The position numbers and the translations under genes are program-made. Below, in pieces: positions 1-64,000 of a stretch of 64,000 bases of DNA (position 1 is the stretch's first letter; the number at the start of each line of letters is the position of its first letter). Origin of the DNA: Ochrobactrum quorumnocens (GTDB taxonomy: Bacteria > Pseudomonadota > Alphaproteobacteria > Rhizobiales > Rhizobiaceae); contig NZ_CP022603.1 of NCBI RefSeq assembly GCF_002278035.1, positions 1,059,501-1,123,500 on the forward strand, read 5' to 3'. The notes under the pieces were generated by a model. That model was not told the DNA's origin. It worked only from the letters and a program-made list of their open reading frames with translations, and did not search any database.

Positions 1-117
1 CTTTTGTTAAAAGCGCGCAATGCAGCCGGCTAAGCAGTTGATTAGCAATAGCCTTATAGCCCCCATAATTCAACGAATCGGATGGAGCTCCTCCCACATC
101 AGTCCGATTTTTGAGGA

Positions 118-411
118 ATGAAGATGAACACACCTACCCGCCTTATTCTCGCAATCGTCGTTGCCGTTATCGTCGGTTTCGGGTTCATGTTCTATGACAA
201 ATCGCGCGGCGCAGAATGGGTCGTTTCCCCGCAGCAGATCGAACAGGCGAAAGCCGAAGGAAAGGCTGGCTTCGAAAGCCGCCCGGGCACAGTTACCGTG
301 CTTCCTATTCGTAGTGAAACCGCCGATGCCCTTCCCATCAAATGGGCAATGTATGGTCTTGTTGCAGGCATCGTTGCTTTCTTTTCAGGCCGCAAGCGTA
401 AGAAGACCTGA
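118..411 (+). CDS. Small two-helix membrane protein, unknown function
   Basis: This encodes 97 residues. A hydrophobic helix spans about residues 8-26 (LILAIVVAVIVGFGFMF), followed by a polar periplasmic or cytoplasmic loop of about 45 residues, then a second helix at about 75-90 and a basic tail (GRKRKKT). GAGGAATG just upstream supplies a ribosome binding site; an in-frame ATG two codons later is an alternative start. A strong terminator follows at once, so it is probably the last or only gene of its transcript. I do not recognise a named family; the topology suggests an inner-membrane anchor protein. The reading frame is convincing, the function is unknown. Confidence 0.7.
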   Translation: MKMNTPTRLILAIVVAVIVGFGFMFYDKSRGAEWVVSPQQIEQAKAEGKAGFESRPGTVTVLPIRSETADALPIKWAMYGLVAGIVAFFSGRKRKKT

Positions 412-431
412 AGCAGAGCTGTAATCTTCTC

Positions 432-465
432 AAACCCCGGATGCATACCTTCCGGGGTTTTTGTT
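432..465 (+). terminator. Rho-independent terminator
   Basis: A 10-bp perfect stem (AAACCCCGGA / TCCGGGGTTT) with a 9-nt loop is followed by a T-rich run. It closes the small membrane protein gene upstream. Confidence 0.85.
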
Positions 466-542
466 TAACCTGTAAACTCCCCGTTGCTCGGCTGAGGCCT
501 TAAGGCTAACTTGCCGCCGATATGGAGAGGGCTTCGAACGGC

Positions 543-1343
543 ATGGCCGAGACAATTTTTTCACGTATTCAAGCGAGCCGTACAGCGGATGATGTCGTCC
601 ACCAGATCGAGAGCCTGATTCTCGAAGGCGTCTTGCGTGGTGGCGACCGGCTTCCGGGTGAACGCGAACTTGCACGCCAGTTCGATATTTCCCGTCCTAT
701 TCTGCGTGATGCCCTGAAGAGGCTTGAAAATGCCGGTCTTCTCACATCGCGTCACGGTGGTGGTACATTCGTTGCTGATGTCATCGGACAGGTTTTCAGT
801 GCACCGGTGGTGAAGCTTTTTGCCGATCATCGCAAAGCCAAGGCTGATTATCTGGAGTACCGCCGCGAGATAGAGGGCATTGCCGCTGAATTTGCAGCAT
901 TGCGCGCGACGCCTGCCGACAAGGCACTCTTGAAGGAAATCATCGTCGCAATGGAAACGGCGCACGGTGCCGGTGATTTCGATACGGAAGCGCGGCTTGA
1001 TGTCGATTTTCACAATGCTATCGGTGAAGCCGCACATAATATAGTGCTGCTGCATACATTGCGCTCTTGCTATCAACTGCTCAAAGACGGGGTTTTTTAC
1101 AACCGCAGTCTGATTTACAATTACCCCGGCGTCGCTGACATGTTCCTGTCACAGCACCGCGCCATTTACGATGCTGTCATTGCAGGCAACCCGCAAGTCG
1201 CCCGCGAGGCGGTTCAAAAGCACATCCGGTTCGTCGAACAGGCGACGAATGACAGAGAACTGAACGATGAACGTGAGCGCGTATCCCGCTTGCGCTATCG
1301 TCAGCGTGCTGGAAAAGACGCAAAAGAAAGCGACGACTTATGA
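543..1343 (+). CDS. FCD-domain (FadR-subfamily) GntR transcriptional regulator
   Basis: This is a ligand-responsive DNA-binding repressor or activator. The N-terminal winged helix-turn-helix (about residues 12-75) carries the typical GntR pattern: LILEGVLRGGDRLPGEREL, then ISRPILRDALKRLE, then GGGTFV. A helical FCD effector domain follows (about 95-240), containing the D-x3-H pattern (DVDFHNAI) and later histidines that bind metal or ligand in this family. I place the start at 543 because GGAGAGG lies about 12 nt upstream; an in-frame ATG at 522 has no such site. The stop overlaps the next gene's ATG (ATGA), so the two are co-transcribed. The ligand cannot be told from sequence. Confidence 0.9.
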   Translation: MAETIFSRIQASRTADDVVHQIESLILEGVLRGGDRLPGERELARQFDISRPILRDALKRLENAGLLTSRHGGGTFVADVIGQVFSAPVVKLFADHRKAKADYLEYRREIEGIAAEFAALRATPADKALLKEIIVAMETAHGAGDFDTEARLDVDFHNAIGEAAHNIVLLHTLRSCYQLLKDGVFYNRSLIYNYPGVADMFLSQHRAIYDAVIAGNPQVAREAVQKHIRFVEQATNDRELNDERERVSRLRYRQRAGKDAKESDDL

Positions 1344-2098
1344 CTGGCGTGACGTTGAAGGACGCTAAAGGACCTGAAGGCGTCCGGCTTTATGCTATCG
1401 GCGACGTTCACGGACGCCTTGATCTTGTGCTGGATATGCATGGCCTTATCCGCGCCGATCTCGACCACAATCCCGTACATGATTGGCGGATTATTCATCT
1501 TGGCGATTACATCGACCGCGGACCGGATTCTAAAGGTGTTCTTGATTTTCTGATGAATGCATCAGCACACGATCCGCGCATTGTTTCTTTAGTCGGAAAC
1601 CATGACGATGGTTTTTTGCGCTATCTTGCTACTGGAGATACGAACGGGATTTTTGCCAATCATGGCGGCAGTGATACCGCACGCTCTTATGGGGTTGAGG
1701 TGGATTTCAACGATCCGGTTTCGGCAGTGTTGGGATACAAGCAACTCGTAAACGCAATACCGCCAGCGCATATCGATTACATCCGCTCCATGCCGCATTC
1801 AGTGAGTTTCGGCGATTTCTTTTTCTGTCATGCGGGCGTTAATCCGGCAGTGCCGCTCGACGCTCAGGACCCCGACGAACTGATGTGGATCAGGTCGCTG
1901 TTTCTGAAATGGACCGACCCCTTGGAAAAGGTCATTATCCACGGCCATACGCCGCAGAATTCAATCGACGTTCAACCCAATCGGGTTAATCTCGATACTT
2001 ATGCCTGGAAGAGTGGAAAGTTGTCAGCCATCGTGATCGACGGTTCTGAAAAACGCTTTCTCGAAGCGACTGGTCCAGCCGACAGTCCAAAAAATTAA
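1340..2098 (+). CDS. Metallophosphoesterase of the PPP (Ser/Thr phosphatase / Ap4A hydrolase) type
   Basis: The protein has 252 residues and a full set of PPP-superfamily metal-site motifs in order: GDVHG (about 21-25), GDYIDRG (55-61), GNHDD (near 90), CHAGVNP (near 168) and HGHTP (near 205). These coordinate a binuclear metal centre that hydrolyses phosphoesters, either of phosphoproteins or of dinucleoside polyphosphates; sequence alone does not separate the two. It is cytosolic, with no signal peptide. Its start overlaps the FCD regulator's stop by 4 nt, implying translational coupling. Confidence 0.9.
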   Translation: MTGVTLKDAKGPEGVRLYAIGDVHGRLDLVLDMHGLIRADLDHNPVHDWRIIHLGDYIDRGPDSKGVLDFLMNASAHDPRIVSLVGNHDDGFLRYLATGDTNGIFANHGGSDTARSYGVEVDFNDPVSAVLGYKQLVNAIPPAHIDYIRSMPHSVSFGDFFFCHAGVNPAVPLDAQDPDELMWIRSLFLKWTDPLEKVIIHGHTPQNSIDVQPNRVNLDTYAWKSGKLSAIVIDGSEKRFLEATGPADSPKN

Positions 2099-2232
2099 CG
2101 CGCGCTGGAAATGCCGTAACCGTCAGTCGATGTCATGCTGTTACCTGCATCGACTGTAAAAATACCAACTGCCATAAACATGATCGCAGAAATCATCAGG
2201 ACGGTGAGGAGCGCGGCATGCTTAGCGGTCAT
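2095..2232 (-). CDS. Putative 45-residue single-span membrane protein
   Basis: A short reading frame on the minus strand encodes 45 residues: a short basic N-terminus (MTAKHA), a hydrophobic helix of about 22 residues (ALLTVLMISAIMFMAVGIF) and a polar tail rich in Ser, Thr and Gly. It ends by overlapping the phosphatase stop codon, tail to tail. AAAGAG lies about 10 nt upstream as a weak ribosome binding site. The clear one-helix pattern is the main support. No homologue is recognised and it could be fortuitous. Confidence 0.45.
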   Translation of the reverse strand: MTAKHAALLTVLMISAIMFMAVGIFTVDAGNSMTSTDGYGISSAR

Positions 2233-2492
2233 GATCGAAAACTCTTTAGAGGGTTACCGGGAGGATCGGGAAACCGAGCTTTCATAATGAGCAAGGCTTG
2301 CGCCCTGTCCGATCAATTGCCACCCGGAAGTTGGCCTCAGTTACACCTGAAAAAAGTTACCTGCAACTGAACACGGGGACTACAATTGTCGCTTTCCAAG
2401 GGAAAAACCCAAATGGTTTCCCCCTGTGGCAAAGTCGCAACGCCTTATCGGCTAGTGGTGTTGTTTACAGGCAACTTTTTTGGGCATCCGCG

Positions 2493-3191
2493 CTAGATCA
2501 GATTGATCCATGCACGTGCGAGGGCAGCGCCAGCCTTATCTGCAGCAGCCCCCGAACGTTGCAAATGTGCGGGAAATTCAGTGGGCCATTCAGGGTCAAA
2601 CTCAGCGATCATGTCGCTGAGTGTTTCATTCCAGTCGACAACAAGTTTTGTGTCCGCTTCAAAATGAAACTGGGTACCATAGATCGCCCGGCCAATCCGG
2701 TAGGCCTGATGGGCAGTCATATCGCTGACTGCCATGTGAATGGCCCCTTCTGGCAATGAAAACGTATCGCGGTGCCAATGGAAAATCGGAAACGCAGAAC
2801 CTGCGGCGCCAAGCATCGGATCGCATTTCCCTTTCTCGGTCAGCCGCACTTCGTGCCAGCCAAACTCCATAGGCCGATCCAGAATATTCTCGGCTCCATA
2901 TGCGCGCGCAATAAGCTGGCTACCGAGGCAAATGCCAAGCACCGCCTTGTCCTTATTGCCGAAAGCGCGAATGAGATTGAGGAGATCTGGGAAATATGGG
3001 AACTCGGCATCCGCAAGCGCATTCTGTTCGCCGCCAAGCAGAATAAGCGCCTGATGATCACTGTCATCTTTTGGTAGAGCGTCGCCCTGATAGGCATGGC
3101 GCAGATCAATCGAATGGCCCGCATCAAGCAATATAGGCTCAATTTGTCCGAGGCCCGAATCTGGATAATTCTGGATGACCAATACGCTCAT
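2493..3191 (-). CDS. Class I glutamine amidotransferase-like protein
   Basis: The 232-residue protein is a stand-alone GATase1 domain like those annotated as GMP-synthase glutaminase-like proteins. The catalytic triad is visible: Cys88 in GICLGSQ, His176 and Glu178 in QFHFEAD. The oxyanion-region glycines LLGGEQ are near residue 52. It would release ammonia from glutamine or hydrolyse gamma-glutamyl bonds of a small substrate; the synthetase partner, if any, is not next to it. It is monocistronic, with no signal peptide, so cytosolic. Confidence 0.85.
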   Translation of the reverse strand: MSVLVIQNYPDSGLGQIEPILLDAGHSIDLRHAYQGDALPKDDSDHQALILLGGEQNALADAEFPYFPDLLNLIRAFGNKDKAVLGICLGSQLIARAYGAENILDRPMEFGWHEVRLTEKGKCDPMLGAAGSAFPIFHWHRDTFSLPEGAIHMAVSDMTAHQAYRIGRAIYGTQFHFEADTKLVVDWNETLSDMIAEFDPEWPTEFPAHLQRSGAAADKAGAALARAWINLI

Positions 3192-3230
3192 AGCCCAAGC
3201 CCCACAGCGACTTCTTCACGCAAATTGCTA

Positions 3231-3333
3231 GAGTGGTTTCGGTTAAGCTGAAGCGCTGGAACCGCTCTAACTATTTGTTCTCACGCATTATGTTACGCAA
3301 AACCACTTCGCACTTTTGCTGGAAATGCTCTAA
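3231..3333. repeat. Short intergenic repeat, copy 1
   Basis: The region contains a TATTTGTT..ACGCATTAT..ACGCAAAACC core, then CTTCGCAC, TTTTGCTGGAAATGCTC and flanking GCTCTAA. Related sequences occur at 11,462, 56,655 and, inverted, at 63,701. This is the kind of dispersed extragenic repeat seen between genes in Brucella and relatives. It lies between the amidotransferase promoter and the exporter operon's terminator. Confidence 0.7.
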
Positions 3334-3337
3334 CATG

Positions 3338-3365
3338 AAAAAAGCCCGGACAATAGCCCGGCTTT
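3338..3365 (-). terminator. Rho-independent terminator of the exporter operon
   Basis: Read on the minus strand this is an AAAGCC/GGCTTT-based hairpin with one internal mismatch, followed by six T. It lies about 20 nt beyond the stop of the HlyD gene. Confidence 0.7.
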
Positions 3366-3385
3366 GCTTCTCATCACGGGCAATT

Positions 3386-4252
3386 TCAGTTCACGACCGA
3401 AACGCTGACTGTGCGACCAGCCACCAGATGAACACCCTGCGGCACTTCCTCCAGTTTCACTCTAACAGGCACGCGCTGTGCGAGGCGAACCCAGTTGAAC
3501 GTCGGAGAAACATTGGCAAGCAGGCTGGTTGAATCCGTGCGCTCGCGGTCTTCAATGCCGCCAGCAATGCCTTCGACCTTGCCTTTCAGCTGCACCTGAC
3601 TGCCCATCACATCAACCAGAACCGCATCGCCGATCTGGATGCGTTCGAGTTTGTTTTCTTCGAAATAGCCGGAAACATAAAATGAATCTGTATCGACCAG
3701 CGCTGTGACCGCGGAACCCGTCGTCACATAATCACCTGGTTGAAGCGAAAAATTGGTGATTACACCATTCACGGGAGCCTTGACCGAAGACCGATCCAGA
3801 TTAAGCGATGCCAGATCGCGGTCGAGCTCTGCCTGACGATAGGTGGCTTCAGCTTGCTGGGTTGTCGTTTCGATCTGTTCCATTTTCTGTTGGGTCACAG
3901 TCGTATCGTTGAGCTTGCGGTAGCGTATCTGATCGCGATTGGCCATATCCAGTGCAGCCTTGCTGCTGGCAAGCTTCGCATCGGCCAACTGGAGCGCAAG
4001 CTTGTAGCGGGCCTGATCAATGCGGAAAATCACCTCACCTTGCTGGACCGTCTGATTGTCATGAACCAGAACTTCGCTCACCAGACCGGAAACGTCCGGA
4101 GCGATGCGCACGACATCTGCACGTATCTTGCCGTCACGTGTCCATGGCGCGTTCATGTAATAGTCCCATAGATGCCAGCCAAGCAGCCCTGCCATTGTGA
4201 CCATGACGAGGGTGAGGAAAACCCGGCCGGAATGTGCAAAGAGCTTTTTCAT
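3386..4252 (-). CDS. HlyD-family periplasmic adaptor of an AaeAB-type efflux pump
   Basis: The 288-residue membrane-fusion protein has an N-terminal membrane anchor (about residues 10-30, VFLTLVMVTMAGLLGWHLW), a lipoyl/barrel-sandwich half-motif (IRADVVRIAPDVSGLVSEVLV), a central alpha-helical hairpin (about 85-150) and the second lipoyl half (SVKAPVNGVITNF). This matches AaeA-like proteins, which link an FUSC inner-membrane pump to the outer membrane to export aromatic carboxylic acids. The start overlaps the DUF1656 stop by 4 nt. It is the last gene of marR-FUSC-DUF1656-hlyD. The substrate is inferred from the family only. Confidence 0.9.
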   Translation of the reverse strand: MKKLFAHSGRVFLTLVMVTMAGLLGWHLWDYYMNAPWTRDGKIRADVVRIAPDVSGLVSEVLVHDNQTVQQGEVIFRIDQARYKLALQLADAKLASSKAALDMANRDQIRYRKLNDTTVTQQKMEQIETTTQQAEATYRQAELDRDLASLNLDRSSVKAPVNGVITNFSLQPGDYVTTGSAVTALVDTDSFYVSGYFEENKLERIQIGDAVLVDVMGSQVQLKGKVEGIAGGIEDRERTDSTSLLANVSPTFNWVRLAQRVPVRVKLEEVPQGVHLVAGRTVSVSVVN

Positions 4253-4458
4253 AGCGGTATTCCATTCAAGAGTACGGCGCTTACGCCGAGTATGCAGAAG
4301 TACATCGCGGCATCAAACAAAGGTCGATGCCAGACAAAACGGTAGAAACGGACGCGCGCCAGCAGGCGTTGCAGCACAGAATTGGCGAAATAAGCGCCGA
4401 GCGCCAAAACCGCCAAAGTCGGAAGATAAATCCCATAGATGTCGAGTTCGGGTCTCAT
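4249..4458 (-). CDS. DUF1656 (AaeX-like) small membrane protein
   Basis: The protein has 69 residues with two hydrophobic helices (about 10-28 and 47-66) and the usual N-terminal start of the family (MRPELDIYGIYLPTLAVLALGA has the E-x-D-x-x-G-x-Y-x-P pattern). DUF1656 proteins sit between the FUSC and HlyD genes of aromatic-acid efflux operons, exactly as here. Their precise role is unknown, and they probably assemble with the pump. Confidence 0.9.
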   Translation of the reverse strand: MRPELDIYGIYLPTLAVLALGAYFANSVLQRLLARVRFYRFVWHRPLFDAAMYFCILGVSAVLLNGIPL

Positions 4459-4493
4459 GATTATTCAAGTTCCATTCGTGCGAATTACCTGCC

Positions 4494-6593
4494 TTATGCA
4501 GCCTGCGGCAGCACGAGTTGCGGCTGCGGTGGAAGCGCAAAGGGCGGCGCTTTCGGAAACAGATTGAAGCGCAAGCCAATCAGGGCGATACGAGGCCTCT
4601 TGGCGATAGCCGGTGAACCATTTTCGATGATGACAGTGATCGCCTGATCTATAGCGGCCAATAGTCGGGCATCAATGTCTTCACGCACGTCCGACCTGGT
4701 GTCACGTGACAGCGCCCGATAATGCGCACCAACGCCATCAAGCACCACGTCCACCGCCTCGCCACAGGATACAGGCAATTTCGACCGATATTGCTGCAAA
4801 TCAATCGTGTTCATGCCATTGCGCAAATCACGCAACAGATCGACCTTGGCAATATCGGCAGCTGGTATCAAAGCAAGGCGCGGCGTCATCATGCCGATGC
4901 GATCAATCATCTTGAGCAGCAAACGGTTCATACGCTGACGACGATGGCGACCCGACTGACGTTCGGTTGTAAGCACAATGTCGTTCCAGCCCGCTCTGAC
5001 GAGACGCCGCACGCTCCATTCGGCACCGACCGATCGCACAATGGATGTCACTCCAGCAGCAATGACTATACCAAGAACGGTGGCGAGGTTGGCATTGGCA
5101 AAGCTCACAAAGTCATGCGTCAGATGTCCCTGTAACATCAGCATGTTTGGTAGGTTCACACAAAGTACCATACCGAGCAGAAACTGTGATGGAATTGCAA
5201 GAAGCAGTCCGGCAGGGACCAGGAACAGGCCAAGTACAAGTACCAACGGGAAGAACCCGTCCACCAGCGGTAACAATGCAAATTCAAACACGAAGGCGGC
5301 GGCAATAACGATCAATAGCAGCCAGTTGAACTTGCGCATCACCGGCACAGGATCGTCCATGCCTGCAAAAATACAGCAAAAAATCCCAGCCATCATGGCG
5401 GCGGCACTGCCCTGCGACCAGCCGGTCGCAATCCAGAGGGCAGTGGCGATACATGTTGCCAGAAAAGCCGAAAAACCTGAGAGGAAGGCCATGCCATAAT
5501 CTCTGTGCTGCGGGCGCGCCTTCAGATGCGCGTCGTAGCGGCGCCAGCGCAGCGAATGACGAGAACCAGAAATGATGTCCTGACGCAGCGTGATACAGTC
5601 GCTCCAAATCTGAACAAGATCACGCACACGCGCTGCCAGATTGAACGGCAGCAACTCAGCCCAGCTATCGGCATCCTTGCCATGCTTTTCGATTTCGTCG
5701 AGATAACCAAGAAGTATTGCGCGGCGGTGTTCTGTCAGGGCTTCACCACTTTCAAGCCAGGCGCAGGCTGCATCCAGAAGTTTCTTCACCCCTGGATGCC
5801 AGGGCTTTTCACCCTCACCGGGCTTCAGTACCAACACATCATGCAGGCTGGAAACGATTGGCAGAACGGCAACCATGCGCTGTTGCAGTACGTGCAAAAG
5901 TGCCCCGACATTGCGGATAGAGGACGTATCATAGGCCACATGCGTCGTCAGATTGCGCAGTTCCAGAGCATCGGCAGCAAGCCGCTGGCGGTCGCGTCTG
6001 AATTCAGGGCTGTCACCGTCGCCGCGCAGCGTTGCAACAGCAAGTTTGGAGCCGTCACGCAGCCAGTTATCGATACGCGCAACCAGAACGGGGCCGCTAT
6101 GGCGCGGAAATACCAGACGATTGACCACAGCCGCACAAATAATGCCGATGGCAATTTCTTCAACACGGCCCACGGCATATTGGAAAGTCGTGGCGGGAGC
6201 GGAGACAACCGCGAAACTTGCGATCGCTACGGTATAGCCGGCAAGCATGAAAAGGTAGCTGCGTGGCGTGCCATCAAGCAGGCTAATCGCGAGACAAAGC
6301 CCCATCCACAGGCCGATTGCCAGCGTTAGAATTTCAGGCGAGTTGACCAGATGCGGCACGAAAAGAATCGTGACGGCACCGCCGATAATTGTACCGATCA
6401 GACGATAAAAGCCCTTGGAGGTCGTAGCGCCTGAAAGCGGATGCGCAACGATGTAAACCGCTGCCACCGACCAATAAGGATTGGGCAGATCAGCCATCAG
6501 GGCAATCCACAGCGCAAGCATGGCAGCGGCGAAGGTCTTCAGCGAGAAGACCACGTCCCAAAATCGTGGCATTGTTTCAGCGGGCTTAATCAT
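4494..6593 (-). CDS. FUSC-family inner-membrane efflux pump (AaeB-like)
   Basis: The 699-residue protein has the duplicated FUSC architecture: about six membrane helices at residues 15-170, a large soluble region at 175-365, a second helical bundle at about 370-530, and a soluble C-terminal domain. Such pumps expel p-hydroxybenzoate-like and other aromatic acids. Tandem placement with MarR, DUF1656 and HlyD genes on one strand defines the operon. No damage to the frame is seen. The family call is firm; the substrate is inferred. Confidence 0.92.
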   Translation of the reverse strand: MIKPAETMPRFWDVVFSLKTFAAAMLALWIALMADLPNPYWSVAAVYIVAHPLSGATTSKGFYRLIGTIIGGAVTILFVPHLVNSPEILTLAIGLWMGLCLAISLLDGTPRSYLFMLAGYTVAIASFAVVSAPATTFQYAVGRVEEIAIGIICAAVVNRLVFPRHSGPVLVARIDNWLRDGSKLAVATLRGDGDSPEFRRDRQRLAADALELRNLTTHVAYDTSSIRNVGALLHVLQQRMVAVLPIVSSLHDVLVLKPGEGEKPWHPGVKKLLDAACAWLESGEALTEHRRAILLGYLDEIEKHGKDADSWAELLPFNLAARVRDLVQIWSDCITLRQDIISGSRHSLRWRRYDAHLKARPQHRDYGMAFLSGFSAFLATCIATALWIATGWSQGSAAAMMAGIFCCIFAGMDDPVPVMRKFNWLLLIVIAAAFVFEFALLPLVDGFFPLVLVLGLFLVPAGLLLAIPSQFLLGMVLCVNLPNMLMLQGHLTHDFVSFANANLATVLGIVIAAGVTSIVRSVGAEWSVRRLVRAGWNDIVLTTERQSGRHRRQRMNRLLLKMIDRIGMMTPRLALIPAADIAKVDLLRDLRNGMNTIDLQQYRSKLPVSCGEAVDVVLDGVGAHYRALSRDTRSDVREDIDARLLAAIDQAITVIIENGSPAIAKRPRIALIGLRFNLFPKAPPFALPPQPQLVLPQAA

Positions 6594-6664
6594 CGGTTTT
6601 AAGAATGTTCATTACATTAAGTTGCCTGCCTTCAAGGGAAGGCCGGATGTTGCTTGCCTTCCCG

Positions 6665-7105
6665 TCAGGAGGGCTGGTTTTGGAATTTCTCGTGAAGCTT
6701 TCGCAAGACATCCATCGCGACATCAACCGCATCGGGATCAAGGTCGCCCAGAAAAGCCATGCGCAGGCGCGCCGCAGTCTTTTCCACTTTTGCCGCAAGG
6801 GCTCGACCCTCATCCGTCAGCTGAATGAGTTTAACCCGGCGATCCGTGTCGTCCGGGATGCGTCGGATCAGGTCTTCCTTTTCCAACTCATCCACAACGC
6901 GGACAATCGTTGCTCCTTCAATGCCTACCCTTTCGGCAAGTACGCCCTGAGGAATACAATCGCCATGCCGTAAAAGTGTCATGAGCGGTATAGCTTTTGC
7001 ATCCGATAGACTGTGGTCGGCCATTGCTGCGTCGAAGGCTTTGCGCCATCCACGGGCATTGGCAGACAGCAGCGGTGCAAATTCGACCCAAGCTTGGTTC
7101 ATCAC
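6665..7105 (-). CDS. MarR-family transcriptional regulator of the exporter operon
   Basis: The 146-residue protein has the MarR winged helix: LMTLLRHGDCIPQGVLAERVGIEGATIVRVVDELEKEDLIRR is recognition helix plus lead-in, and DDTDRRVKLIQLTDEGRAL is the beta wing with the diagnostic D-x-R. It is the first gene of the transcript that continues into the FUSC, DUF1656 and HlyD genes. The family usually represses until an aromatic ligand binds, so autorepression together with control of the pump is likely. A palindrome lies just upstream of its start. Confidence 0.9.
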   Translation of the reverse strand: MMNQAWVEFAPLLSANARGWRKAFDAAMADHSLSDAKAIPLMTLLRHGDCIPQGVLAERVGIEGATIVRVVDELEKEDLIRRIPDDTDRRVKLIQLTDEGRALAAKVEKTAARLRMAFLGDLDPDAVDVAMDVLRKLHEKFQNQPS

Positions 7106-7120
7106 TTAAATTCCATTCAA

Positions 7121-7140
7121 ATAGATAGCTTCATATCTAT
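7121..7140. promoter_or_regulatory. Candidate MarR operator palindrome
   Basis: ATAGATA and TATCTAT form a perfect 7-bp inverted repeat with a 6-nt spacer, 16 bp upstream of the marR-type start and inside the AT-rich gap that it shares with the divergent rsmE gene. Size and position fit a MarR dimer site. The binding is inferred. Confidence 0.5.
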
Positions 7141-7270
7141 ATGGATACAATCTAGTTCAAATCAACTGCTTTATTAGTCCCATCAAATATTTGTGTAGCC
7201 AACCATTCAATTTACCCCAAATGACCAAAAAGCTTGACCATTGGGTCGGCCCTCTGTCATCGATGCGATC

Positions 7271-8032
7271 ATGCGCGCGAATTATAAAATGCAGAGACTT
7301 TATATCGAAGCCAGCCTTAGCCATGGAACACTAGGCGATGGCATAAGCGTGGAAGCGCCGACGCAGGCCGCTCATTATCTGACGCACGTTCTGCGGTTGA
7401 AGGACGGCGACCAAATCCTTGCTTTCAACGGGCAGGATGGCGAATGGAAAATGCGTTTGCGGCCTGAAGGCAAGAAACGTCTGTTTCTTGAAGCAATTGA
7501 GCAAACACGCCCGCAGCCAGATGCTTGTGATTTGATCTATTGCTTTGCCCCGCTGAAACAGGGGCGGCTTGATTATTTGGTGCAGAAGGCCGTTGAAATG
7601 GGCGCAGGCGTTTTGCAGCCGGTTGTCACGCAGCATACACAGGTGCCAAAGCTTGGAATAGACCGCATCAAGGCCAATGCCATCGAGGCTGCCGAGCAAT
7701 GCGGTGTGCTTGCTATCCCCGAATGCCGCGATGCAATCCGCTTTGATCATTTTCTGGAGCAGTGGGACCAGTCGCGCCGCCTCATCTTCTGCGATGAGGG
7801 CCATGAAGCAAATGACCCGCTAACTATTCTGAGCAGTTTAGAGCCCGGCCCCTATGCGGTTCTTATCGGCCCGGAAGGCGGGTTTTCAGAGGCTGAGCGA
7901 CAGCAATTGCACAGCCTCCCGTTTGTGACTGCCATTCCACTGGGGCCTCGCATTTTGCGTGCAGATACGGCAGCTGTTGCAGCACTTACGCTTGTCCAAG
8001 CGGTGTTAGGCGACTGGAAAGCGAACACATGA
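7271..8032 (+). CDS. rsmE: 16S rRNA (uracil-1498-N3)-methyltransferase RsmE
   Basis: RsmE methylates U1498 of 16S rRNA in the 30S subunit using SAM. An N-terminal PUA-like domain (about residues 1-75) precedes a SPOUT methyltransferase domain with the family's knot motifs: LIGPEGGFSEAE and PLGPRILRADTAAVAALTLVQ. The length of 253 residues is normal. The in-frame ATG at 7,241 adds ten residues without family similarity, so 7,271 is preferred, though no strong ribosome binding site distinguishes them. It is divergent from the marR operon. Confidence 0.93.
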   Translation: MRANYKMQRLYIEASLSHGTLGDGISVEAPTQAAHYLTHVLRLKDGDQILAFNGQDGEWKMRLRPEGKKRLFLEAIEQTRPQPDACDLIYCFAPLKQGRLDYLVQKAVEMGAGVLQPVVTQHTQVPKLGIDRIKANAIEAAEQCGVLAIPECRDAIRFDHFLEQWDQSRRLIFCDEGHEANDPLTILSSLEPGPYAVLIGPEGGFSEAERQQLHSLPFVTAIPLGPRILRADTAAVAALTLVQAVLGDWKANT

Positions 8033-8130
8033 ATATGAGAAAATCCAATCATCAATGAAATTGACTTGCGCGATTTGACAAATTTGTCCAATCACGCTGA
8101 CAAATATAAATCCGACTAGGGACAATACGC

Positions 8131-9504
8131 ATGGCGCGCGACACGACCGATGAAACAGCACTGACCGGTGTTGAAGAACTCGCAGCCTATCTTGCCGAAG
8201 GCAGCAAGCCGAAAGATGCGTGGCGCATCGGCACAGAACACGAGAAATTTCCTTTCTACGTCGCTGATAACAGCCCCGTTCCTTACGACGGCCCGCGCGG
8301 CATCAAGGCCATTCTGGAAGGTATGAAGGCCAAGCTGGGCTGGGAACCAATCATGGATGATGGCAATATCATCGGATTGGTAGAGCCGACTGGACAGGGC
8401 GCGATTTCGCTCGAACCTGGTGGCCAGTTTGAACTTTCCGGCGCGCCCCTTTCGACCATTCATCAGACCTGTCGTGAAGTGAACGCCCATCTTTCGCAAG
8501 TACGCGAGATTGCCGAGCCACTCGGTATTCGCTTCCTGGGACTTGGTGGCAGTCCAAAATGGACGTTGGCTGAAACGCCGGTCATGCCGAAGTCGCGCTA
8601 TAAAATCATGAGTAACTATATGCCGAAAGTCGGGCATGAAGGTCTCGACATGATGTATCGCACGTCGACCGTTCAGGTTAATCTCGATTTTGGTTCCGAA
8701 ACCGACATGCGCCGCAAGATGCAGGTTTCGATGAAGCTGCAGTCGATTGCGACAGCGCTCTTCGCAAGTTCACCTTTCACCGAAGGCAAGCCGAACAATC
8801 TTCTGTCGTGGCGCTCCAATATCTGGCGCGACACCGACAACCAGCGCTCGGGCGTATTGCCATTTGTCTTCTCGGAAAACTTTGGCTTCATCGACTATGT
8901 CGAATGGGCGCTCGATGTACCGATGTATTTTATCCTGCGCGACGGTCGTTATCATGACTGCACGCATGTAACCTTCCGCCAGTTTATGAAGGGCGCTTTG
9001 AAGGGCAAAGTCAGCGATCCTGTGCCGAACATGGGCGACTGGACCAACCATTTGTCGACGCTGTTCCCGGAAGTACGCCTCAAGCGCTTCCTCGAAATGC
9101 GCGGCGCTGATGGTGGCCCTTGGCGCCGTATCTGCGCCCTGCCCGCCTATTGGGTAGGCCTGCTCTATGATGATGAAGCGCTCGATGCCGCAGAAGATCT
9201 GACAAAAGACTGGACCTATGAAGAGGTGCTGGCGTTGCGCAATGACGTGCCAGCAAAGGCACTCAATGCTTTATTCCGTGGCAAGCCTGTTGCGCAGATC
9301 GCCCGCAAGACGCTCGAAATCTCGCGACTTGGCCTTCTCAACCGCAACAAGCTGAATGCCGACGGATTTGACGAAACGCATTTCCTGGCACCGCTGGAAG
9401 AAATCGTCGCTGCAGGCATCACTGACGCCGAGCGCATGCTCAAGGCTTATAACAGCGTGTGGGCTGGTTCAGTCGAACCAATCTTCCTGGAGTATGCATA
9501 TTAA
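8131..9504 (+). CDS. gshA: Glutamate-cysteine ligase, alphaproteobacterial/plant type
   Basis: It makes gamma-glutamylcysteine from glutamate, cysteine and ATP, the first step of glutathione synthesis. The 457-residue protein shows the GCS2-type features: GTEHEKFPFY near residue 32, GLVEPTGQGAISLEPGGQFELSG near 88-110, and MYRTSTVQVNLDFGSE near 173. This form is related to plant enzymes and typical of Rhizobiales. The upstream AGGGAC supports the start at 8,131. The rsmE-gshA order on one strand suggests possible cotranscription, with a gap of about 98 bp. Confidence 0.95.
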   Translation: MARDTTDETALTGVEELAAYLAEGSKPKDAWRIGTEHEKFPFYVADNSPVPYDGPRGIKAILEGMKAKLGWEPIMDDGNIIGLVEPTGQGAISLEPGGQFELSGAPLSTIHQTCREVNAHLSQVREIAEPLGIRFLGLGGSPKWTLAETPVMPKSRYKIMSNYMPKVGHEGLDMMYRTSTVQVNLDFGSETDMRRKMQVSMKLQSIATALFASSPFTEGKPNNLLSWRSNIWRDTDNQRSGVLPFVFSENFGFIDYVEWALDVPMYFILRDGRYHDCTHVTFRQFMKGALKGKVSDPVPNMGDWTNHLSTLFPEVRLKRFLEMRGADGGPWRRICALPAYWVGLLYDDEALDAAEDLTKDWTYEEVLALRNDVPAKALNALFRGKPVAQIARKTLEISRLGLLNRNKLNADGFDETHFLAPLEEIVAAGITDAERMLKAYNSVWAGSVEPIFLEYAY

Positions 9505-10412
9505 TCTTCGTATAAAACGGAAGTTATCTTTGTCCGTAACCAGCGATGCGCCGGGTCACTTTCCCGGCGCTTATGCCATATCTGCACAAAGGGTATAGGC
9601 GGCAATGCAACAGGTACAGGCAGCACGATCAAATTATCATCCGGCGGCAGATTTTTGAGCCCGCCACGCGCGATGGTCAAAATCAGGTCTGTGCCTGCGA
9701 TTAGCTGTGGTGCGACGCCCCAATGCGGAACAACCACGGCGATATGGCGCGTTTGTCCCGTAAGTTTCAAGCTCTCTTCAATCTCGGTCGTCGCATCGCC
9801 ACGCACTGCAACAAGTGCGTGTGGTCGTGCAAAGTATGTCACAGCATCGAATGGTCGTCCTTCAAGGCTGCGGCGGTCCAATAAGCACACATATTCGTCT
9901 CTCATCAGCACATCAGCCGCAATTTGAGCAGGCAAGTGCGGGAACACCCCAAAGCCCATATCAATCTCGCCATCCAGAACGCGCGCGATCATGCCTTCGC
10001 GACTGAACTGGCTGATAGCCAGATCAATGCCCGGCGCATCCTTTCTTAATTCTCTGACCAATCCCGGTAAGACGATACCACCACCATAGTCGGACATGGA
10101 AAGATGAAAGCGGTGCTGCGTGGTTGCAGGTTCGAAACCCAGCGGGCCAAGCACGCTTCGAACGCCCGAGAGCACTTCTGTGAGCGGTTTTGTAATTTCC
10201 ATTGCTTTTATTGTGAGAGATAGCCCTGCTCCTTGCCGAATGAGAAGTTGGTCATCCAGCAACTCACGGAGACGCGCCAGCGCGTGACTGACTGCTGGCT
10301 GGCTCATATTGAGCCGCAAGGCTGCACGCGACACATGGCGTTCTGTCAGAAGCACGTCCAGAATCACCAACAGGTTGAGATCAACATTCCGCAGATTATT
10401 CCTCTGGTGCAT
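9501..10412 (-). CDS. LysR-family transcriptional regulator
   Basis: The 303-residue regulator has an N-terminal LysR helix-turn-helix (residues about 9-67: LNLLVILDVLLTERHVSRAALRLNMSQPAVSHALARLRELL) and a periplasmic-binding-protein-like effector domain of the NodD/PcaQ-like branch. Its 3' end overlaps gshA by 4 nt tail to tail. It is divergent from the DMT-transporter and VOC genes (gap about 80 bp), which are its most likely targets. Confidence 0.9.
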   Translation of the reverse strand: MHQRNNLRNVDLNLLVILDVLLTERHVSRAALRLNMSQPAVSHALARLRELLDDQLLIRQGAGLSLTIKAMEITKPLTEVLSGVRSVLGPLGFEPATTQHRFHLSMSDYGGGIVLPGLVRELRKDAPGIDLAISQFSREGMIARVLDGEIDMGFGVFPHLPAQIAADVLMRDEYVCLLDRRSLEGRPFDAVTYFARPHALVAVRGDATTEIEESLKLTGQTRHIAVVVPHWGVAPQLIAGTDLILTIARGGLKNLPPDDNLIVLPVPVALPPIPFVQIWHKRRESDPAHRWLRTKITSVLYED

Positions 10413-10492
10413 GATTACCTCGGAAATTTGAATTTATAATTCTCATTATCTATAACTAAATCAGAGCCAAAGGAACACAGGAAAGGTTTTCA

Positions 10493-10996
10493 ATGCAGGC
10501 TCAAGGATCACTTACATTTCTCTTCGCCGCCCTTATTGCAGGTGCGGTGGTGCCGTTTCAGGCTGGCGCGAATGCCGCATTGGGGCGCACTCTCGGCCAC
10601 CCACTGTGGGCAACAGTCGTGTCGTTGATCGTCAGCATCATCTGTGTGCTTCCGGTCTTACTAGCAATGAAGGTTTCACTGCCCACATTCGCCGGACTTG
10701 CCGGACAGCCGAAATGGATATGGATCGGCGGTGTGGCCGGTGTGGTTTACATAACCGCTGCAATACTATTCGCGCCAAAGCTCGGTGCAGCGAGTTTCAT
10801 GACAGCAGTCATTGCCGGTCAGCTCATCGCTTCCGTGCTTATCGACCATTTCGGCATCGTGGGCTTTGCGAGCAAGGCAATCACCCCCTCCCGCCTTGTT
10901 GGCGTTGCACTTGTCGTCATCGGCGTCATCGTCATGCAAGGCCCATCGCTCTGGCGGACTGCGCAAACCATTACAGCCGCTTCCGGACAGAACTGA
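10493..10996 (+). CDS. DMT-superfamily transporter, DUF606/YdcZ type
   Basis: The 167-residue protein has about five hydrophobic helices and the DUF606 signature regions AGAVVPFQAGANAALGR and GGVAGVVYITAAILFAPKLGAA. Half-size DMT transporters of this type are inner-membrane exporters or importers that probably work as dimers; the substrate is unknown. AGGAAA-type ribosome binding sequence precedes it. It is followed after 11 bp by the VOC gene and faces the LysR gene. Confidence 0.88.
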   Translation: MQAQGSLTFLFAALIAGAVVPFQAGANAALGRTLGHPLWATVVSLIVSIICVLPVLLAMKVSLPTFAGLAGQPKWIWIGGVAGVVYITAAILFAPKLGAASFMTAVIAGQLIASVLIDHFGIVGFASKAITPSRLVGVALVVIGVIVMQGPSLWRTAQTITAASGQN

Positions 10997-11007
10997 AGGA
11001 GATGACT

Positions 11008-11436
11008 ATGAATACCCAATCGACCTCTCTCACGCTGGGCGAAGGCGCAATCCCGGTACAGATCCGCGTTGCCCGGCCAACCGACAAGTTTAGCGAAGTC
11101 GTCACCTTCTACCGAGACGGCCTTGGTCTTCCTGAGCTGGGAGCTTTTGCAGATCATGCCGGATACAATGGCATCATGCTCGGCCTTCCGGGAAAAGGTG
11201 CACATCTGGAATTCACCGAGCATCAGGCGGGCAGTCCTTGCCGCGCTCCGTCACAAGACAATCTGCTTGTGATTTATATCACCGACGAAAACGCCTATGA
11301 ACCGCTGAACCGCCGTATGCAGGACAAGGGTTATGCGCCGGTTGAACCTGAGAATCCATACTGGATTGGCCGCAGTTTTACCTATGAAGACCCTGACGGC
11401 TGGCGCGTTGTGATCTGTAAGCAAACAGGTGTCTGA
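11008..11436 (+). CDS. VOC-superfamily (glyoxalase/dioxygenase-like) protein
   Basis: The 142-residue protein carries one VOC fold: VTFYRDGLGLPELG, AHLEFTEHQ and SFTYEDPDGWRVVIC, where H and E positions normally bind the metal. It could be a glyoxalase, fosfomycin/bleomycin-type resistance protein or small dioxygenase. AAGGAG ends 6 nt before ATG 11,008; an ATG at 11,002 abuts that site and is unlikely. It is cotranscribed with the DMT transporter and probably controlled by the LysR protein. Confidence 0.88.
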   Translation: MNTQSTSLTLGEGAIPVQIRVARPTDKFSEVVTFYRDGLGLPELGAFADHAGYNGIMLGLPGKGAHLEFTEHQAGSPCRAPSQDNLLVIYITDENAYEPLNRRMQDKGYAPVEPENPYWIGRSFTYEDPDGWRVVICKQTGV

Positions 11437-11461
11437 TCGAAGCGGTACAGCGGCTCCAGCT

Positions 11462-11524
11462 GAGCTGAAATTACTGGGAACGCTGTAACTATTTGTTTTT
11501 ACGCATTATCCACCGCAAATCAAA
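11462..11524. repeat. Short intergenic repeat, copy 2 (partial)
   Basis: It shares GGAACGCTGTAACTATTTGTTTTTACGC-type sequence with the copies at 3,231 and 56,655 but is cut off after CCGCAAAT, directly against the following terminator. Confidence 0.6.
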
Positions 11525-11547
11525 AAGGGCGCGATCATCGCGCCCTT
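11522..11547 (-). terminator. Rho-independent terminator of the L,D-transpeptidase gene
   Basis: A perfect 9-bp stem (AAGGGCGCG / CGCGCCCTT) with a 5-nt loop is followed on the minus strand by a run of T. It lies 9 bp from the transpeptidase stop and may also stop the VOC transcript from the other side. Confidence 0.85.
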
Positions 11548-11555
11548 GTTTACAT

Positions 11556-12302
11556 TCAGCTCGTCACTTGCGTACCTTTTGTCGGATCAGGGATAACGAC
11601 AATGGTGCTGCCATCACGCACATTGTTATAAAGGTCGATCACATCCTGGTTGAGCAAGCGGATACAGCCAGATGACACTGCCTTGCCGATGCTCCATTCC
11701 TCAGTTGAACCATGAATACGATAAATCGTGTCACGTCCGTCCTTGTGAATGTAAAGCGCTCGCGCGCCTAGCGGATTTTTCAAGCCGGGAGGCATACCGC
11801 CATTGGCGATGCTGTAGGGTTGAAGCGCCGGTTGACGTGCCACCATTTCATCTGGCGGGGTCCAGCGCGGCCATTGGCGTTTATACGCGATAATCGCACG
11901 GCCCGCCCACGAAAAGCCATCACGCCCGACGCCAATACCATAGCGCATGGCGCGACCATTGCTGCGAACATGATAAAGATATTTGTTCGGCGTATCGACA
12001 ATAACGGTACCGACCTTCTCGTCGGTCGGATAGTCAACTTCCTGCCGCCAGAATTTCGGATCAACCTTGGCAACATTTACTGCCGGCAGAGGAAACTGCT
12101 CATAGGGCATCGCCTCATACATTGGTGGAACGGCGCGCACCGGGGCCGGTTCAGCAGCCACTTTTACAGGGCTCGCCTGTTGGGCGGTCGAAACGCAGCC
12201 CGAAAGTGCAATCGCACTGGCACCAATCAGGAACGCCCGGCGGCTTGTCAGGCCGTTTGGCAAGAGTGGCCCGCCACCGCTTTCAGAAAATTTACGCGAC
12301 AT
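11556..12302 (-). CDS. L,D-transpeptidase (YkuD domain), lipoprotein-like
   Basis: The 248-residue protein crosslinks peptidoglycan or anchors proteins to it. The N-terminus has a twin-arginine-like SRRAFLIG followed by a hydrophobic stretch and lipobox LSGC (about residues 20-35), so it is exported and probably lipid-anchored. The YkuD catalytic region reads IHGSTEEWSIG then SSGCIRLLNQDV, with the nucleophile Cys and preceding His present. It is monocistronic. Paralogues attach outer-membrane proteins to peptidoglycan in Brucella relatives; that role here is inference. Confidence 0.92.
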   Translation of the reverse strand: MSRKFSESGGGPLLPNGLTSRRAFLIGASAIALSGCVSTAQQASPVKVAAEPAPVRAVPPMYEAMPYEQFPLPAVNVAKVDPKFWRQEVDYPTDEKVGTVIVDTPNKYLYHVRSNGRAMRYGIGVGRDGFSWAGRAIIAYKRQWPRWTPPDEMVARQPALQPYSIANGGMPPGLKNPLGARALYIHKDGRDTIYRIHGSTEEWSIGKAVSSGCIRLLNQDVIDLYNNVRDGSTIVVIPDPTKGTQVTS

Positions 12303-12481
12303 TCAAAAACTCTTTCATCTGCACGACTTGAAACCACGTGCCTTCCAAACTGGAATACACGCCGGCGAATGTGTGCCGAGAAAGAAGAGGCCAAACTTAA
12401 GTCAGCCTTAAGAAAACAACATAATCTGCAACTTACGTGCAATCTGCGAGCAATCACGAGGCAATCAACTGATGACTGTTG

Positions 12482-14068
12482 CTAAAATAGCGATCCTTGC
12501 CCGCCGGGACGCGAAGAGGATGGTTTGCGTGTTGTACCTTTGGACGAAGGTGCTCCAAGAGTTTCGCCCGCGATCGCCGCAACATCGCCATCACGGAAGC
12601 GGATCGACAGGCTGTCGCCTTGGCAAACGTTCGCCGCCTGTTTGATCGGATTGCCTTCCGCATCGAAAACAATCACAAAGCCACGCTCTAACACGCTTTC
12701 ATAAGACAGCGTGCGCATGAGACGTTCCAGCTCCTGCCCGCGACGTCGGGTGCGTTCGAGCAGTAAGTCGATCGCCTGATCACGGCGGCGATCAAGCTGC
12801 TCAATTGCATTCTTGGCAAGTGTGGTGCGCCGCAACAAAGGCTCCGGCGTCAACCGGTCGGCACGTCTTGCAAACGCGGTTCGGCGCTCACGCAAGAAAG
12901 CCTCAAGCACGCGTGGCAGCCGCTGACCGAGCAGCTTCATGTTTCTTTTCTGCTCATCAAAACCGCGTTGCAGTAGCCGTGGTGACAATTGACGCGCACG
13001 GCCCTCAAAATGAACGCGCTTCTTTTGCGTGTTCACAAAAAGCGCACGCGTTAACCGCGAAGCGGCTTCATCGAAACGACGACGCGGCAGAGCCAGCAAC
13101 TGATCAGCCGAAGGCAATGCCCGGCTTGCCGCGCGATGCGCCTGACGTTTCAAGTCGATAAACCGTGACATGGCCGAAGCCAGTCGCGCGGATTGAGTTG
13201 CAACCGTTGCGACCAGATCGGCTTTAACAGGAACCGCCATTTCGGCAGCACCTGTCGGCGTCGGTGCGCGCACATCGGCAGCAAGATCAATGAGCGTCCA
13301 GTCCGTCTCGTGGCCAACAGCCGAAATCACCGGAATATGCGATGCCGCTACTGCCCGCACGACGATTTCATCGTTAAAGCCCCAGAGGTCTTCAAGGCTG
13401 CCGCCACCACGCGCCACGATCAGCACATCAGGACGCGCTATAGCGCCGTCTTCGGCCAATGCATTGAAACCTTCAACTGCTGCTGCCACTTCGGTGCCGC
13501 TGGTTTCCCCCTGCACGCGCACTGGCCAAACGACCACATGCAGCGGGTAACGATCCGAAATGCGGTGAATAATATCGCGAATGACCGCGCCAGTGGGCGA
13601 TGTCACAACGCCAATCACGCGCGGCATGAAAGGAAGGAGCTGCTTTGCTGCAGGATCGAAAAGACCTTCCGCAGCAAGCCGTCGCTTACGCTCTTCGAGA
13701 AGCGCCATCAAAGCGCCTGCGCCTGCGGGCTCCATCTGCTCAATGACGATCTGATATTTGGAAGAGCCCGGATAGGTCGTCAGTTTGCCAGTGGCAATGA
13801 CTTCCATCCCCTCTTCGGGGCGGAAGCGCAAACGCCCCATGGACCCGCGCCAGATCACCGCTTCTAGACGGGCGCGGTCGTCCTTCAATGCAAAATAGGC
13901 ATGCCCCGACGAATGTGGACCACGATAGCCAGAAATCTCGCCGCGCACGCGCACATGTGAAAACGTATCCTCGACCGTCCGCTTCAAAGCGCCGGAAATC
14001 TCGGAAACACTATACTCCGCTACATTCGAAGCGGTGCCGGTTGGTATAGAATCGGAACCCATGCTCAT
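12482..14068 (-). CDS. xseA: Exodeoxyribonuclease VII large subunit
   Basis: The 528-residue subunit pairs with XseB to degrade single-stranded DNA to oligonucleotides. The N-terminal OB-fold (about 18-115: [21 protein letters not shown]) precedes the catalytic core with [29 protein letters not shown] and [27 protein letters not shown], then a long coiled-coil (about 290-450). The C-terminal tail is basic and low in complexity, as in Rhizobiales homologues. xseB is not adjacent. Confidence 0.95.
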
Positions 14069-14138
14069 CCCATCATAGGCAACCAGCCACCCCCTCCGGT
14101 CAACTGGTCAAGACGCCGTCTTCTGTGATTATGCACGG

Positions 14139-15104
14139 TCACCAGCCTGGCAGCAACTCGTTGCTACGCACGCGACGTGTGCGGACGGATGGAAACGATG
14201 CAATTTCAGCGGATACCATAGATGCGGGTGCAGGCGAGGAAATATTATCAAGACTTTCAATGATATGCTGTGCCAGAGCGTCAACGATGGCATTCTGCTT
14301 GGTGTGCCCACGCATGATGCCGATGCCAAATTCTGGCAAAGCACCAAATCCATCCGCCTCGCCCAAAACACGCATTCCAGGCCGCAGCGCACATTCCGGC
14401 AGCACCGATACGGCAAGCCCTGAAAGCACAGCCGCAGCAAGGACCGTCGCTGACCAGCTGGTGATGATAATGCGATAATCCCGCTCGACCTGTTCCAGAA
14501 CATCAATGGCCGCATGACGCCAGATACAGGTCGGGCGCCCTACTGCAAGCGGAAGCATTGCTTCCTCATGCACCGTATGATTGGCCGACGTCACCCATAA
14601 CAGCGGCTCAGTACGCACCACTTCGGAGCGCCGCTTGTCATCACACTGCGTCACGAGGGCAATATCGAGCGTTCCGCGACGGATCATTTCATCCAGATTG
14701 ACTGTCGGTTCGCAAACCACCGACAGCTCAACGCGTGGATTGGAGCGCGCAAACCGCGCCATGATTTCCGGCAAAAACCGATCAGCATAATCATCTGGTG
14801 TACCGATACGAACATGGCCTTCGAGTTGCGTGTCATCAAAAGCCGCGACGGTTTCGCCGTTCAACAGAAGCATGCGACGTGCATAAAGAAGCAATCTTTC
14901 GCCATCTTCAGTCAGGCGGTTCACGCGACCATCACGTTCAAACAACGCTTTGCCGATCCGCTCTTCAAGGCGACGCATCTGCATGGAAACTGCCGACTGG
15001 GTCTTGAAAACAGCGTCTGCCGCCTTGGTAAAACTGCCCGTATCCGCAATGGCGATGAAAGTCTGCAACTGGTCAAGATCCAAGGGCGCGCTCATCAGAA
15101 CCAT
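14139..15104 (-). CDS. LysR-family transcriptional regulator
   Basis: The helix-turn-helix occupies about residues 8-66 (LDQLQTFIAIADTGSFTKAADAVFKTQSAVSMQMRRLEERIG) and the effector domain about 90-295. Length is 321 residues from 15,104 or 318 from the in-frame ATG three codons on. It resembles regulators that self-repress and activate a neighbour; the divergent neighbour is the DUF1127 gene about 155 bp away, but LysR regulators near DUF1127 genes are not necessarily functionally tied. Confidence 0.9.
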   Translation of the reverse strand: MVLMSAPLDLDQLQTFIAIADTGSFTKAADAVFKTQSAVSMQMRRLEERIGKALFERDGRVNRLTEDGERLLLYARRMLLLNGETVAAFDDTQLEGHVRIGTPDDYADRFLPEIMARFARSNPRVELSVVCEPTVNLDEMIRRGTLDIALVTQCDDKRRSEVVRTEPLLWVTSANHTVHEEAMLPLAVGRPTCIWRHAAIDVLEQVERDYRIIITSWSATVLAAAVLSGLAVSVLPECALRPGMRVLGEADGFGALPEFGIGIMRGHTKQNAIVDALAQHIIESLDNISSPAPASMVSAEIASFPSVRTRRVRSNELLPGW

Positions 15105-15258
15105 CCATCATAATTATTGAACTATCACATTAAAAACATTCGTTAGAACAATCAATTCAATTATTGGATAAAGGCGACATCGCAGAGAATAGAGACGCGA
15201 AAGCGAATGACCTGACGATAGAAACATTTTGACCAAGCGCGCTTGAAGGAGAGCGGCA

Positions 15259-15561
15259 ATGACAGCGATAAGCAAGACCACCATAACACCCTTACCAGCA
15301 ACGAGTGCAACGACCTCCGTGCTCAAGCAAATGGTACAAGCCGTGTTTACGTCGGTTCTGCGTCGCTGGACGCTTTTCCGAAATCGGCGCCATGTGATGC
15401 ACCTCAACGAGCTCGACAATTATCTTCTAAAAGATATCGGGCTGCAGAGCGGAGATATTTATACAGCGGTTCACCAGCGCAGTGTGGACGATCCGACCCG
15501 CGTTCTGGCGGCCTTAGCAGATGCCCGCTCGCGCGTTGAGGCCACACGCCACATCTGCTGA
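15259..15561 (+). CDS. DUF1127 small protein
   Basis: The 100-residue protein has a variable N-terminus and the DUF1127 helix-turn core RNRRHVMHLNELDNYLLKDIGLQSGDI near residues 44-70 with the usual L-x-D-x-G-x pattern. Alphaproteobacterial DUF1127 proteins include small RNA-binding regulators of phosphate and carbon metabolism; whether this one acts that way is unknown. GAAGGAGAG lies upstream of the start and a strong terminator downstream. Confidence 0.85.
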   Translation: MTAISKTTITPLPATSATTSVLKQMVQAVFTSVLRRWTLFRNRRHVMHLNELDNYLLKDIGLQSGDIYTAVHQRSVDDPTRVLAALADARSRVEATRHIC

Positions 15562-15622
15562 TCGAACATCTGGCAGGCGCCACCTTCACAGGCCGGGTCC
15601 CCTCTCGGCCAGCCTGTCTCTT

Positions 15623-15656
15623 AGCCCGGCCGCACCTCTGCTGCCGGGCTTTTTTT
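15623..15656 (+). terminator. Rho-independent terminator after the DUF1127 gene
   Basis: An AGCCCGGC / GCCGGGCT 8-bp perfect stem is followed by seven T. Confidence 0.9.
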
Positions 15657-15858
15657 ATGCATAAACCCAGCGCGACCTCGGCACAAAGCCAGCCTTTCCG
15701 TGTGCAGATGAGAAATAACTGAATTTGCCACGATTTTTTTAAAAGAAGGGCTTGCACTCGTCGTTTGAGTTCGCTAGATGGAGGCCGTCGACAAACGAAG
15801 CTCCATGCTTCTGTCACAATCGCGCTTCAGGCAGATATAACTGATCCGCGAACCCTGC

Positions 15859-15932
15859 TGGGGAATAGTTTAATGGTAGAACGACGGACTCTGACTCCGT
15901 TAGTCTTGGTTCGAATCCAGGTTCCCCAGCCA
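15859..15932 (+). tRNA. tRNA-Gln (anticodon CTG), CCA encoded
   Basis: The gene folds as a full cloverleaf. The acceptor stem TGGGGAA pairs with TTCCCCA, the anticodon stem ACGGA pairs with TCCGT around a 7-nt loop CTCTGAC with anticodon CTG (reads CAG), and the T-loop GGTTCGAATCC is canonical. Discriminator G and CCA are encoded. Its 3' half is the attachment core of the following island: the same sequence recurs at 17,867 and, diverged, at 29,120. Integration has kept the tRNA intact. Confidence 0.95.
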
Positions 15933-15933
15933 A
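15886..15933. repeat. Island attachment site, left copy (inside tRNA-Gln)
   Basis: These 48 bp, from the anticodon arm to one base past CCA, are identical to 17,867-17,914. The similarity to the 29,120 copy continues further, through ATTGNTTTCATTAGATA just downstream of the tRNA. This is the usual geometry of tyrosine-recombinase islands that target the 3' end of a tRNA gene. Confidence 0.85.
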
Positions 15934-16417
15934 TTGATTTCATTAGATAATTTGCGATTTTTGGTCCTATTTTTCGACTATTTTGGTTTGTAAACTATGC
16001 AAACTACAATTTTTTGAGAAGTATAAGGTACTGTTTTTACTACCATTTAATTTCAGAACAACGGTACACTTCCCAAACTTCTCTGCATCCGCAGCCTGCC
16101 AAAACGTTTTTTTTGTTGCATTATTATTTGATCGACCTTCCTGTGACAGGGCGAAGGAAAAAAGGCCGCATTCCAAGAGGAATCTTCGAAAGCAGCTCGA
16201 CAACTGAAAGGTGACATGGGCGAACTTTATCCATGTACATAAACAAAGCTCGACCGGTTAATGATCGCCTTTCACTGCAGCTTTGCTAAAGCTATGCGCA
16301 ATGTAATAACCAAAGATCGACTAACTAGAATATTAATGAAATTATTCAGTTTTCACTGGAATACTCTATTTGCTTGATGCTAACCTGTCCCAGCGATGAC
16401 CGATATGGGGACTAAGC
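15934..16417. other. AT-rich gene-free leader of the first island cassette
   Basis: About 480 bp with no convincing gene; short open frames lack ribosome binding sites and family likeness. No integrase remnant was recognised. It presumably holds the promoter of the two following genes. Confidence 0.6.
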
Positions 16418-17038
16418 ATGGCACCACCATTCATAAATTCGACCGGTTTGATAGGGAAGATTTTTGAAAAGATACAGCAGGCAAAAGTTCCGCCACGTTA
16501 CACACAAGACTTCCAGGCAACGATCCTAGGTTACGGCTCTGGCAGCGCTAAGCCCTTCATTCCATTCTTGAAGCGCCTTGGCTTCATAAATAGCGATGGA
16601 ACTCCAACAGAAATCTACACGCGTTTTCGTAACGCCGATAGCAGTGGATCTGCAATGGCCGAAGCTATGCGACATGGTTTTTCAGATATATTTCAGAAAA
16701 ACGAGTTCGCACATGCACTAACGGACGACAAATTAAAAAACCTCGTCGTTGAAGTTACTGGGAAAGAACCTAGCGATGGAACAGTCGGCGCAATTGTAGG
16801 AAGCTTCAAAGCATGTAAACAGCTTGCTGATTTTGAAGCTATAGACGATCACACAAAAGAAGAGATTGCGCCCATTGATGTGTCCCGATCATTAGTAAGG
16901 CATAAAGCGCAATCAACTGCTACTACGGATCTACGTCTTGCATATACTATTAACGTCAATTTGCCCGAGACCACCGATGTAAACGTCTATAATGCCATCT
17001 TTTCAGCTATCAGAGCGAACCTTCTTACCAATGAGTAA
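16418..17038 (+). CDS. DUF5343-like protein, first gene of a candidate defence or toxin pair
   Basis: The 206-residue protein is cytosolic. The N-terminal 100 residues resemble a winged-helix-like DUF5343 region (FLKRLGFINSDGTPTEIYTRFRN, typical of a short-term SAF-type replication/DNA-associated helix fold), and the last 40 residues have the characteristic closing strand LRLAYTINVNLPETTDVNVYNAIF. GGGGAC sits about 7 nt before ATG. The stop overlaps the HEPN gene by 8 nt (ATGAGTAA), so expression is coupled. DUF5343 function is not established; a DNA- or partner-binding role, perhaps neutralising or targeting the HEPN protein, is my inference. Base composition is clearly more AT-rich than the flanking core genes. 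Confidence 0.8.
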   Translation: MAPPFINSTGLIGKIFEKIQQAKVPPRYTQDFQATILGYGSGSAKPFIPFLKRLGFINSDGTPTEIYTRFRNADSSGSAMAEAMRHGFSDIFQKNEFAHALTDDKLKNLVVEVTGKEPSDGTVGAIVGSFKACKQLADFEAIDDHTKEEIAPIDVSRSLVRHKAQSTATTDLRLAYTINVNLPETTDVNVYNAIFSAIRANLLTNE

Positions 17039-17615
17039 TCAATCTGACCGAATCCGACTCTTCACCCTGAATAACTTAGCAATTGAGGCTGCGATTCAAC
17101 GCGTTGAGCGTGACTTCGAGTTGGATTTGGGGCATGTGCCGCCTTTAGAAGAAAAGATCGACGAAACATACTATCCGCAATTTGAAGAAAAGATTCGTCG
17201 AGAAGCAGCTGACATGAGTGCGCACTATCGAGTGTTCTACTGCTTGGAAAACTCGATTCGCTCACTGGTTATCGATGTTCTGTTCGAAAAACACGGTGAA
17301 CAATGGTGGAGTTTGAAAGTCCCTGAAAATGTGAAAAACCACGTCTCTTCAACGCGGAAAAAGGAGAAAGAATTCGGCGTTTCTGTCCGATCCCAAGAGG
17401 CAATTGACTACACCACCTTTGGCGAACTGTCGGAGATAATAAAATCAAACTGGAGTGACTTCAGCGACATTTTTCAGGATGTTAAGGCACTTGAAAGAGT
17501 GACCGCAACGTTAAACGTACTACGCGGTCCGATTGCACATTGCAAACCACTCGCGGAAGACGAGGTCCTCCGTTTACATCTCTCGATACGTGATTGGTTT
17601 CGCTCGATGGGATAA
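17031..17615 (+). CDS. Swt1-type HEPN-domain protein, putative RNase
   Basis: The 194-residue protein begins at ATG 17,031, overlapping the previous gene's stop; longer starts would lie deep inside that gene. Residues about 65-190 resemble the Swt1-like HEPN fold: LENSIRSLVIDVLFEKHGEQWW, and near the C-terminus LNVLRGPIAHCKPL, giving R165-x4-H170. An R-x4-6-H pair is the catalytic signature of HEPN ribonucleases in toxin, CRISPR and abortive-infection systems. No nucleotidyltransferase antidote is adjacent; the coupled DUF5343-like protein is the only partner. Cytosolic. RNase activity and a defence role are inferred from motif and context. Confidence 0.75.
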   Translation: MSNQSDRIRLFTLNNLAIEAAIQRVERDFELDLGHVPPLEEKIDETYYPQFEEKIRREAADMSAHYRVFYCLENSIRSLVIDVLFEKHGEQWWSLKVPENVKNHVSSTRKKEKEFGVSVRSQEAIDYTTFGELSEIIKSNWSDFSDIFQDVKALERVTATLNVLRGPIAHCKPLAEDEVLRLHLSIRDWFRSMG

Positions 17616-17866
17616 ATGCCGTTTGCCAACGGACTGGAGATAGCATTTGAGGCTCTCGCCCAGCGCCTTTCATTGGCGCGAAAACACAGTTAACGGTCTG
17701 AAGCGAGACGCTTACAATGCCTCCAATAAGACTGGCAATTGTATGCGAAATGCCAGTCCAAAATGGCTACTATATGGTTTGCAAATTTCACTTAACTCAT
17801 TGATTCAATTGGCAGCATTAATTGCCCATTTTGTAAAAAAGAACAAATTTTTCAATAGCTTGGCTG

Positions 17867-17914
17867 GGACTCTGACTCCGTTAGTCTTGGTTCGAATCCA
17901 GGTTCCCCAGCCAA
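17867..17914. repeat. Island attachment site, middle copy
   Basis: This 48-bp direct repeat of the tRNA-Gln 3' half is identical to 15,886-15,933. It is preceded by TTGGCTGGGACTCT, shared with the 29,120 copy but not with the tRNA itself, marking these two as island-side att ends. It separates a 2-kb two-gene cassette from the 11-kb second unit. Confidence 0.9.
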
Positions 17915-18091
17915 AATTTCTTCAAGAAAATCAATTGTTTAGAAGAATGAATCGCTCTTTAAAGAGCCGGCTTCATGTCACATCTTGTTACAAATAGATT
18001 CCCAACGATTTCAAGCAGTTACAAAAATGGCTGGCAAATCCATGCAACATGAAACGCAACATGGAAGACTACGCAACGGTCTTAATATTTA

Positions 18092-18379
18092 TCACTTTTT
18101 GTCCTGCGCCAGCACTGCAAGCACCTGATCTAATCGCTTGTTCGTCTCCTTCAAACCCTCGCGGGTTTCATCGCGCATCTCTTTCATGCCGACGCGCAGT
18201 TGCTTAATGTGGTCATCAAGATCGACGCGGCGCACATATTCATCTCGCACACGGTTCACGCGCTCATGCAGCTGATCGTCACCGGCCTTTATAGATGCTG
18301 ACAAGGAGCGAAAAGTTGCAATCAGTGCGACAGTAAGCCATCTGATTGCGCAATAGTCCACGCTCCCGACCTGCCCCAA
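18092..18379 (-). CDS. Prophage-type membrane/coiled-coil protein of the lysis region
   Basis: The protein has up to 95 residues: a short hydrophobic segment (RWLTVALIATFRSLSASI) then a charged coiled coil (DDQLHERVNRVRDEYVRRVDLDDHIKQLRVGMKEMRDETREGLKETNKRLDQVL). This pattern is common next to lysis genes of Rhizobiales prophages and is comparable to the broken gene at 33,400-33,798. The N-terminus is uncertain and may be frameshifted. It lies between the middle attachment site and a repeated non-coding cassette. Confidence 0.6.
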   Translation of the reverse strand: MGQVGSVDYCAIRWLTVALIATFRSLSASIKAGDDQLHERVNRVRDEYVRRVDLDDHIKQLRVGMKEMRDETREGLKETNKRLDQVLAVLAQDKK

Positions 18380-18445
18380 TCAAGAGGCGGCCCAATCAAG
18401 AGGCGGGTATCGCCAAGGTGCATATTCATTGTGTTTTCCTGAGAT

Positions 18446-18590
18446 TAGAAACGCCAAAGTGCCACCATCTGATAGTAAGTGACATTGTGTTTTCATTGGA
18501 TTGCGAGATGATTTACTTGCGCTACGGACCCGCAACCATGCCAAGGCGCAGAACCCCGGTATGGACCTCCAGCCCGGGGTTTTCTCTAGT
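18446..18590 (+). repeat. Prophage non-coding cassette, copy A, ending in a terminator hairpin
   Basis: Shares GTGACATTGTGTTTTC-like, GAGATGATTTACTTGCGC and a CCCCGG..CCGGGG hairpin plus T run with copies at 19,115 and 34,945. It sits upstream of and divergent from the coiled-coil gene, as copy C is upstream of the endolysin. A short phage RNA or a shared leader/terminator are both possible. Confidence 0.6.
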
Positions 18591-18649
18591 ATTCGAACTA
18601 ATATAACTGAATGGTGGACGACAATTATTGAGCTTCTTGTCGGATCATC

Positions 18650-18686
18650 GCCCTGACATACTGGGGAGTGTGTCAGGGCATCTTTT
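18650..18686 (+). terminator. Possible terminator hairpin
   Basis: GCCCTGACA / TGTCAGGGC forms a perfect 9-bp stem with a 12-nt loop, followed by ATCTTTTC. No intact gene precedes it directly. Confidence 0.5.
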
Positions 18687-18858
18687 CACCATGAAACCGC
18701 GTCAATAGTTTTGCTGTCGCCGGGGTTTTTTATTGTCAAACTGCGAATGAGATTGCCGCAACCGGTATAATCGACAATTCACTTATGTTTAAAATTGTTC
18801 CAGCTTGGTAATGAACGATTACTCTGGCTACGAAACCTTCGCATTTCAGCCTCACACA

Positions 18859-19085
18859 ATGGCTAAACCAACTCGTCCCGGGTTCAATGAATTCTGGGCG
18901 CTGGAACTACAGTCCTCAATGAGGATCCGCTACTCGGCATTCTGACCCTTAAGACAGATACAGGAATGATCGAGCTCGCAATGATCAAACCCGTGGCTGA
19001 AGCTTTGATGGGCGAACTAATCGAATTTCTTCAACATGGGAAAGGCGATGACGCTCCGAGTTTCGCTGTAGAACGGGATCAATAG
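18859..19085 (+). pseudogene. Frameshifted short prophage-type gene
   Basis: ATG at 18,859 opens MAKPTRPGFNEFWA and, after a shift near 18,900, a second frame gives LNEDPLLGILTLKTDTGMIE, MIKPVAEALMGELIEFLQ and a stop at 19,085. The two halves read as one protein of about 75 residues broken by a single frameshift. Function unknown. Confidence 0.45.
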
Positions 19086-19114
19086 CTTCGTTTAGCTGCC
19101 TAGCGCTGATAGGA

Positions 19115-19228
19115 AGTGACAGTGTAATTTCCCGAGAGTGTGAGATGATTTAGCCGCGCACCATCCCGGGCCCACCACAAGACTCACGTTGCGTATTCCC
19201 CGGTGAACTTTGCGGTCGCCGGGGTTTT
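19115..19228 (+). repeat. Prophage non-coding cassette, copy B
   Basis: AGTGACAGTGTAATTTC, GAGATGATTTAGCCGCGC and CCCCGGTGAACTTTGCGGTCGCCGGGG-type hairpin with T run align to copies A and C. The final stem-loop is a good terminator. Confidence 0.6.
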
Positions 19229-19443
19229 GCTCTCAAAAAGAGTGAGCTTCACAAAAGTGCAACCTAAATTGGCTAATATTTTTCCCGAAACGCGTGATAG
19301 AGAACCGCCGCCCGTTGGAGTAGTTACGCATCATTTATGCAGCCAATTTGGCGCCCTGATAACAGACCGATAGTTTCGGTGACCGGTCTAGTTGGCAAAA
19401 TTTGCGCATATCCACGTGTCACGTGACTTGAGGTGCATGTTAA

Positions 19444-20232
19444 TTGAACCGTCGTGCTTTTCTGTTGCTTGCTTCGGGCGCTGCCTTAACGGGTTTTGAT
19501 CTTTTCAGCAGGTCAGAAACGCCTTACTTGAGATTTGCCGTGGCATCCGATGGTCATTACGGAGAGCCAGGTGCTGATTTTGTGAAAGATTATCAATCAA
19601 TAGTCTCGTCAATTAATGACTATCACAACATCAACCCGATAGACTTCTTGATGGTCAACGGTGATATTTCTCATGACGCGCCGGATCATTTACATGAAGC
19701 TAAAACACATCTCGACTCGTTGAAAATGCCTTACAAGGTTGGCAAGGGAAATCACGATCGAATGGATGAGATATTATGGAACGAACTATGGGGTGTTCCA
19801 TTCGATTACAGTTTCAGCATGCATACCGATGCATTCATCGCGTTAAATACGTCCGATCTAGCCGGAACTTATCTCTGCCCAGACTACTCGATATTAGAGA
19901 AGATGCTGGATCAAGAACAAGACAAGAGAAATATCTTCTTGTTCATGCACATAAACCCAGCAGCTCAAACACGCTTCGCCGTCGAATGTGACCGTCTTCT
20001 CACTTTGATTAAGGCTCATCGAAACGTAAGAGCGGTCTTTAATGGACATGATCACGACCACGAGAATGTCATCTTCCATCAAAACATACCTTTTGTCTTT
20101 GATGGACATTTCGGTGGCACTTGGGGAACTCTGGATAAAGGGTACCGAGTGGTCGAGTGTTTTGAAGACGGTCGAATTCAAACGTTCATGATGGATCCAA
20201 AGGAACGAAAAAAAGAAGAAAAGCTAAGCTAA
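19444..20232 (+). CDS. Exported calcineurin-type metallophosphoesterase
   Basis: The 262-residue protein starts at TTG 19,444, with GAGGTG 8 nt upstream. The N-terminus NRRAFLLLASGAALTG resembles a twin-arginine signal, so export is likely. Metal-site motifs in order: SDGHYG (the usual DxH with spacing D-G-H), NGDISHD, GNHDR, FMHINP and FNGHDHDHEN. It hydrolyses a phosphoester of unknown identity. AT-rich composition and its position between prophage scraps mark it as island cargo. No operon partner. Confidence 0.82.
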   Translation: MNRRAFLLLASGAALTGFDLFSRSETPYLRFAVASDGHYGEPGADFVKDYQSIVSSINDYHNINPIDFLMVNGDISHDAPDHLHEAKTHLDSLKMPYKVGKGNHDRMDEILWNELWGVPFDYSFSMHTDAFIALNTSDLAGTYLCPDYSILEKMLDQEQDKRNIFLFMHINPAAQTRFAVECDRLLTLIKAHRNVRAVFNGHDHDHENVIFHQNIPFVFDGHFGGTWGTLDKGYRVVECFEDGRIQTFMMDPKERKKEEKLS

Positions 20233-20287
20233 CCTGGGATTATTGATGCCGCACGACAAAGCTTCAGTCAATCATTGCTCAAGCGAG

Positions 20288-20707
20288 TTAGATTGCCAGC
20301 AACTCAGCGGCTCGTTGCTCACCGAATAGCTGTGTTGCCATACTTTCCAGCAGCGACCAAAGCTCGTGATCTGACCTAAAGGTATTGGCCGTGGTGAAAA
20401 TTCGCTGTGTGCGTACCGGCTGCGTTGCCACAGCCTCATTGACTAGATCGGCTTCTTCTTCTGTCATTCGTTCCCACAGCGTGACTGCAGGGAGAATTAT
20501 CACGGTAGGTTCGGGCTCAGGAATTTGTTGGATGAATTCCACCACTTTGCCGTTGTGCCACCGCCTTGCCGCTTGATTGTCGAGGAACTCGTGCCACTGA
20601 GCTTCAGTGATTTCCACGGTGTCAGCCGGAGTGTTCTCACCATGAATATCTTCAGGATAAAATGCAGTCGGAAAGCCGTCATTATCGAGCGTTGCAAATA
20701 TCTTCAT
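20288..20707 (-). CDS. Phage tail-fibre assembly-type protein
   Basis: The protein has 139 residues from the start MKIFATLDNDGFPTAFYPEDIHG. This opening, with residues on how a user-visible DGFPTAFY segment leads into ITEAQWHEFLDNQAARRW, is typical of small proteins encoded directly after tail-fibre genes in Rhizobiales prophages. An upstream in-frame ATG (20,731) overlaps the fibre gene and is less likely. The gene follows the broken tail-fibre frame on the same strand. Chaperone role is by analogy. Confidence 0.65.
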   Translation of the reverse strand: MKIFATLDNDGFPTAFYPEDIHGENTPADTVEITEAQWHEFLDNQAARRWHNGKVVEFIQQIPEPEPTVIILPAVTLWERMTEEEADLVNEAVATQPVRTQRIFTTANTFRSDHELWSLLESMATQLFGEQRAAELLAI

Positions 20708-20727
20708 TGTTAGTATCCCACAGCAAA

Positions 20728-21155
20728 TCATTCGACAGGAACTGAGCCTTGCGGCTGAACTGTCCCGCCATTGACCATGTTTCTTATTCGGATATCCACG
20801 CCGCTGGCAGTTTTGCCAGTTGTAGCGATGCCTAGATACTGAATACCTTCAATCGGATAAGTGATTCTCGCCTTTACCCACATACAGGCAGTCGGAAATG
20901 CAGCCGGGAAATTGAAACGGTAATCCGAACCTGTCTGTGTGACAGACCCAATCTGGAAGATCAGCCCACCCGGTAGCTTCTTATACGCGGCATTATCAAT
21001 ACCACCCATAGTTGCCCACATTGCTGCGCCGCTCGTGTCATCCAAAATCGTGCGGGCGAATGCCGACAGAACTGTAAGACCTGCACCATTCGCGCCAATT
21101 CAGGCAGAAGCAGCATTTGCGAGCGGTCTGTTCCTGATAAATGTGCCATGGTAAA
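20728..21155 (-). pseudogene. Truncated phage tail-fibre gene (C-terminal part)
   Basis: Reading on the minus strand gives HGTFIRNRPLANAASA, a TGA stop, then IGANGAGLTVLSAFARTILDD and the tip domain MWATMGGIDNAAYKKLPGGLIFQIG, ending at 20,728. The stop near 21,100 and missing N-terminal part show that it is a remnant. The longest open part starts only at a TTG inside it. The next gene is the tail-fibre assembly protein. Confidence 0.65.
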
Positions 21156-21251
21156 AAATAGCATGGGTGCTTAAAGTTGGGAATCCTCGGGAGAGCTTTC
21201 CTAGGTGCGTATTTTTGAAAATGCCTCAACGCGATTGCATATGGATTCGCT

Positions 21252-21671
21252 ATGGAAATAAGAAGAGCCACAGTTGCTGACTACGACAGGCTGGTCGCCT
21301 TTGATACGCTTGCGTCGAGCGCACCTGAGCGACGTGATTACATAAGGACTTGGATAGGAACCGAATGTTGCTACGTGGCTGAGATCGGGGAGTTAGTCGG
21401 CGCCTATGGCGTCCTTAACTACCATTTTTTCGGAAACGGATTCATTGAGATGGTCATGGTAGGAGAGGACTTCCGGCGGCAAGGACTCGGAATTGGCCTC
21501 GTCCGACATTTCAAGGAGATATGTGAAACGCCAAAGCTTTTCGCATCAACGAACCTATCCAATCAGCAAATGCAAAAACTTTTGAACTCCGCCGGATTTC
21601 GCACCAGCGGCTTCATCGACAATCTGGATGAAAATGACCCTGAAATCGTGTTCTGTTTTTATGCTCCATAA
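21252..21671 (+). CDS. GNAT-family N-acetyltransferase
   Basis: The 139-residue protein is a single GNAT domain: central strand IEMVMVGEDFRRQGLGIGLVRHF has the acetyl-CoA pyrophosphate-binding R/Q-x-x-G-x-G/A loop (RRQGLGIG). It transfers an acetyl group from acetyl-CoA to an unknown amine. Solitary, in the second island unit. Confidence 0.82.
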   Translation: MEIRRATVADYDRLVAFDTLASSAPERRDYIRTWIGTECCYVAEIGELVGAYGVLNYHFFGNGFIEMVMVGEDFRRQGLGIGLVRHFKEICETPKLFASTNLSNQQMQKLLNSAGFRTSGFIDNLDENDPEIVFCFYAP

Positions 21672-21749
21672 ATCAGTGTCTATCAACGGGTTTTGACACG
21701 GTCTGTAGGAATTGTGCGACGGCTTCGTTCCAGTTTTCGATGCGATTTG

Positions 21750-22676
21750 TCAGCGCACTCTCAGAAGGTACTCTAAGCCCTGCGTGAAGCCACGCGGGGC
21801 GACGGTCAGGTGATCTTCGTCGTCCAAGACCGCCGACTTCAATTGCAGGTTCGGATACTTTCGACTCTGCAACGCTATTTCTAAAGCCCGGTTGTCGGCG
21901 ACCATATCTACCGTCTGGTTATAGCGCCGGTCACCTTTGCGCTGCGCCTCATAGGCACCAACATAAAGATAGACCTTCGCCGGCAGGTCCTTGTTCTGCG
22001 TGGCGTAAGCCGTTTCGAGCTTCAAGGTGTGGCGCTTGTCGTACCATAGAGAGGGGCTACCGAGGATATAGCCGCTAAACAAGCCAGGTTCGGTGAACAG
22101 TATCTGTGCGCCAAGCAGAGCGCCGTAGGAGTGGCCAAGGAAGAGCGATCTGGCGGGATCGGTCCGATAGCGGGCAGCGATAAATGGTTTCACCTGATCA
22201 CCCAAATATCGCTGATAGGCCCGCCCCAACCCATGGATCGCACTAGCAGGTGCGCTCCTTGGACCGTTCGATGTAGGGGTGTAGTCGCGCTGACGACTGA
22301 CCTTGCCATCCTCACCTTTTCTATAAGACAAACCGACAAGAATGAATTCCTCGATCCGGGGCCCTTCGACGTTCAGACGACGGCCGATCTGCCGGATGAT
22401 CGGGAAAGCGTAGTCAGCATCAGTGACGTAAAGCACGGGGTAGCGCCGTTGTGTATCCTTCGCATAGGATGGTGGTAAGGCGACGAAGACTTGGTAACCG
22501 CGACCCGAAACCGGGTCGGGCACATCCCAGACTTCGCTATCGATGATCTCGTATGCGCCCCCCTCTCCCAACTGAGCTTTTGGAGCCGACTGAGCGTACG
22601 TGAGCGTCAGACCACTAGGGACGCTGAAGCCGACGATGACAGCTATTAGCAGGGCATTCAGAAAACATCGTCGCAT
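21750..22676 (-). CDS. Secreted alpha/beta hydrolase, esterase-D/IroE-like
   Basis: The 308-residue protein starts with a signal peptide (about residues 1-29, ending TLTYAQSA). The hydrolase core has the nucleophile elbow GHSYGALLG (Ser near 178), preceded by RYPVLYVTDADYAFP and followed by a D-x-x-H region (DDEDHLTVAPRG). It resembles the putative-esterase family that includes siderophore esterases such as IroE. No siderophore genes are near except the NRPS scrap at 36 kb, so the substrate is open. Confidence 0.85.
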   Translation of the reverse strand: MRRCFLNALLIAVIVGFSVPSGLTLTYAQSAPKAQLGEGGAYEIIDSEVWDVPDPVSGRGYQVFVALPPSYAKDTQRRYPVLYVTDADYAFPIIRQIGRRLNVEGPRIEEFILVGLSYRKGEDGKVSRQRDYTPTSNGPRSAPASAIHGLGRAYQRYLGDQVKPFIAARYRTDPARSLFLGHSYGALLGAQILFTEPGLFSGYILGSPSLWYDKRHTLKLETAYATQNKDLPAKVYLYVGAYEAQRKGDRRYNQTVDMVADNRALEIALQSRKYPNLQLKSAVLDDEDHLTVAPRGFTQGLEYLLRVR

Positions 22677-23035
22677 GTGAAGTCTCCGCGCGTAGGGATT
22701 TCTATGGTGTCAACCATTAATGGCGTACACGCGCGGCATTAAGACTAAAATTTTATCGAATGGATTCGTACTTAACAAAACGTTAGGGCTGAGATTGGTG
22801 GTTTCGCCTTTCAGCCAGCCAAGCTGTAAGGCTGTCCGCAATTCGTCGCAAAAATCCCCAAACTTGCGACAGACATGATACAAGATGACAGGGATCTACA
22901 TGGTCCGCTGTAGTCGTCTTCGTCTCCTATCATCGAACGACCGCAATGGAGTCGAATGCTGACCGGCCGGAACAGGGTGGTTAAGCGACGGTCTGCTTAT
23001 GAGGCCGAGCCGCGAAGAAGCGGGCGGTGGCCCGG
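22677..23035. other. Gene-free gap with first 34-bp direct repeat
   Basis: About 360 bp between esterase and permease genes hold no convincing gene. Base composition rises in GC toward the right. The repeat at 22,947 is listed separately. Confidence 0.6.
22947..22980. repeat. 34-bp direct repeat, left copy
   Basis: TGGAGTCGAA, then one variable base, then GCTGACCGGCCGGAAC and GGGTGG occur again at 24,851-24,884 with two mismatches. The pair brackets the TauE/SafE permease and its LysR gene. Confidence 0.75.
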
Positions 23036-23782
23036 CTACCAGAGGGACCGCGATGCCATTTCGGCACCCAGTAGGAAGAGGCAGATCAGAAAGACACATC
23101 GGAACGCGGCAGGACTGATCCAGCTGCGGAGAGCTTGTCCCGCAGCCATGCCGGTCAACGCCGGAATAATTAACAGCGTGGATGCCAGCAACTCTCCGGC
23201 CGGCACCGCTCCATGCCAGAGAAGTCCGGCCGCCAGTGCCAGGGTCGAGACCGTGAAGGACAGACCGAGCGCTTGGACAAGATCGTCCCGTTCAAGACCC
23301 AGCGACTGGATGTATGGCACCGCGGGAATGACAAAGACGCCAGTGCCGCCCGTAACGAATCCAGTGGTCAGCCCGACGATGGGGGAGGACCATCGTTCCC
23401 ATCGCGGGGAAATCCGGAAGGGGCGCGCAAACAGGGTGTAGGCCGCATACACAATGAGCGCGAGGCCGAGCGCAGTCGTGCCTCGGTCCGTATTGCCGCT
23501 GGTAAGAAAGGCGGCCCCGGCAAGCGTTCCGACGACGATCGCCGCCATCATGGGCCAGAGTCGAACGACGAGTGCGCCGAAGCTCGGCCCGGTCAGGAGT
23601 TGCCAGACATTGGTCACAAAAGAGGGCACCAGCAGAAGTGCGGCTGCGGTCAACGGCGAGACGAGCGCACCAAGCACGCCCATGGCAACAGTGGGCAAGC
23701 CCATTCCGGCAACGCCCTTTACCGCGCCAGCGGCAAGAAAGGTCAATACGATGATGACGATAGTGGCAGCATTCTGTTCCAT
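23036..23782 (-). CDS. TauE/SafE-family (TSUP) permease
   Basis: The 248-residue protein starts at the ATG of MEQNAATIVIIV; the longer frame adds residues without family likeness. About eight membrane helices and the repeated family motifs (VKGVAGMGLPTVAMG in the first half, TGFVTGGTGVFVIPAVPYIQSLGL in the second) identify a sulfite/organic sulfonate exporter family member. It is divergent from the LysR gene at 23,881, which probably controls it. The GC content is visibly higher than in the flanking island genes. Confidence 0.88.
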   Translation of the reverse strand: MEQNAATIVIIVLTFLAAGAVKGVAGMGLPTVAMGVLGALVSPLTAAALLLVPSFVTNVWQLLTGPSFGALVVRLWPMMAAIVVGTLAGAAFLTSGNTDRGTTALGLALIVYAAYTLFARPFRISPRWERWSSPIVGLTTGFVTGGTGVFVIPAVPYIQSLGLERDDLVQALGLSFTVSTLALAAGLLWHGAVPAGELLASTLLIIPALTGMAAGQALRSWISPAAFRCVFLICLFLLGAEMASRSLW

Positions 23783-23880
23783 GCCGCGAGAATTAACTGT
23801 CTGCGGCCGTCTCGCAATGCGGAAGTTCCGCAACCAGCCTTCGGCCTAGCCAAAGGCTGATATCGTGCTATAATCACACC

Positions 23881-24804
23881 ATGCGCTTCGACATTGTGGA
23901 CCTGCGGCTGTTTCTTGCGGTGGTGGACGCCGGTAGTATCACGCATGGTGCTTTGGCCGCGAACCTGTCGCTTGCTGCAGCAAGCGAGCGTCTTCGTGAG
24001 ATGGAGGCTGTCGGCGGTGTTCCGTTGCTCAACCGAAATCGACGCGGCGTCGTGCCGACCCGAGCGGGAGACGCCTTGGCCCATCATGCCCGCCTCGTTC
24101 TGCGCCAGATCGGAGCGATGCAGGCAGAACTGTCGGAATACGCCAGAGGCTTCCGCGGCTCCGTGCAGCTCTTGGCAAACTCGGCAGCGATGACGCAGTT
24201 TCTGCCTGAGCGACTTGGTCCCTTTCTCGCCGAGCACCCACAGGCCGACATCGATCTGGTGGAGCGGCCAAGTCAGGATATCGTCAAGGCTGTTGCAAGC
24301 GGGCTTGCCGAACTCGGTATCATCTCCGACGCAATCGACTGCGGATCGCTTTCGACCGCGCCGTTCGCGGTCGACCGCCTCGTCCTAGTCATGGCTCGCC
24401 ATCACCCCCTCGCGCAAGCGCGCCGAGCCGCGTTCTCGCAGATTATCGGCGAACCATTGATCGGTTTTGACGGTGCGCTTCAGAAGCATATCGAAGAGCA
24501 GGCCGAACGCCTTGGCTACCGGGCACGTCCCCGCATCATACTGCGGACTTTCGAAGGCATCTGCCGGATGGCCGCCGATGGGGCCGGGGTTGGCATCGTT
24601 CCTGAGACTGCCGCCCAGCGCGCTCGACGTACGATGGTGCTGAATACGGCTCAGTTGACCGATCCCTGGGCGACCCGCCGGCTGCGGCTTTGTTTCAGAG
24701 GTGGGGAGAAACTTGAACCTCTGGCGCAACTTCTTCTCGATCATCTTTCGACGAGTGAGGATGGCCGAGGCTCGGCTGGACGCAAAAGTACGAACGACCA
24801 TTGA
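23881..24804 (+). CDS. LysR-family transcriptional regulator
   Basis: The 307-residue regulator has a helix-turn-helix at residues 3-60 (FDIVDLRLFLAVVDAGSITHGALAANLSLAAASERLREME) and a substrate-binding domain at about 90-290. The roughly 100-bp divergent gap with the TSUP permease gene suggests that it regulates that permease. Proteins of this pairing are common in beta- and alphaproteobacteria. GC-rich like its partner. Confidence 0.9.
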   Translation: MRFDIVDLRLFLAVVDAGSITHGALAANLSLAAASERLREMEAVGGVPLLNRNRRGVVPTRAGDALAHHARLVLRQIGAMQAELSEYARGFRGSVQLLANSAAMTQFLPERLGPFLAEHPQADIDLVERPSQDIVKAVASGLAELGIISDAIDCGSLSTAPFAVDRLVLVMARHHPLAQARRAAFSQIIGEPLIGFDGALQKHIEEQAERLGYRARPRIILRTFEGICRMAADGAGVGIVPETAAQRARRTMVLNTAQLTDPWATRRLRLCFRGGEKLEPLAQLLLDHLSTSEDGRGSAGRKSTNDH

Positions 24805-24850
24805 ACGTCGGCTTTGGAGTGCTCAGACCAATAGGCCACTAAGTCTGAGT

Positions 24851-24884
24851 TGGAGTCGAAGGCTGACCGGCCGGAACGGGGTGG
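24851..24884. repeat. 34-bp direct repeat, right copy
   Basis: Near-identical to 22,947-22,980 (two mismatches). It follows the LysR stop and continues into GGAAAGCGGAC, a string frequent between genes of other GC-rich alphaproteobacteria. Confidence 0.75.
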
Positions 24885-25007
24885 AAAGCGGACTGGCGGC
24901 TTTAGATGAAAGATTGCAGTCAGCGGACATTCCCTGACTGCTTGGGTAACATCATCAACTCGCGATTTCGCGGCTGGGATCTACCATTTGATGCAATCCG
25001 GCATGGT

Positions 25008-25943
25008 TTAGGCCGATCCGGCCCTTTTATTGTCTTCATGGAGTGATGGCATCGCTGCCAGCTCTCGCACCAAAGCAATGAAAGCACGCATACCAGCGGA
25101 GAGATTGCGGCGCCCGGGGTAGTAGATGCACAGTCCCGGAAGGGGCAGCGTCCAGTCCTCCAGCACGCGGATCAATCGCCCCGCATCAATGTCGGGCAAG
25201 ACAGAATATTCATGGATATAGATTAGCCCCAATCCGCTCAGCGCGACCTGACGAGACAGTGTGCCTTCATCCAGCGTGATCGGCCCGCGCACATCGACCT
25301 GCAGGCTTTCGCCCTGCTTTTCAAACTGCCAGCGAAATAGCGCGCCGTTGGGTAGGCGCACCCGCGCGCAACGATGGGCATAAAGATCTGCTGGAGTCTG
25401 AGGAATTGGACGCGTTGCAAAATAGGCGGGCGACCCCACCACCGCATAGCGCTGCGGCCATCCCAACGAAACAGCGATCATATCGCTGGGTACTAAGTTG
25501 GCGGTCCGGACACCTAGATCGAACCCATCTGCCACAATGTCGACCAATCGTCCTTCGGTCACCAAGTCGATTTCCATGTCCGGATAGCGGGCAAGAAACT
25601 CCAACAGCAATGGTGAGAGGATTTCCCGGGCAGCCGTGATCGCTGCATTGATGCGCAACAGGCCCGATGGTGTCTGCCGTTGAGCCCGCACCGCCTCCAT
25701 CGCGTCGCCGATGTCCTGCAGCGCAGGGGCAATCTGCCGGACAAAAGTGCGACCCGCGTCAGTCAGGGATACGCTACGCGTGGTACGGTTAAAGAGGCGC
25801 ACGCCCAAGCCAGCCTCTAGCTTGGCAATCGTGTGACTAAACGCCGTGCTGGACAGACCCAGATCGATCGCGGCCGCTCGGAAAGAGCCTCGGCGCACCA
25901 CAGCGATGACGGCCTGCAGATCAATCAGTGCTGCTCTATACAT
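25008..25943 (-). CDS. LysR-family transcriptional regulator
   Basis: The 311-residue regulator of the CrgA/DmlR-like branch has a helix-turn-helix at residues 5-62 ([53 protein letters not shown]) and an effector domain. The divergent SnoaL-like and SDR genes lie about 95 bp away and are its probable targets, a common arrangement for LysR-controlled oxidoreductases. Confidence 0.9.
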
Positions 25944-26039
25944 TGTCCCGTTCCTTTCATCTAAGCATGGCGTTTTATCCCACTTATCTCAGTTGCGATC
26001 CAGACGTATATCAGTGGCATCACAACAAGGAATGCCCTG

Positions 26040-26363
26040 ATGCAACTTACCAGCCCCATAGAAGCCTATTTTGCTGCAGACCGCGGCACGGATCGCGTTG
26101 CCCTCACATCGAGCTTCGCGGCGGACGCGGTCGTCAAGGACGAGGGTGCTGTGCACACCGGACACGAGGAGATTCTCGCCTGGCGTCTCAGCTCCACCGA
26201 AAAATACGCCGATCTCGTCACCGAACCGATCGAGCAGATTTTGGATGGCGACCGCGTCATCGTCCGCTGCAAGGTCAGCGGCGATTTTCCTAGCAGCCCA
26301 GTCGTGCTGGACTTCGCTTTCACCCTCGCTGACCAAAAGATCAACCTGTTGGAGATCCACTGA
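26040..26363 (+). CDS. SnoaL/NTF2-like small protein
   Basis: The 107-residue protein has the NTF2-like order: helix ([30 protein letters not shown]), then [19 protein letters not shown] and a closing beta-sheet ([27 protein letters not shown]). Members act as small isomerases, hydrolases or ligand binders. AAGGAA precedes ATG. Its stop and the SDR start share one base, so the two are one operon and probably one pathway. Confidence 0.8.
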
Positions 26364-27142
26364 TGGGCAACTTTCTTGATCTGAGCGGCAAGCGTGTTCT
26401 CATTACCTCCGGCACGCGCGGTGCGGGGGCTGCATCCGTGGCGTTATTTCGTAAGCTGGGCGCCAGGGTTTTAACCACAGCACGAGCCAAGCCCCAGTCA
26501 CTACCAACTGAGAGTTTTGTCGCAGCCGACCTGACGACTGAAGCCGGCTGTGCATTGGTGGCCGAAGCCGTGCACGAACACCTCGGCGGGATCGATGTTT
26601 TGGTCAATATGCTCGGCGGTTCGTCGGCACCCGGCGGAGGATTTGCCGCGCTTAACGAGGATGAGTGGCACAAGGCGTTTGACCTCAACCTCTATCCTGC
26701 CGTCAGATTGGACCGTGCACTATTGCCCGTTATGCTGGCCCAAGGCAGCGGTGTCGTCATTCACGTGACCTCCATCCAGAACCAGCTGCCGCTGCCCGAG
26801 GCGACTACCGCTTATGCTGCGGCTAAGGCGGCCCTATCGACCTACAGCAAGAGCCTTTCCAAGGAGGTATCGCCGAAGGGTGTGCGCGTGGTGCGCGTAT
26901 CCCCCGGCTGGATCGCCGGTGAAGCCTCCAAGGGGCTTGCTGAACGTCTCGCCCGTGAGGCCGGGACCGACTTTGCGGGCGGCATCAAGATCATCATGGA
27001 CTCGCTCGGCGGCATTCCACTGGGGCGGCCAGCCGACCCAGAGGAAGTGGCCAACCTGATTGCATTCCTCGCCTCGGATCGCGCAGCGTCAATTACCGGC
27101 ACCGAGTATGTCATCGACGGCGGAACCGTTCCCACGGCTTAG
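26363..27142 (+). CDS. Short-chain dehydrogenase/reductase
   Basis: The 259-residue NAD(P)-dependent enzyme has the SDR cofactor loop as SGTRGAGAA (in place of TGxxxGxG), NMLGGS, catalytic Ser in VTSIQNQ, the YAAAK motif (Tyr and Lys) and the closing [16 protein letters not shown]. The replacement of the first Gly-loop Thr by Ser is within family variation. It is coupled to the SnoaL-like gene and faces a LysR gene. The substrate is unknown. Confidence 0.92.
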
Positions 27143-27468
27143 ACCGGCGAGGAGTACAGGAAGCTTTGAAAGGACAATCCACCTTAAGCGGCTGCTGAAT
27201 CGCTTAGGGTGGATAATCGGCGGGTCACAACCACCGGCGGAATGACCGCTTCGGGGTACGCGTAACCACCGCGCCGATGACCGCAACGGGGTGGGGTTGC
27301 TGACAGTCAGGTTTCGTCCATATATAGGTGGAAGCCGCCATAAGCGTATCATTGTAGTAACAAACTGCCCGTCCGAAGATAATGGTGTGACAACGCTGTG
27401 CTGAAGCCGTAAGGGAGGCCTTTGGAGACGTTTGCTCAAGCGAGCGTTTGCGGCAAAGGAATAGCGCG
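27143..27468. other. Gene-free gap with degenerate short repeats
   Basis: About 325 bp without a convincing gene. It contains GGCGGAATGACCGCTTCGGGG and a similar unit CCGATGACCGCAACGGGG, resembling intergenic repeats of other alphaproteobacteria, so this GC-rich block probably ends here. Confidence 0.5.
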
Positions 27469-27948
27469 ATGATCATATTCAAACCTATGGACGCCGAGAG
27501 CTATCAGGCCTACCTCGACTATTTTGTCGCCGATTACGCTGCCGAGATATCGGAAAACTACAGGCTTTCTGAGGAAGCCGCACTCGTTCAGGCTCGTTCA
27601 GAAATTAACTCTAACCTTCCAGATGGTGCTCAAACGGAGGGACATGTTTTGCAGAGCATTATGCAGCAAGACAGCACCGCAGAGCAGCTTATCGGATATC
27701 TCTGGTATAAACCTGATTTGTCCACGCGGTCAGCGTTCATCTACGATTTCTGCGTCCTTGAGAGATATCGTGGACAAGGACTTGCCCGACAAGTCCTGTC
27801 AGCTTTTGAGGATGGGATGCGAAGTCTGGGATTTGAGCAGCTTAAACTACGTGTTGCCGCCAGCAATGATCGGGCGCGCCACGTTTATGAAGCCACAGGT
27901 TTCCAAGTGACAGGCATCAATATGAGCAAGGTTATCTGTGCGGACTGA
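27469..27948 (+). CDS. GNAT-family N-acetyltransferase
   Basis: The 159-residue protein starts at ATG 27,469 with AAGGAA about 8 nt upstream. The GNAT core shows FIYDFCVLERYRGQGLARQVLSAFE (acetyl-CoA loop R-G-Q-G-L-A) and the later LRVAASNDRARHVYEATGFQ helix-strand of RimI-like members. The N-terminal half (SYQAYLDYFVADYAAEIS) is typical of a subgroup of stress-related acetyltransferases. Substrate unknown. Confidence 0.85.
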   Translation: MIIFKPMDAESYQAYLDYFVADYAAEISENYRLSEEAALVQARSEINSNLPDGAQTEGHVLQSIMQQDSTAEQLIGYLWYKPDLSTRSAFIYDFCVLERYRGQGLARQVLSAFEDGMRSLGFEQLKLRVAASNDRARHVYEATGFQVTGINMSKVICAD

Positions 27949-28237
27949 ACCGTATTGCACGCTTGGCCGCTTATGCCAAAACGCGCCAGTTACTTTTGGC
28001 AGGGACTGATCGCGATGATAGCACTCAAGTCTATGCGCGACCGCATTGGCGCATAGCCGTCCGACCGCTTGGGACGCGACGTTTGCCCAACAATCCTTAT
28101 ACAAGGGGTCGAAGGCGAACTGGCAGCTTCCAGCATGGAAACGTCATCGGAGAAGCCATCACTGATTTTTGGCATTATGGTAGCAATTCGGTCGGAGTAG
28201 CCATCTGATAGCTTCCTTTCCAGAACCTGAGGGCTAA

Positions 28238-28858
28238 ATGGAAATCATCGAAGAGATTGTTAAAAGATCAAGGAAAACAGAACACGGCTTCAATGATTTG
28301 CAACTCGCCGCGAATGAAATCATCTTGTCTGGTGATGCGGCTCGATCCAAGCAAATTTCGCTTGAGCTTCTTTGCTCCGAGTTCCATCAGGCGAGATGCG
28401 TGGGCACTTTCTTACTTGGACATCTGGCAGCATTAGATCTAGACGCCCTGCACATTTTAAAAGATCGGGTTAGCAACGACGATGACTGGCGGGTACAGGA
28501 GATACTTGCCAAGGCGTTTGATCAGTTCTGCCGAGATACTGGCTATGAGGCGGCGCTTCCAATTATCCGCGACTGGTTGTCTGCCGCGATTCCCAATACA
28601 CGCCGTGCTGTGACAGAGGGGCTGAGGATATGGACGGCCCGCCCCTATTTTCGAGACAGGCCTGCCGTTGCTGTTGGGCTACTCTCGGCACAAAGACGGG
28701 AAGAAAGTGAATACTTGCGAAAATCCGTCGGTAACGCGTTGCGGGACATCAGCAAGAAGCACCCAGAACTAGTACGTCAGGAAACGGCAAACTGGGATTT
28801 GGCTGCACGTGGCGTTCAAGAGGTTTACAAATTGGCAAGGCGCTTCATTGCTGACTGA
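28238..28858 (+). CDS. HEAT-repeat protein, AlkD/AlkC-like
   Basis: The 206-residue all-helical protein has repeating helical pairs such as SKQISLELLCSEFHQARCVGTFLLGHLA, DDDWRVQEILAKAFDQFC and LRKSVGNALRDISKKHPELVR. The pattern, and WRVQEILAKAFDQFC in particular, resembles DNA-alkylation-repair family proteins built of HEAT-like repeats. Catalytic Asp and aromatic residues of AlkD were not confirmed, so a DNA-binding or scaffold paralogue is equally possible. It is the last cargo gene before the outer attachment site. Confidence 0.65.
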   Translation: MEIIEEIVKRSRKTEHGFNDLQLAANEIILSGDAARSKQISLELLCSEFHQARCVGTFLLGHLAALDLDALHILKDRVSNDDDWRVQEILAKAFDQFCRDTGYEAALPIIRDWLSAAIPNTRRAVTEGLRIWTARPYFRDRPAVAVGLLSAQRREESEYLRKSVGNALRDISKKHPELVRQETANWDLAARGVQEVYKLARRFIAD

Positions 28859-29119
28859 CCCGACGAGCGAGGCGAGTTGGTGCGTTGGACGCTCGCTTCG
28901 AGTGTCAGTTTTCAGGCGGCGTGGTTGTTATCGGCAATGGCCAAAATGGGGTCAAAAGCTGACGTTCAGTCGACCCGAGTTAAGCTAGCATTTAGACGTT
29001 AACCAATCGTGCCAAATTGCTGTAAATTGGATTGCATTTCGCAGCTAAACCATTGAATCACAAAGGACGTGAAATGCATTATTTTGCAGAATAGCCATTA
29101 TATATCAATATATTGGCTG

Positions 29120-29184
29120 GGACTCTAACTCCGCTAGTCTTGGTTCGAATCCAGGCACCCCAGCCAATTGTTTTCATTAGATAC
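29120..29184. repeat. Island attachment site, outer (right) copy
   Basis: About 65 bp resemble the tRNA-Gln 3' half plus its downstream ATTGTTTTCATTAGATA, with five mismatches, including CTA in place of the anticodon CTG. TTGGCTGGGACTCT precedes it, as at the middle copy. It marks the outer end of the island and is not a tRNA gene, since the 5' half is missing. Confidence 0.85.
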
Positions 29185-29197
29185 TCTCCGAAACAGA

Positions 29198-30078
29198 CTA
29201 CGCCGTGTGGACGAATTGACTCAGGTATAAGTTTTCCGGTTCCAGACTTTCACTCGACGTGATTCACATATTGCTGACGTGATTTGGAGGTCAGTAATGT
29301 GCACCAAGATGACAGAAAATGACTATGAACTGGCACTTGAGGTTTTTCGGACTTGTCTGCCAGCCGTTGGCGCGAAAGCTAAAAATGACCGCCTATTCCT
29401 TGAGGCGTTGCATTATTTCACCCTTCACAACATCTCATGGCGGGCTTTGCCTGAGCGGTTTGGTAACTGGAACAGCGTATGGAAGCGTTTTGACCGTTTA
29501 GGTAAAGCAGGTGTTTTCGAGGACTATTTTTCCATTTTGGCTGGGCTTGATGAAAGCGCTCATCTTATCGCTATGTTCGACAGCACCGTCATTCGCGCCC
29601 ATGTATCTGCAGCAGGCGCTAAAGGGGGCAGGAAGGTCAAGCGCTCGGCCGGTCTCGTGGAGGGTTCGGAACCAAAATCCATCTGAAAACCGACCGAAAT
29701 GGTCAGCCCCTTGGCTTTGAACTGACCGGAGGCGAAGCCTCCGATAGCAAACAGTTTGAAAGCCTCATGGACACGGGCCCTCAAGTCAGGCACCGCGCTA
29801 TCATTGCTGACAAAGGCTATGATAGCGACGTTAATCGAGAGATTGCGCGAAAGGCTGGCGCTATCCCTGTGATCCCTTACAGATCAAACAGGCGTAATAT
29901 TCCGAAGCATTTTGCCACGGCGCTTTATCGAGGTCGCGCACGTATCGAACAAATGATGGGGAAGCTCAAACGGTTCAAACGTGTCGCATTACGCTGCGAG
30001 AAAACAGCAAGAAACTTCCGATCCATCGTCGCAATCGCTTCTGCTTTCATCTTAATCAAATCCGTCCACACGGCCTAG
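29198..30078 (+). mobile_element. IS5-family (IS427-like) insertion sequence
   Basis: An element of about 0.88 kb has imperfect terminal inverted repeats built on GCCGTGTGGACG(A/G)ATT. The ends read CTAC-GCCGTG on the left and CACGGC-CTAG on the right, consistent with insertion at a CTAG-like target. It carries one transposase in two overlapping frames. It begins about 14 bp beyond the outer attachment repeat. Confidence 0.88.
29297..30078 (+). CDS. IS5-family transposase, two frames joined by a programmed -1 shift
   Basis: Frame A starts at ATG 29,297 (GGAGGT upstream) and ends at 29,686. A -1 shift at the slippery AAAGGGGGC near 29,620 continues into GQALGRSRGGFGTKIHLKTDRNG and the second frame, ending at 30,078. 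Conserved DDE elements are visible: AMFDSTVIRAH, IIADKGYDSD and, at the end, RARIEQMMGKLKRFKRVALRCEKTARNF. The shift sits where IS427-group elements use programmed frameshifting, so the transposase is probably functional rather than mutated. Confidence 0.88.
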
Positions 30079-30239
30079 AACAAGTTAGAGCGTTTTGCAG
30101 ATCTTTTTGCAAACTTTGTTCTGCTTTCGAGCTTTCTTATTGCTGATTCTGCCAGATTCGGATCACGGTTGAGGTAGTGTGCATCCAGGATTGAGCGCAC
30201 ATCGCGAAGGCTATGTAATACGAACACGCTCACAGAGCG

Positions 30240-30419
30240 TTACCATTTTGTCACCTCATATTTTAGATGAAGTTCGCGCATGCTGACCAAAACAGGCTGA
30301 GCGCTCACAGGGCGGATCATTGCCCATCCCTCAGCTATCGTCATGACGCGTGCCGGACGATTTGTTTCGCGTTCCATCAGCCGACTGCCCGGCCTTGCCT
30401 TTCGGATTCGATCAGACAT
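30240..30419 (-). CDS. Small hypothetical protein
   Basis: The 59-residue basic protein (MSDRIRKARPGSRLMERETNRPARVMTIAEGWAM, split here in description) has GGGAG about 9 nt before its start. The sequence has the flavour of short conserved Rhizobiales proteins, with an NRPARVM-AEG-AMIRP pattern, but no function is recognised. The longer frame to 30,458 adds residues before the ribosome binding site. Confidence 0.5.
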   Translation of the reverse strand: MSDRIRKARPGSRLMERETNRPARVMTIAEGWAMIRPVSAQPVLVSMRELHLKYEVTKW

Positions 30420-30837
30420 CGCCCATCGCTCCCGGCACTGAATTATGTTCAATGCCATCTAGCAACCGGCCCGTTGTGCCCTTGGATGCAGGATTCATAT
30501 AGACGACGCGTTCGCCATGAAATCCAGTTCCACCTTTAAGATTGTCCATTGTGCGGCTGAAAGAGATGAGCGGCTTTGTCTGGGTTTAGCATGAGCAGCT
30601 TTTATATTGACAACAATGCGTTGATTTTGGAGTCGTAAGATTAAATCCGGTTAGAAATTTTGCCAAACACTCGCTCAGCGCCGCGTAGGAACGCCTGGCT
30701 GAGAAGCTCGCCAAATAGCGTTGCGGCCTTATTTGCTATTAAGCAACATAGGGCGCATGCTGATTATCTCGGCAGCATGGGAAACGGGCGCTGTCGTTGA
30801 AGGGTAAGCCCCCTAGCTCGCAACAAAGGAGGACGCG
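30420..30837. other. Gene-free gap
   Basis: About 420 bp with no convincing gene or hairpin; it presumably holds the promoter of the following small operon. Confidence 0.5.
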
Positions 30838-31095
30838 ATGTCTTCCAACTATTTAGATGCCAGCAACATCAATATGATAACACGGCTGCTTAGAGAAGCA
30901 CGTCGTCCAGATGATCCCTCAGAGCTTAATAATAACGCAGCGCGGTTTCTGGTCCAAAAATTTAATGATGGAGTATGTGATGAGGGCCGTTTGCGGGTTG
31001 CATTGAAACGATTCCATTCTCGCAAAATCGCATTAAATGTTGCGGTCCAACGATGGGACAACGAGGGCGGCGCAGCAAAGAGAGAGCAAACATGA
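30838..31095 (+). CDS. Small hypothetical protein upstream of a DUF1488 gene
   Basis: The 85-residue soluble, charged and helical protein is preceded by an excellent AAAGGAGG ribosome binding site. The end of the gene overlaps the next start (ATGA). The opening MSSNYLDASNINMITRLL is echoed in MSSNIHLVDFHISNRIL of the gene at 32,212, suggesting that these are distant paralogues. Function unknown. Confidence 0.7.
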   Translation: MSSNYLDASNINMITRLLREARRPDDPSELNNNAARFLVQKFNDGVCDEGRLRVALKRFHSRKIALNVAVQRWDNEGGAAKREQT

Positions 31096-31355
31096 GTCTT
31101 TCATTTCCAAACGCCAGCAGAAGTTTCATCGATAGCCAAAACGGCGTACGCTTTATTGGCTATGATGGGATGATCTCTGTGCCCTTCTTGATAGACAAGA
31201 GCGCGCTCGAAACTGCTGGGCCAATAGCAAATACGGAAGCGTCATTTTTGTCTGCTTTCGATAGATCAAGAAAGTTAATCTATCGCGTTGCGTTCGAAAT
31301 ATACGCCCAGTCGCGACAGACATCTTATAAAATCACCGCGCGCAACATGGTTTAG
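31092..31355 (+). CDS. DUF1488 family protein
   Basis: The 87-residue protein shows the DUF1488 pattern: FPNASRSFIDSQNGVRFIGYDG, then ISVPFLIDKSALE and AFDRSRKLIYRVAFEIYAQ. The family is common in alpha- and betaproteobacteria and lacks a known function. ATG 31,092 overlaps the previous stop by 4 nt, so it is translationally coupled; the longer frame is discounted. Its 3' end overlaps a minus-strand small gene by 4 nt. Confidence 0.8.
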   Translation: MSLSFPNASRSFIDSQNGVRFIGYDGMISVPFLIDKSALETAGPIANTEASFLSAFDRSRKLIYRVAFEIYAQSRQTSYKITARNMV

Positions 31356-31531
31356 CTTGAAATAATACCGAATCGTAGGTTCAGATGATCATGATGAGGC
31401 TTGGCTGAGCGGCTTTCGGCAAACGAGAAATGCCATGCCGTTGCAAATTGCAGCTGCTTTTGAAGCCGCACCCTATTTTTACGGGTATCTCTGAGAGAGC
31501 GCAGAGTTTGAGTGTGTTCTTTATTTGTCAT
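31352..31531 (-). CDS. Small basic protein, 59 residues, unknown
   Basis: On the minus strand an ATG at 31,531 is preceded by GAGGAG 9 nt upstream and opens MTNKEHTQTLRSLRDTRKNR, then VRLQKQLQFATAWHFSF, ending at 31,352 and overlapping the DUF1488 stop tail to tail. It is rich in Arg, Lys and His. The strong ribosome binding site and tidy overlap support a real gene; no family recognised. Confidence 0.55.
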   Translation of the reverse strand: MTNKEHTQTLRSLRDTRKNRVRLQKQLQFATAWHFSFAESRSAKPHHDHLNLRFGIISS

Positions 31532-31631
31532 AATTGCGAACTCCTCTAGTGAGGAAACTGATACGGGATTGGATTACAATTAAAGTTATAGTCACCGCTC
31601 TGGAATGAGAATAGTTCTCCGGGCCTCAATG

Positions 31632-31985
31632 TCAGGCCGGGACAACGCTCATCAGTTGAACCGTGTATCCGCCTGTCACGGTCCCGCGTGTCGCACAGCC
31701 ACTTATGTGAGGATTGTCAACATCTCCCCAATAGGCTTGCGGAATGCAGATAAGAATTGGCCGATAAATAATCGTTTCAGCGCCGGCCTTGGCTGCCGCA
31801 ATGAAGGATTGAAGCTGAACTGCTTGTCCGGGCGGCAATGGCACGGTTTCCATATCAACAATGCGATAGCTATCTGCATACTCGACGGTTGATATTGTCC
31901 TGCCGCCATACTTCGTCTGACTGGTTGGAATCGTAAGCTGGGGATACGACGGCTGGAAGCAGATACGTGAAGGAAGATCGATCAT
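31632..31985 (-). CDS. Phage-type minor tail protein, probably truncated
   Basis: The 117-residue protein begins MIDLPSRICFQPSYPQLTIPTSQTK and has a beta-rich composition with SYRIVDMETVPLPPGQAVQLQSFIAAAKAG and IPQAYWGDV. This resembles small prophage tail-region proteins of Rhizobiales, in which the module is usually longer, so this may be a shortened version. It is isolated from other tail genes. Confidence 0.5.
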   Translation of the reverse strand: MIDLPSRICFQPSYPQLTIPTSQTKYGGRTISTVEYADSYRIVDMETVPLPPGQAVQLQSFIAAAKAGAETIIYRPILICIPQAYWGDVDNPHISGCATRGTVTGGYTVQLMSVVPA

Positions 31986-32211
31986 GGATTATCCTGTATA
32001 AAGGGAAAGTATTGGCGTGCCCACCGACTATTCAAGACCTCTGCTGGTAGGCTCATCAGATATAGCGGTGGAGTCTGCCTTTAAATGACCTCAATTGTTT
32101 TCTTGCTATCGAAACCGTTAAAGCCGATCCCTGATTGCCAGCACTATTTTTTCACTTGGAACTGCTGGCGCGGCTAAATAGTCCGTACCCGCAATCTGAA
32201 AGGAGGGCTTC

Positions 32212-32436
32212 ATGTCTTCCAATATCCATCTTGTCGATTTTCATATCAGCAACCGCATCCTTAACCAGATGATGGCTAAGGCTGGCTATGTGACACTAAG
32301 AATGAAACCGTTATCGGGGCCGCTCTTTCACCAGTCAAAATTAATCCTGGAGAATTTTATGGCGGGTGTCATGCGCGATCATCGCGTTGATATTGCTCCA
32401 TTGCCTGAAGCTACGTCAGCATATGGAACAGCCTAA
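32212..32436 (+). CDS. Small hypothetical protein
   Basis: The 74-residue protein is preceded by a strong AAAGGAGGG ribosome binding site. Its opening resembles that of the gene at 30,838. No function is recognised. The frame is short but well supported by its translation signal. Confidence 0.6.
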   Translation: MSSNIHLVDFHISNRILNQMMAKAGYVTLRMKPLSGPLFHQSKLILENFMAGVMRDHRVDIAPLPEATSAYGTA

Positions 32437-32733
32437 TTAGCTAAGCTTTATGGGGCGGGAATCTACCTTTCATAGGGGGCCGCCCGATATAAGTTTGTTA
32501 CAAATATTAGTGCCATCATGTCAGATTTCTAATTTAATAGTATGATTTTTCATAAATATAACTTGACAAATACCATTAAATGTATTAGATGTTGTTCATC
32601 GATATTTTCTTGTTGAGTTTTGCTTTATTGCGCATTTAGCACCGCGCCCTGAACGAACCCCCTTTAAAAATCGTTTTCACTTTGTGTCACGCAACTGCGT
32701 GCTGCTATCTATACTGCTATGAAAGGGTTCATT

Positions 32734-32943
32734 ATGACCACTGGCACAGTTAAATGGTTTAATTCCACAAAAGGCTTCGGCTTCATTCAGCCCGACAACG
32801 GCGGCGCTGATGCATTCGTTCATATCTCTGCCGTCGAGCGCGCCGGAATGCGCGAAATCGTCGAAGGCCAGAAGATTGGCTACGATTTGGAGCGCGACAT
32901 GAAGTCGGGCAAAATGTCTGCCTGCAACCTGCAGGCTGCATAA
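32734..32943 (+). CDS. cspA: Cold-shock protein, CspA family
   Basis: The 69-residue OB-fold RNA/DNA-binding protein has RNP1 (STKGFGFIQ) and RNP2 (DAFVHIS). Start at 32,734 gives the usual MTTGTVKWF; the longer frame from 32,719 adds five residues. It melts RNA structure and acts as an RNA chaperone. The long AT-rich stretch upstream fits the extended 5' leader typical of csp genes. A strong terminator follows about 65 bp on. Confidence 0.93.
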   Translation: MTTGTVKWFNSTKGFGFIQPDNGGADAFVHISAVERAGMREIVEGQKIGYDLERDMKSGKMSACNLQAA

Positions 32944-33006
32944 ATAGGTTTTCTTCTTTCCTTTGACCACGGATGTACTGGCACTGTTGAAAGAAGTTTA
33001 CTTTTG

Positions 33007-33033
33007 AGGTCAGGCGTTGCCTGACCTTTTTTT
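33007..33033 (+). terminator. Rho-independent terminator of the cold-shock gene
   Basis: AGGTCAGGC / GCCTGACCT, a perfect 9-bp stem with a 3-nt loop, followed by seven T. Confidence 0.92.
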
Positions 33034-33053
33034 ATTTCAAAAGGAATTCATTT

Positions 33054-33284
33054 ATGTCGATTGAAACGCAAACATTCTTCACAAAAGAGACGCTCTTTAA
33101 GCCAACATCGTCTGTTAAAGAGTCGATTGCTGATAGAGTAGATCGCACTGCTCGCTCCATACAACAAGTCGAGACGGATGCACGGATTGCAAAGACTCTC
33201 CGCCTGAGAAATGCTCGAATGGAATATGAACAGACTATTGTTCTGCCAGTTGCGAAAAAGAAGAGAACAAAGAAGTCACATTAG
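33054..33284 (+). CDS. Small basic hypothetical protein
   Basis: The 76-residue protein has AAGGAA about 8 nt upstream. It is helical, with a highly basic tail (KKKRTKKSH), suggesting nucleic-acid or membrane contact. It follows the csp terminator, so it has its own promoter. No family recognised. Confidence 0.55.
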   Translation: MSIETQTFFTKETLFKPTSSVKESIADRVDRTARSIQQVETDARIAKTLRLRNARMEYEQTIVLPVAKKKRTKKSH

Positions 33285-33358
33285 AGATCAGAAAAGTCGG
33301 AAACATACTCCCACAATGAAACGCTAACCATCCACCACGCAAACTGATAAGCGCATTT

Positions 33359-33382
33359 AAAACCCGACCGTAGCCGGGTTTT
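33359..33382. terminator. Terminator hairpin
   Basis: AAAACCCG / CGGGTTTT is an 8-bp stem with an 8-nt loop and T or A runs on both sides, so it could stop transcription from either direction: the small gene on the left and the decayed phage genes on the right. Confidence 0.75.
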
Positions 33383-33399
33383 ACAACCCAAGAATAAAT

Positions 33400-33798
33400 C
33401 TACTTCAAGTAACCTTTAAATTTTGAGTTGAGTAGATCTGCTTCACGTTCGCGCCGTTTTGTTTCCTCCCTGTCGCGTTACTGTTCTACCCCCTCGCCCG
33501 CGTCGTCTTCTGTTCAAATACGCGATCCATACGCTCGGTAAGCCCATCAATGCGGTTTGCAACGCTTTCGATGGCACACGATTTGCGAGGTCTGCTCCTG
33601 CATCCCAGCCTTTGTGGCGAATGTTTCGGCAGCCCGCAGGTTGTAGTCTGATAGCTCCTGCCTCGTCAGCGCGGCGAGTGCGGTTGTTGCATCGGCTTTG
33701 GCGGCGGTTTCGTTTCTAGCCGCATTAATCTTGCTGTCGACGTACTTCCAAAAGACAAACAGGAAGCCGACTGCGCCCCTGATTTCAGTGCCGATCAT
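33400..33798 (-). pseudogene. Frameshifted prophage coiled-coil protein
   Basis: Frame one gives a membrane segment (GAVGFLFVFWKYVDSKI) and a helical stretch to 33,547. After a one-base shift it continues as ESVANRIDGLTERMDRVFEQ, and after another shift as RDREETKRREREADLLNSKF to a stop at 33,400. Three frames joined make one long coiled coil similar in build to the 18,092 gene. At least two frameshifts show that it is dead. Confidence 0.65.
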
Positions 33799-33811
33799 TT
33801 CTCAGTATCCG

Positions 33812-33997
33812 TCACGGCCGTACCCCGCATAGCTTTTCTATTTTCTCATTCTCAGCCAGAATCTGACGCTTGGTTTCTGACGTGTCGTCATGACTTGCAT
33901 AGATTGCCCTCGCCACGTCACAGTAACTACCGCTTGTCGCGCATCCACTTAGCAAGCCGAGCGTCAACAGCACTGTCATCAAGACGGCCAACTTCAT
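33812..33997 (-). CDS. Rz1-like outer-membrane spanin lipoprotein
   Basis: The 61-residue protein starts with a lipoprotein signal (MKLAVLMTVLLTLGLLSGCATS, lipobox LSGC) followed by a short periplasmic helix with a second and third Cys. Phage Rz1 proteins fuse outer and inner membranes at lysis together with Rz. The gene overlaps the Rz-like gene in another frame, the classical Rz/Rz1 arrangement. It belongs to a decayed prophage, so activity is unlikely. Confidence 0.7.
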   Translation of the reverse strand: MKLAVLMTVLLTLGLLSGCATSGSYCDVARAIYASHDDTSETKRQILAENEKIEKLCGVRP

Positions 33998-34151
33998 TTT
34001 CTATCTTCCGTGCTTTGGTTACGGATCCTGCGTCGCGTGCGGTCTGGGCTGTTTTGCTGTCAGACCGGCCTTTGAGATACGCATTGACAAGGACGGTCAG
34101 CGCCGCAGCAATTGCCACGGCGTAGCCGGTAAGCTTGGAGCGTAGGGCCAA
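33927..34151 (-). CDS. Rz-like inner-membrane spanin
   Basis: The 74-residue protein has an N-terminal membrane anchor (TGYAVAIAAALTVLVNAYL) and then a polar helix (KGRSDSKTAQTARDAGSVTKARKIENE), the usual build of Rz-type i-spanins, here short. The 3' part overlaps the start of the Rz1-like gene in a different frame. It lies just downstream of the broken endolysin, the typical lysis order. Confidence 0.7.
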   Translation of the reverse strand: MALRSKLTGYAVAIAAALTVLVNAYLKGRSDSKTAQTARDAGSVTKARKIENEVGRLDDSAVDARLAKWMRDKR

Positions 34152-34159
34152 GAGCCAAG

Positions 34160-34923
34160 TTATGCCGCCCCCCTCTTCAGTTCCAGCCTGCCGCTATGCC
34201 AAAGCCAGAGGCCGCCACCCAAAGCAACCACGATCAAGGCAAAGGTCAGGAATGTCCATGGATTGGAAACTGTACCGATAAGTCCGGTAACAAACGTACC
34301 GCCGCCAGCTGCCACGATGGTCTGGACGGTCTTATCTTGCAGCAGTGGCACATCGTCAGGCTTGGCATCTTCGACAGATGCCGCCTTCATTTCGCGCGCT
34401 GCAGTGAGGCTGTCGAGGAAGTTGCGGTAATAGCCCGAGATCAGTGTGGCCTTATCGGTGCCGTTGACGGTGACGCGCGCGCTTTCCGGGTCGCCTTGCC
34501 CTTACCGAAAAAGTCACTCAGCTTTCGACCCGTGAACTTGCCCAGCAGCATACCTTCAAAGAGGATGCGGATCGCTGTTGCGAGTTCGAGCGCTTTCTCA
34601 GGCACATCAGCAATGCCGAACTTCTTATAATTGTCCTTGCCAGTGATCTGACGCAGGCGCCTGCCTCGATAAAGCCAACCGTCATTAGCGCCGTTGCTGC
34701 CCATGCGGCCGCCGTAGACCTTGTTTCAAGGGCTTGCGGATTGTTCACATAAGACTGAGCCGCAGCGATCAACGAGAAGCGTTTCGTCCATGTCTTTCGT
34801 ATTTGCGCCGCACTGGTGTAATTCAGGTTCTCGACAACCAGCTGCATCTTGCCGTCTGTCTCGTGGAAGACGGCCGCCAAAAGGCGCGAGCCTCGCATAT
34901 GCGAAGAACATTGTTTTGTTCAT
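34160..34923 (-). pseudogene. Broken GH19-type phage endolysin with C-terminal membrane segment
   Basis: Across several frames the minus strand reads MNKTMFFAYARLAPFGGRL, FHETDGKMQLVVENLNYTSA, WTKRFSLIAAAQSYVNNPQAL, then GSNGANDGWLYRGRR-LRQITGKDNYKKFGI, LLGKFTGRKLSDFFGKGK, and finally a hydrophobic tail from about residue 230 (FVTGLIGTVSNPWTFLTFALIVV). This is the chitinase/GH19-like lysozyme common in Rhizobiales prophages. At least three frameshifts have destroyed it; only the C-terminal membrane part (34,160-34,390) remains open. Confidence 0.72.
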
Positions 34924-34944
34924 TAGATTGTCCCGAAATTAGAT

Positions 34945-35084
34945 ACGACAGAGCGCCAGCATGTGATGGGCCGTGACAGTGTGATTTCTTGAGACTGTGA
35001 GAAGATTTACTTGCGCATCATCCCGAGCCCCCAGCTTGAAGCCGGTGCGCAGCCCCGGCGGACTTTGCGGTTGCCGGGGTTTTT
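34945..35084 (+). repeat. Prophage non-coding cassette, copy C, ending in a terminator hairpin
   Basis: CGTGACAGTGTGATTTC, GAGAAGATTTACTTGCGCATC, and CCCCGGC / GCCGGGG hairpin plus T run match copies A and B. As with copy A it lies upstream of, and points away from, phage lysis genes. Confidence 0.65.
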
Positions 35085-35542
35085 ATTTATCAAGAGCTCG
35101 ACTAACGTCGAACGGCGTTAAGATAAATGCGAATCAGTCTTAGTGCAGAACCTCGGTTAGCCCACGCTGCCGGGGTTTTTAATTAATTATTTGGCGCTAG
35201 CATCCTTCAGCGCTGATCGGTTCCTAAACACGAGAAAGCGTAGCCCTGGTTCAGTCGTTCCGCTGCCGGGCTTTTGTTTGTTCTGAGCCCGGTGTAAGCC
35301 TCTAAGGCACAATCCATCAATATAACGCGACTGGAGGTTTGTGCGGCCCCGGCTTTCTGAGAGGTCAGTCGGGGTCATCTTCATTGGAAATAGTTCCAAT
35401 CATAGCCTATGACTTCTATTTCGGCATGAAAACACCGCATCTAGGGCGGTTAAGTGGCACGTTCAACAAAATTTGAGGCTGTTAATTCAGCGGTTTTGGG
35501 GTAATACCCCCTCACGATAGATAGCAGCTTGGAAATGTTCAG
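35085..35542. other. Gene-free gap with degenerate hairpins
   Basis: About 460 bp. It contains another GCTGCCGGGGTTTTT string near 35,170 and CCGCTGCCGGGCTTTTG near 35,260, which look like leftover terminator arms of prophage transcripts. No gene is supported. Confidence 0.5.
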
Positions 35543-35650
35543 ATGGATTGGTTCATTGTAGTCTTCGTTACGTTTAAGGTTGTCGTGTTAGGCACGGGCA
35601 TGTTCTTCGCCATCAAGTGGCATCATGATCAAGCGAAGAAGCAGAAATAA
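35543..35650 (+). CDS. Putative 35-residue membrane protein
   Basis: ATG 35,543 opens a 35-residue frame (MDWFIVVFVTFKVVVLGT, then GMFFAIKWHHDQAKKQK) with one clear membrane helix and a basic tail. Ribosome binding is weak (TTGGAA upstream). The hydrophobic-then-basic pattern supports a genuine small protein, and a strong hairpin follows about 105 bp on. Confidence 0.5.
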   Translation: MDWFIVVFVTFKVVVLGTGMFFAIKWHHDQAKKQK

Positions 35651-35754
35651 CGAACCAAGCGGACTGTTATCGCCCACCGAACCCAAGCTCGCCCGCTCCT
35701 AATCCGGTGCACATACCCCGGATCGCCCGCCAGCATCCGGGGCTTATACATTGT

Positions 35755-35793
35755 GAGGCCGGAGCATCTGTTATGATGCTCCGGCCTCTTTGT
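35755..35793 (+). terminator. Strong terminator hairpin
   Basis: GAGGCCGGAGCATC / GATGCTCCGGCCTC forms a perfect 14-bp stem with a 6-nt loop followed by TTTGTC. It is the longest perfect hairpin noticed in this part of the window. Confidence 0.8.
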
Positions 35794-35968
35794 CATTGTT
35801 GCCACCATACACAGCAATGACGGGTGCAAATTGGTTGAGCCCATCGGGGCCAGAACTTTCGTTCGTAGAAAAGCATAACCCTTTGCACCTTAGAGGCATC
35901 GTCGCACCGTTGAGAGAGCTTCGCGCTCGTGTATAAGGGAGACCAGCCTCATAACTTATACTACGCGT

Positions 35969-36085
35969 TTTGTCGGCATCGAACGCCTCATTCTGGAGCC
36001 AACCGGTGGGTATGAACGGCGTGTTATTGAAGTTTTGCTTGCAGCACGGTTTCCGGTCGAGCGCCGATTGTTACGGGTTTATCAG
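35969..36085 (+). pseudogene. IS110-family transposase fragment
   Basis: A stretch of about 39 codons reads VGIERLILEPTGGYERRVIEVLL then AARFPVERRLLRVYQ. The EPTGGYER motif is characteristic of the DEDD domain of IS110-type transposases. It is cut off at both ends and abuts the truncated NRPS gene. Confidence 0.65.
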
Positions 36086-36089
36086 ATGT

Positions 36090-37159
36090 CACCCATGGTG
36101 GCGGTAACAGTTGCTTCAGTCGGGCCGTAGGCATTTAGAAGTAAGCGTCCGGGCTTTGTCCAACGGTTACCAGATTGAGGGACATGCTTCACCGCCGACC
36201 ATAAGGAGACGCAGCTTGGGGATGTCACTTTCAATGGAAGACAGCAATGTCGGGCTGCAAGCCATGCAGTTAATGTCGTTCTTACGTAGAAAATCTGCCC
36301 GTTCTTCGCCCACCAGAGTCAACGGACGTGGTGCGGGGATTACAGTGGTGGCTGCCACAAAGGACCCAGTATTCTTCAGCCGAGAAATCGAAGGCTATCG
36401 TCATGCCGTGGCAAACACGGTCGCTAGGCTTGTATCCATATGAAACTGCTGCGACACGCAGGCAGTTGCAAAAGCTTTGATGACGAATAAGAACACCTTT
36501 AGGCCGTCCAGTCGTACCCGACGTATAAAGAAGGTAGCAAATCTCGTCCAGATTAGCTGCTCCCGTGGCAACATCCGATCGAGCATTGGAATGCTGAGAA
36601 ATTTCCGTAGCGCAAGCGTCGATCAATATATGTGGAACAAGCATTTGTTCCACCCGTGCCAAATAAGCACGAAGCGAAATCACAAGCTTGACGGCGGCAT
36701 CATCAATGATGAGTGCCGTGCGATCTTCTGGAAAGGCTGTGGCGAGTGGCACATAGGCAGCACCCACCTTCATCACAGCCAGAAGGGTGATGTAAGTCTC
36801 GGCAGAGCGATCAAACAGCAAACCAATGCGATCGCCAGGCTTCACGCCATGCTCAATCAACAGTCGCGCGAACTGATTGGCGCGCTCATCAAGCTCCTTG
36901 TATGGCCACGACCGTCCGTCAGAAATGACCGCGACAGAGCCTGCAAACTTCTCTGCAAGCCTCTCAAAAAGATTTCAAGCCGCTCGCCCAGTTCACCGGC
37001 CAGAGCAAAATCCGCACCGAGCAAAACCTGCTGATGCAGCGCAGAAGCGCTTGAAGCATGAAGCGGCATGCCCACATTCAGTTCACTTGCGCTTACGTCA
37101 ATTTCATCATTTGTCGCTGCAATTTCATTCAAGCCAGCACCATTAGTACCGCGGCTCAT
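36090..37159 (-). pseudogene. Truncated NRPS adenylation-domain gene
   Basis: The minus strand starts MSRGTNGAGLNEIAATNDEI at 37,159 and, with frameshifts, continues through AETYITLLAVMKVGAAYVPL, the core motif YTSGTTGRPKGVLIRH, CMACSPTLLSS, LLMVGGEA and finally NAYGPTEATVTAT near 36,100. These are adenylation motifs A2 to A5 of non-ribosomal peptide synthetases (Pls/PosA-like). It has at least two frameshifts and lacks everything after A5, where the IS110 scrap begins. Dead gene; it once activated an amino acid. Confidence 0.75.
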
Positions 37160-37593
37160 TTTTTTAAATACTCACTGATCAAAGGTCGCGCATCGCCGGG
37201 CATTTGTACGCGTTAGGCGAGACACCTGCATGTGATCAGGTCGTCTATCGTCGGACTGTGCACAGTAGCTCATCTGACGTAGGCAACTACGCAAAATAAT
37301 CAAAATAAGAAAGTGACATTCTCTTAACCAAAAATATTGTGTTGCAAGTGTTGCAGGTTAACGCGTGTATTGCCCCATATTTATACTCGAGTGTGATATA
37401 TCACGGCAAGCGTTATCCAAGGATACCCGCAAATGGTCAACCTTCGCGTGTACGTTCCAGAAAGTTCGAAAACCGTTGGGGGCATCAAAAGTTCGTCAAA
37501 CATGATGGCTTCTGGCGAGTTGCTACCCCTCCCCTCTTGTTGCCTTTGGCACAAGCACCTAGTGTCGGCGCGTGGAGATTAACGTTTTAAAAG
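37160..37593. other. Gene-free gap upstream of the DUF930 gene
   Basis: About 430 bp, AT-rich at the left. No supported gene; it presumably holds the promoter of the following DUF930 gene. Confidence 0.5.
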
Positions 37594-38454
37594 ATGCAGC
37601 ACTTAACCAAAAGAACACTGGAAGAAACCGGCTGGGGAATCCCAGCATCCGTCGTTCTTCATCTGACTTTGGCATCATTGCTGCTTTATCGTGCGCCTGA
37701 ATTGTCTCCTCCTGCTCAAGATCAAAGCGTTAACGTGGAACTTGTTCCTCCGAAGCCAGGCGCCCCCTCACCAAATAGCAAGTCGAATGCGGCTGCCCGG
37801 CGATCGCCTCAAGCTTTCGAGTCTGCATCAGCGCAAAAAGAGTCCCCATCCCCTGCGGACAGCTCCCAGCCAGTAATGGACAAGCCCGAGCCACAGCAAA
37901 CAGCAGCCGACAATCATAATCCGGTATTGAAAGAAAAGAACGAAGCTCTCCAGAAATCCGATAGTAACGCCAAATCTGTCCCTGAATTGCGCACTAAGGC
38001 CGAAGGCCTGCCCGTTGAAACGAAAACCGCTGCTCCAGCAGCGCAAAATTCAATCGCAACGCCTGACAAGCACGCGGAAGTGAACTCCAAGCTCACTTCC
38101 GCGCAGCAGATCTATTCAAAGGATACCCTCGCTGATCCGCGCGTGAAGCAAGCGATCGGCAAGCTCCCTCAACGAGATCGGATCGTACAGATTTGCGGCA
38201 TCGAGGCGCTGGAACAGGTTCGGCACCACAGACCTGGCACTTTTCCTGATATGCTAGCCCCCAGCGCTGGCGTTGTTTCAGAAACCAGCTTTACGATCCG
38301 CGACGGAGCTTTTCGTAGTCGGGCGAAGTGGTATTCGATCGACTTCCAATGTCAGGTCGATACCAAAGCGATGAAGATAACCGATTTCAGCTATTTAATT
38401 GGCAAGGCTATCCCCGAAGTGCAGTGGAATTCGAGACAGCTACCAAGAGACTAA
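37594..38454 (+). CDS. DUF930-domain protein with TonB-like N-terminus
   Basis: The 286-residue protein has one N-terminal membrane helix (about 16-33, PASVVLHLTLASLLLYRA), a long low-complexity Pro/Ala/Ser/Lys linker (about 40-185) that would span the periplasm, and a C-terminal DUF930 domain (about 190-286: LADPRVKQAIGKLPQRDRIVQICGIEALEQV and AKWYSIDFQCQVD). The build resembles TonB/TolA-like periplasm-spanning proteins, but the role of DUF930 is unknown. Solitary. Confidence 0.85.
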   Translation: MQHLTKRTLEETGWGIPASVVLHLTLASLLLYRAPELSPPAQDQSVNVELVPPKPGAPSPNSKSNAAARRSPQAFESASAQKESPSPADSSQPVMDKPEPQQTAADNHNPVLKEKNEALQKSDSNAKSVPELRTKAEGLPVETKTAAPAAQNSIATPDKHAEVNSKLTSAQQIYSKDTLADPRVKQAIGKLPQRDRIVQICGIEALEQVRHHRPGTFPDMLAPSAGVVSETSFTIRDGAFRSRAKWYSIDFQCQVDTKAMKITDFSYLIGKAIPEVQWNSRQLPRD

Positions 38455-38491
38455 TCAGCGGGTACCGGCAAGTTTCCGGTGATGCGATCAA

Positions 38492-38692
38492 TCAGTGGCT
38501 AATGTTGAAATCGCTACCGTTAGCACCCTCCCAGCCTAGTCTAGGCGCTTTGCATTTTTCGCTATTTGCTACATTCTGTTTTACATCTGCACATTCCGCA
38601 ACGGAAACACTCGCGTTTTTCTGCACGGAACCAACACAACCAGCGCCTATTACCATCACAGCAACAAGCATCGCACCATTGATCAACTTCAT
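38492..38692 (-). CDS. Small putative lipoprotein
   Basis: The 66-residue protein has a lipoprotein signal (MKLINGAMLVAVMVIGAGCVGS, lipobox IGAGC) and a short mature part with three further Cys in all. The upstream AAGAG is distant (about 14 nt). It is convergent with the DUF930 gene. The signal peptide is the main evidence. Confidence 0.55.
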   Translation of the reverse strand: MKLINGAMLVAVMVIGAGCVGSVQKNASVSVAECADVKQNVANSEKCKAPRLGWEGANGSDFNISH

Positions 38693-38855
38693 GGTATTAT
38701 ATAACTCTTATTTTCTATGTTCGATTTTGTTTTACGACTTACTATTATCCAAATTTAATCACGATATTACGCCTCACATTCATGGCTATTGACGATTTAT
38801 ACCGAATATGTGAGCGTTAACTCACATTGTCTACTCGCATTAGGAAATCTGCATT

Positions 38856-39518
38856 ATGGCCAAGCTGAGTACTACAAATCCCAGAAAATCGGCTTCGCAA
38901 GAGAGGTCAAAAATGACCGTCGAAGCGATACTGGATGCCACTGCTCGCGTTTTGGTACGTGAAGGATATGCCCGGACCAGCACAAATCGCATCGCCGTAG
39001 TAGCGGGTGTGAGCATCGGCTCGCTCTATCAATACTTCCCCAACAAGGAATCGCTGGTGGCTGCGCTCGTCGCAAGGCACAATCGTGAAATTCTGGCTCT
39101 GCTGGAAAACGCAATGCAGGAATGCGCGTCGGACGATCTAAATGGCGCGATGCGGGAGCTTATTCGCGCAATGATCGCAGCACATCGGGTCGATCCTGAG
39201 CTCCATCGCATACTTAAGGAAGAAGTACCCCGAATTGGAAAACTCGCCGAGGTGGAAGCCATCCGCAAGGATACGCTGCATCTGGTTCGGCATTATCTGG
39301 GAAAATGTAAAGACGACATTCAGCTCAAAGACCTCGACACCGCTGCATTTATTTGCGTCACAACTGTAGAGACGCTGACTCATGCGATCGTTCTCAATGA
39401 CTGCGGCCACTCCCTTTCCGATGAAGCCGATATCGTCGAACATATCACACGGATGATCGCGGGGTATTTGGGTACTGCACCGCTGCCCATCCGCGCTATC
39501 TTGAAGGAAGCGGCTTAG
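38856..39518 (+). CDS. TetR/AcrR-family transcriptional regulator
   Basis: The 220-residue regulator has the TetR helix-turn-helix at residues about 20-66 (AILDATARVLVREGYARTSTNRIAVVAGVSIGSLYQYFPNKESLV) and a helical ligand domain. An FAD-monooxygenase fragment follows on the same strand and a nitronate-monooxygenase fragment beyond that, so its original targets were probably catabolic or redox enzymes that are now lost. Confidence 0.9.
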   Translation: MAKLSTTNPRKSASQERSKMTVEAILDATARVLVREGYARTSTNRIAVVAGVSIGSLYQYFPNKESLVAALVARHNREILALLENAMQECASDDLNGAMRELIRAMIAAHRVDPELHRILKEEVPRIGKLAEVEAIRKDTLHLVRHYLGKCKDDIQLKDLDTAAFICVTTVETLTHAIVLNDCGHSLSDEADIVEHITRMIAGYLGTAPLPIRAILKEAA

Positions 39519-39825
39519 TGCTACCAAGACGCTGAACGCGCCACCAGATGCAAACTCAAGACATAGCATGTAGCACAGATGTGATGGGAGGCCTCTTGCG
39601 CCGATTAAAGTGAACGCTGCAATCTTGTCGAAAATGGTGGACCAGTCTTTTGGTGAGCCCCGGTCAGTCGATGGCGCACCCCATTGACCACAATCCAGCC
39701 CTCGGGCGACGGACCGCGACGGAAACCGGACGCCATGCGTCTGCTCCATCCGTGCTGTTTGAATACGCCACTTTCGAAGCACCGCATTGGTCCTTTGCAT
39801 CATGGCGCAGTCATTCCGAAAAGGA
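39519..39825. other. Rearranged gap without an intact gene
   Basis: About 305 bp. Open frames exist on both strands but none shows family likeness; this is probably debris between TetR and the monooxygenase fragment. Confidence 0.5.
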
Positions 39826-39930
39826 CAATCCCTATCTACAATATACAAGTGCTAATCATCGGCGGCAGTCTCGTCGGTCTCTCCGCGGCTGCGTTCCTTG
39901 CCTGGCGTGGCGTAAAGGCGACAGTTATCG
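39826..39930 (+). pseudogene. FAD-dependent monooxygenase, N-terminal fragment
   Basis: The frame reads IQVLIIGGSLVGLSAAAFLA then WRGVKATVI, the Rossmann dinucleotide motif (GGSLVGLSAA) of PheA/TfdB-type FAD monooxygenases, and then stops matching at about 39,930, where an oppositely oriented nitronate monooxygenase fragment begins. Only about 35 residues remain. Confidence 0.65.
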
Positions 39931-40090
39931 CAATCATCGCTTTTGCACCAGCGGCATCCGTTGCGCCCACTCCTATAGAACCCAGACCACCTGCGATGCA
40001 CACTTCTGCTGCCAGTGCTGGGGTTGATACGCCAGCCATCAGCGCCTGAATGATGGTAAGTGTAATTCCAAGCTTCTTGAGCACGTCCAT
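39931..40090 (-). pseudogene. Nitronate monooxygenase, N-terminal fragment
   Basis: From ATG 40,090, with AGAGGAG upstream, the minus strand reads LGITLTIIQALMAGVSTPAL, AAEV-AGGLGSIGVGATDAAG and AKAMIA: the FMN-binding N-terminus of nitronate monooxygenases (usual PIIQAPMAGVSTPELA). It breaks off at about 39,931 into the inverted FAD-monooxygenase fragment. Only about 55 of some 340 residues survive. Confidence 0.7.
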
Positions 40091-40311
40091 TTCTGCTCCT
40101 CTGGTGGCCATTGAGATTGAACCACCGCTACCGGGCTACCTCTGTGTTTTTACGCTTTTAGATAAGCAAAGCGGTTTCACGACGAGCAGGATGGTCCCCA
40201 ACTAAATGCACCCGCAGCCGATCATTATTCATTGTTAGAGAACTAGCATTGATTTTTATTCTTAATAAGAGAATATATAGTCTCATACATTCTGCAATGG
40301 GGAATTTTAAA

Positions 40312-41193
40312 ATGGATCTTGCAACACTTTCGGTGTTTCGCACGGTGGCTCAGGAGCGGAGTGTTACCCGAGCCGCGGATTTGCTTGGTCGCGTGCCTTC
40401 AAACGTAACGACCCGCATTCAACAGCTGGAGGCCGAGATCGGCGTACCGCTGTTTCAGCGCGATACAAAACGGATGTCACTGACCAGGGAAGGCGAGCTC
40501 TATCTTGGCTATACGAATCGGATCCTCAATCTCGCGGAAGAAGCGCAGCAGGTGGTCAATCCTGCAGAGCCTGCAGGCAGACTGCGTATCGGTTCGATGG
40601 AAAGCACAGTCGCAAGCAGGCTTCCGTTACCGCTCACCAGTTACAACCAACAGTGGCCACAGGTGACACTTGATCTGTCAACTGCGCCAACGCGTCAGCT
40701 CATTGACGCGTTGCTTGCCCACCACATCGACGGCGCACTGATAGCGATACCGTCCGGGGACCGGTCGCTTGACCCCAGAGAACTGGATATGATGCCGATC
40801 TTTCGGGAAGAATTGATTCTTCTTCTACCGGCAGAACACCCTGACGTGAGTTGCACAGACAACATTCGACCCAGAGTACTGGCGGCCTTTGCACCCGGCT
40901 GCACTTATCGCATGCTGGCCGAGGAATGGTTGAGCGGTTTTGGTTCATCAAGAGAACGTTTTGCAGTTCAGGAAGTAAAATCCTATCATGCAATGTTTGC
41001 TTGCACCGCTGCTGGCTCCTGCATCAGCATAATGCCGCGTAGCGTTGCGAACCTTGTACAGCATCTTGGAGCGGTCAAAGAACATCCTCTCATGATGGTG
41101 GATACGCATTTGGCCTGCCGTCCCGGCTTTTCCACCCCGGCTTTCGCCGAATTCCGCAAAACGCTTCAAGCCGTTTCAAATATCGAGGAATAG
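40312..41193 (+). CDS. LysR-family transcriptional regulator
   Basis: The 293-residue regulator starts at ATG 40,312, with GGGGAA about 7 nt upstream; longer in-frame starts at 40,249 and 40,297 are less likely. The helix-turn-helix is LATLSVFRTVAQERSVTRAADLLGRVPSNVTTRIQQLEAEIG. The effector domain covers about 85-290. It resembles YwqM/CbbR-like regulators of transporters. Only 4 bp separate it from the MFS gene on the same strand, so both form one operon. Confidence 0.92.
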   Translation: MDLATLSVFRTVAQERSVTRAADLLGRVPSNVTTRIQQLEAEIGVPLFQRDTKRMSLTREGELYLGYTNRILNLAEEAQQVVNPAEPAGRLRIGSMESTVASRLPLPLTSYNQQWPQVTLDLSTAPTRQLIDALLAHHIDGALIAIPSGDRSLDPRELDMMPIFREELILLLPAEHPDVSCTDNIRPRVLAAFAPGCTYRMLAEEWLSGFGSSRERFAVQEVKSYHAMFACTAAGSCISIMPRSVANLVQHLGAVKEHPLMMVDTHLACRPGFSTPAFAEFRKTLQAVSNIEE

Positions 41194-41197
41194 AACA

Positions 41198-42367
41198 ATG
41201 CGCAACAGGCCTGAGAGCGGCGCTGCAATTGCTGCTGCATTGGTGCTAATCATCGGCATGGGATTTGGCCGCTTTGCTTTTACTGGTCTCTATCCGCTTA
41301 TGGTTGCTGATGGGCAGATTTCTATTGAAGGCGGTTCTTATGCGGCGTCGACCAACTATGCCGGATATCTGATTGGGGCGTTGTTAGCAGTGCTACTCTC
41401 AGGTGTTTCAAGCCGCAAGTTATGCACCATCGCAACCGTGACCACGGTTATTGCTACCGCTTTGCTGGCTCTTCCTATCCCGGAATGGCTCATAATCATC
41501 ATCCGCGGCTTTGCCGGCCTTTTTAGCGCCATTTCGATGATTGCTGCTTCGCATTGGCTGATCCATGATCAAAGGCTGCATGACAGTGCTCCAGTACTTT
41601 ATTCAGGCGTGGGCATCGGCATTGTTGTTTCAGCGGAGATAATTGCGCTTAGCCATCTGGCGACGCTACCAAGCCATGCAATCTGGTTTATACTCGCGGT
41701 CGCAGCGCTCATACTAACAGTGACTGCTATCGCAATGCAGTGGATTTTGGAGCAACCATCCGCCCATCAGAACGCAGCAGCATCCGCCGCCGCCCAGAAG
41801 CAGTCTGATTCTTTTGGCCCGACACTGCTTGTTGCTGTTTATGGTTTAGCGGGCTTTGGTTACATCATCACAGCCACCTACCTACCGCTACTCGTTCGGA
41901 GTACGTTTGACGCGATTGATCCGGTGCATATCTGGGCGATTTTCGGCCTCGGAGCAGTGCCGTCGTGCTTTTTATGGCATTTTTTTCGCACACGATGGGG
42001 CAGTCGCGGGAGCCTTATGGTCAATCTCGCCGTACAGGCAATCGGGGTAGCCCTGCCGTTGCTGCATGTACCTGTCGCCTATATTGTCAGTGCATTGCTG
42101 GTTGGTGGCACTTTCATGGGAACGGTAACAATCGCTATGCCTGCGGCTCGTCATCTGAGCGCGAAAACCCGCGTCAACATGCTTGCAATTATGACCGCTT
42201 CCTATGGCGCGGGACAAATTATCGGCCCTCTTATGGCTAATGCACTATACGTGCGGACTTCATCCTTCGACGGCTCACTTATGGTCGCGGCTGCCGCTCT
42301 GATTGTTGGGGCTGTCCTCTGTCTCACTCCCAAATCATGGTCTTTGAATGAAGATACAACTGGCTAA
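41198..42367 (+). CDS. YbfB/YjiJ-family MFS transporter
   Basis: The 389-residue transporter has about twelve membrane helices and the family's GFGRFAFTGLYPLMVADGQ start with YAASTNYAGYLIGA, then GAGQIIGPLMANALY near the end. These transporters are exporters of unknown substrate, often paired with a LysR gene. Its stop overlaps that of the giant CapA/Mur gene tail to tail by 4 bp. Confidence 0.92.
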   Translation: MRNRPESGAAIAAALVLIIGMGFGRFAFTGLYPLMVADGQISIEGGSYAASTNYAGYLIGALLAVLLSGVSSRKLCTIATVTTVIATALLALPIPEWLIIIIRGFAGLFSAISMIAASHWLIHDQRLHDSAPVLYSGVGIGIVVSAEIIALSHLATLPSHAIWFILAVAALILTVTAIAMQWILEQPSAHQNAAASAAAQKQSDSFGPTLLVAVYGLAGFGYIITATYLPLLVRSTFDAIDPVHIWAIFGLGAVPSCFLWHFFRTRWGSRGSLMVNLAVQAIGVALPLLHVPVAYIVSALLVGGTFMGTVTIAMPAARHLSAKTRVNMLAIMTASYGAGQIIGPLMANALYVRTSSFDGSLMVAAAALIVGAVLCLTPKSWSLNEDTTG

Positions 42368-45300
42368 CCAGAGCCACTCACCACTTGCGCTGATCTAAGA
42401 GCCTGGACCGTGCGATGCAAACCACTGCCGTGGGCACCTTTGAACCACCAAACATCCCCATCGCGAATGTCGACCTTTAAGGTTTTATGTAGCTCCTCAA
42501 GTGTTTCAAGATAGCGTCCTCGCTTTGCCTCGGGCAGCTTTTGCCAGAATTCGCCATATGCTTCTCCCACGGCATAGACCTGCTCTATGGGAAGGTGAGC
42601 AATCACATGGGCAAGACGTGTATGAATGGCTTTTGAGTTTTGTCCAAGTTCAAGCATTTCGCCAAGAACCAGAACGCGCCGCGACGCTTTCATTTCTGCA
42701 GCAAGCGCCTCGGCCGCCGCCAACATTGCGATCGGAGCGGCGTTAAAGGCATCGTCGACGATCATTGCCTTGCCACCCAATGATGCAGAAACATAGAACG
42801 GTAAGCCGCGACCTGCGGGGGGAGACCATTGTTCCAGTATCTTCGCCGCGGCACGCCAATCCTCATGCGCCGCAGCCAGACAGGTCAATGTCCCCGCAAC
42901 ATTGACCGCCTGATGGCGTGCCCCCGGAATGAGCATCAGCTTAAATTGTTCATTTCCTATTTTATAATGGGCTTCACCAGACGAAGAATTAAAATCCGTC
43001 AGCCTCCAATCGGAAGCTTCGTGCGTTCCGTAGGTGACAATGTTCACGCCTTTGCGCTCGGCATGGCCCCTTACACGTTCGTAAAGCGTTGTGTCACGAC
43101 AGATCACGGCAGTACCATCAGGCTCGAGTGCCCGGAGAACTGCAGATTTCGCATCTGCAATCCCCTCGACCCCATTAAACGCTTCCAGATGCGCTTCTGA
43201 AATGTTGGTGACGATCGCTATATTAGGCCTGAGCACAGAAGCTGATCGGGTTGCGTGCCCGACAGCAACTTCCTGAACGAGGTGGCTATGCTGAGGCTTG
43301 AGCGCAGTCAGTGTGCGCATAACCCCCATAAACATGTTCTGATTACCCGTGGTACCCAATATTTCTTTATCTGTGTGTAGTCCTCTAAGAGTCGACAACA
43401 GCATGCTGTTGACGCTTGATTTGCCTGCACTTCCTGTAACGGCGAAACAAGTTCCTTTAAATGCGTCACGACGCATAATCGCGAGCGCCTTTGTGGTACT
43501 CGACCATTTTTTATCATGGATATGCGGTACATCTGAAAGCGGCTGTTCTGGTGAAACCCCTATGGTTGCCACGATAGATGCTTTGTGTTTTCGTAGCTGT
43601 GCTTGTGTCAGTCCCATAGGACCGTCTTCTGTTTGCACAATTGCAACCGATTGATCGTTTAACGTTTCAACCGAAAATGACACTGCATTAAATTCGACCG
43701 CATCACTGTTTTGAGACAGTCCACTATCCGGGCCTAATAGGCGCCTAATTTCTCCCAACGTTGAAGGGGCAGGATTGCTATTCTGTACCCGTTTAGACGC
43801 ATCTCTCAAAAGTTCGCATACGCTTCCAAAATCGGAATCACGTCGAGAACCTTTTACGAGCACAACATCATCTGGTTCCAATATAGGATAGAGAAACAGA
43901 GCCAGTTCTTTGGCCGTTGAAAAATGTGGTCCAAGAAGTTTGGAAGGCAGTTTCTCACGTAAAAAGCGCATTTCATCGCCGTGTGTGAGCACAATCTGGG
44001 GATGTGCCGTAAGCAGTGGTTCTGCAAGGCTTTCATGAAGTGGCTTGCCCATCTCTCCTAAATGCACAATGCGCCCCAGCACGGCGATTTTACGGCCTCT
44101 GTTCACTGGCGTGATTTTCTCGAGAACCGATATCGCATTGAGCATCGAACTGACTTCCGCATTCCAGCTATCATCGATAACCGTTGCAACGCCAGTGGAA
44201 AGAACCTGTACTGAAAACCGTTGCAGGCGGCCTGTCTGAACGGCCATATCTGACAGACTATGTGTCATCTTCGTGACGTCATGACCCATTGCATATAGGA
44301 CGCAAAGTGCGGTCATCGCATTCGTTATCATGCCATTGCCTGGCAACGGGACTTCTAGAATTCCCTCTAATCCCTCCGGTGTGCGAAACCAAATCGTACT
44401 TGTCTCATCATTCAGTTGCCGGTCGACGATACGCATTGTGGCGCGCTCACTCTCGCCGAAGATAATAACTTTCTTCGCATGAGCATTGGCTTTGGCCAAG
44501 ATGTCGTCAAAACAGGCAAGATGATCGCCAATAATCGCGACCGCCTTTCCAGTTAGCCCGTCGAAAATTCTCGATTTCCATTTTGCAACATCGCTAAGAG
44601 ATTTCACCCGGCGATCAGACTGAGACAGACCTATTTCTGTCACCAAAGCAATTGTCGGCTCAATGAGCCGCGTAACCGGACCTCTCTCCATCCAAAGGGC
44701 ACTTTGGGCAATTTCCACAATCGCTGCTTTGTGATCGAGTGAAAGATTTGCAAGCAGTGCCGGTGCACCGACACGTGAATTATAATTATCGTAACTAGAG
44801 AGAACCTGCAGATCCCTTCCGAGCATCTCGCGGATCATACTCACGGTCGTTGATTTACCAACAGTTCCGGTTACTGCGATGACATCATTCTTGTATCGCT
44901 GACGCGCAGCAATGCCCAACTCGATCAATGCTTTGATGGGATCTTGGACTTGCAAAAGTGGAAAATCACTCGACACGCCTGCAACTGGCTTGGAGACGAT
45001 TGCCCCCGCGAATGCCGACGCTTTCTTAACGAGCAAGCTATGTGTGTCCATGCCGGATCGCTTCGTGGATGAATATTGTTCATGGAATGCAAGATGTTCA
45101 AATTCCGATGCAACATACAGGGTTGGTTGGTCGACAAATTTTTTATGGATCATTCCACGGATAACGGAACGAACAAACCAGCCTGGCGGAGGTGTGACGA
45201 GCCATTTGCCACCTGTGACTGCAGCCAGCTGATCGGCGGTCCAAGTTTGACCGGATATGCAATCATTGATGCTATCGTTAAACTGCTGGCGGTAGGCCCT

Positions 45301-48300
45301 TGACTTTGGCGATGCCGCCACAGGCTCCTTCAGGACCGGTGTTGGAAGGTTGGGAACAGCCAGCTCAATATTAAAGGGCAGCACGAGTGGAGCAGCCTCA
45401 TAGCTTTTCGACACGATGCCAATGGATACTTGCAGATCAACATTTTCCCAGTCCTTCAAATATGGAGGACGTAATCCGTAGAAATCACGATAAATCTGTC
45501 CCGACTTCCATACGCTGGTTGGCACAAGCCAGTCGCATGGATCATGATCCATGGAACGACCCCAGGCGCGCATTCGTGTCGGCTTTACAGGGACAGCTTG
45601 AATGTCGAGCCGAATATCTTCATCGATTTGGCAATCAGCCCTCCAGAATGTTTCAACCCAAAGCATGCGTCGATCGGTAAATTTTTGCGGTGAAACGCGA
45701 AAACCCAGTAAGGTGAGTGGACCAATGTGGACCGGCGTAATGCGCGCATCACCTGGCACCACGTCCGGGGTCCAGCGTTTATCGAGTTGATAAGTCAGTG
45801 CATTTGGCAGACCAGAATTTTCACTGTTTGGGGTACCCCGATCAGTGGCAATACTCGGAGTAGAATGCGCCTCTGGTGAAAGAGACACTATTCCTCGCCC
45901 TGATGCGCTTACCTGCATTTGGGTGCCAGCAGTGAGACATTGTTTTGCAAACTCTTGTGCGGCTTCGCGTGCCCGGGGCCCCTCCAACTGGTGCGTTGTA
46001 CCAAAACCTCCAATAAGCGGTGTAAAGATAATGGTCTCTACGCCGTTGGAACTCACCTCTAGCGAGAACAACCCGGTTTTCGTAATTTTGCCCTGAATGG
46101 CATCAAACAAAAAGTCGCCCGCATCATGGATAATCGGGCGACCTTTATAGATTTCAATTTCTTGAAGCAGATGAGCCGATGCACCCAATACGGCATCAGC
46201 ACCCGCCTCTATGATCGCGTGGCCTACCGCTATTTCATCAGATGACGGCTCTGGTCTCAGATTTTCGCCCCAATGGACCGCAACAAGGACTACTTGTGCT
46301 CGCTTTCTGGCATCAGCGATCCTTGGAGCCAGCGTATCGATCCATGCTTGAGGATCATTCAACGGCAAGTGTGCAGAGCCTGCTGTACTTTTTGTTGCGG
46401 CAAAGCGATGTTGGGTCGCATCAACAGAGAATATCGCGACCTTCAGATCTCCAACTGGTTTAATGACGGGGCTAAAGGCAGCATTTAAGTTTTCACCCGT
46501 GCCTACTGATGAAATCCCCGCGTCTCTTAGAAACTCGGCCTGCTGTAGCAATGCTTGCGACCCATAATCTCCACTGTGATTATTCGCAGTGGCAACCACA
46601 TCGATCCCCACATGGGTCAGGAGTTCGAGCATCTGTGGCCGTGCTCGATAATAATATGGACCGCCCTCGCCTTTATTGACACCTTGCTCGCCCAGGGTTG
46701 AGACAACACACTCCAAATTAATAATTCGAAGATTTGCTTTTCTGAGCTCCGGGATATTCAATACATTTTCGAGACCCAATTCACTAAGACGATAATGTTG
46801 TCGACGACCAAGATTAACGTCCCCGCCCCAGGCAATGACCGGGCCTTTCGGGTGATGATCATCCACAATTGCGCCATCCAGCTCCCATGGAGCCTTCCAA
46901 TCGGGCCGCTTCAACCGATATTCTCGATACGCTATCAAACCTGAAAGATAGTGTTCAACATCGTCAATACGCACGCGAAATGCGTGATGTCGTATGAAAA
47001 AACTTCCTACCATTCGGGCCGGATTGGCAAAGAACATAGCGATTTCAGGCCAGAAGTGCCCGTTCGTGAGGTAATGCGCTCGAGTTTCGAGCGCATTGTA
47101 GAATTTTTTCTTATCAATGATCGTTAGGAGGCTGCTCAGTGAACTGTCCGCTTCGAGCCGCGCAATCATTTGTTGTGCCGCCATCATGAGCTCAAGCAAA
47201 GTCGGAAACGTGGTAATCCGCTCAGTCACGAAATCCAGATAGTCGGCAAAATTCTTCAGTCCAAACTCGTAATAGCGACGTTCGGGCCGGTAGCGCGTGA
47301 GTTCGTTGACCGCATATGCAAGCCAATGATCATGCGCTTTCCAGTGATCGGCAGCGATAAAATAGTCGAAGGCTCGTTCAACACAACGAAGCCATCTCGG
47401 GTCTTTGGTTTGCGCATAAAGCCGCAGTAATCCAAAGGCGGCTTCACCATCATAGTAAATAGTTCTGAAACCGGCCTTCACGTCTAATTTGGGATACTGC
47501 AGAACATGGGCGAACTGCCCTGTTTGAGAATCCTGCATAGCGCAGATCGCGAGGGCCAATTGTTCAAGAAGAACATTATAACGCGACGTTTGATGCAACT
47601 CGCTATATTTAACGAGAGCCAGCAAGCAGACCGCATTTCCGCCTAGCTTCACCTCATTCTGTGCGTCGACAAGAACGGCCATTTTCTCGCCCTGATGATC
47701 CAGAGTCTTAATCAGCTTATCAGTCAGATAAGAAAGACCGCGTTCAATGGCTTCTCCAAGCTCACTATCACGCGTAACCTCATAAGCCTCGATCATCGCA
47801 TAAAGCGAGCTTGCGTGGCGCAACGCATTGTAAGTCTTGATCTCATGATCAAAACAAGGGTGCCAGCCATAGATGAAGCGGCCACTCTCCAAAGTCTGGG
47901 AAGCGAGATAACGGCTTCCTCCCGCGATCAACTGATCGATATCGTTTAACTGAAGTGCTTCTATATTCCGGCGCCCGCAATTCGATCCATGCCCTGTAAT
48001 CCTGTAGATTGTGGAATCATTAGATGTGAGAAAAACACCTGCCGTGGAAAAGCGAAAGACCGCGTCTTCATCTGAGAGTGCAAGTTTATCTTTGCCATGG
48101 CGCAGCTTTAGATAACGACCAAAGTTTCCGGTGTTAAAGACACCGTTTGCGGCGTTGCCCCCGCCATAAAGAATTGCATTTGCATTAAGTTCCGCCTCAA
48201 GAAAGGCGATGTCAAACTGCTGATCGAACGCAATACCATATCTGAAGTAGTTGCGTTTTGTGGCTTCAATCTGTGACTTGAGCTTTTGCCACGTCAGAAC

Positions 48301-48561
48301 TTCAACATTGTTTGGCCACTCGATACGAAGCCATTCAACTTTAAGCGTATTGGATAACAGCTCTTGTTTAGCTTTTTCTATGAGAGCTTTCCAGCAATCC
48401 TCTAAGCTTGCAGCAGAAGCGTTCACGGTTATTGCGCGATGCTTTCCATCGGTCATAGAGAGGAACAGTGTGTGGGAAGGAAAAGCGCCAGTTAAAGAAA
48501 CGTATTTTGTAAAGACAGCTTGTTTGGCGCGTTCTAATAGATGCACAAAATTGGCTTGCAT
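42364..48561 (-). CDS. Giant multidomain protein: helical toroid-like region, CapA domain and two Mur-ligase modules
   Basis: One uninterrupted frame of 2,065 residues from ATG 48,561 (GGGGAAG 7 nt upstream). No signal peptide or membrane helix, so cytosolic. Order: an unrecognised region (1-200); a helix-rich segment like an alpha/alpha toroid with Tyr/Trp/His-rich turns (205-555); a CapA/PgsA-type domain (573-895) with GGDVNLG, NLECVVS, NNHSGDYG, HWGE and GASAH motifs; a beta-rich linker (918-1070); Mur ligase module 1 (about 1105-1590, P-loop TGTVGKST near 1231); Mur ligase module 2 (about 1600-2065, P-loop TGSAGKSS near 1709, with NISEAHLE and K in DAKSAVL). Mur ligases form amide bonds with ATP; CapA and Mur-type PgsB normally make poly-gamma-glutamate in separate proteins. 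A fused peptide-polymer synthase is my inference. No PgsC-like membrane gene is adjacent. Confidence 0.85.
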   Translation of the reverse strand: MQANFVHLLERAKQAVFTKYVSLTGAFPSHTLFLSMTDGKHRAITVNASAASLEDCWKALIEKAKQELLSNTLKVEWLRIEWPNNVEVLTWQKLKSQIEATKRNYFRYGIAFDQQFDIAFLEAELNANAILYGGGNAANGVFNTGNFGRYLKLRHGKDKLALSDEDAVFRFSTAGVFLTSNDSTIYRITGHGSNCGRRNIEALQLNDIDQLIAGGSRYLASQTLESGRFIYGWHPCFDHEIKTYNALRHASSLYAMIEAYEVTRDSELGEAIERGLSYLTDKLIKTLDHQGEKMAVLVDAQNEVKLGGNAVCLLALVKYSELHQTSRYNVLLEQLALAICAMQDSQTGQFAHVLQYPKLDVKAGFRTIYYDGEAAFGLLRLYAQTKDPRWLRCVERAFDYFIAADHWKAHDHWLAYAVNELTRYRPERRYYEFGLKNFADYLDFVTERITTFPTLLELMMAAQQMIARLEADSSLSSLLTIIDKKKFYNALETRAHYLTNGHFWPEIAMFFANPARMVGSFFIRHHAFRVRIDDVEHYLSGLIAYREYRLKRPDWKAPWELDGAIVDDHHPKGPVIAWGGDVNLGRRQHYRLSELGLENVLNIPELRKANLRIINLECVVSTLGEQGVNKGEGGPYYYRARPQMLELLTHVGIDVVATANNHSGDYGSQALLQQAEFLRDAGISSVGTGENLNAAFSPVIKPVGDLKVAIFSVDATQHRFAATKSTAGSAHLPLNDPQAWIDTLAPRIADARKRAQVVLVAVHWGENLRPEPSSDEIAVGHAIIEAGADAVLGASAHLLQEIEIYKGRPIIHDAGDFLFDAIQGKITKTGLFSLEVSSNGVETIIFTPLIGGFGTTHQLEGPRAREAAQEFAKQCLTAGTQMQVSASGRGIVSLSPEAHSTPSIATDRGTPNSENSGLPNALTYQLDKRWTPDVVPGDARITPVHIGPLTLLGFRVSPQKFTDRRMLWVETFWRADCQIDEDIRLDIQAVPVKPTRMRAWGRSMDHDPCDWLVPTSVWKSGQIYRDFYGLRPPYLKDWENVDLQVSIGIVSKSYEAAPLVLPFNIELAVPNLPTPVLKEPVAASPKSRAYRQQFNDSINDCISGQTWTADQLAAVTGGKWLVTPPPGWFVRSVIRGMIHKKFVDQPTLYVASEFEHLAFHEQYSSTKRSGMDTHSLLVKKASAFAGAIVSKPVAGVSSDFPLLQVQDPIKALIELGIAARQRYKNDVIAVTGTVGKSTTVSMIREMLGRDLQVLSSYDNYNSRVGAPALLANLSLDHKAAIVEIAQSALWMERGPVTRLIEPTIALVTEIGLSQSDRRVKSLSDVAKWKSRIFDGLTGKAVAIIGDHLACFDDILAKANAHAKKVIIFGESERATMRIVDRQLNDETSTIWFRTPEGLEGILEVPLPGNGMITNAMTALCVLYAMGHDVTKMTHSLSDMAVQTGRLQRFSVQVLSTGVATVIDDSWNAEVSSMLNAISVLEKITPVNRGRKIAVLGRIVHLGEMGKPLHESLAEPLLTAHPQIVLTHGDEMRFLREKLPSKLLGPHFSTAKELALFLYPILEPDDVVLVKGSRRDSDFGSVCELLRDASKRVQNSNPAPSTLGEIRRLLGPDSGLSQNSDAVEFNAVSFSVETLNDQSVAIVQTEDGPMGLTQAQLRKHKASIVATIGVSPEQPLSDVPHIHDKKWSSTTKALAIMRRDAFKGTCFAVTGSAGKSSVNSMLLSTLRGLHTDKEILGTTGNQNMFMGVMRTLTALKPQHSHLVQEVAVGHATRSASVLRPNIAIVTNISEAHLEAFNGVEGIADAKSAVLRALEPDGTAVICRDTTLYERVRGHAERKGVNIVTYGTHEASDWRLTDFNSSSGEAHYKIGNEQFKLMLIPGARHQAVNVAGTLTCLAAAHEDWRAAAKILEQWSPPAGRGLPFYVSASLGGKAMIVDDAFNAAPIAMLAAAEALAAEMKASRRVLVLGEMLELGQNSKAIHTRLAHVIAHLPIEQVYAVGEAYGEFWQKLPEAKRGRYLETLEELHKTLKVDIRDGDVWWFKGAHGSGLHRTVQALRSAQVVSGSG

Positions 48562-49225
48562 GCTCTCTTCCCCATTATGCATTTAAACCACGTTAAAAGG
48601 GCATTGAACCGTAGGATCCTCTTCTTCGTCTTTCACTTTGGTGTTGTCAGGAACCATTCATCTGAATTTATTTCACCTTTTGGCATATTAGCCAACGTGA
48701 AACCCTTCACCTAAGTTAAAAATCAAGCGCAACACTTGTTTCTGGACCATTGAGTGAAGGTGTTAGTTTGTGGAAAACGAACTAATTCGCTGATTTGACT
48801 CAAACATAGCGGGCAAGGCTTCCGGATTTCTTACAGTCTAAATGTGATGTGGGAACGCGAAGTGACCGCCTCTGATATTTAGCTCAAGTCGCGGAAGTCG
48901 ATGCTCAGGCCGACAAAATCCGAGATCGTAGACCGAGCTGCGGAATTATTTGCCCGGCATGGCTTCACGCATACATTCTTGCAACAAATAGCAAACTGGC
49001 TTACTGAGTAAAAATATCTCTCGCCTTGTGAAACATACACGCTCATGGAACGGCCATGGGAAACGTCGAAATGCGTGCATTGGAACAACTTCTGCAACTT
49101 TCGGCATTCGTAGAAATTAACATCTACTCACATCATAATTTTGAGTATTTGATTCCAATCAATGCCGTTTAGATCGGATTTCAGCATACCCTTGGCTATT
49201 CCTATATCTTTGGGGGCTAAGGCAC
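48562..49225. other. Long gap holding the giant gene's promoter and a regulator remnant
   Basis: About 660 bp. The left part is AT-rich and should hold the giant gene's promoter. A decayed TetR N-terminus lies at 48,901-49,011. No other gene is supported. Confidence 0.6.
48901..49011 (+). pseudogene. TetR-family regulator, N-terminal remnant
   Basis: From ATG 48,901 the frame reads MLRPTKSEIVDRAAELFARH then GFTHTFLQQIANWLTE and stops. This is the first half of a TetR helix-turn-helix (AAELFARHGF-T-T-LQQIA); the rest is missing or frameshifted. Confidence 0.6.
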
Positions 49226-50569
49226 ATGAAACTGATCTGGAAAGCGGGCGTTGCGGGCGCGGGAGCGCTGGCGGCGGCATGGCTCTTTGCGCTTTCGACG
49301 CCTTATTGGCTAATACCAAGGCAGGAAAACACCGTTGATGTCAGCGACAGAAATCTAATCGCCAAAGGTGAATATGTGGCACACGCAGGTGATTGCGCGG
49401 CCTGTCACACAGCACCCGGCGGCAAAAGCTTTGCGGGCGGCTTGGGGATGCAAACGCCGCTTGGCACGATCTACTCCACCAACATTACGCCCGACGCGCA
49501 AACGGGAATTGGTAATTATAGTTATAGCGACTTTGAACGCGCCGTACGACAGGGTGTGCGCAAGGATAACGTTCATCTTTACCCGGCTATGCCGTTCGTC
49601 TCTTACACGGTTGTCAATGATGACGATATCAAAGCTCTTTACGCGTTCTTCATGTCGAAGGTTGATGCCGTAAAGCAGGAAAACCAGCCTAGCACATTGC
49701 CCTGGCCGACGAGTATGCGCTGGCCGCTGGCTTATTGGCAGCTATTTTTCGGAAATTCCCGCTCATTCGAAATCGCAGCAGAGACAGACCCAGCCATCGC
49801 GCGTGGTGCCTATCTTGTAGAGGGACTTGGTCACTGCGGCGCATGTCATACGCCACGGGGATTGGCTTACGAAGAAAAGGCCGTAAAGAACGACCAAAAA
49901 GGAAACTTCCTTTCCGGATCAGTGCTTGAAGGCTGGTACGCAAAAAATTTACGCGATCAGGACACGGGGCTTTCGACCTGGGCAGAAGATGAGATTGTCA
50001 CCTTCCTCAAAACAGGACGCACAGACCAGACGGCTGCATTTGGCTCTATGGCTGATGTTGTTCAACACTCAACCCAGTATATTGAGGAAGAAGATTTACG
50101 TTCGATTGCTCGCTATCTGAAATCACTCCCTCCAAGTGAGGGACGCGAGCAACAATGGAAGCCAAGCGAAGATGTCACAACTGCTGCGCTCAAAGCCGGT
50201 GATTTCATTGCACCCGGTGCTTTGTCTTATGTCGAGCAGTGTTCTGTCTGCCACCGCATGGACGGAAAAGGCGCCCCACGCATTTATCCCGCACTTGCAG
50301 GCAACTCCATCGTCTTCGCCGATGATCCAAGTTCGCTCATTCAGGTTACACTGACTGGTGGCAGAACGCCTGAAACCCCAGCGGATAAAATGACTTTCAC
50401 CATGCCAGGTTTCGCCAACCTGCCTAACTGGCAGGTGGCTGAAATCCTCAATTTCGTCCGCAATAGCTGGGGCAATCATGGAAGCGTCATAACAGAGCAG
50501 GATATCGCGCGAATGCGACGTGAAATTGCCCATAAACCTGTTCACTATGTTCCGGAGAACAAGCAATGA
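49226..50569 (+). CDS. Triheme c-type cytochrome, alcohol/aldehyde-dehydrogenase cytochrome-subunit type
   Basis: The 447-residue exported protein has an N-terminal anchor (AGVAGAGALAAAWLFALSTPYW) and three haem c motifs: CAACH at 57-61, CGACH near 208 and CSVCH near 336. This three-haem layout, with PAMPFVSYTVVNDDDIKALYAFF and later SMADVVQHSTQYIEEEDLRSIARYL, is typical of cytochrome subunits that pass electrons from periplasmic dehydrogenases to the respiratory chain. The downstream gene overlaps by 4 nt (ATGA), so the pair works together. Confidence 0.9.
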   Translation: MKLIWKAGVAGAGALAAAWLFALSTPYWLIPRQENTVDVSDRNLIAKGEYVAHAGDCAACHTAPGGKSFAGGLGMQTPLGTIYSTNITPDAQTGIGNYSYSDFERAVRQGVRKDNVHLYPAMPFVSYTVVNDDDIKALYAFFMSKVDAVKQENQPSTLPWPTSMRWPLAYWQLFFGNSRSFEIAAETDPAIARGAYLVEGLGHCGACHTPRGLAYEEKAVKNDQKGNFLSGSVLEGWYAKNLRDQDTGLSTWAEDEIVTFLKTGRTDQTAAFGSMADVVQHSTQYIEEEDLRSIARYLKSLPPSEGREQQWKPSEDVTTAALKAGDFIAPGALSYVEQCSVCHRMDGKGAPRIYPALAGNSIVFADDPSSLIQVTLTGGRTPETPADKMTFTMPGFANLPNWQVAEILNFVRNSWGNHGSVITEQDIARMRREIAHKPVHYVPENKQ

Positions 50570-51477
50570 AAACCACCGCTCTTGTCGTTCTCGGGGTAGG
50601 TTTCGCAGTGGCGGTAACAGGCGGTGCTTTCCTCTTCAACCATCTTCGACCAGTCTTGGACGCCCCAGCACCCGTGACTTATGCAGTGCTGGACAAGGAT
50701 AAGACGCAGATTAACAACTATGTCATTCCACCGGATCGTGACATCCTGAAAGAACCCAATGCTTCTGAAATCATGCACGGAAAGCGCCTGCTTAATGAAA
50801 CAGCCCGCCTGCTTCCCAATAATGTAGGCAATGGATTGAACTGCAATTCCTGCCATATCGGTCAGGGCAAGGTTGATAACGTCGCCTCTTATATCAACAG
50901 CAGCAATTTCTATCCTGCTGTTATGCCGCGTGCAGGGAAAGAAGTTGATTTGGTGATGCGCATCAATGGCTGCTTCCAACGTTCAATGAACGGCAAACCT
51001 CTGGCATCTGAGGGACCCGATATGTCTGCGATGGTCGCCTATATGGATTGGCTCCGGCAAGGTGTGACCAAGGGAACAAGAGTTGCGATCCGAAATGCGG
51101 GTCTTATCGATGAAAGTCTTGTCCCAAATCCGTCCGACGGAGCAAAAATCTACGCCGCGCAATGTTCGACCTGCCACGGCGCTGACGGAGAGGGTATGAA
51201 GGACGCGGCTGGCGATTACATTTTTCCGCCACTTTGGGGTGACGAAAGTTTCAATATCGGTGCAGGGCTCGCTCGTACCTATAAAGCAGCGCAGTTCGTA
51301 AAATATGCAATGCCACCTGCGCAAAACTACAACCTGCCCATAGGGCAGGGTGGTGTTCTAACCGATCAAGAAGCCATCGATGTATCGGAGTATTTCACCC
51401 ACATGCCAAGGCCAGATTTCGCCGGAAAGATAAAAGACTGGCCTAACGGCAAAAAGCCGAAAGACGCCCGATATTGA
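50566..51477 (+). CDS. Diheme c-type cytochrome, TsdA/SoxA-related
   Basis: The 303-residue protein has a membrane or signal segment (residues 5-25), haem motif CNSCH (93-97), a CSTCH motif (200-204) and, between them, Cys135 in RINGCFQRSMNG. The pattern LLNETARLLPNNVGNGLNC and INxCxxRSMNGKPL is that of thiosulfate dehydrogenase TsdA, where the Cys is a haem ligand. It may oxidise thiosulfate to tetrathionate and hand electrons to the triheme cytochrome; this is inferred, and the family includes proteins of other function. Confidence 0.82.
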   Translation: MKTTALVVLGVGFAVAVTGGAFLFNHLRPVLDAPAPVTYAVLDKDKTQINNYVIPPDRDILKEPNASEIMHGKRLLNETARLLPNNVGNGLNCNSCHIGQGKVDNVASYINSSNFYPAVMPRAGKEVDLVMRINGCFQRSMNGKPLASEGPDMSAMVAYMDWLRQGVTKGTRVAIRNAGLIDESLVPNPSDGAKIYAAQCSTCHGADGEGMKDAAGDYIFPPLWGDESFNIGAGLARTYKAAQFVKYAMPPAQNYNLPIGQGGVLTDQEAIDVSEYFTHMPRPDFAGKIKDWPNGKKPKDARY

Positions 51478-51566
51478 GGGCGTGATATGCCGTATCAATC
51501 AACGCTCTGGCCACATATGGGGCCAGAGAATCCTATTAGAAGACATTGCAATCTGGTGTTTTAAAA

Positions 51567-52556
51567 CTAACCAATAGTCGACAGACGCTCGCGATATTTA
51601 TCGACAATGACTGCGAGAATAATGACAAATCCCGTAATCATCTGACGCATGAAGTCGCTAAGGCCGAGCAAAACGAGACCATTGGCGAGCACACCGATAA
51701 TCACTGCTCCAAGAAGTGTACCCAGAATGGAGCCTCTGCCGCCGGTCAGGCTGACACCGCCGATGATGACTGCAGCGATGGCGTTCAATTCAAAACCGAT
51801 GCCAATGATTGGGCTCGCGACGTTCAGGCGCGCCATATAGATAATTGCACCAATCCCCACGGCTGCACCTGCAATCGTGAAAGCGGCAATTTTATACCAG
51901 AATACTGGATGCCCGGCCAGCCGCACAGCTTCCTCATTGTTGCCAATGCCATACAGAAGACGTCCGAAAACGGTTCGATTAAGCACGAACCAACCGATTG
52001 CCACCATGGCCAAAGCGACGAGAAACGCCAGCGGTATGCCGAGTAGCGTCTGCGAACCAAACGCATTGAACGCGGGCGGAAAGGAATAGATCGCACGCGC
52101 ATCAGTCACCTGTAGTGCTGCACCGCGCGCTATGTTGAGCATACCCAATGTCACGATGAAGGATGGCAGCCCCCAGTAGGCGCTTATAAAGCCATTCACA
52201 AATCCGCAAGCAATACCCACAGCAATCGACGCGAGCGTGGCAAGAGCAACGGCTTCGACAACGCCAAGTCCGGGTAAATTCATTACAGTGCCACCGACCA
52301 CGGCACAAAGAGCCAGAAGCGACCCCACCGACAGATCAATACCGCCTATCAGTATAACGAAGGTCATACCTATCGCCAGAATAAGATTGATAGTCACTTG
52401 GGTGAGAATGTTGGTGATGTTATTGAAGGACAGAAAATGCTGCGTGGTGAGTGAGAACACCACGATAAGCAACACAAGCGCGAGGGCTATGCCAGAATCG
52501 CGCAAAAGATTTGCGAACCGAATTGAAGAAGAGCGGTTCGGAGCGACATTAGCCAT
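51567..52556 (-). CDS. Ribose-type ABC transporter permease
   Basis: The 329-residue permease has about nine membrane helices and the family motifs GGIDLSVGSLLAL and, later, LNAIAAVIIGGVSLTGGRGSILGTLLGA. It forms the channel of a sugar importer. The start ATG 52,556 overlaps the ATPase gene's stop by 8 nt (ATGGCTAA), so it is translationally coupled; the longer frame lacks sense. It is the third gene of the binding-protein/ATPase/permease operon. Confidence 0.92.
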   Translation of the reverse strand: MANVAPNRSSSIRFANLLRDSGIALALVLLIVVFSLTTQHFLSFNNITNILTQVTINLILAIGMTFVILIGGIDLSVGSLLALCAVVGGTVMNLPGLGVVEAVALATLASIAVGIACGFVNGFISAYWGLPSFIVTLGMLNIARGAALQVTDARAIYSFPPAFNAFGSQTLLGIPLAFLVALAMVAIGWFVLNRTVFGRLLYGIGNNEEAVRLAGHPVFWYKIAAFTIAGAAVGIGAIIYMARLNVASPIIGIGFELNAIAAVIIGGVSLTGGRGSILGTLLGAVIIGVLANGLVLLGLSDFMRQMITGFVIILAVIVDKYRERLSTIG

Positions 52557-54123
52557 GGGCTGCCATTCCTTGTTCTGAGGCATGCTGCTGAGATTTTAGA
52601 GTTTTGTAAGCGAGATTGAGAATTCGCTCTTCCGAGAATTCTTCGCGTGTCAGTTCACCAGTAATCGTTTGGTTGGCCATCACGAGGATACGATCTGACA
52701 GAGCCATAAGCTCCGGCAACTCAGAAGACACAACAAGCAGTCCCCTTCCCTCAGCGGCGAACGAACGAAGCAACGCATATATTTCTGCTTTGGCGCCTAC
52801 ATCGACGCCCCGCGTGGGTTCATCAAGCAAGAGGATCGAAGGTGAGCGCGCGAGCCATTTGGCCAAAACGACTTTCTGCTGATTACCGCCCGACAATGTG
52901 GCGACCCGGTCGCCAAGAGCACCGAACTTCAATTTCAGATCAGAAGCTTTTTCTTTTGCTAGTTGCAACTCCGACTGGCGATCCAGAAGGCCGAACCGCG
53001 AAACAGCTTTCATGTTCGCAAGACTGATATTCGCAGCAATCGGCATCTCGAGAATCAGCCCCTCGTCTTTGCGATCCTCAGTTACGAGGGCTATTCCCGC
53101 TTCAATTGCGTCGGCTGGAGAGCGGAGCTGGGTCTTTGCACTTTCGATGAACACATCGCCTGAAAGAGCTTTATCAATGCCAAAGATCGCGCGCAGCAAT
53201 TCAGTACGGCCGGCACCGATCAGTCCGCCGATACCGAGAATTTCTCCCTTATGCAGGGTGAAGCTCACGCCCGTTGGATTGGGAGACCTTGAATGTCTTA
53301 GCTTCTCCACGCGCAGCAGTATGTCTTTAGTCGCGGCGGAGGGAACTTTCGCGTGCATTGGGTCGACCAGATTGCGCCCAACCATACCTTGGATGAGATC
53401 GTCGCTGTTGGTTTCACTAATCGGCTTCGTAAACACGGTCTTGCCATTGCGCATGACGGTTACTTGCTGACAATGATCAAATATTTCATCCAGATGATGC
53501 GAAACGAAGACGATAGCCACACCGCGGGCTTTTAGAAGGTCGAGGAGTTCAAAAAGTCGGCGTGCTTCATGTGCAGTCAGAGCCGCTGTTGGTTCATCAA
53601 GGATCAGGATACGGCTGTCGCTCATCAATGCCCGAGCAATTTCAACGAGCTGACGATGTGCAATACCCAGACGCTCAACCGGTATAGCTACATCCACTTC
53701 ACTAAGGCCGATAGTATCGAGGGCAGCACGTGCCTTTTGCTTTAAGGTCGAGCGATCAAGGATTCCAAAGGCATTTCTTGGCAGATTTTCGAAGCAGATG
53801 TTCTCTGCGACAGACATATATGGAAGCTGACTGAATTCCTGATGAACCACCTGAACGCCTGCGTGTTTTGCCTCGCGTGGCGAAGCTGGCGCATAGGCTT
53901 GGCCATCCAACATCATGGTGCCGTCATCGCGCTTGATAATCCCGCTCATTATCTTGATCAGCGTTGATTTACCGGCACCGTTTTCACCCACAAGTCCGTG
54001 AATTTCACCGGGCTTTAGTTCAATATCAACACCGTCGAGGGCAATAACGCCACCGAAGCGTTTCCGAATTCCTTTGAGTGAAAGGATCGGGGCAGATTGC
54101 GCGTCAGCGCTGGTCTCGCCCAT
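52549..54123 (-). CDS. Ribose-type ABC transporter ATP-binding protein (double domain)
   Basis: The 524-residue protein carries two ABC domains. The first has Walker A GENGAGKST and Walker B ILILDEPTAAL; the second has the degenerate Walker A GLIGAGRTELL and the signature LSGGNQQKVVLAKWL with Walker B LLLDEPTRGVDVG. This RbsA/XylG-type layout is normal, with only one fully active site. Start 54,123 follows GGAGAAAAG. Confidence 0.93.
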   Translation of the reverse strand: MGETSADAQSAPILSLKGIRKRFGGVIALDGVDIELKPGEIHGLVGENGAGKSTLIKIMSGIIKRDDGTMMLDGQAYAPASPREAKHAGVQVVHQEFSQLPYMSVAENICFENLPRNAFGILDRSTLKQKARAALDTIGLSEVDVAIPVERLGIAHRQLVEIARALMSDSRILILDEPTAALTAHEARRLFELLDLLKARGVAIVFVSHHLDEIFDHCQQVTVMRNGKTVFTKPISETNSDDLIQGMVGRNLVDPMHAKVPSAATKDILLRVEKLRHSRSPNPTGVSFTLHKGEILGIGGLIGAGRTELLRAIFGIDKALSGDVFIESAKTQLRSPADAIEAGIALVTEDRKDEGLILEMPIAANISLANMKAVSRFGLLDRQSELQLAKEKASDLKLKFGALGDRVATLSGGNQQKVVLAKWLARSPSILLLDEPTRGVDVGAKAEIYALLRSFAAEGRGLLVVSSELPELMALSDRILVMANQTITGELTREEFSEERILNLAYKTLKSQQHASEQGMAAHG

Positions 54124-54183
54124 GGCTTTTCTCCGGTTGAATGATGGTGGTCCCACTTATATGGAACCACCACTCGACTGAGA

Positions 54184-55119
54184 TTACTTCAGCTTATCAG
54201 CCGTGATCAGCTCCAGATCGGTTTTCACCCAACCTGTAAGTGGTGCGCCACCGGCAACCACTTCGAGCGCCTTGTCGATACCCATGGCAGCCATCTGTGA
54301 TCCAAACTGGTCAACGGTTGCCAGAACCTTTCCAGCTTTGATTTCAGGCTGGATCGCTGGCAAATTGTCAAAGCCTACGACCTTGATATCGTTGCGTTTG
54401 GCTGCATCAAGTGCCTTAACAACACCAAGTGCCATCGAGTCATTTGCTGCCATTACGCCCTGGATATCGGGATGGGCGGTTAGCATATTCGTAAATACCG
54501 AATTGGCTTCCTCGGTTTCCCAGTGAGCCGTACGAGAGTCGAGCACGTCCAGACCGCCCTCTTTTGCGGCATCGTCAAAACCAAGTTTGCGCTGCACGGC
54601 ATTATCCGCACCAGGATTTCCCTCAAGCATCACGACCTTGCCACCTTTACCGATCGCCCTGGCCAGTTCGTCACCAGACATTTTTGCACCAGCACGGTTG
54701 TCTGGGCCGACAAATGCCAACTCAAGGCCCGCGTCTTTCTTGGCCTGTGCATCAAGTTCCACGTCGATGTTTACAACCACAATGCCCGCATCAACTGCGC
54801 GTTTCAGCGGGGGAACCAATGCACGTGAATCTGCAGGGGCGATAACGATCGCATTCACACCCTGAGTGATGAAATTCTCGACTGCGTTGATCTGGGTTTC
54901 GATGTCCGTTTCAGACTGCATACCCACCGCCTTCAGCTTATAAGTGCCCTTTTCCTTGTTGTGGGCCTGGGCACCTTCGAGCATATTCTTGAAGAATTCG
55001 TTGGCGAGTGACTTCATCACAAGACCGACGACCGGTTTGTCGGCAGCGAAACTCGCTACCGGAGTTACGATCAATCCACTCGCCACAGCTGCTGCGGCAA
55101 CAAAAGCTTTAAAGCGCAT
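54184..55119 (-). CDS. Periplasmic sugar-binding protein, ribose/LacI-like fold
   Basis: The 311-residue protein starts at ATG 55,119 after GGAGGAA, with a signal peptide ending at about residue 26 (VASFAADKP). The mature part is a type-I periplasmic binding protein: VGLVMKSLANEFFKNMLEGA, NAIVIAPADSRALVPPLKRAVDAGI and GVMAANDSMALGVVKALDAA. It captures a pentose or related sugar for the downstream ATPase and permease. It is first in its operon and faces the nucleoside hydrolase gene across the operator region. Confidence 0.93.
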   Translation of the reverse strand: MRFKAFVAAAAVASGLIVTPVASFAADKPVVGLVMKSLANEFFKNMLEGAQAHNKEKGTYKLKAVGMQSETDIETQINAVENFITQGVNAIVIAPADSRALVPPLKRAVDAGIVVVNIDVELDAQAKKDAGLELAFVGPDNRAGAKMSGDELARAIGKGGKVVMLEGNPGADNAVQRKLGFDDAAKEGGLDVLDSRTAHWETEEANSVFTNMLTAHPDIQGVMAANDSMALGVVKALDAAKRNDIKVVGFDNLPAIQPEIKAGKVLATVDQFGSQMAAMGIDKALEVVAGGAPLTGWVKTDLELITADKLK

Positions 55120-55301
55120 TCTTTCCTCCCCGTCCGTCGCTCTTCGTCTTAGGCAAGACCAGCGACGATTTTGACGATTGGCCCAAAAATTGTCCCGCGA
55201 GCGGCTTGCCCGGGAAACATGTCTCCTACCCAATAGTAGCCGTGCTTGTAACATGACCACCATAGGCTCAATCAAAAACAGAATAGAATTTTCGAGTCAA
55301 T

Positions 55302-55315
55302 ATGAAACGGTTCAT
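55302..55315. promoter_or_regulatory. LacI-family operator 1
   Basis: ATGAAACGGTTCAT has an interrupted palindrome around a central CG, as LacI/GalR operators do. It is the exact reverse complement of the site at 55,449. It lies on the side of the sugar-binding-protein promoter. Confidence 0.75.
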
Positions 55316-55448
55316 TGTTTGCAATCGTGATTTCATCAAACTACCTCCCAATTTCGGCGATTTAACTGAAATACTGAACCAATTTTCCTTTCATGACAGG
55401 CTATCGGAACGACTGGACAAGAGAATTTTCAATTGTTACGTTTGTCAA

Positions 55449-55462
55449 ATGAACCGTTTCAT
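55449..55462. promoter_or_regulatory. LacI-family operator 2
   Basis: ATGAACCGTTTCAT, with the flanks extending the palindrome to AAATGAACCGTTTCATTT, lies about 65 bp upstream of the nucleoside hydrolase start. Together with site 1 it could let one tetrameric or two dimeric repressors control both operons. The nearby LacI gene is the likely binder. Confidence 0.78.
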
Positions 55463-55526
55463 TTGGATAATGTAACATTTTTCTGAACGAGCAGTTCGAC
55501 CTTTGGGAGAAAAGGAGGAGTTTTCG

Positions 55527-56618
55527 ATGAAACGAATTTTAGCCGCTGTTTGTATCGCAGCGAGCACTTTACTCGCGTTACCGGCGCAGGCTGACACTGA
55601 AAAAATGATCATTGATACCGATTTCAGCACAATTGGTGACGATGGTCAGGTCTTGATCATGGCCGCACAGCTTTACAAACAAGGCACCATTGATCTCCTT
55701 GGTGTCACTGTTGTCACTGGCAATAACTGGCTGAAGCAGGAAGTTACCGATGCGCTTCGTGCCGTGGAGCGCTTGGGCATTGAGGACAAAGTTGGCGTCT
55801 ATGCGGGAGCCAACTTACCGTTGGTTCATGATCCCCGCAGCTTTGAAAGCGAGCGAGCGCTGTTCGGTTTTGGTGAAAGCTACAAGACAGCTTTTCATCG
55901 CCCTGAACCAACCGAAAAAGACTTGATCGCCCCACCCGATGGCTTTGCAAAGAAGGCAAAGCTCGAGAAAGAAGACGCTGTCGATTTTATAGTCAATACG
56001 GTTAAGGCCAACCCGAATGAAGTAACGCTTCTGGTTATTGGACCTGTCACGAATGTCGCTCTCGCCATCCGCAAGAACCCAGAAATCGTGCCGCTTATCA
56101 AGCGTATCGTCTACATGGCGGGTGCTGTCGATGTCAAAGGCAACACGACACCTGCAGCAGAAATGAATGTCTGGGTCGATCCTGAAGCCGCACGTATCGT
56201 CATGCGCGCGCCAATTGAACAAGCTATGATTCCGTTGGATGTGACCGATATTACACAACTTGATAAAGAGACGTTTGACCGAGTGATCGCCGGTGACGGC
56301 CCAGTTCAAAAACTCTTTGCAGATAGCTGGATGGCCGAGATCTTTGCAAAAGATCCAAAAGCCGGCGCAAGCGTCTTTGATACCCTCGCCCTGGCCTATG
56401 CAATCGACCCAAGTTACGCAACGAAAGTGGACGATCTCTATATGGACGTCGATATCGCTTTTGGCCCGGGCTACGGGCGCACTCTTGGTTATTGGCAGAA
56501 GCAGCCAACAGCACTATTGCAAAAGATGAAAGTAGTTAAAGAGTTCGACAACAAGCGCTTCTTTGATCTCTACGTGGATTTAATGCAGCGTCCGGTGCCA
56601 ATCAAGTTCGACAAATAA
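55527..56618 (+). CDS. Secreted inosine/uridine-type nucleoside hydrolase
   Basis: The 363-residue protein starts at ATG 55,527 after AAAGGAGGAG and has a signal peptide (about 1-20, LLALPAQADT). The N-terminal metal site is DTDFSTIGDDGQ, a slightly altered form of the DTDxGxDD motif, and VTVVTGNNW, LLVIGPVTNVALA and DVTD-x-T follow the IunH fold. It splits the N-glycosidic bond of ribonucleosides in the periplasm, releasing ribose and base. With the divergent ribose importer and the LacI gene behind it, it forms a nucleoside scavenging unit. Confidence 0.9.
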   Translation: MKRILAAVCIAASTLLALPAQADTEKMIIDTDFSTIGDDGQVLIMAAQLYKQGTIDLLGVTVVTGNNWLKQEVTDALRAVERLGIEDKVGVYAGANLPLVHDPRSFESERALFGFGESYKTAFHRPEPTEKDLIAPPDGFAKKAKLEKEDAVDFIVNTVKANPNEVTLLVIGPVTNVALAIRKNPEIVPLIKRIVYMAGAVDVKGNTTPAAEMNVWVDPEAARIVMRAPIEQAMIPLDVTDITQLDKETFDRVIAGDGPVQKLFADSWMAEIFAKDPKAGASVFDTLALAYAIDPSYATKVDDLYMDVDIAFGPGYGRTLGYWQKQPTALLQKMKVVKEFDNKRFFDLYVDLMQRPVPIKFDK

Positions 56619-56654
56619 AACTAAAGGCGGCTCCGGTTAAGATTGCATCGCTGG

Positions 56655-56730
56655 GCTCGTCCTATCTATTTGTTTTTTACGCATTATCCAACGCAAAACC
56701 GCTTCGTATTTTTGCTGGAAGTGCTTTATT
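56655..56730. repeat. Short intergenic repeat, copy 3
   Basis: CTATTTGTTTTTTACGCATTA, TCCAACGCAAAACC, GCTTCGTATTTTTGCTGGAAG and TGCTTTA match the copy at 3,231 across some 75 bp. It lies between the hydrolase stop and the LacI gene. Confidence 0.7.
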
Positions 56731-56785
56731 CTCTTGCCTCTCGGGATTTGCCGGGAGGCAAATGCAATTTGTGGGGCAGGCATTA

Positions 56786-57775
56786 ATGGCAACGATAAAG
56801 GATGTTGCGAAACGGGCTGGCGTATCGGTCGGCACAGTTTCGCGCGTATTGAGCAACAATCCTTCCGTCACACCCAAGATGCGCGAAGCTGTCGGCGAAG
56901 CCGTCGCAGCGCTTGGATACCGACCCAACAACCTAGCACGCGGTTTGCGGCGGCACCGCACCAACATGATCGCTCTTGTCTTGCCAGATATAACCAATCC
57001 ATATTTCTCGGAGCTTGCCCAGCGTATTGAAGCTGCCGCCTATAGCTATGGACATCTTGTGGTGCTGGCGGATACGCATGGCGACCGGGCGCGTGAAGAA
57101 CAACAGATACTCGGGCTACGAGCTCACCTGCCTGCAGGCTTTCTTATAATTCCTGTCAATGCACATTCTCCGAGCTCTTTGACTGGTTCAATTCGAACAA
57201 TTGCCCTTGACCGCCCCTATGGCAATCACCCGCTCGTTGCGGTCGATCATTACGCAGGCGGAGAGTTGGCAGCGCGTCACCTGCTTGGACTAGGACACCG
57301 AAAGATTGCCTATATTTCTGGTCCGTCCAACCTCACAATTTCCGCTGAGCGACGGAAGGGGTTTCTGGATTACTGCCAGCGCGCCATTCAATCTGGCGAG
57401 GTAGAGATGCCTATGCCTGAATTACTGGAAGCTGGTTTCGACTATAATTCCGGCGAGGCGCTGGCCGCGCAACTCTTTATGCGAAAGCGGGAGGAGCTGC
57501 CGACTGCAATTGCGGCCTCGAGTGATCAGCAGGCGATTGGTATTATGCGAGGGGCTTCCGATTACGGCATCTCCATTCCCCGCGATATTTCCATCATTGG
57601 CTTTGACGACATTCCGTTGGCTCGCCTTACCACACCACGCCTATCGACGATTGTGCAGCCTGTTAAGGCAATAGCCGAGAACGCAGTCATCGCACTTTTA
57701 GGAACCGATGTGCCACAACGTTCGATTTTACTCACACCGACAATCAAGTTGCGCGAAACGACGATCAAACTCTAA
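56786..57775 (+). CDS. LacI-family transcriptional regulator of the nucleoside/ribose locus
   Basis: The 329-residue repressor starts at ATG 56,786 (GGGGCAGG upstream). The helix-turn-helix is ATIKDVAKRAGVSVGTVSRVLSNNPSV; the effector domain has the type-I sugar-binding fold (NMIALVLPDITNPYFSELAQ, and later GFDDIPLARLTTPRLSTIVQP). It follows the nucleoside hydrolase on the same strand. It probably binds the paired operators at 55,302 and 55,449 and responds to ribose or a related sugar. Confidence 0.92.
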   Translation: MATIKDVAKRAGVSVGTVSRVLSNNPSVTPKMREAVGEAVAALGYRPNNLARGLRRHRTNMIALVLPDITNPYFSELAQRIEAAAYSYGHLVVLADTHGDRAREEQQILGLRAHLPAGFLIIPVNAHSPSSLTGSIRTIALDRPYGNHPLVAVDHYAGGELAARHLLGLGHRKIAYISGPSNLTISAERRKGFLDYCQRAIQSGEVEMPMPELLEAGFDYNSGEALAAQLFMRKREELPTAIAASSDQQAIGIMRGASDYGISIPRDISIIGFDDIPLARLTTPRLSTIVQPVKAIAENAVIALLGTDVPQRSILLTPTIKLRETTIKL

Positions 57776-57875
57776 GGAGCATTCCGAAAAGTGTGGAGCC
57801 CGGTAGCGGAAAATTCGTCCACCGGGCTAGTTTCCGATGTAGATTTGATCGGAAAAGAGCGCACTCAATCCGGTT

Positions 57876-58271
57876 TTAATTGTGAGACTCTCTTTTGAAG
57901 AGACGCATTCTTCCTTGGCTTTCGGCAGTTCCGCTTGGTTGGTTGCCGCTCGGCACAACGATCAATCGTTTGTCGGAGCGATTGGTCGGCCTCGAATAAT
58001 CTGTGCGCCGCTCCGGTCTTGAGCGATTTCGGTCTCGGTACGATCTATCTCGGTATGATCGGTCGCGATAATAACGATTATCTCGATAATACCTTGAATT
58101 GTATCTTGGTCCGCTGCGGTAAATAATTTCAGGCCCAGAATAGAGACCGCCATATGTCGGACCATAGTCACGATAGCCATCGTAGGAATACGATTCACTC
58201 ACGCACCCAGACAGAGCAAATGACAGCAAGGCTATCACGCCCATAGACGTAAATGCTTTGAACTTGATCAT
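57876..58271 (-). CDS. Tyr/Arg-rich putative lipoprotein
   Basis: The 131-residue protein has a lipoprotein signal (GVIALLSFALSGCVSES, lipobox ALSGC) followed by a Tyr/Arg/Asp/Ser-rich mature region with imperfect repeats of the form YYRDNR-YYRDRS-YRDRS-YRDRN. Such tails are typical of small alphaproteobacterial envelope proteins of unknown function. It is convergent with the LacI gene, about 100 bp away. Confidence 0.72.
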   Translation of the reverse strand: MIKFKAFTSMGVIALLSFALSGCVSESYSYDGYRDYGPTYGGLYSGPEIIYRSGPRYNSRYYRDNRYYRDRSYRDRSYRDRNRSRPERRTDYSRPTNRSDKRLIVVPSGNQPSGTAESQGRMRLFKRESHN

Positions 58272-58481
58272 GAATTTCCTACCTTCTTTATCGAATGTTC
58301 GACAATTACAATCTGCTTTCTAAATAACGAGAGCAAGTCACGAAATTCAATGTGTATGTTATTGTCCGAGATCACAACGAAAGTGTCGAAATTTCATCTC
58401 CTTACCGGAGCCCCGCATGATAAACGCAGCGCGGTTCCTACGAAGGAAACAACGCTTCCCTTTTTCGAGAGGCCCATACTG

Positions 58482-58739
58482 TCAAAGATCGACCGGTTTT
58501 CCGGAGTCTTCTTCTTCGAGAGTCACCGCTACATCTGCATTGGCTGATAGCCGGACCTTATCGTCGCTCTCTATATCAGCGACGAACCCAAGTTCGATAT
58601 AATGATGATGATTTCGGTGGGCTTCCGAGTTGTCGGTTTTCTTCAGCTTGATGCGATTACCTTCAAGGCGATCAACCGTTCCAACGTGAACGCCATCCGC
58701 TCCGATTACTTCCATGTTCTCGTGGATTCTGTGCTGCAT
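58482..58739 (-). CDS. DUF2171 protein
   Basis: The 85-residue protein starts at ATG 58,739 (AAGGAGG upstream). It shows the DUF2171 pattern: IHENMEVIGADGVHVGTVDRLEGNRIKLKK, then HHHYIELGFVADIESDDKVRLSANAD. Such small acid-rich PRC-barrel-like proteins are common in Rhizobiales and often stress-related, but the role is not known. Confidence 0.85.
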   Translation of the reverse strand: MQHRIHENMEVIGADGVHVGTVDRLEGNRIKLKKTDNSEAHRNHHHYIELGFVADIESDDKVRLSANADVAVTLEEEDSGKPVDL

Positions 58740-58951
58740 TGTCGCTTCCTCCTTGAAACCAAACCTATGCAAGGAGTTAGATAGCGCATAGATGTGCAGA
58801 GACTATCCCCAGATCGAATTAAAGATTGCGCTCATCGTGTGCACCATCCTGTGCTCAAACATATCATTGATCCGCTCAGTATGTTTGTCGGCATCGCTCC
58901 AGCTGCTGCTTCACCTGAATATAACGTCCGCAAAACAAAATTCTCATGTAC

Positions 58952-59824
58952 TTAAGTGGACAAGAGGACATTTCTGTAATTTTTTACCGCTTCTTCTTCG
59001 GATAAAGACCTTCCCCTTTGTTCCAACAAAAAGCGATCATGTTGTGTATCAAGTTGCGCCAGTATAGCGTTGGCTAAAGCGGCCACATCTGCCACCGGCA
59101 CAAGAATTCCGTATTGTTCGGTATTAGAATTTCGCTGGGGCCGCTGGGGCAATTCGTACTCACCACGGGACACCACACGAGTGCTTGTATAAGTACTCCA
59201 GGCAAGCCTTCGTAGCGCGATGACAACACAAACAAATCTGCTTGCCGCATGAACTTGAAAGGGTTTTGAACACCCCCCAAAACGATATACCATCAGCAAT
59301 ATTGAGTTCTTGTGCGCGTGATTTGAGATCCGCAAGCATTGGCCCGTGGCTCAATATAACTAAAGCACACTTCTTTATGCACTCGCACTTTCGTTGAGGC
59401 TTTCAATAATGTTCCGTAATCTTTCTGAGGCTTTAAATTACCGTCCGCCAGAATTACAGGAATATCACTATTTGAAAACCAAGAATGTTCGACTGCTTCA
59501 AACGACTGTTCCACGAAAGTCTGATTAAAAACCGCGTCGTAAAGGGCATGAAGACGATCGTCGGGAATTCGAAGAGTTTCAAACACATCTTTAGCAACGC
59601 CTTTAGACACCGATACTATGGCGCCGGCTTTGGCAAAAAAGTATCTTAGTGTCGGCACAATTTGATGCAGACGCCATTTCGAACGTCCCCCTGGCCCTTG
59701 GCCTAATCGATTTCTTTGCCCCAAAACTATGCGTGTCTCGACGCCCGCAACAGCCAACATTCCCATAATCCAAAGCGGTTAATAATGCTTCTGGCCGCAC
59801 GCACCTGCCGGAGGTAGCGAGCAA
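58952..59824 (-). pseudogene. Frameshifted GT4-type glycosyltransferase gene
   Basis: Three frames on the minus strand join into one enzyme: GMLAVAGVETRIVLGQRN, then DIPVILADGNLKPQKDYGTL, then after a shift [19 protein letters not shown], after another [21 protein letters not shown] with [16 protein letters not shown], and finally a last helix [17 protein letters not shown]. The E-x-x-x-x-x-x-E region ([19 protein letters not shown]) is the nucleotide-sugar site of GT4 retaining glycosyltransferases. Several frameshifts make it non-functional. Confidence 0.75.
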
Positions 59825-60236
59825 TCGCGGGTATGGCAGCGGTCGGCTTGGAGAGCTCGGAATAATTAAGAAGCGTAGCAGAAAAACTAGATCTTTGGTC
59901 CGCCGCTGCAGACCTTAAACGGTATCAATATCTGGCCGTGAGAGGTTGCGGCCAACAAACTTGCAAAAGATCGGGCTATTTCCTAGACTTGGGCCAGAAC
60001 CATACCATCGTGGTGCGCAATTCAGTCTGGGGATATGACGAATAACTTTCGAAATACGCTGCTTTCACTCGTTATCTCGAATAACCAGTCGGCCTTCCCC
60101 CTGATGATGGATGCCAAATCGGACGATGCCATTGGGTTGCTGCGCGCTTAAACCCGCAGCGACCCTCAAATTCCAGTCACACTGAATGCGAAAAGTCCTG
60201 CCGGGCAACCGGTAGTTCCAACGTTTGGGATTTATT
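59825..60236. other. Gap left of the spermidine-synthase-like gene
   Basis: About 410 bp without a supported gene. The right part should hold the promoter of the following gene. Confidence 0.5.
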
Positions 60237-60971
60237 ATGGCTATCTGGACTGAATTGGCGCGTGCCAGCAATGATGCTGGCGACGAAATTCTCTTGCGTC
60301 AAAGAGACGATATTTTCGAGATTCGATATAATGGACTGGAACTGATGTCCAACATCAATTTCCAATCTGAGACCGTTCTAGCGGAGCGCTCATTGAGACT
60401 GCTCGGCCGTTCGCCGAAGAGAGTATTGATTGGCGGACTGGGCATGGGCTTCACGCTCCGGGCCGCTCTGGATTACCTTCCAATTGATACCGAAGTCACC
60501 GTCTGTGAACTCGTGCCTGAAATTGTTGAGTGGAATCACTCTCGTATTGGTCACTTGGCGGATTTCCCACTTCAAGACCACCGCGTGAAAATTCGCATCG
60601 GCGATGTAATGGATACGTTAAATCAGAACCCGGCCACATATGATCTGATCTTGATGGATACGGATAATGGCCCGGATTTTCTGGTCCGAAGCACCAATGA
60701 CGCAATTTACGCGGACCACGGTCTGACTGTAGTCGAAAGTGCTCTCACATCCAATGGTATAGCGAGTTTCTGGTCTGCAACGGCATCATCAGAATTTGAA
60801 AAAACACTCGACATCTTGGAATGGGAGTGGAGCCGTCAGGACATCTGCCTGATTGGCGGAAGAGCTGATGCTTTCCATTACATCTACTTCGTCATTCGGA
60901 GTCAGATGTCTGATAATTTCGGTTTCAAAATTGGAGAGAACCGGGAGCTCAGACAGATGATAGGTGTTTAA
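60237..60971 (+). CDS. Spermidine-synthase-like SAM-fold protein
   Basis: The 244-residue protein starts at ATG 60,237. The SAM-type fold is clear: VLIGGLGMGFTLRAALDYLP (cofactor loop), TVCELVPEIVEWN (acidic residue after the second strand) and YDLILMDTDNGPDF. It resembles polyamine aminopropyltransferase-like proteins, but lacks clear evidence of the putrescine site, so another transferase activity is possible. Solitary. Confidence 0.78.
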   Translation: MAIWTELARASNDAGDEILLRQRDDIFEIRYNGLELMSNINFQSETVLAERSLRLLGRSPKRVLIGGLGMGFTLRAALDYLPIDTEVTVCELVPEIVEWNHSRIGHLADFPLQDHRVKIRIGDVMDTLNQNPATYDLILMDTDNGPDFLVRSTNDAIYADHGLTVVESALTSNGIASFWSATASSEFEKTLDILEWEWSRQDICLIGGRADAFHYIYFVIRSQMSDNFGFKIGENRELRQMIGV

Positions 60972-61134
60972 ACAGACCAATTTGGGAGACGATCTTAAGA
61001 TCTCCTCCCAAATCCGTTTTCCAAAGAAAATATCGTGTGAACACAACGGTCATATTCTCGCATGCTCATAGACACTGGCGATCTGCAAGGAATGCGGATA
61101 AATGCACTTTGATAAATATGAGTATGAGGGGTCT

Positions 61135-62427
61135 ATGTCTTACTTCCCGAAATGGCGTCTTACTAACAACAGCGTAGTATTGCCTGATGAGAGGCTTCCG
61201 AGCGCTGCGGCTGTGCCGATGGGCATCCAGCATCTCTTAGCAATGTCCGGCTCGACGATCGTCGCCCCCCTGCTTATGGGGTTTGATCCGAATGTTGCGG
61301 TATTCTTCTCAGGTATCGGAACATTATTGTTCTTCCTGATGACCGGCGGCCGCGTTCCGAGCTATCTCGGCTCTTCCTTTGCCTTCATTGCGGTCGTCAT
61401 TGCCGTCACCGGCTATTCCGGAAGCGGCCCAAATCCCAATATTGGCCTGGCACTTGGCGGTATTATTGCCTGTGGCGCGCTTTATGCCGTCATCGGACTG
61501 GTGGTTATGACGATCGGCACAGGCTGGGTTGAAAAACTCATGCCACCAGCCGTCACGGGTGCAATCGGTGTTGCAATTGGCCTGAACCTCGCCCCTGTGG
61601 CAGTTGGTCAGCTCAAGGGCACAGGCGCGCATATGAGCATCGCAATGCTTACGGTCCTCTGCATGGCGATGATTTCGGCCTATGGTCCACTCGCCACCAA
61701 GCGTGTCGCTGTGTTGCTGGCACTTTTGTTTGGCTATTGCCTTGTGTTGATTTTCGGCAATGGCTTGGGCATGGTCCCTGGCATAAATTTTACGGCTGTG
61801 AGTGCAGCCCCATGGTTCGGTCTGCCCGCTTTTGCAAAACCTGTTTTCACCTGGCCCGCTGTCACACTGATCGCGCCTGTTGCGATTGTTCTTGTCGCTG
61901 AAAACCTCGGGCACATTAAAGCGCTTGGCTCGATCACAGGTCAGAATATGGACCGCTATATCGGTCGCGGCTTTCTGGGCGATGGCCTTGCGACGATGAT
62001 TTCCGGTTCTGGCGGTGGTACCGGTGTTACCACCTATGCTGAAAATATCGGTGTCATGGCCATGACCAAGGTTTACTCGACCCTAATCTTCGTAATCGCT
62101 GCCGTGGTCGCAATTGCGCTCGGCATGTCGCCAAAGTTCGGTGCGATCTTGCAGACCATTCCAGCACCTGTTCTCGCAGGTCTTGCAGTATCGGTCTTCG
62201 GACTGATTGCCTCCGCGATGGCGCGCATCTGGGTGGTGAACAAGGTCAATTTCGCCGATCCGCGCAATCTCTTCACAGTGGGCGTAGCACTGATTTTTGG
62301 TGCCGGTGATTTCACCGTCAATGTCGGAGATTTTGCACTGGGCGGAATTGGTACGTCCACCTTTGCAGCGCTGATCATTTATCAGCTGCTTAGCATTGGT
62401 CGCCCAAGCAGCGATGAGAAAAGCTAA
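61135..62427 (+). CDS. NCS2-family uracil/purine permease
   Basis: The protein of 430 residues starts at MSYFPKWRL (GAGGGG upstream) or 11 residues earlier. It has about 12-14 membrane helices and the NCS2 features: MGIQHLLAMSGSTIVAPLLMGFDPN, LVAENLGHIKALG (substrate-site Glu) and the GDGLATMISGSGGGTGVTTYAENIGVMAMT motif. These symporters import uracil, xanthine or related bases with protons. A nucleobase importer beside a nucleoside hydrolase locus is suggestive, but some 4 kb and a pseudogene lie between. Confidence 0.92.
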   Translation: MSYFPKWRLTNNSVVLPDERLPSAAAVPMGIQHLLAMSGSTIVAPLLMGFDPNVAVFFSGIGTLLFFLMTGGRVPSYLGSSFAFIAVVIAVTGYSGSGPNPNIGLALGGIIACGALYAVIGLVVMTIGTGWVEKLMPPAVTGAIGVAIGLNLAPVAVGQLKGTGAHMSIAMLTVLCMAMISAYGPLATKRVAVLLALLFGYCLVLIFGNGLGMVPGINFTAVSAAPWFGLPAFAKPVFTWPAVTLIAPVAIVLVAENLGHIKALGSITGQNMDRYIGRGFLGDGLATMISGSGGGTGVTTYAENIGVMAMTKVYSTLIFVIAAVVAIALGMSPKFGAILQTIPAPVLAGLAVSVFGLIASAMARIWVVNKVNFADPRNLFTVGVALIFGAGDFTVNVGDFALGGIGTSTFAALIIYQLLSIGRPSSDEKS

Positions 62428-62432
62428 ATAAT

Positions 62433-62469
62433 AGTGTCGCGCAGAACCTTTAAGGCTCTGCGCGACACT
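62433..62469. terminator. Long hairpin between convergent permease genes
   Basis: AGTGTCGCGCAGA / TCTGCGCGACACT, a perfect 13-bp stem with an 11-nt loop that itself holds CCTT/AAGG. There is no T run, so it may act as a bidirectional, less classical terminator. Confidence 0.6.
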
Positions 62470-62500
62470 CCCCCGCCCAGCATCAAGCGCCCCGTTCTTA

Positions 62501-63679
62501 TCAAGCGCGACGCGTACCTGAAGAAACGATATCGAGATAAACGGCCAGCACCAGAATGCTGCCCTTAATGATCTGCTGCCAGAAAGTATCGACGCCCAAC
62601 ATCGACATACCATTGTCGAGGCTCGACATGATCAGCGCTCCAACAAGCGCGCCAATGACCGATCCCACACCACCACGCATCGATGTGCCGCCGATAAAGC
62701 AGGACGCGATCGCATCAAGCTCACCGCCAAAGCCCGCTGACGGCGTTCCTGCTGCAAGACGCGCCGTCGTTGTCAGACCGGCAACCGCAGCCATCAAGCC
62801 CATTAGCGCAAACACCGCCATTTTTACGAAGTTCACATTAACGCCTGAAAAGCGCGTGGCTTCCAGATTGGAACCGACCGCATAAATGTGTCGCCCAAAG
62901 ACCGTCTGGCGCGAAATGACAGTGAAAACACCGAGAATGACCAGCAACACCAGAACCGGAACCGGAACGCCTTGATAGCTGTTAAGGATCAAAATAAAGC
63001 CGAGGATCAGGATGCCCGTACCAAGAAGACGTGCTGTTTCCATCGCCGGTGACAGCGTTTGCAGACTGTGCTTGCGCTTGCTGGAGCGCGTTCGCAGTGT
63101 GATCAGAATGAGCACAGTGAAGAGGACCATGGCGCAGACATTGCCCAACCAGCCAGGCAGATAACCCTGTCCGATATATTTGAACTCCGGCGAAATCGGC
63201 GCAATGGTGACGCCGCCCATGATGCCCAGCACAATGCCGCGAAATACCAATTGTCCACCAAGCGTGACAATAAACGAGGGAATACCGAGATAGGCTGTCA
63301 GCCAACCGTTAAAGCCGCCCAAGATCACGCCGAGAACCAGAACCGTGCTCACTGTGGCCCATAGCGGCCAACCATAAACCACGTCCAAAACTGCGGCGAC
63401 CCCACCAAGAAGCCCGAGCAGCGCCCCCACAGACAGGTCGATTTCACCTGCGACAATGACAAACACCATCGCCGAGGCCAACATGCCCGTAATCGCCATC
63501 TGACGCAGAAGATTAGAGAAATTGCGCGCCGTCAGAAACTGCGAGCGCCCCATTTCCGGATCATAAGTCATCACGGCAAAGAATGCCCAGATGAGGGCCA
63601 CCACAATCAGCAGCGCCACGATCTTATATTCTGCAAGGAATTTTCTGAGGCTTTTGCCTGTCAACGTCATGTCATGCAC
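62501..63679 (-). CDS. xylH: Xylose-type ABC transporter permease
   Basis: The protein of about 390 residues (ATG at 63,679 or 63,670) has some ten membrane helices, the motif GEIDLSVGALLGLLGG and a C-terminal LDAIASCFIGGTSMRGGVGSVIGALVGALI. The extra cytoplasmic loop around residues 195-225 (TRSSKRKHSLQTLSPAMETARLL) is typical of XylH rather than RbsC. It is downstream of an ATPase gene on the same strand, cut by the window end. A ribosome binding sequence precedes it at about 63,690. Confidence 0.9.
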   Translation of the reverse strand: MHDMTLTGKSLRKFLAEYKIVALLIVVALIWAFFAVMTYDPEMGRSQFLTARNFSNLLRQMAITGMLASAMVFVIVAGEIDLSVGALLGLLGGVAAVLDVVYGWPLWATVSTVLVLGVILGGFNGWLTAYLGIPSFIVTLGGQLVFRGIVLGIMGGVTIAPISPEFKYIGQGYLPGWLGNVCAMVLFTVLILITLRTRSSKRKHSLQTLSPAMETARLLGTGILILGFILILNSYQGVPVPVLVLLVILGVFTVISRQTVFGRHIYAVGSNLEATRFSGVNVNFVKMAVFALMGLMAAVAGLTTTARLAAGTPSAGFGGELDAIASCFIGGTSMRGGVGSVIGALVGALIMSSLDNGMSMLGVDTFWQQIIKGSILVLAVYLDIVSSGTRRA

Positions 63680-63700
63680 CAGTTCAGATTAGCTGCGGAT

Positions 63701-63770
63701 TGAGCATTTCCAGCAATAGTGCGAAGCGGTTTTGCTTTGGACAATGCGTAAAAACAAATAATTGGAGCCA
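63701..63770. repeat. Short intergenic repeat, copy 4 (inverted)
   Basis: GAGCATTTCCAGCAATAGTG, CGAAGCGGTTTTGC and ACAATGCGTAAAAACAAATA are the reverse complement of the copies at 3,231 and 56,655. It separates the XylG- and XylH-type genes, unusually inside an operon. Confidence 0.7.
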
Positions 63771-63787
63771 CCCCAGGATTTAGAATA

Positions 63788-64000
63788 TTAGGCCGCATTG
63801 GTTGCAGGCTTGCCGATAGCGGCGGCAAGAACCTTCTCCTGGGTGAGATTTTCATTCGCGAAATCGCCACGTAATTTGCCCTCGCCAATCACGAGAACAC
63901 GGTCGCTGATGCCAAGCACTTCCGGCATTTCCGACGAAACCATCAAAATTGCCACGCCTTGTTTGGCGAGCGCGAAAATCAGCTTATAAATTTCGTATTT
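63788..64000 (-). CDS. xylG: Xylose-type ABC transporter ATP-binding protein, C-terminal part
   Basis: Only the last 70 or so residues lie in the window: [20 protein letters not shown], then [21 protein letters not shown] and [20 protein letters not shown], stop TAA at 63,788-63,790. The VSSELPEVLG-x-SDR pattern is the D-loop/H-loop region of the second ABC domain of XylG/RbsA proteins. The 5' end lies beyond position 64,000. Confidence 0.85.

What the first reader, a model, noticed from the sequence alone, without database searches (positions are those of the whole stretch)
42364..48561. A 2,065-residue fusion of a toroid-like region, CapA and two Mur-ligase modules
Poly-gamma-glutamate machinery normally uses separate PgsB (Mur-like ligase), PgsC and PgsA/CapA proteins. 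Here CapA motifs and two complete P-loop Mur modules share one chain without signal peptide or membrane helix, and no PgsC-like gene is near. Module 1 lacks the NIS-AHLE hallmark that module 2 keeps, so the modules may differ in substrate or one may be regulatory. The N-terminal 555 residues are unlike known PgsB partners. This may be a soluble assembly line for an unknown peptide-like or glycopeptide product.
Basis: partly seen in the sequence, partly recalled or inferred. Interest (0 to 1): 0.88.

Follow-up and report, generated by a model that had tools for sequence, protein, structure and literature searches.

The report
Ligase fusion linked to Asp-repeat adhesins
A giant bacterial enzyme, made of an unclassified probably ring-shaped domain, an epimerase-like domain and two amide ligases, belongs to a family whose genes travel with surface adhesins carrying long stretches in which every second residue is aspartate, so it probably modifies those stretches before the adhesin is exported.

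Summary
The open frame is real: window 42364-48582, minus strand, best start 48561 (2,065 aa). Full-length relatives in independent assemblies rule out an assembly fusion. Domains: an N-terminal unit (NT: cap plus toroid-like region) with no curated family, CapA/PGA_cap, a linker, two MurF-like ligases.

NT is the constant part of a modular family. It occurs alone or fused to Mur, ATP-grasp, glycosyltransferase or CapA-Mur parts, often beside giant surface adhesins with (Asp-X)n tracts, X = Ala, Ser or Gly. In four genome samples Asp-Ala tracts were found in 9 of 9, 9 of 16, 6 of 14 and 7 of 10 NT-bearing genomes, against 1 of 26, 0 of 231, 0 of 384 and 0 of 289 without NT. The window's genome has such a BapA-type adhesin on another contig. 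I infer a modification system in which the ligases attach amino acids or amines to tract aspartates. The link to the tract is strong; the chemistry is untested.

The parts
42364..48561 (-). whole fusion gene, preferred start ATG 48561 (2,065 aa); longest frame starts 48582 (2,072 aa; residue numbers in this report use 2,072)
   Evidence: GGGGAAGAGAGC precedes ATG 48561
48229..48582 (-). N: N-terminal cap domain, residues 1-118, no known family
   Evidence: conserved with NT relatives; Pfam nothing up to E = 1
46867..48228 (-). T: toroid-like region, residues 119-572; with N the constant 'NT' unit
   Evidence: sub-threshold Pfam hits of the 22 A2 members chiefly to GH76 (6), GH88 (4), GH127 (3) and C5-epimerase (2); 60 invariant columns in 19 sequences of two phyla
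46093..46866 (-). C: CapA/PGA_cap domain, residues 573-830
   Evidence: PF09587 192.9 bits; MslH entries are the only PDB hits at E up to 0.001; D588, E624, N668, H669, D672, H770, H804 each kept in 38-40 of the 40 rows of A1 that cover them
45298..46092 (-). X: linker region, residues 831-1095, no known family
   Evidence: conserved after CapA in relatives; no Pfam hit for a stretch from about residue 830 to 1165
43768..45297 (-). M1: MurF-like module 1, residues 1096-1605; AHL His replaced by Gln
   Evidence: MurF chains are the best PDB hits; TIGR01143 218.3 bits, cut-off 288.6; motif table; M1 clade 100/100
42367..43767 (-). M2: MurF-like module 2, residues 1606-2072; AHL His kept
   Evidence: MurF chain is the best PDB hit; TIGR01143 211.7 bits; pairs with a Halomonas second module 100/100

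Best explanation
The protein is a cytoplasmic modification machine for the (Asp-X)n tract of a giant secreted or surface adhesin; in this genome the likely client is the BapA-type protein with a 170-residue Asp-Ala tract on contig C3. NT recognises and probably acts on the tract, in which Asp is the constant residue. The MurF-like modules activate carboxylates with ATP, most simply the Asp side chains or the end of a residue already added, and join an amine (amino acid or dipeptide) to them. The CapA domain inverts the added residue, as MslH does at a peptide C-terminus. The adhesin then leaves by type I secretion. Shown here: the domains, the motifs, the co-occurrence and the adjacency in relatives. 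Inferred: that the tract is the substrate. Conjecture: which residue is added, in what order, and what NT catalyses.
For: NT and Asp-Ala tracts (85% identity or more to a 166-residue tract query) co-occur. Genus: 9 of 9 NT+ genomes against 1 of 26 NT-. Own family: 9 of 16 against 0 of 231. Phylum: 6 of 14 against 0 of 384. The family of a Variovorax genome: 7 of 10 against 0 of 289. Fisher p 1.4e-7, 1.4e-12, 5.6e-10, 3.0e-12 (kinship ignored). In the own-family sample 8 of those 9 have the tract within about 11 kb of NT. Example operon: adhesin, TolC, ABC, HlyD, NT fusion, ATP-grasp (L056). In Gram-positives the adhesin has an LPXTG-type end (L122, L160, L161, L162) and NT still follows it, so the link is to the adhesin rather than to the type I exporter. 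X varies (Ala, Ser, Gly) while Asp does not. Own-genome client: BapA_N protein whose tract has mixed codons (44 GAT/41 GAC; four Ala codons), followed by TolC, ABC and HlyD genes.
Against: NT+ genomes in which no tract was found at any identity: 4 of 16 (own family), 6 of 14 (phylum), 2 of 10 (Variovorax family); drafts may lose repeats, but that was not tested. In the window's genome client and fusion lie on different contigs. NT sits beside Asp-repeat adhesins with no ligase next to it in Listeria L162 and S. epidermidis L161, so ligases are not obligatory. One of nine plasmid neighbourhoods opened (Acinetobacter L127) shows no tract in the fetched part. NT is once fused to a GT4 glycosyltransferase near an Asp-Ser tract (L145), which favours sugar chemistry there. 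G022 has a short tract and no NT found (72% complete). Looser D-rich hits (66-68% identity) occur in NT- genomes G072 and G095, and 50% hits in G842 and G924. One copy in the genus (G002) is broken by stops.
Confidence: 0.6

Rival explanations
1. Free natural-product assembly line: the ligases build a soluble D-amino-acid-containing peptide or glycopeptide; the adhesin neighbourhood reflects biofilm regulation only.
For: Ligase number and kind vary between species as in natural-product clusters; a PKS and condensation-domain genes lie near one copy (L124).
Against: Does not explain NT being beside Asp-X adhesins in Gram-positives, sometimes with no ligase adjacent, nor the genome-wide co-occurrence.
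Confidence: 0.1
2. NT is a glycan-active enzyme (glycosidase, epimerase or transferase) and the Asp-X tract is a glycoprotein tract; Mur and CapA parts act on an amino-sugar or peptide attached to the glycan.
For: The recurrent weak hits of the toroid are to carbohydrate enzymes; NT fused to GT4 near an Asp-Ser tract (L145); a glycosyltransferase gene beside sdrF-NT (L161); the Ser-Asp repeat region of Pls is glycosylated (PMC5230774, passages).
Against: Pure Asp-Ala (L061, 425 of 425) and Asp-Gly (L144, 88 of 89) tracts have no hydroxyl acceptor; no glycosyltransferase family hit in the window protein; amide ligases are the commoner fusion partners seen.
Confidence: 0.17
3. NT is a non-catalytic carrier for acidic tracts that keeps the adhesin unfolded for export, and the ligases cross-link the tract to peptidoglycan stem peptides or to other adhesin copies.
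For: NT directly follows HlyD in several operons (L056, L074, L079); many invariant Arg, Lys and His residues could bind poly-Asp; modules are MurF-like.
Against: NT also carries invariant acidic and His residues in a DHW and a RVRIDD..H motif, the look of an active site; a tract carrier would not be expected to need them.
Confidence: 0.1
4. Poly-gamma-glutamate (PgsBCA-type) machinery fused into one chain.
For: CapA domain present.
Against: Modules match MurF best; no PgsC among the nine neighbours scanned; no membrane segment.
Confidence: 0.02

Closest known systems
SdgA/SdgB and GtfC/GtfD, dedicated glycosyltransferases of staphylococcal Ser-Asp repeat adhesins
   Same: Enzymes that modify the dipeptide-repeat region of an adhesin, GtfC/GtfD being encoded beside it (PMC5230774 passages; PMC3794999 seen only as search listing and start of abstract).
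   Different: Those are glycosyltransferases acting on Ser-Asp repeats; the window protein has no glycosyltransferase hit and its presumed client tract is Asp-Ala with one Ser in 170 residues.
Paracoccus denitrificans BapA (891 Asp-Ala repeats) with BapBCD type I secretion
   Same: Same kind of adhesin, with type I secretion genes beside it as in the window genome's client. The authors saw it run well above its calculated mass and could not exclude a modification (PMC5588039 passages).
   Different: The passages name no modifying enzyme; whether P. denitrificans encodes NT was not tested here.
Cyanophycin synthetase CphA
   Same: A multi-domain ligase building a polymer with an Asp backbone and Arg side branches (PMC9427784, search listing and start of abstract only; that its Mur-type part makes the side-chain amide is recalled).
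   Different: CphA makes its own Asp backbone; here no ATP-grasp domain is in the chain and the Asp backbone would be ribosomal.
MurF, D-Ala-D-Ala adding ligase
   Same: Both modules score best with MurF models and structures.
   Different: Each module is below the TIGR01143 cut-off; the genome has its own MurF (378.2 bits); module 1 lacks the AHL His.
MslH, lasso-peptide C-terminal epimerase (CapA fold)
   Same: Only PDB relative found for the CapA domain at E up to 0.001; equivalents of Glu44, Asn87, His88, Asp91, His259 and His295 present.
   Different: The equivalent of metal ligand His261 is Gly772; Asp588 as Asp11 is assumed, outside the aligned stretch.

Membership tests
PgsBCA / CapBCA poly-gamma-glutamate synthesis | PgsB-type Mur-like ligase | tested here: not met
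   best models and structures are MurF for both modules; no direct comparison with PgsB was run
PgsBCA / CapBCA poly-gamma-glutamate synthesis | PgsC membrane protein encoded nearby | tested here: not met
   none among the nine neighbouring proteins scanned; genome-wide search not made
PgsBCA / CapBCA poly-gamma-glutamate synthesis | membrane-anchored CapA | tested here: not met
   no hydrophobic segment, maximum KD mean 1.36
MurF (TIGR01143) | curated score cut-off per ligase | tested here: not met
   218.3 (M1) and 211.7 (M2) bits against 288.6 when scanned singly; the whole protein reaches 422.4 only by summing
MurF (TIGR01143) | P-loop, motif Lys, AHL His | tested here: inconclusive
   all three in M2; His replaced by Gln in M1
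MurF (TIGR01143) | UDP-MurNAc-tripeptide and D-Ala-D-Ala as substrates | not testable with these tools
   needs assay
Cyanophycin synthetase | ATP-grasp plus Mur domain in one chain | tested here: not met
   no ATP-grasp hit in the window protein; some relatives have one
MslH-type epimerase | metal ligands and two His/Asp dyads | tested here: inconclusive
   six of eight residues aligned and kept, one replaced (Gly772 for His261), one not aligned
Known toroid-type enzyme families (GH76, GH88, GH127, C5-epimerase, cellobiose 2-epimerase, LanM) | score over curated cut-off | tested here: not met
   only sub-threshold hits; no PHROG for two NT proteins tried
SdgA/SdgB- or GtfC/GtfD-type repeat modification | encoded with a dipeptide-repeat adhesin | tested here: met
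   8 of the 9 plasmid neighbourhoods opened (of 54 records) hold an Asp-X tract; co-occurrence
SdgA/SdgB- or GtfC/GtfD-type repeat modification | glycosyltransferase fold | tested here: not met
   no GT family hit in the window protein

The most novel reading that the evidence does not exclude
A protein modification that no system known to me performs: Mur ligases, with an epimerase-like CapA domain and an unclassified toroid enzyme, build isopeptide side chains on the aspartates of ribosomally made (Asp-X)n tracts. This turns adhesins of Gram-negative and Gram-positive bacteria into comb-like, cyanophycin-like branched polymers whose branch length follows the number of ligase modules.
Probability: 0.33. 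Interest if true: 0.95.

Novelty: categorically new. Interest (0 to 1): 0.86.

Why it matters
Long Asp-Ala and Ser-Asp tracts are known in biofilm adhesins, but the purpose of the Asp-Ala tracts, and in one case an anomalous gel mass, were left open (PMC5588039, passages). A conserved, unnamed enzyme family that travels with these tracts in Pseudomonadota and Bacillota gives a direct handle on that question. It also suggests that Mur ligases can work on proteins, for which I know of no precedent (recalled, not searched exhaustively), and names clear mass-spectrometry tests.

Tried and rejected
Rejected: assembly fusion (independent full-length relatives); PgsBCA (see membership); housekeeping peptidoglycan role (five further Mur-type ligase genes lie on C3; one is MurF by model; my labels MurC, MurD, MurE and FolC for the others are by eye); the database name 'poly(glycerol-phosphate) alpha-glucosyltransferase' for NT (no glycosyltransferase family among the hits). 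A role tied to type I secretion alone was rejected because Gram-positive copies follow LPXTG-type adhesins. The neighbouring cytochrome genes were judged unrelated because among the clustered loci they recur only in L002. Sugar-ABC ATPases of one broad cluster do lie in 13 loci, mostly Variovorax; I put that down to how common such genes are and did not test it.

Led nowhere: PDB profile search with NT (two weak hits); PHROGs; Pfam for the N cap and linker; passages of PMC2922099 (no CapA system described) and PMC13235738 (BapA biology, nothing on the tract). Literature searches of the held library listed no paper whose title or shown abstract describes NT, or Mur ligases acting on adhesins; most listed papers were not opened and subscription journals are mostly missing. 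The fusion of NT to an aspartyl-hydroxylase-like end (P0203, P0210, P0161, P0248) is by eye only; Pfam found nothing in P0203. A 2OG-Fe(II) oxygenase gene beside one copy is a real Pfam hit (L004).
Full report
WHAT IS THERE. The finding's coordinates hold one long open frame on the minus strand, 42364-48582. Residue numbers below follow the 2,072-residue frame. Pfam finds CapA (PGA_cap, 192.9 bits) and two stretches each of Mur middle and C-terminal domains, the families over their cut-offs. I divide the chain into N (1-118), T (119-572), C (CapA, 573-830), X (831-1095), M1 (1096-1605) and M2 (1606-2072). No segment looks like a membrane helix. The gene stands alone: it overlaps a convergent MFS-type gene by 4 bp and has 643 bp upstream of the longest frame before divergent cytochrome c genes. 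Relatives of 2,056-2,141 aa at 45-97% identity and an 84% identical full-length copy in Brucella rhizosphaerae (L002) exclude an assembly fusion. Contig lengths show that one genome of the window's genus (G016) is that B. rhizosphaerae assembly, so the host belongs to that genus in the wide sense that takes in Ochrobactrum-type species.

THE MUR MODULES. Scanned singly, each scores best with a MurF model (M1: TIGR01143 218.3 bits; M2: NF010693 215.4 and TIGR01143 211.7; TIGR01143 cut-off 288.6), while the genome's own MurF scores 378.2 with TIGR01143. MurF chains are the best PDB hits for both. I aligned the window's two modules and the genome's MurF with 51 other modules: 48 of the 71 found, and three from plasmid loci. 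M1 of the window keeps the P-loop, the conserved Glu, the motif lysine and DDSWNA, but reads SQS where MurF and M2 read AHL. Of 31 CapA-linked first modules in that alignment, 26 have Gln at this place (L032 and L035 as TQY) and 5 keep His (L003 second copy, L029, L047, L054, L055); L054 also lacks the motif lysine. All 16 modules labelled M2 keep His. A tree of 30 rows puts M1 of the window in a 10-row clade (100/100) and M2 with a Halomonas second module (100/100); the grouping of all modules with MurF is weak (81/64) and several rows are long branches. So M2 is not a recent copy of M1.

THE CapA DOMAIN. At E up to 0.001 its only PDB relatives are the three sequences of MslH, the lasso-peptide epimerase. 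Of the eight MslH residues given in PMC10406935 (passages), the equivalents of Glu44, Asn87, His88, Asp91, His259 and His295 are E624, N668, H669, D672, H770 and H804, each kept in 39 or 40 of the 40 rows of alignment A1 that cover the domain (A1 has 61 rows). His261 corresponds to G772 (Gly in 38 of 40). Asp11 probably corresponds to D588 (38 of 40) but lies outside the aligned stretch. Epimerase activity is therefore plausible, not shown.

THE N-TERMINAL UNIT IS THE CONSTANT PART. In 79 loci (78 kept of the 118 relatives found in genome contigs, plus the own-genome locus L001), 75 frames hold more than 350 residues of T. Layouts are NT-C-X-M (commonest), NT-C-X-M-M, NT-M, NT alone and C-X-M alone. 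Other proteins fuse NT to YheCD-type ATP-grasp (P0138, L150, L153) or, in L145, to a GT4 glycosyltransferase, and some longer relatives carry ATP-grasp and acylphosphatase parts. A profile search returned 924 relatives at E up to 1e-20 from the 8,000 candidates scored; 120 were listed. No curated family covers NT: Pfam gives only sub-threshold hits, the recurrent ones to GH76, GH88, GH127 and C5-epimerase, all toroid-type enzymes by recall; NCBIfam sub-threshold hits to a cellobiose 2-epimerase and LanM in two of five NT proteins; PHROGs nothing for two; PDB nothing convincing. In 19 sequences from Pseudomonadota and Bacillota, 60 columns are invariant, including D418-H419-W420 and R536-V-R-I-D540-D541..H544.

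THE NEIGHBOURS. Clustering the neighbours showed recurrent genes. Pfam on the Sphingobium faniae operon L056 reads, in order: BapA_N adhesin, outer-membrane efflux protein, ABC exporter, HlyD, NT-C-X-M1, ATP-grasp, alpha/beta hydrolase, and a 622-residue protein with no hit; Microbulbifer L004 adds a transglutaminase-like gene and a 2OG-Fe(II) oxygenase. The adhesins contain tracts in which every second residue is Asp. With a threshold of ten Asp-X units, 26 of 5,440 frames, in 24 of the 79 loci, have one; many contigs end within the flanks. X is mostly Ala, but Ser in L066 and in G200 (L145, 917 Ser of 941), Gly in G341 (L144, 88 of 89), and mixed in L012, L069, L122, L126, L146. Asp is the constant.

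GRAM-POSITIVE COPIES. Of 72,556 plasmid-collection records, 54 hold an NT relative. I opened nine neighbourhoods of the 54. Eight hold an Asp-X tract protein near NT (L122-L126 at ten units; L160-L162 at eight units) and one, Acinetobacter L127, has a giant T1SS-type protein with no tract in the fetched part but a CapA gene two frames after NT. In L122, L160, L161 and L162 the tract protein ends in an LPXTG-type anchor and NT follows it directly. In S. simulans and S. haemolyticus a Mur ligase follows NT; in S. epidermidis (sdrF) and Listeria no ligase is adjacent. This separates the link to the adhesin from any link to type I secretion, and suggests that NT, not the ligases, is the minimal unit.

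CO-OCCURRENCE. Four samples, one tract query (166 residues of the own genome) and one NT profile (A2). I count as Asp-Ala tract a hit of 85% identity or more; the line was drawn after seeing the hits, but the gaps are wide (lowest taken and highest left out: 95 and 26, 92 and 59, 86 and 68, 89 and 53%). Genus, 35 genomes: NT in 9 (one of them, G002, a broken copy in an 85% complete assembly); tracts in those 9 and in 1 of the 26 others (G022, 48 residues, 72% complete); an eleventh hit, G028, was left out. Own family, 247: NT in 16; tracts in 9, all NT+; of the 18 other hits three (G341, G483, G526) lie beside NT, the alternation being checked only in G341. Phylum, 398: NT in 14; tracts in 6, all NT+; of the 29 other hits two (G200, G341) are within 12 kb of NT and the rest, G095 (68%) and G072 (66%) foremost, are in NT- genomes. 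Family of G413 (a Variovorax by its contig lengths), 299: NT in 10; tracts in 7, all NT+; of three other hits, about 50% identical, one (G683) is near NT and two (G842, G924) are in NT- genomes. One-sided Fisher p values are 1.4e-7, 1.4e-12, 5.6e-10 and 3.0e-12. They ignore kinship, and the samples share a few genomes. In the own-family sample 8 of the 9 tract genomes have it within about 11 kb of NT; the window's genome is the ninth.

THE CLIENT IN THIS GENOME. Two BapA_N proteins are encoded. One, on C3, has a 170-residue tract (84 Ala, 1 Ser as partners) and is followed by genes that cluster with the TolC, ABC and HlyD genes of the other operons. Its tract uses two Asp codons almost evenly and four Ala codons, so it seems kept as protein sequence and not merely as a DNA microsatellite. 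The other, 3,051 aa on C4, has no tract. No NT gene lies in the 16 kb on the HlyD side of the C3 operon by eye, and the NT profile finds only two places in the genome: the fusion and a free-standing NT gene on C2.

HOW IT PROBABLY WORKS. Established for the families (recalled): Mur ligases make an acyl phosphate on a carboxylate and join an amine to it; CphA uses such a module on Asp side chains. With Asp the only constant feature of the client tract, and Ala or Gly offering no side-chain chemistry, the carboxylates of the tract are the natural acceptors. Variation in ligase number and type then fits side chains of different length, and a CapA epimerase acting on the newest residue fits MslH, which works at a peptide C-terminus (PMC10406935, passages). 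NT would present or first act on the tract. P. denitrificans BapA, with 891 Asp-Ala repeats, runs above 300 kDa against a calculated 212, and its authors could not exclude a modification (PMC5588039, passages); acidic proteins often run high anyway, so this is weak support.

HOW SURE. Link of NT to Asp-X adhesins: about 0.85. Tract as direct substrate: about 0.7. Amide ligation on Asp by the Mur modules: about 0.4. What NT catalyses is open; a sugar-based reading remains, chiefly because of the GT4 fusion near an Asp-Ser tract. I call it categorically new because I know of no described system that couples Mur ligases to protein tracts and NT has no family; by function alone it could be ranked as a new variant of dedicated adhesin-repeat modification.

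Noticed in passing
G000 contig C2 1453760-1455493 (L089/L090): A second, free-standing NT gene (577 aa) in the same genome, also present in Brucella rhizosphaerae L057 at 86% identity.
   Followed up: partly
L144:7786-10956 and 10998-12737: A tract of 88 Asp-Gly units and 1 Asp-Ala unit in a protein directly upstream of NT: an Asp-Gly version of the repeat.
   Followed up: no
L145:3239-6409 and 11392-19998: NT fused to a GT4 glycosyltransferase, with a giant Asp-Ser tract protein and secretion genes upstream: a possible sugar variant of the system.
   Followed up: partly
L162:6612-8828 and 8893-10560: Listeria surface protein with a 316-residue tract, mostly Asp-Ala, followed by NT alone, no ligase adjacent.
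   Followed up: partly
L161:4082-10437: NT gene (annotated hypothetical) directly after sdrF in Staphylococcus epidermidis, with a glycosyltransferase gene on its other side.
   Followed up: partly
P0203, P0210, P0161, P0248: NT followed by about 200 residues that look by eye like an aspartyl-hydroxylase-type oxygenase; Pfam found nothing in P0203.
   Followed up: partly
L160:10432-11298: The Mur ligase after NT in a Staphylococcus lugdunensis plasmid is annotated as two short pieces; described only.
   Followed up: no
phages collection, hits H95-H102: NT relatives in 8 of 50,697 phage-collection records, labelled Listeria phage, Acinetobacter phage or Bacteriophage sp.; these may be host pieces.
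   Followed up: no
window 28859-36281: A 7.4 kb stretch with no frame of 150 aa or more, transposase-like fragments at 29279-30078 by eye, and just after it an adenylation-domain-like fragment (36282-36860, minus, by eye); no Rfam hit there.
   Followed up: no
L126 (whole 13.5 kb plasmid): A small Staphylococcus haemolyticus plasmid given over largely to one Asp-Ala/Asp-Ser tract adhesin, NT and a Mur ligase, which suggests the system moves as a unit.
   Followed up: no
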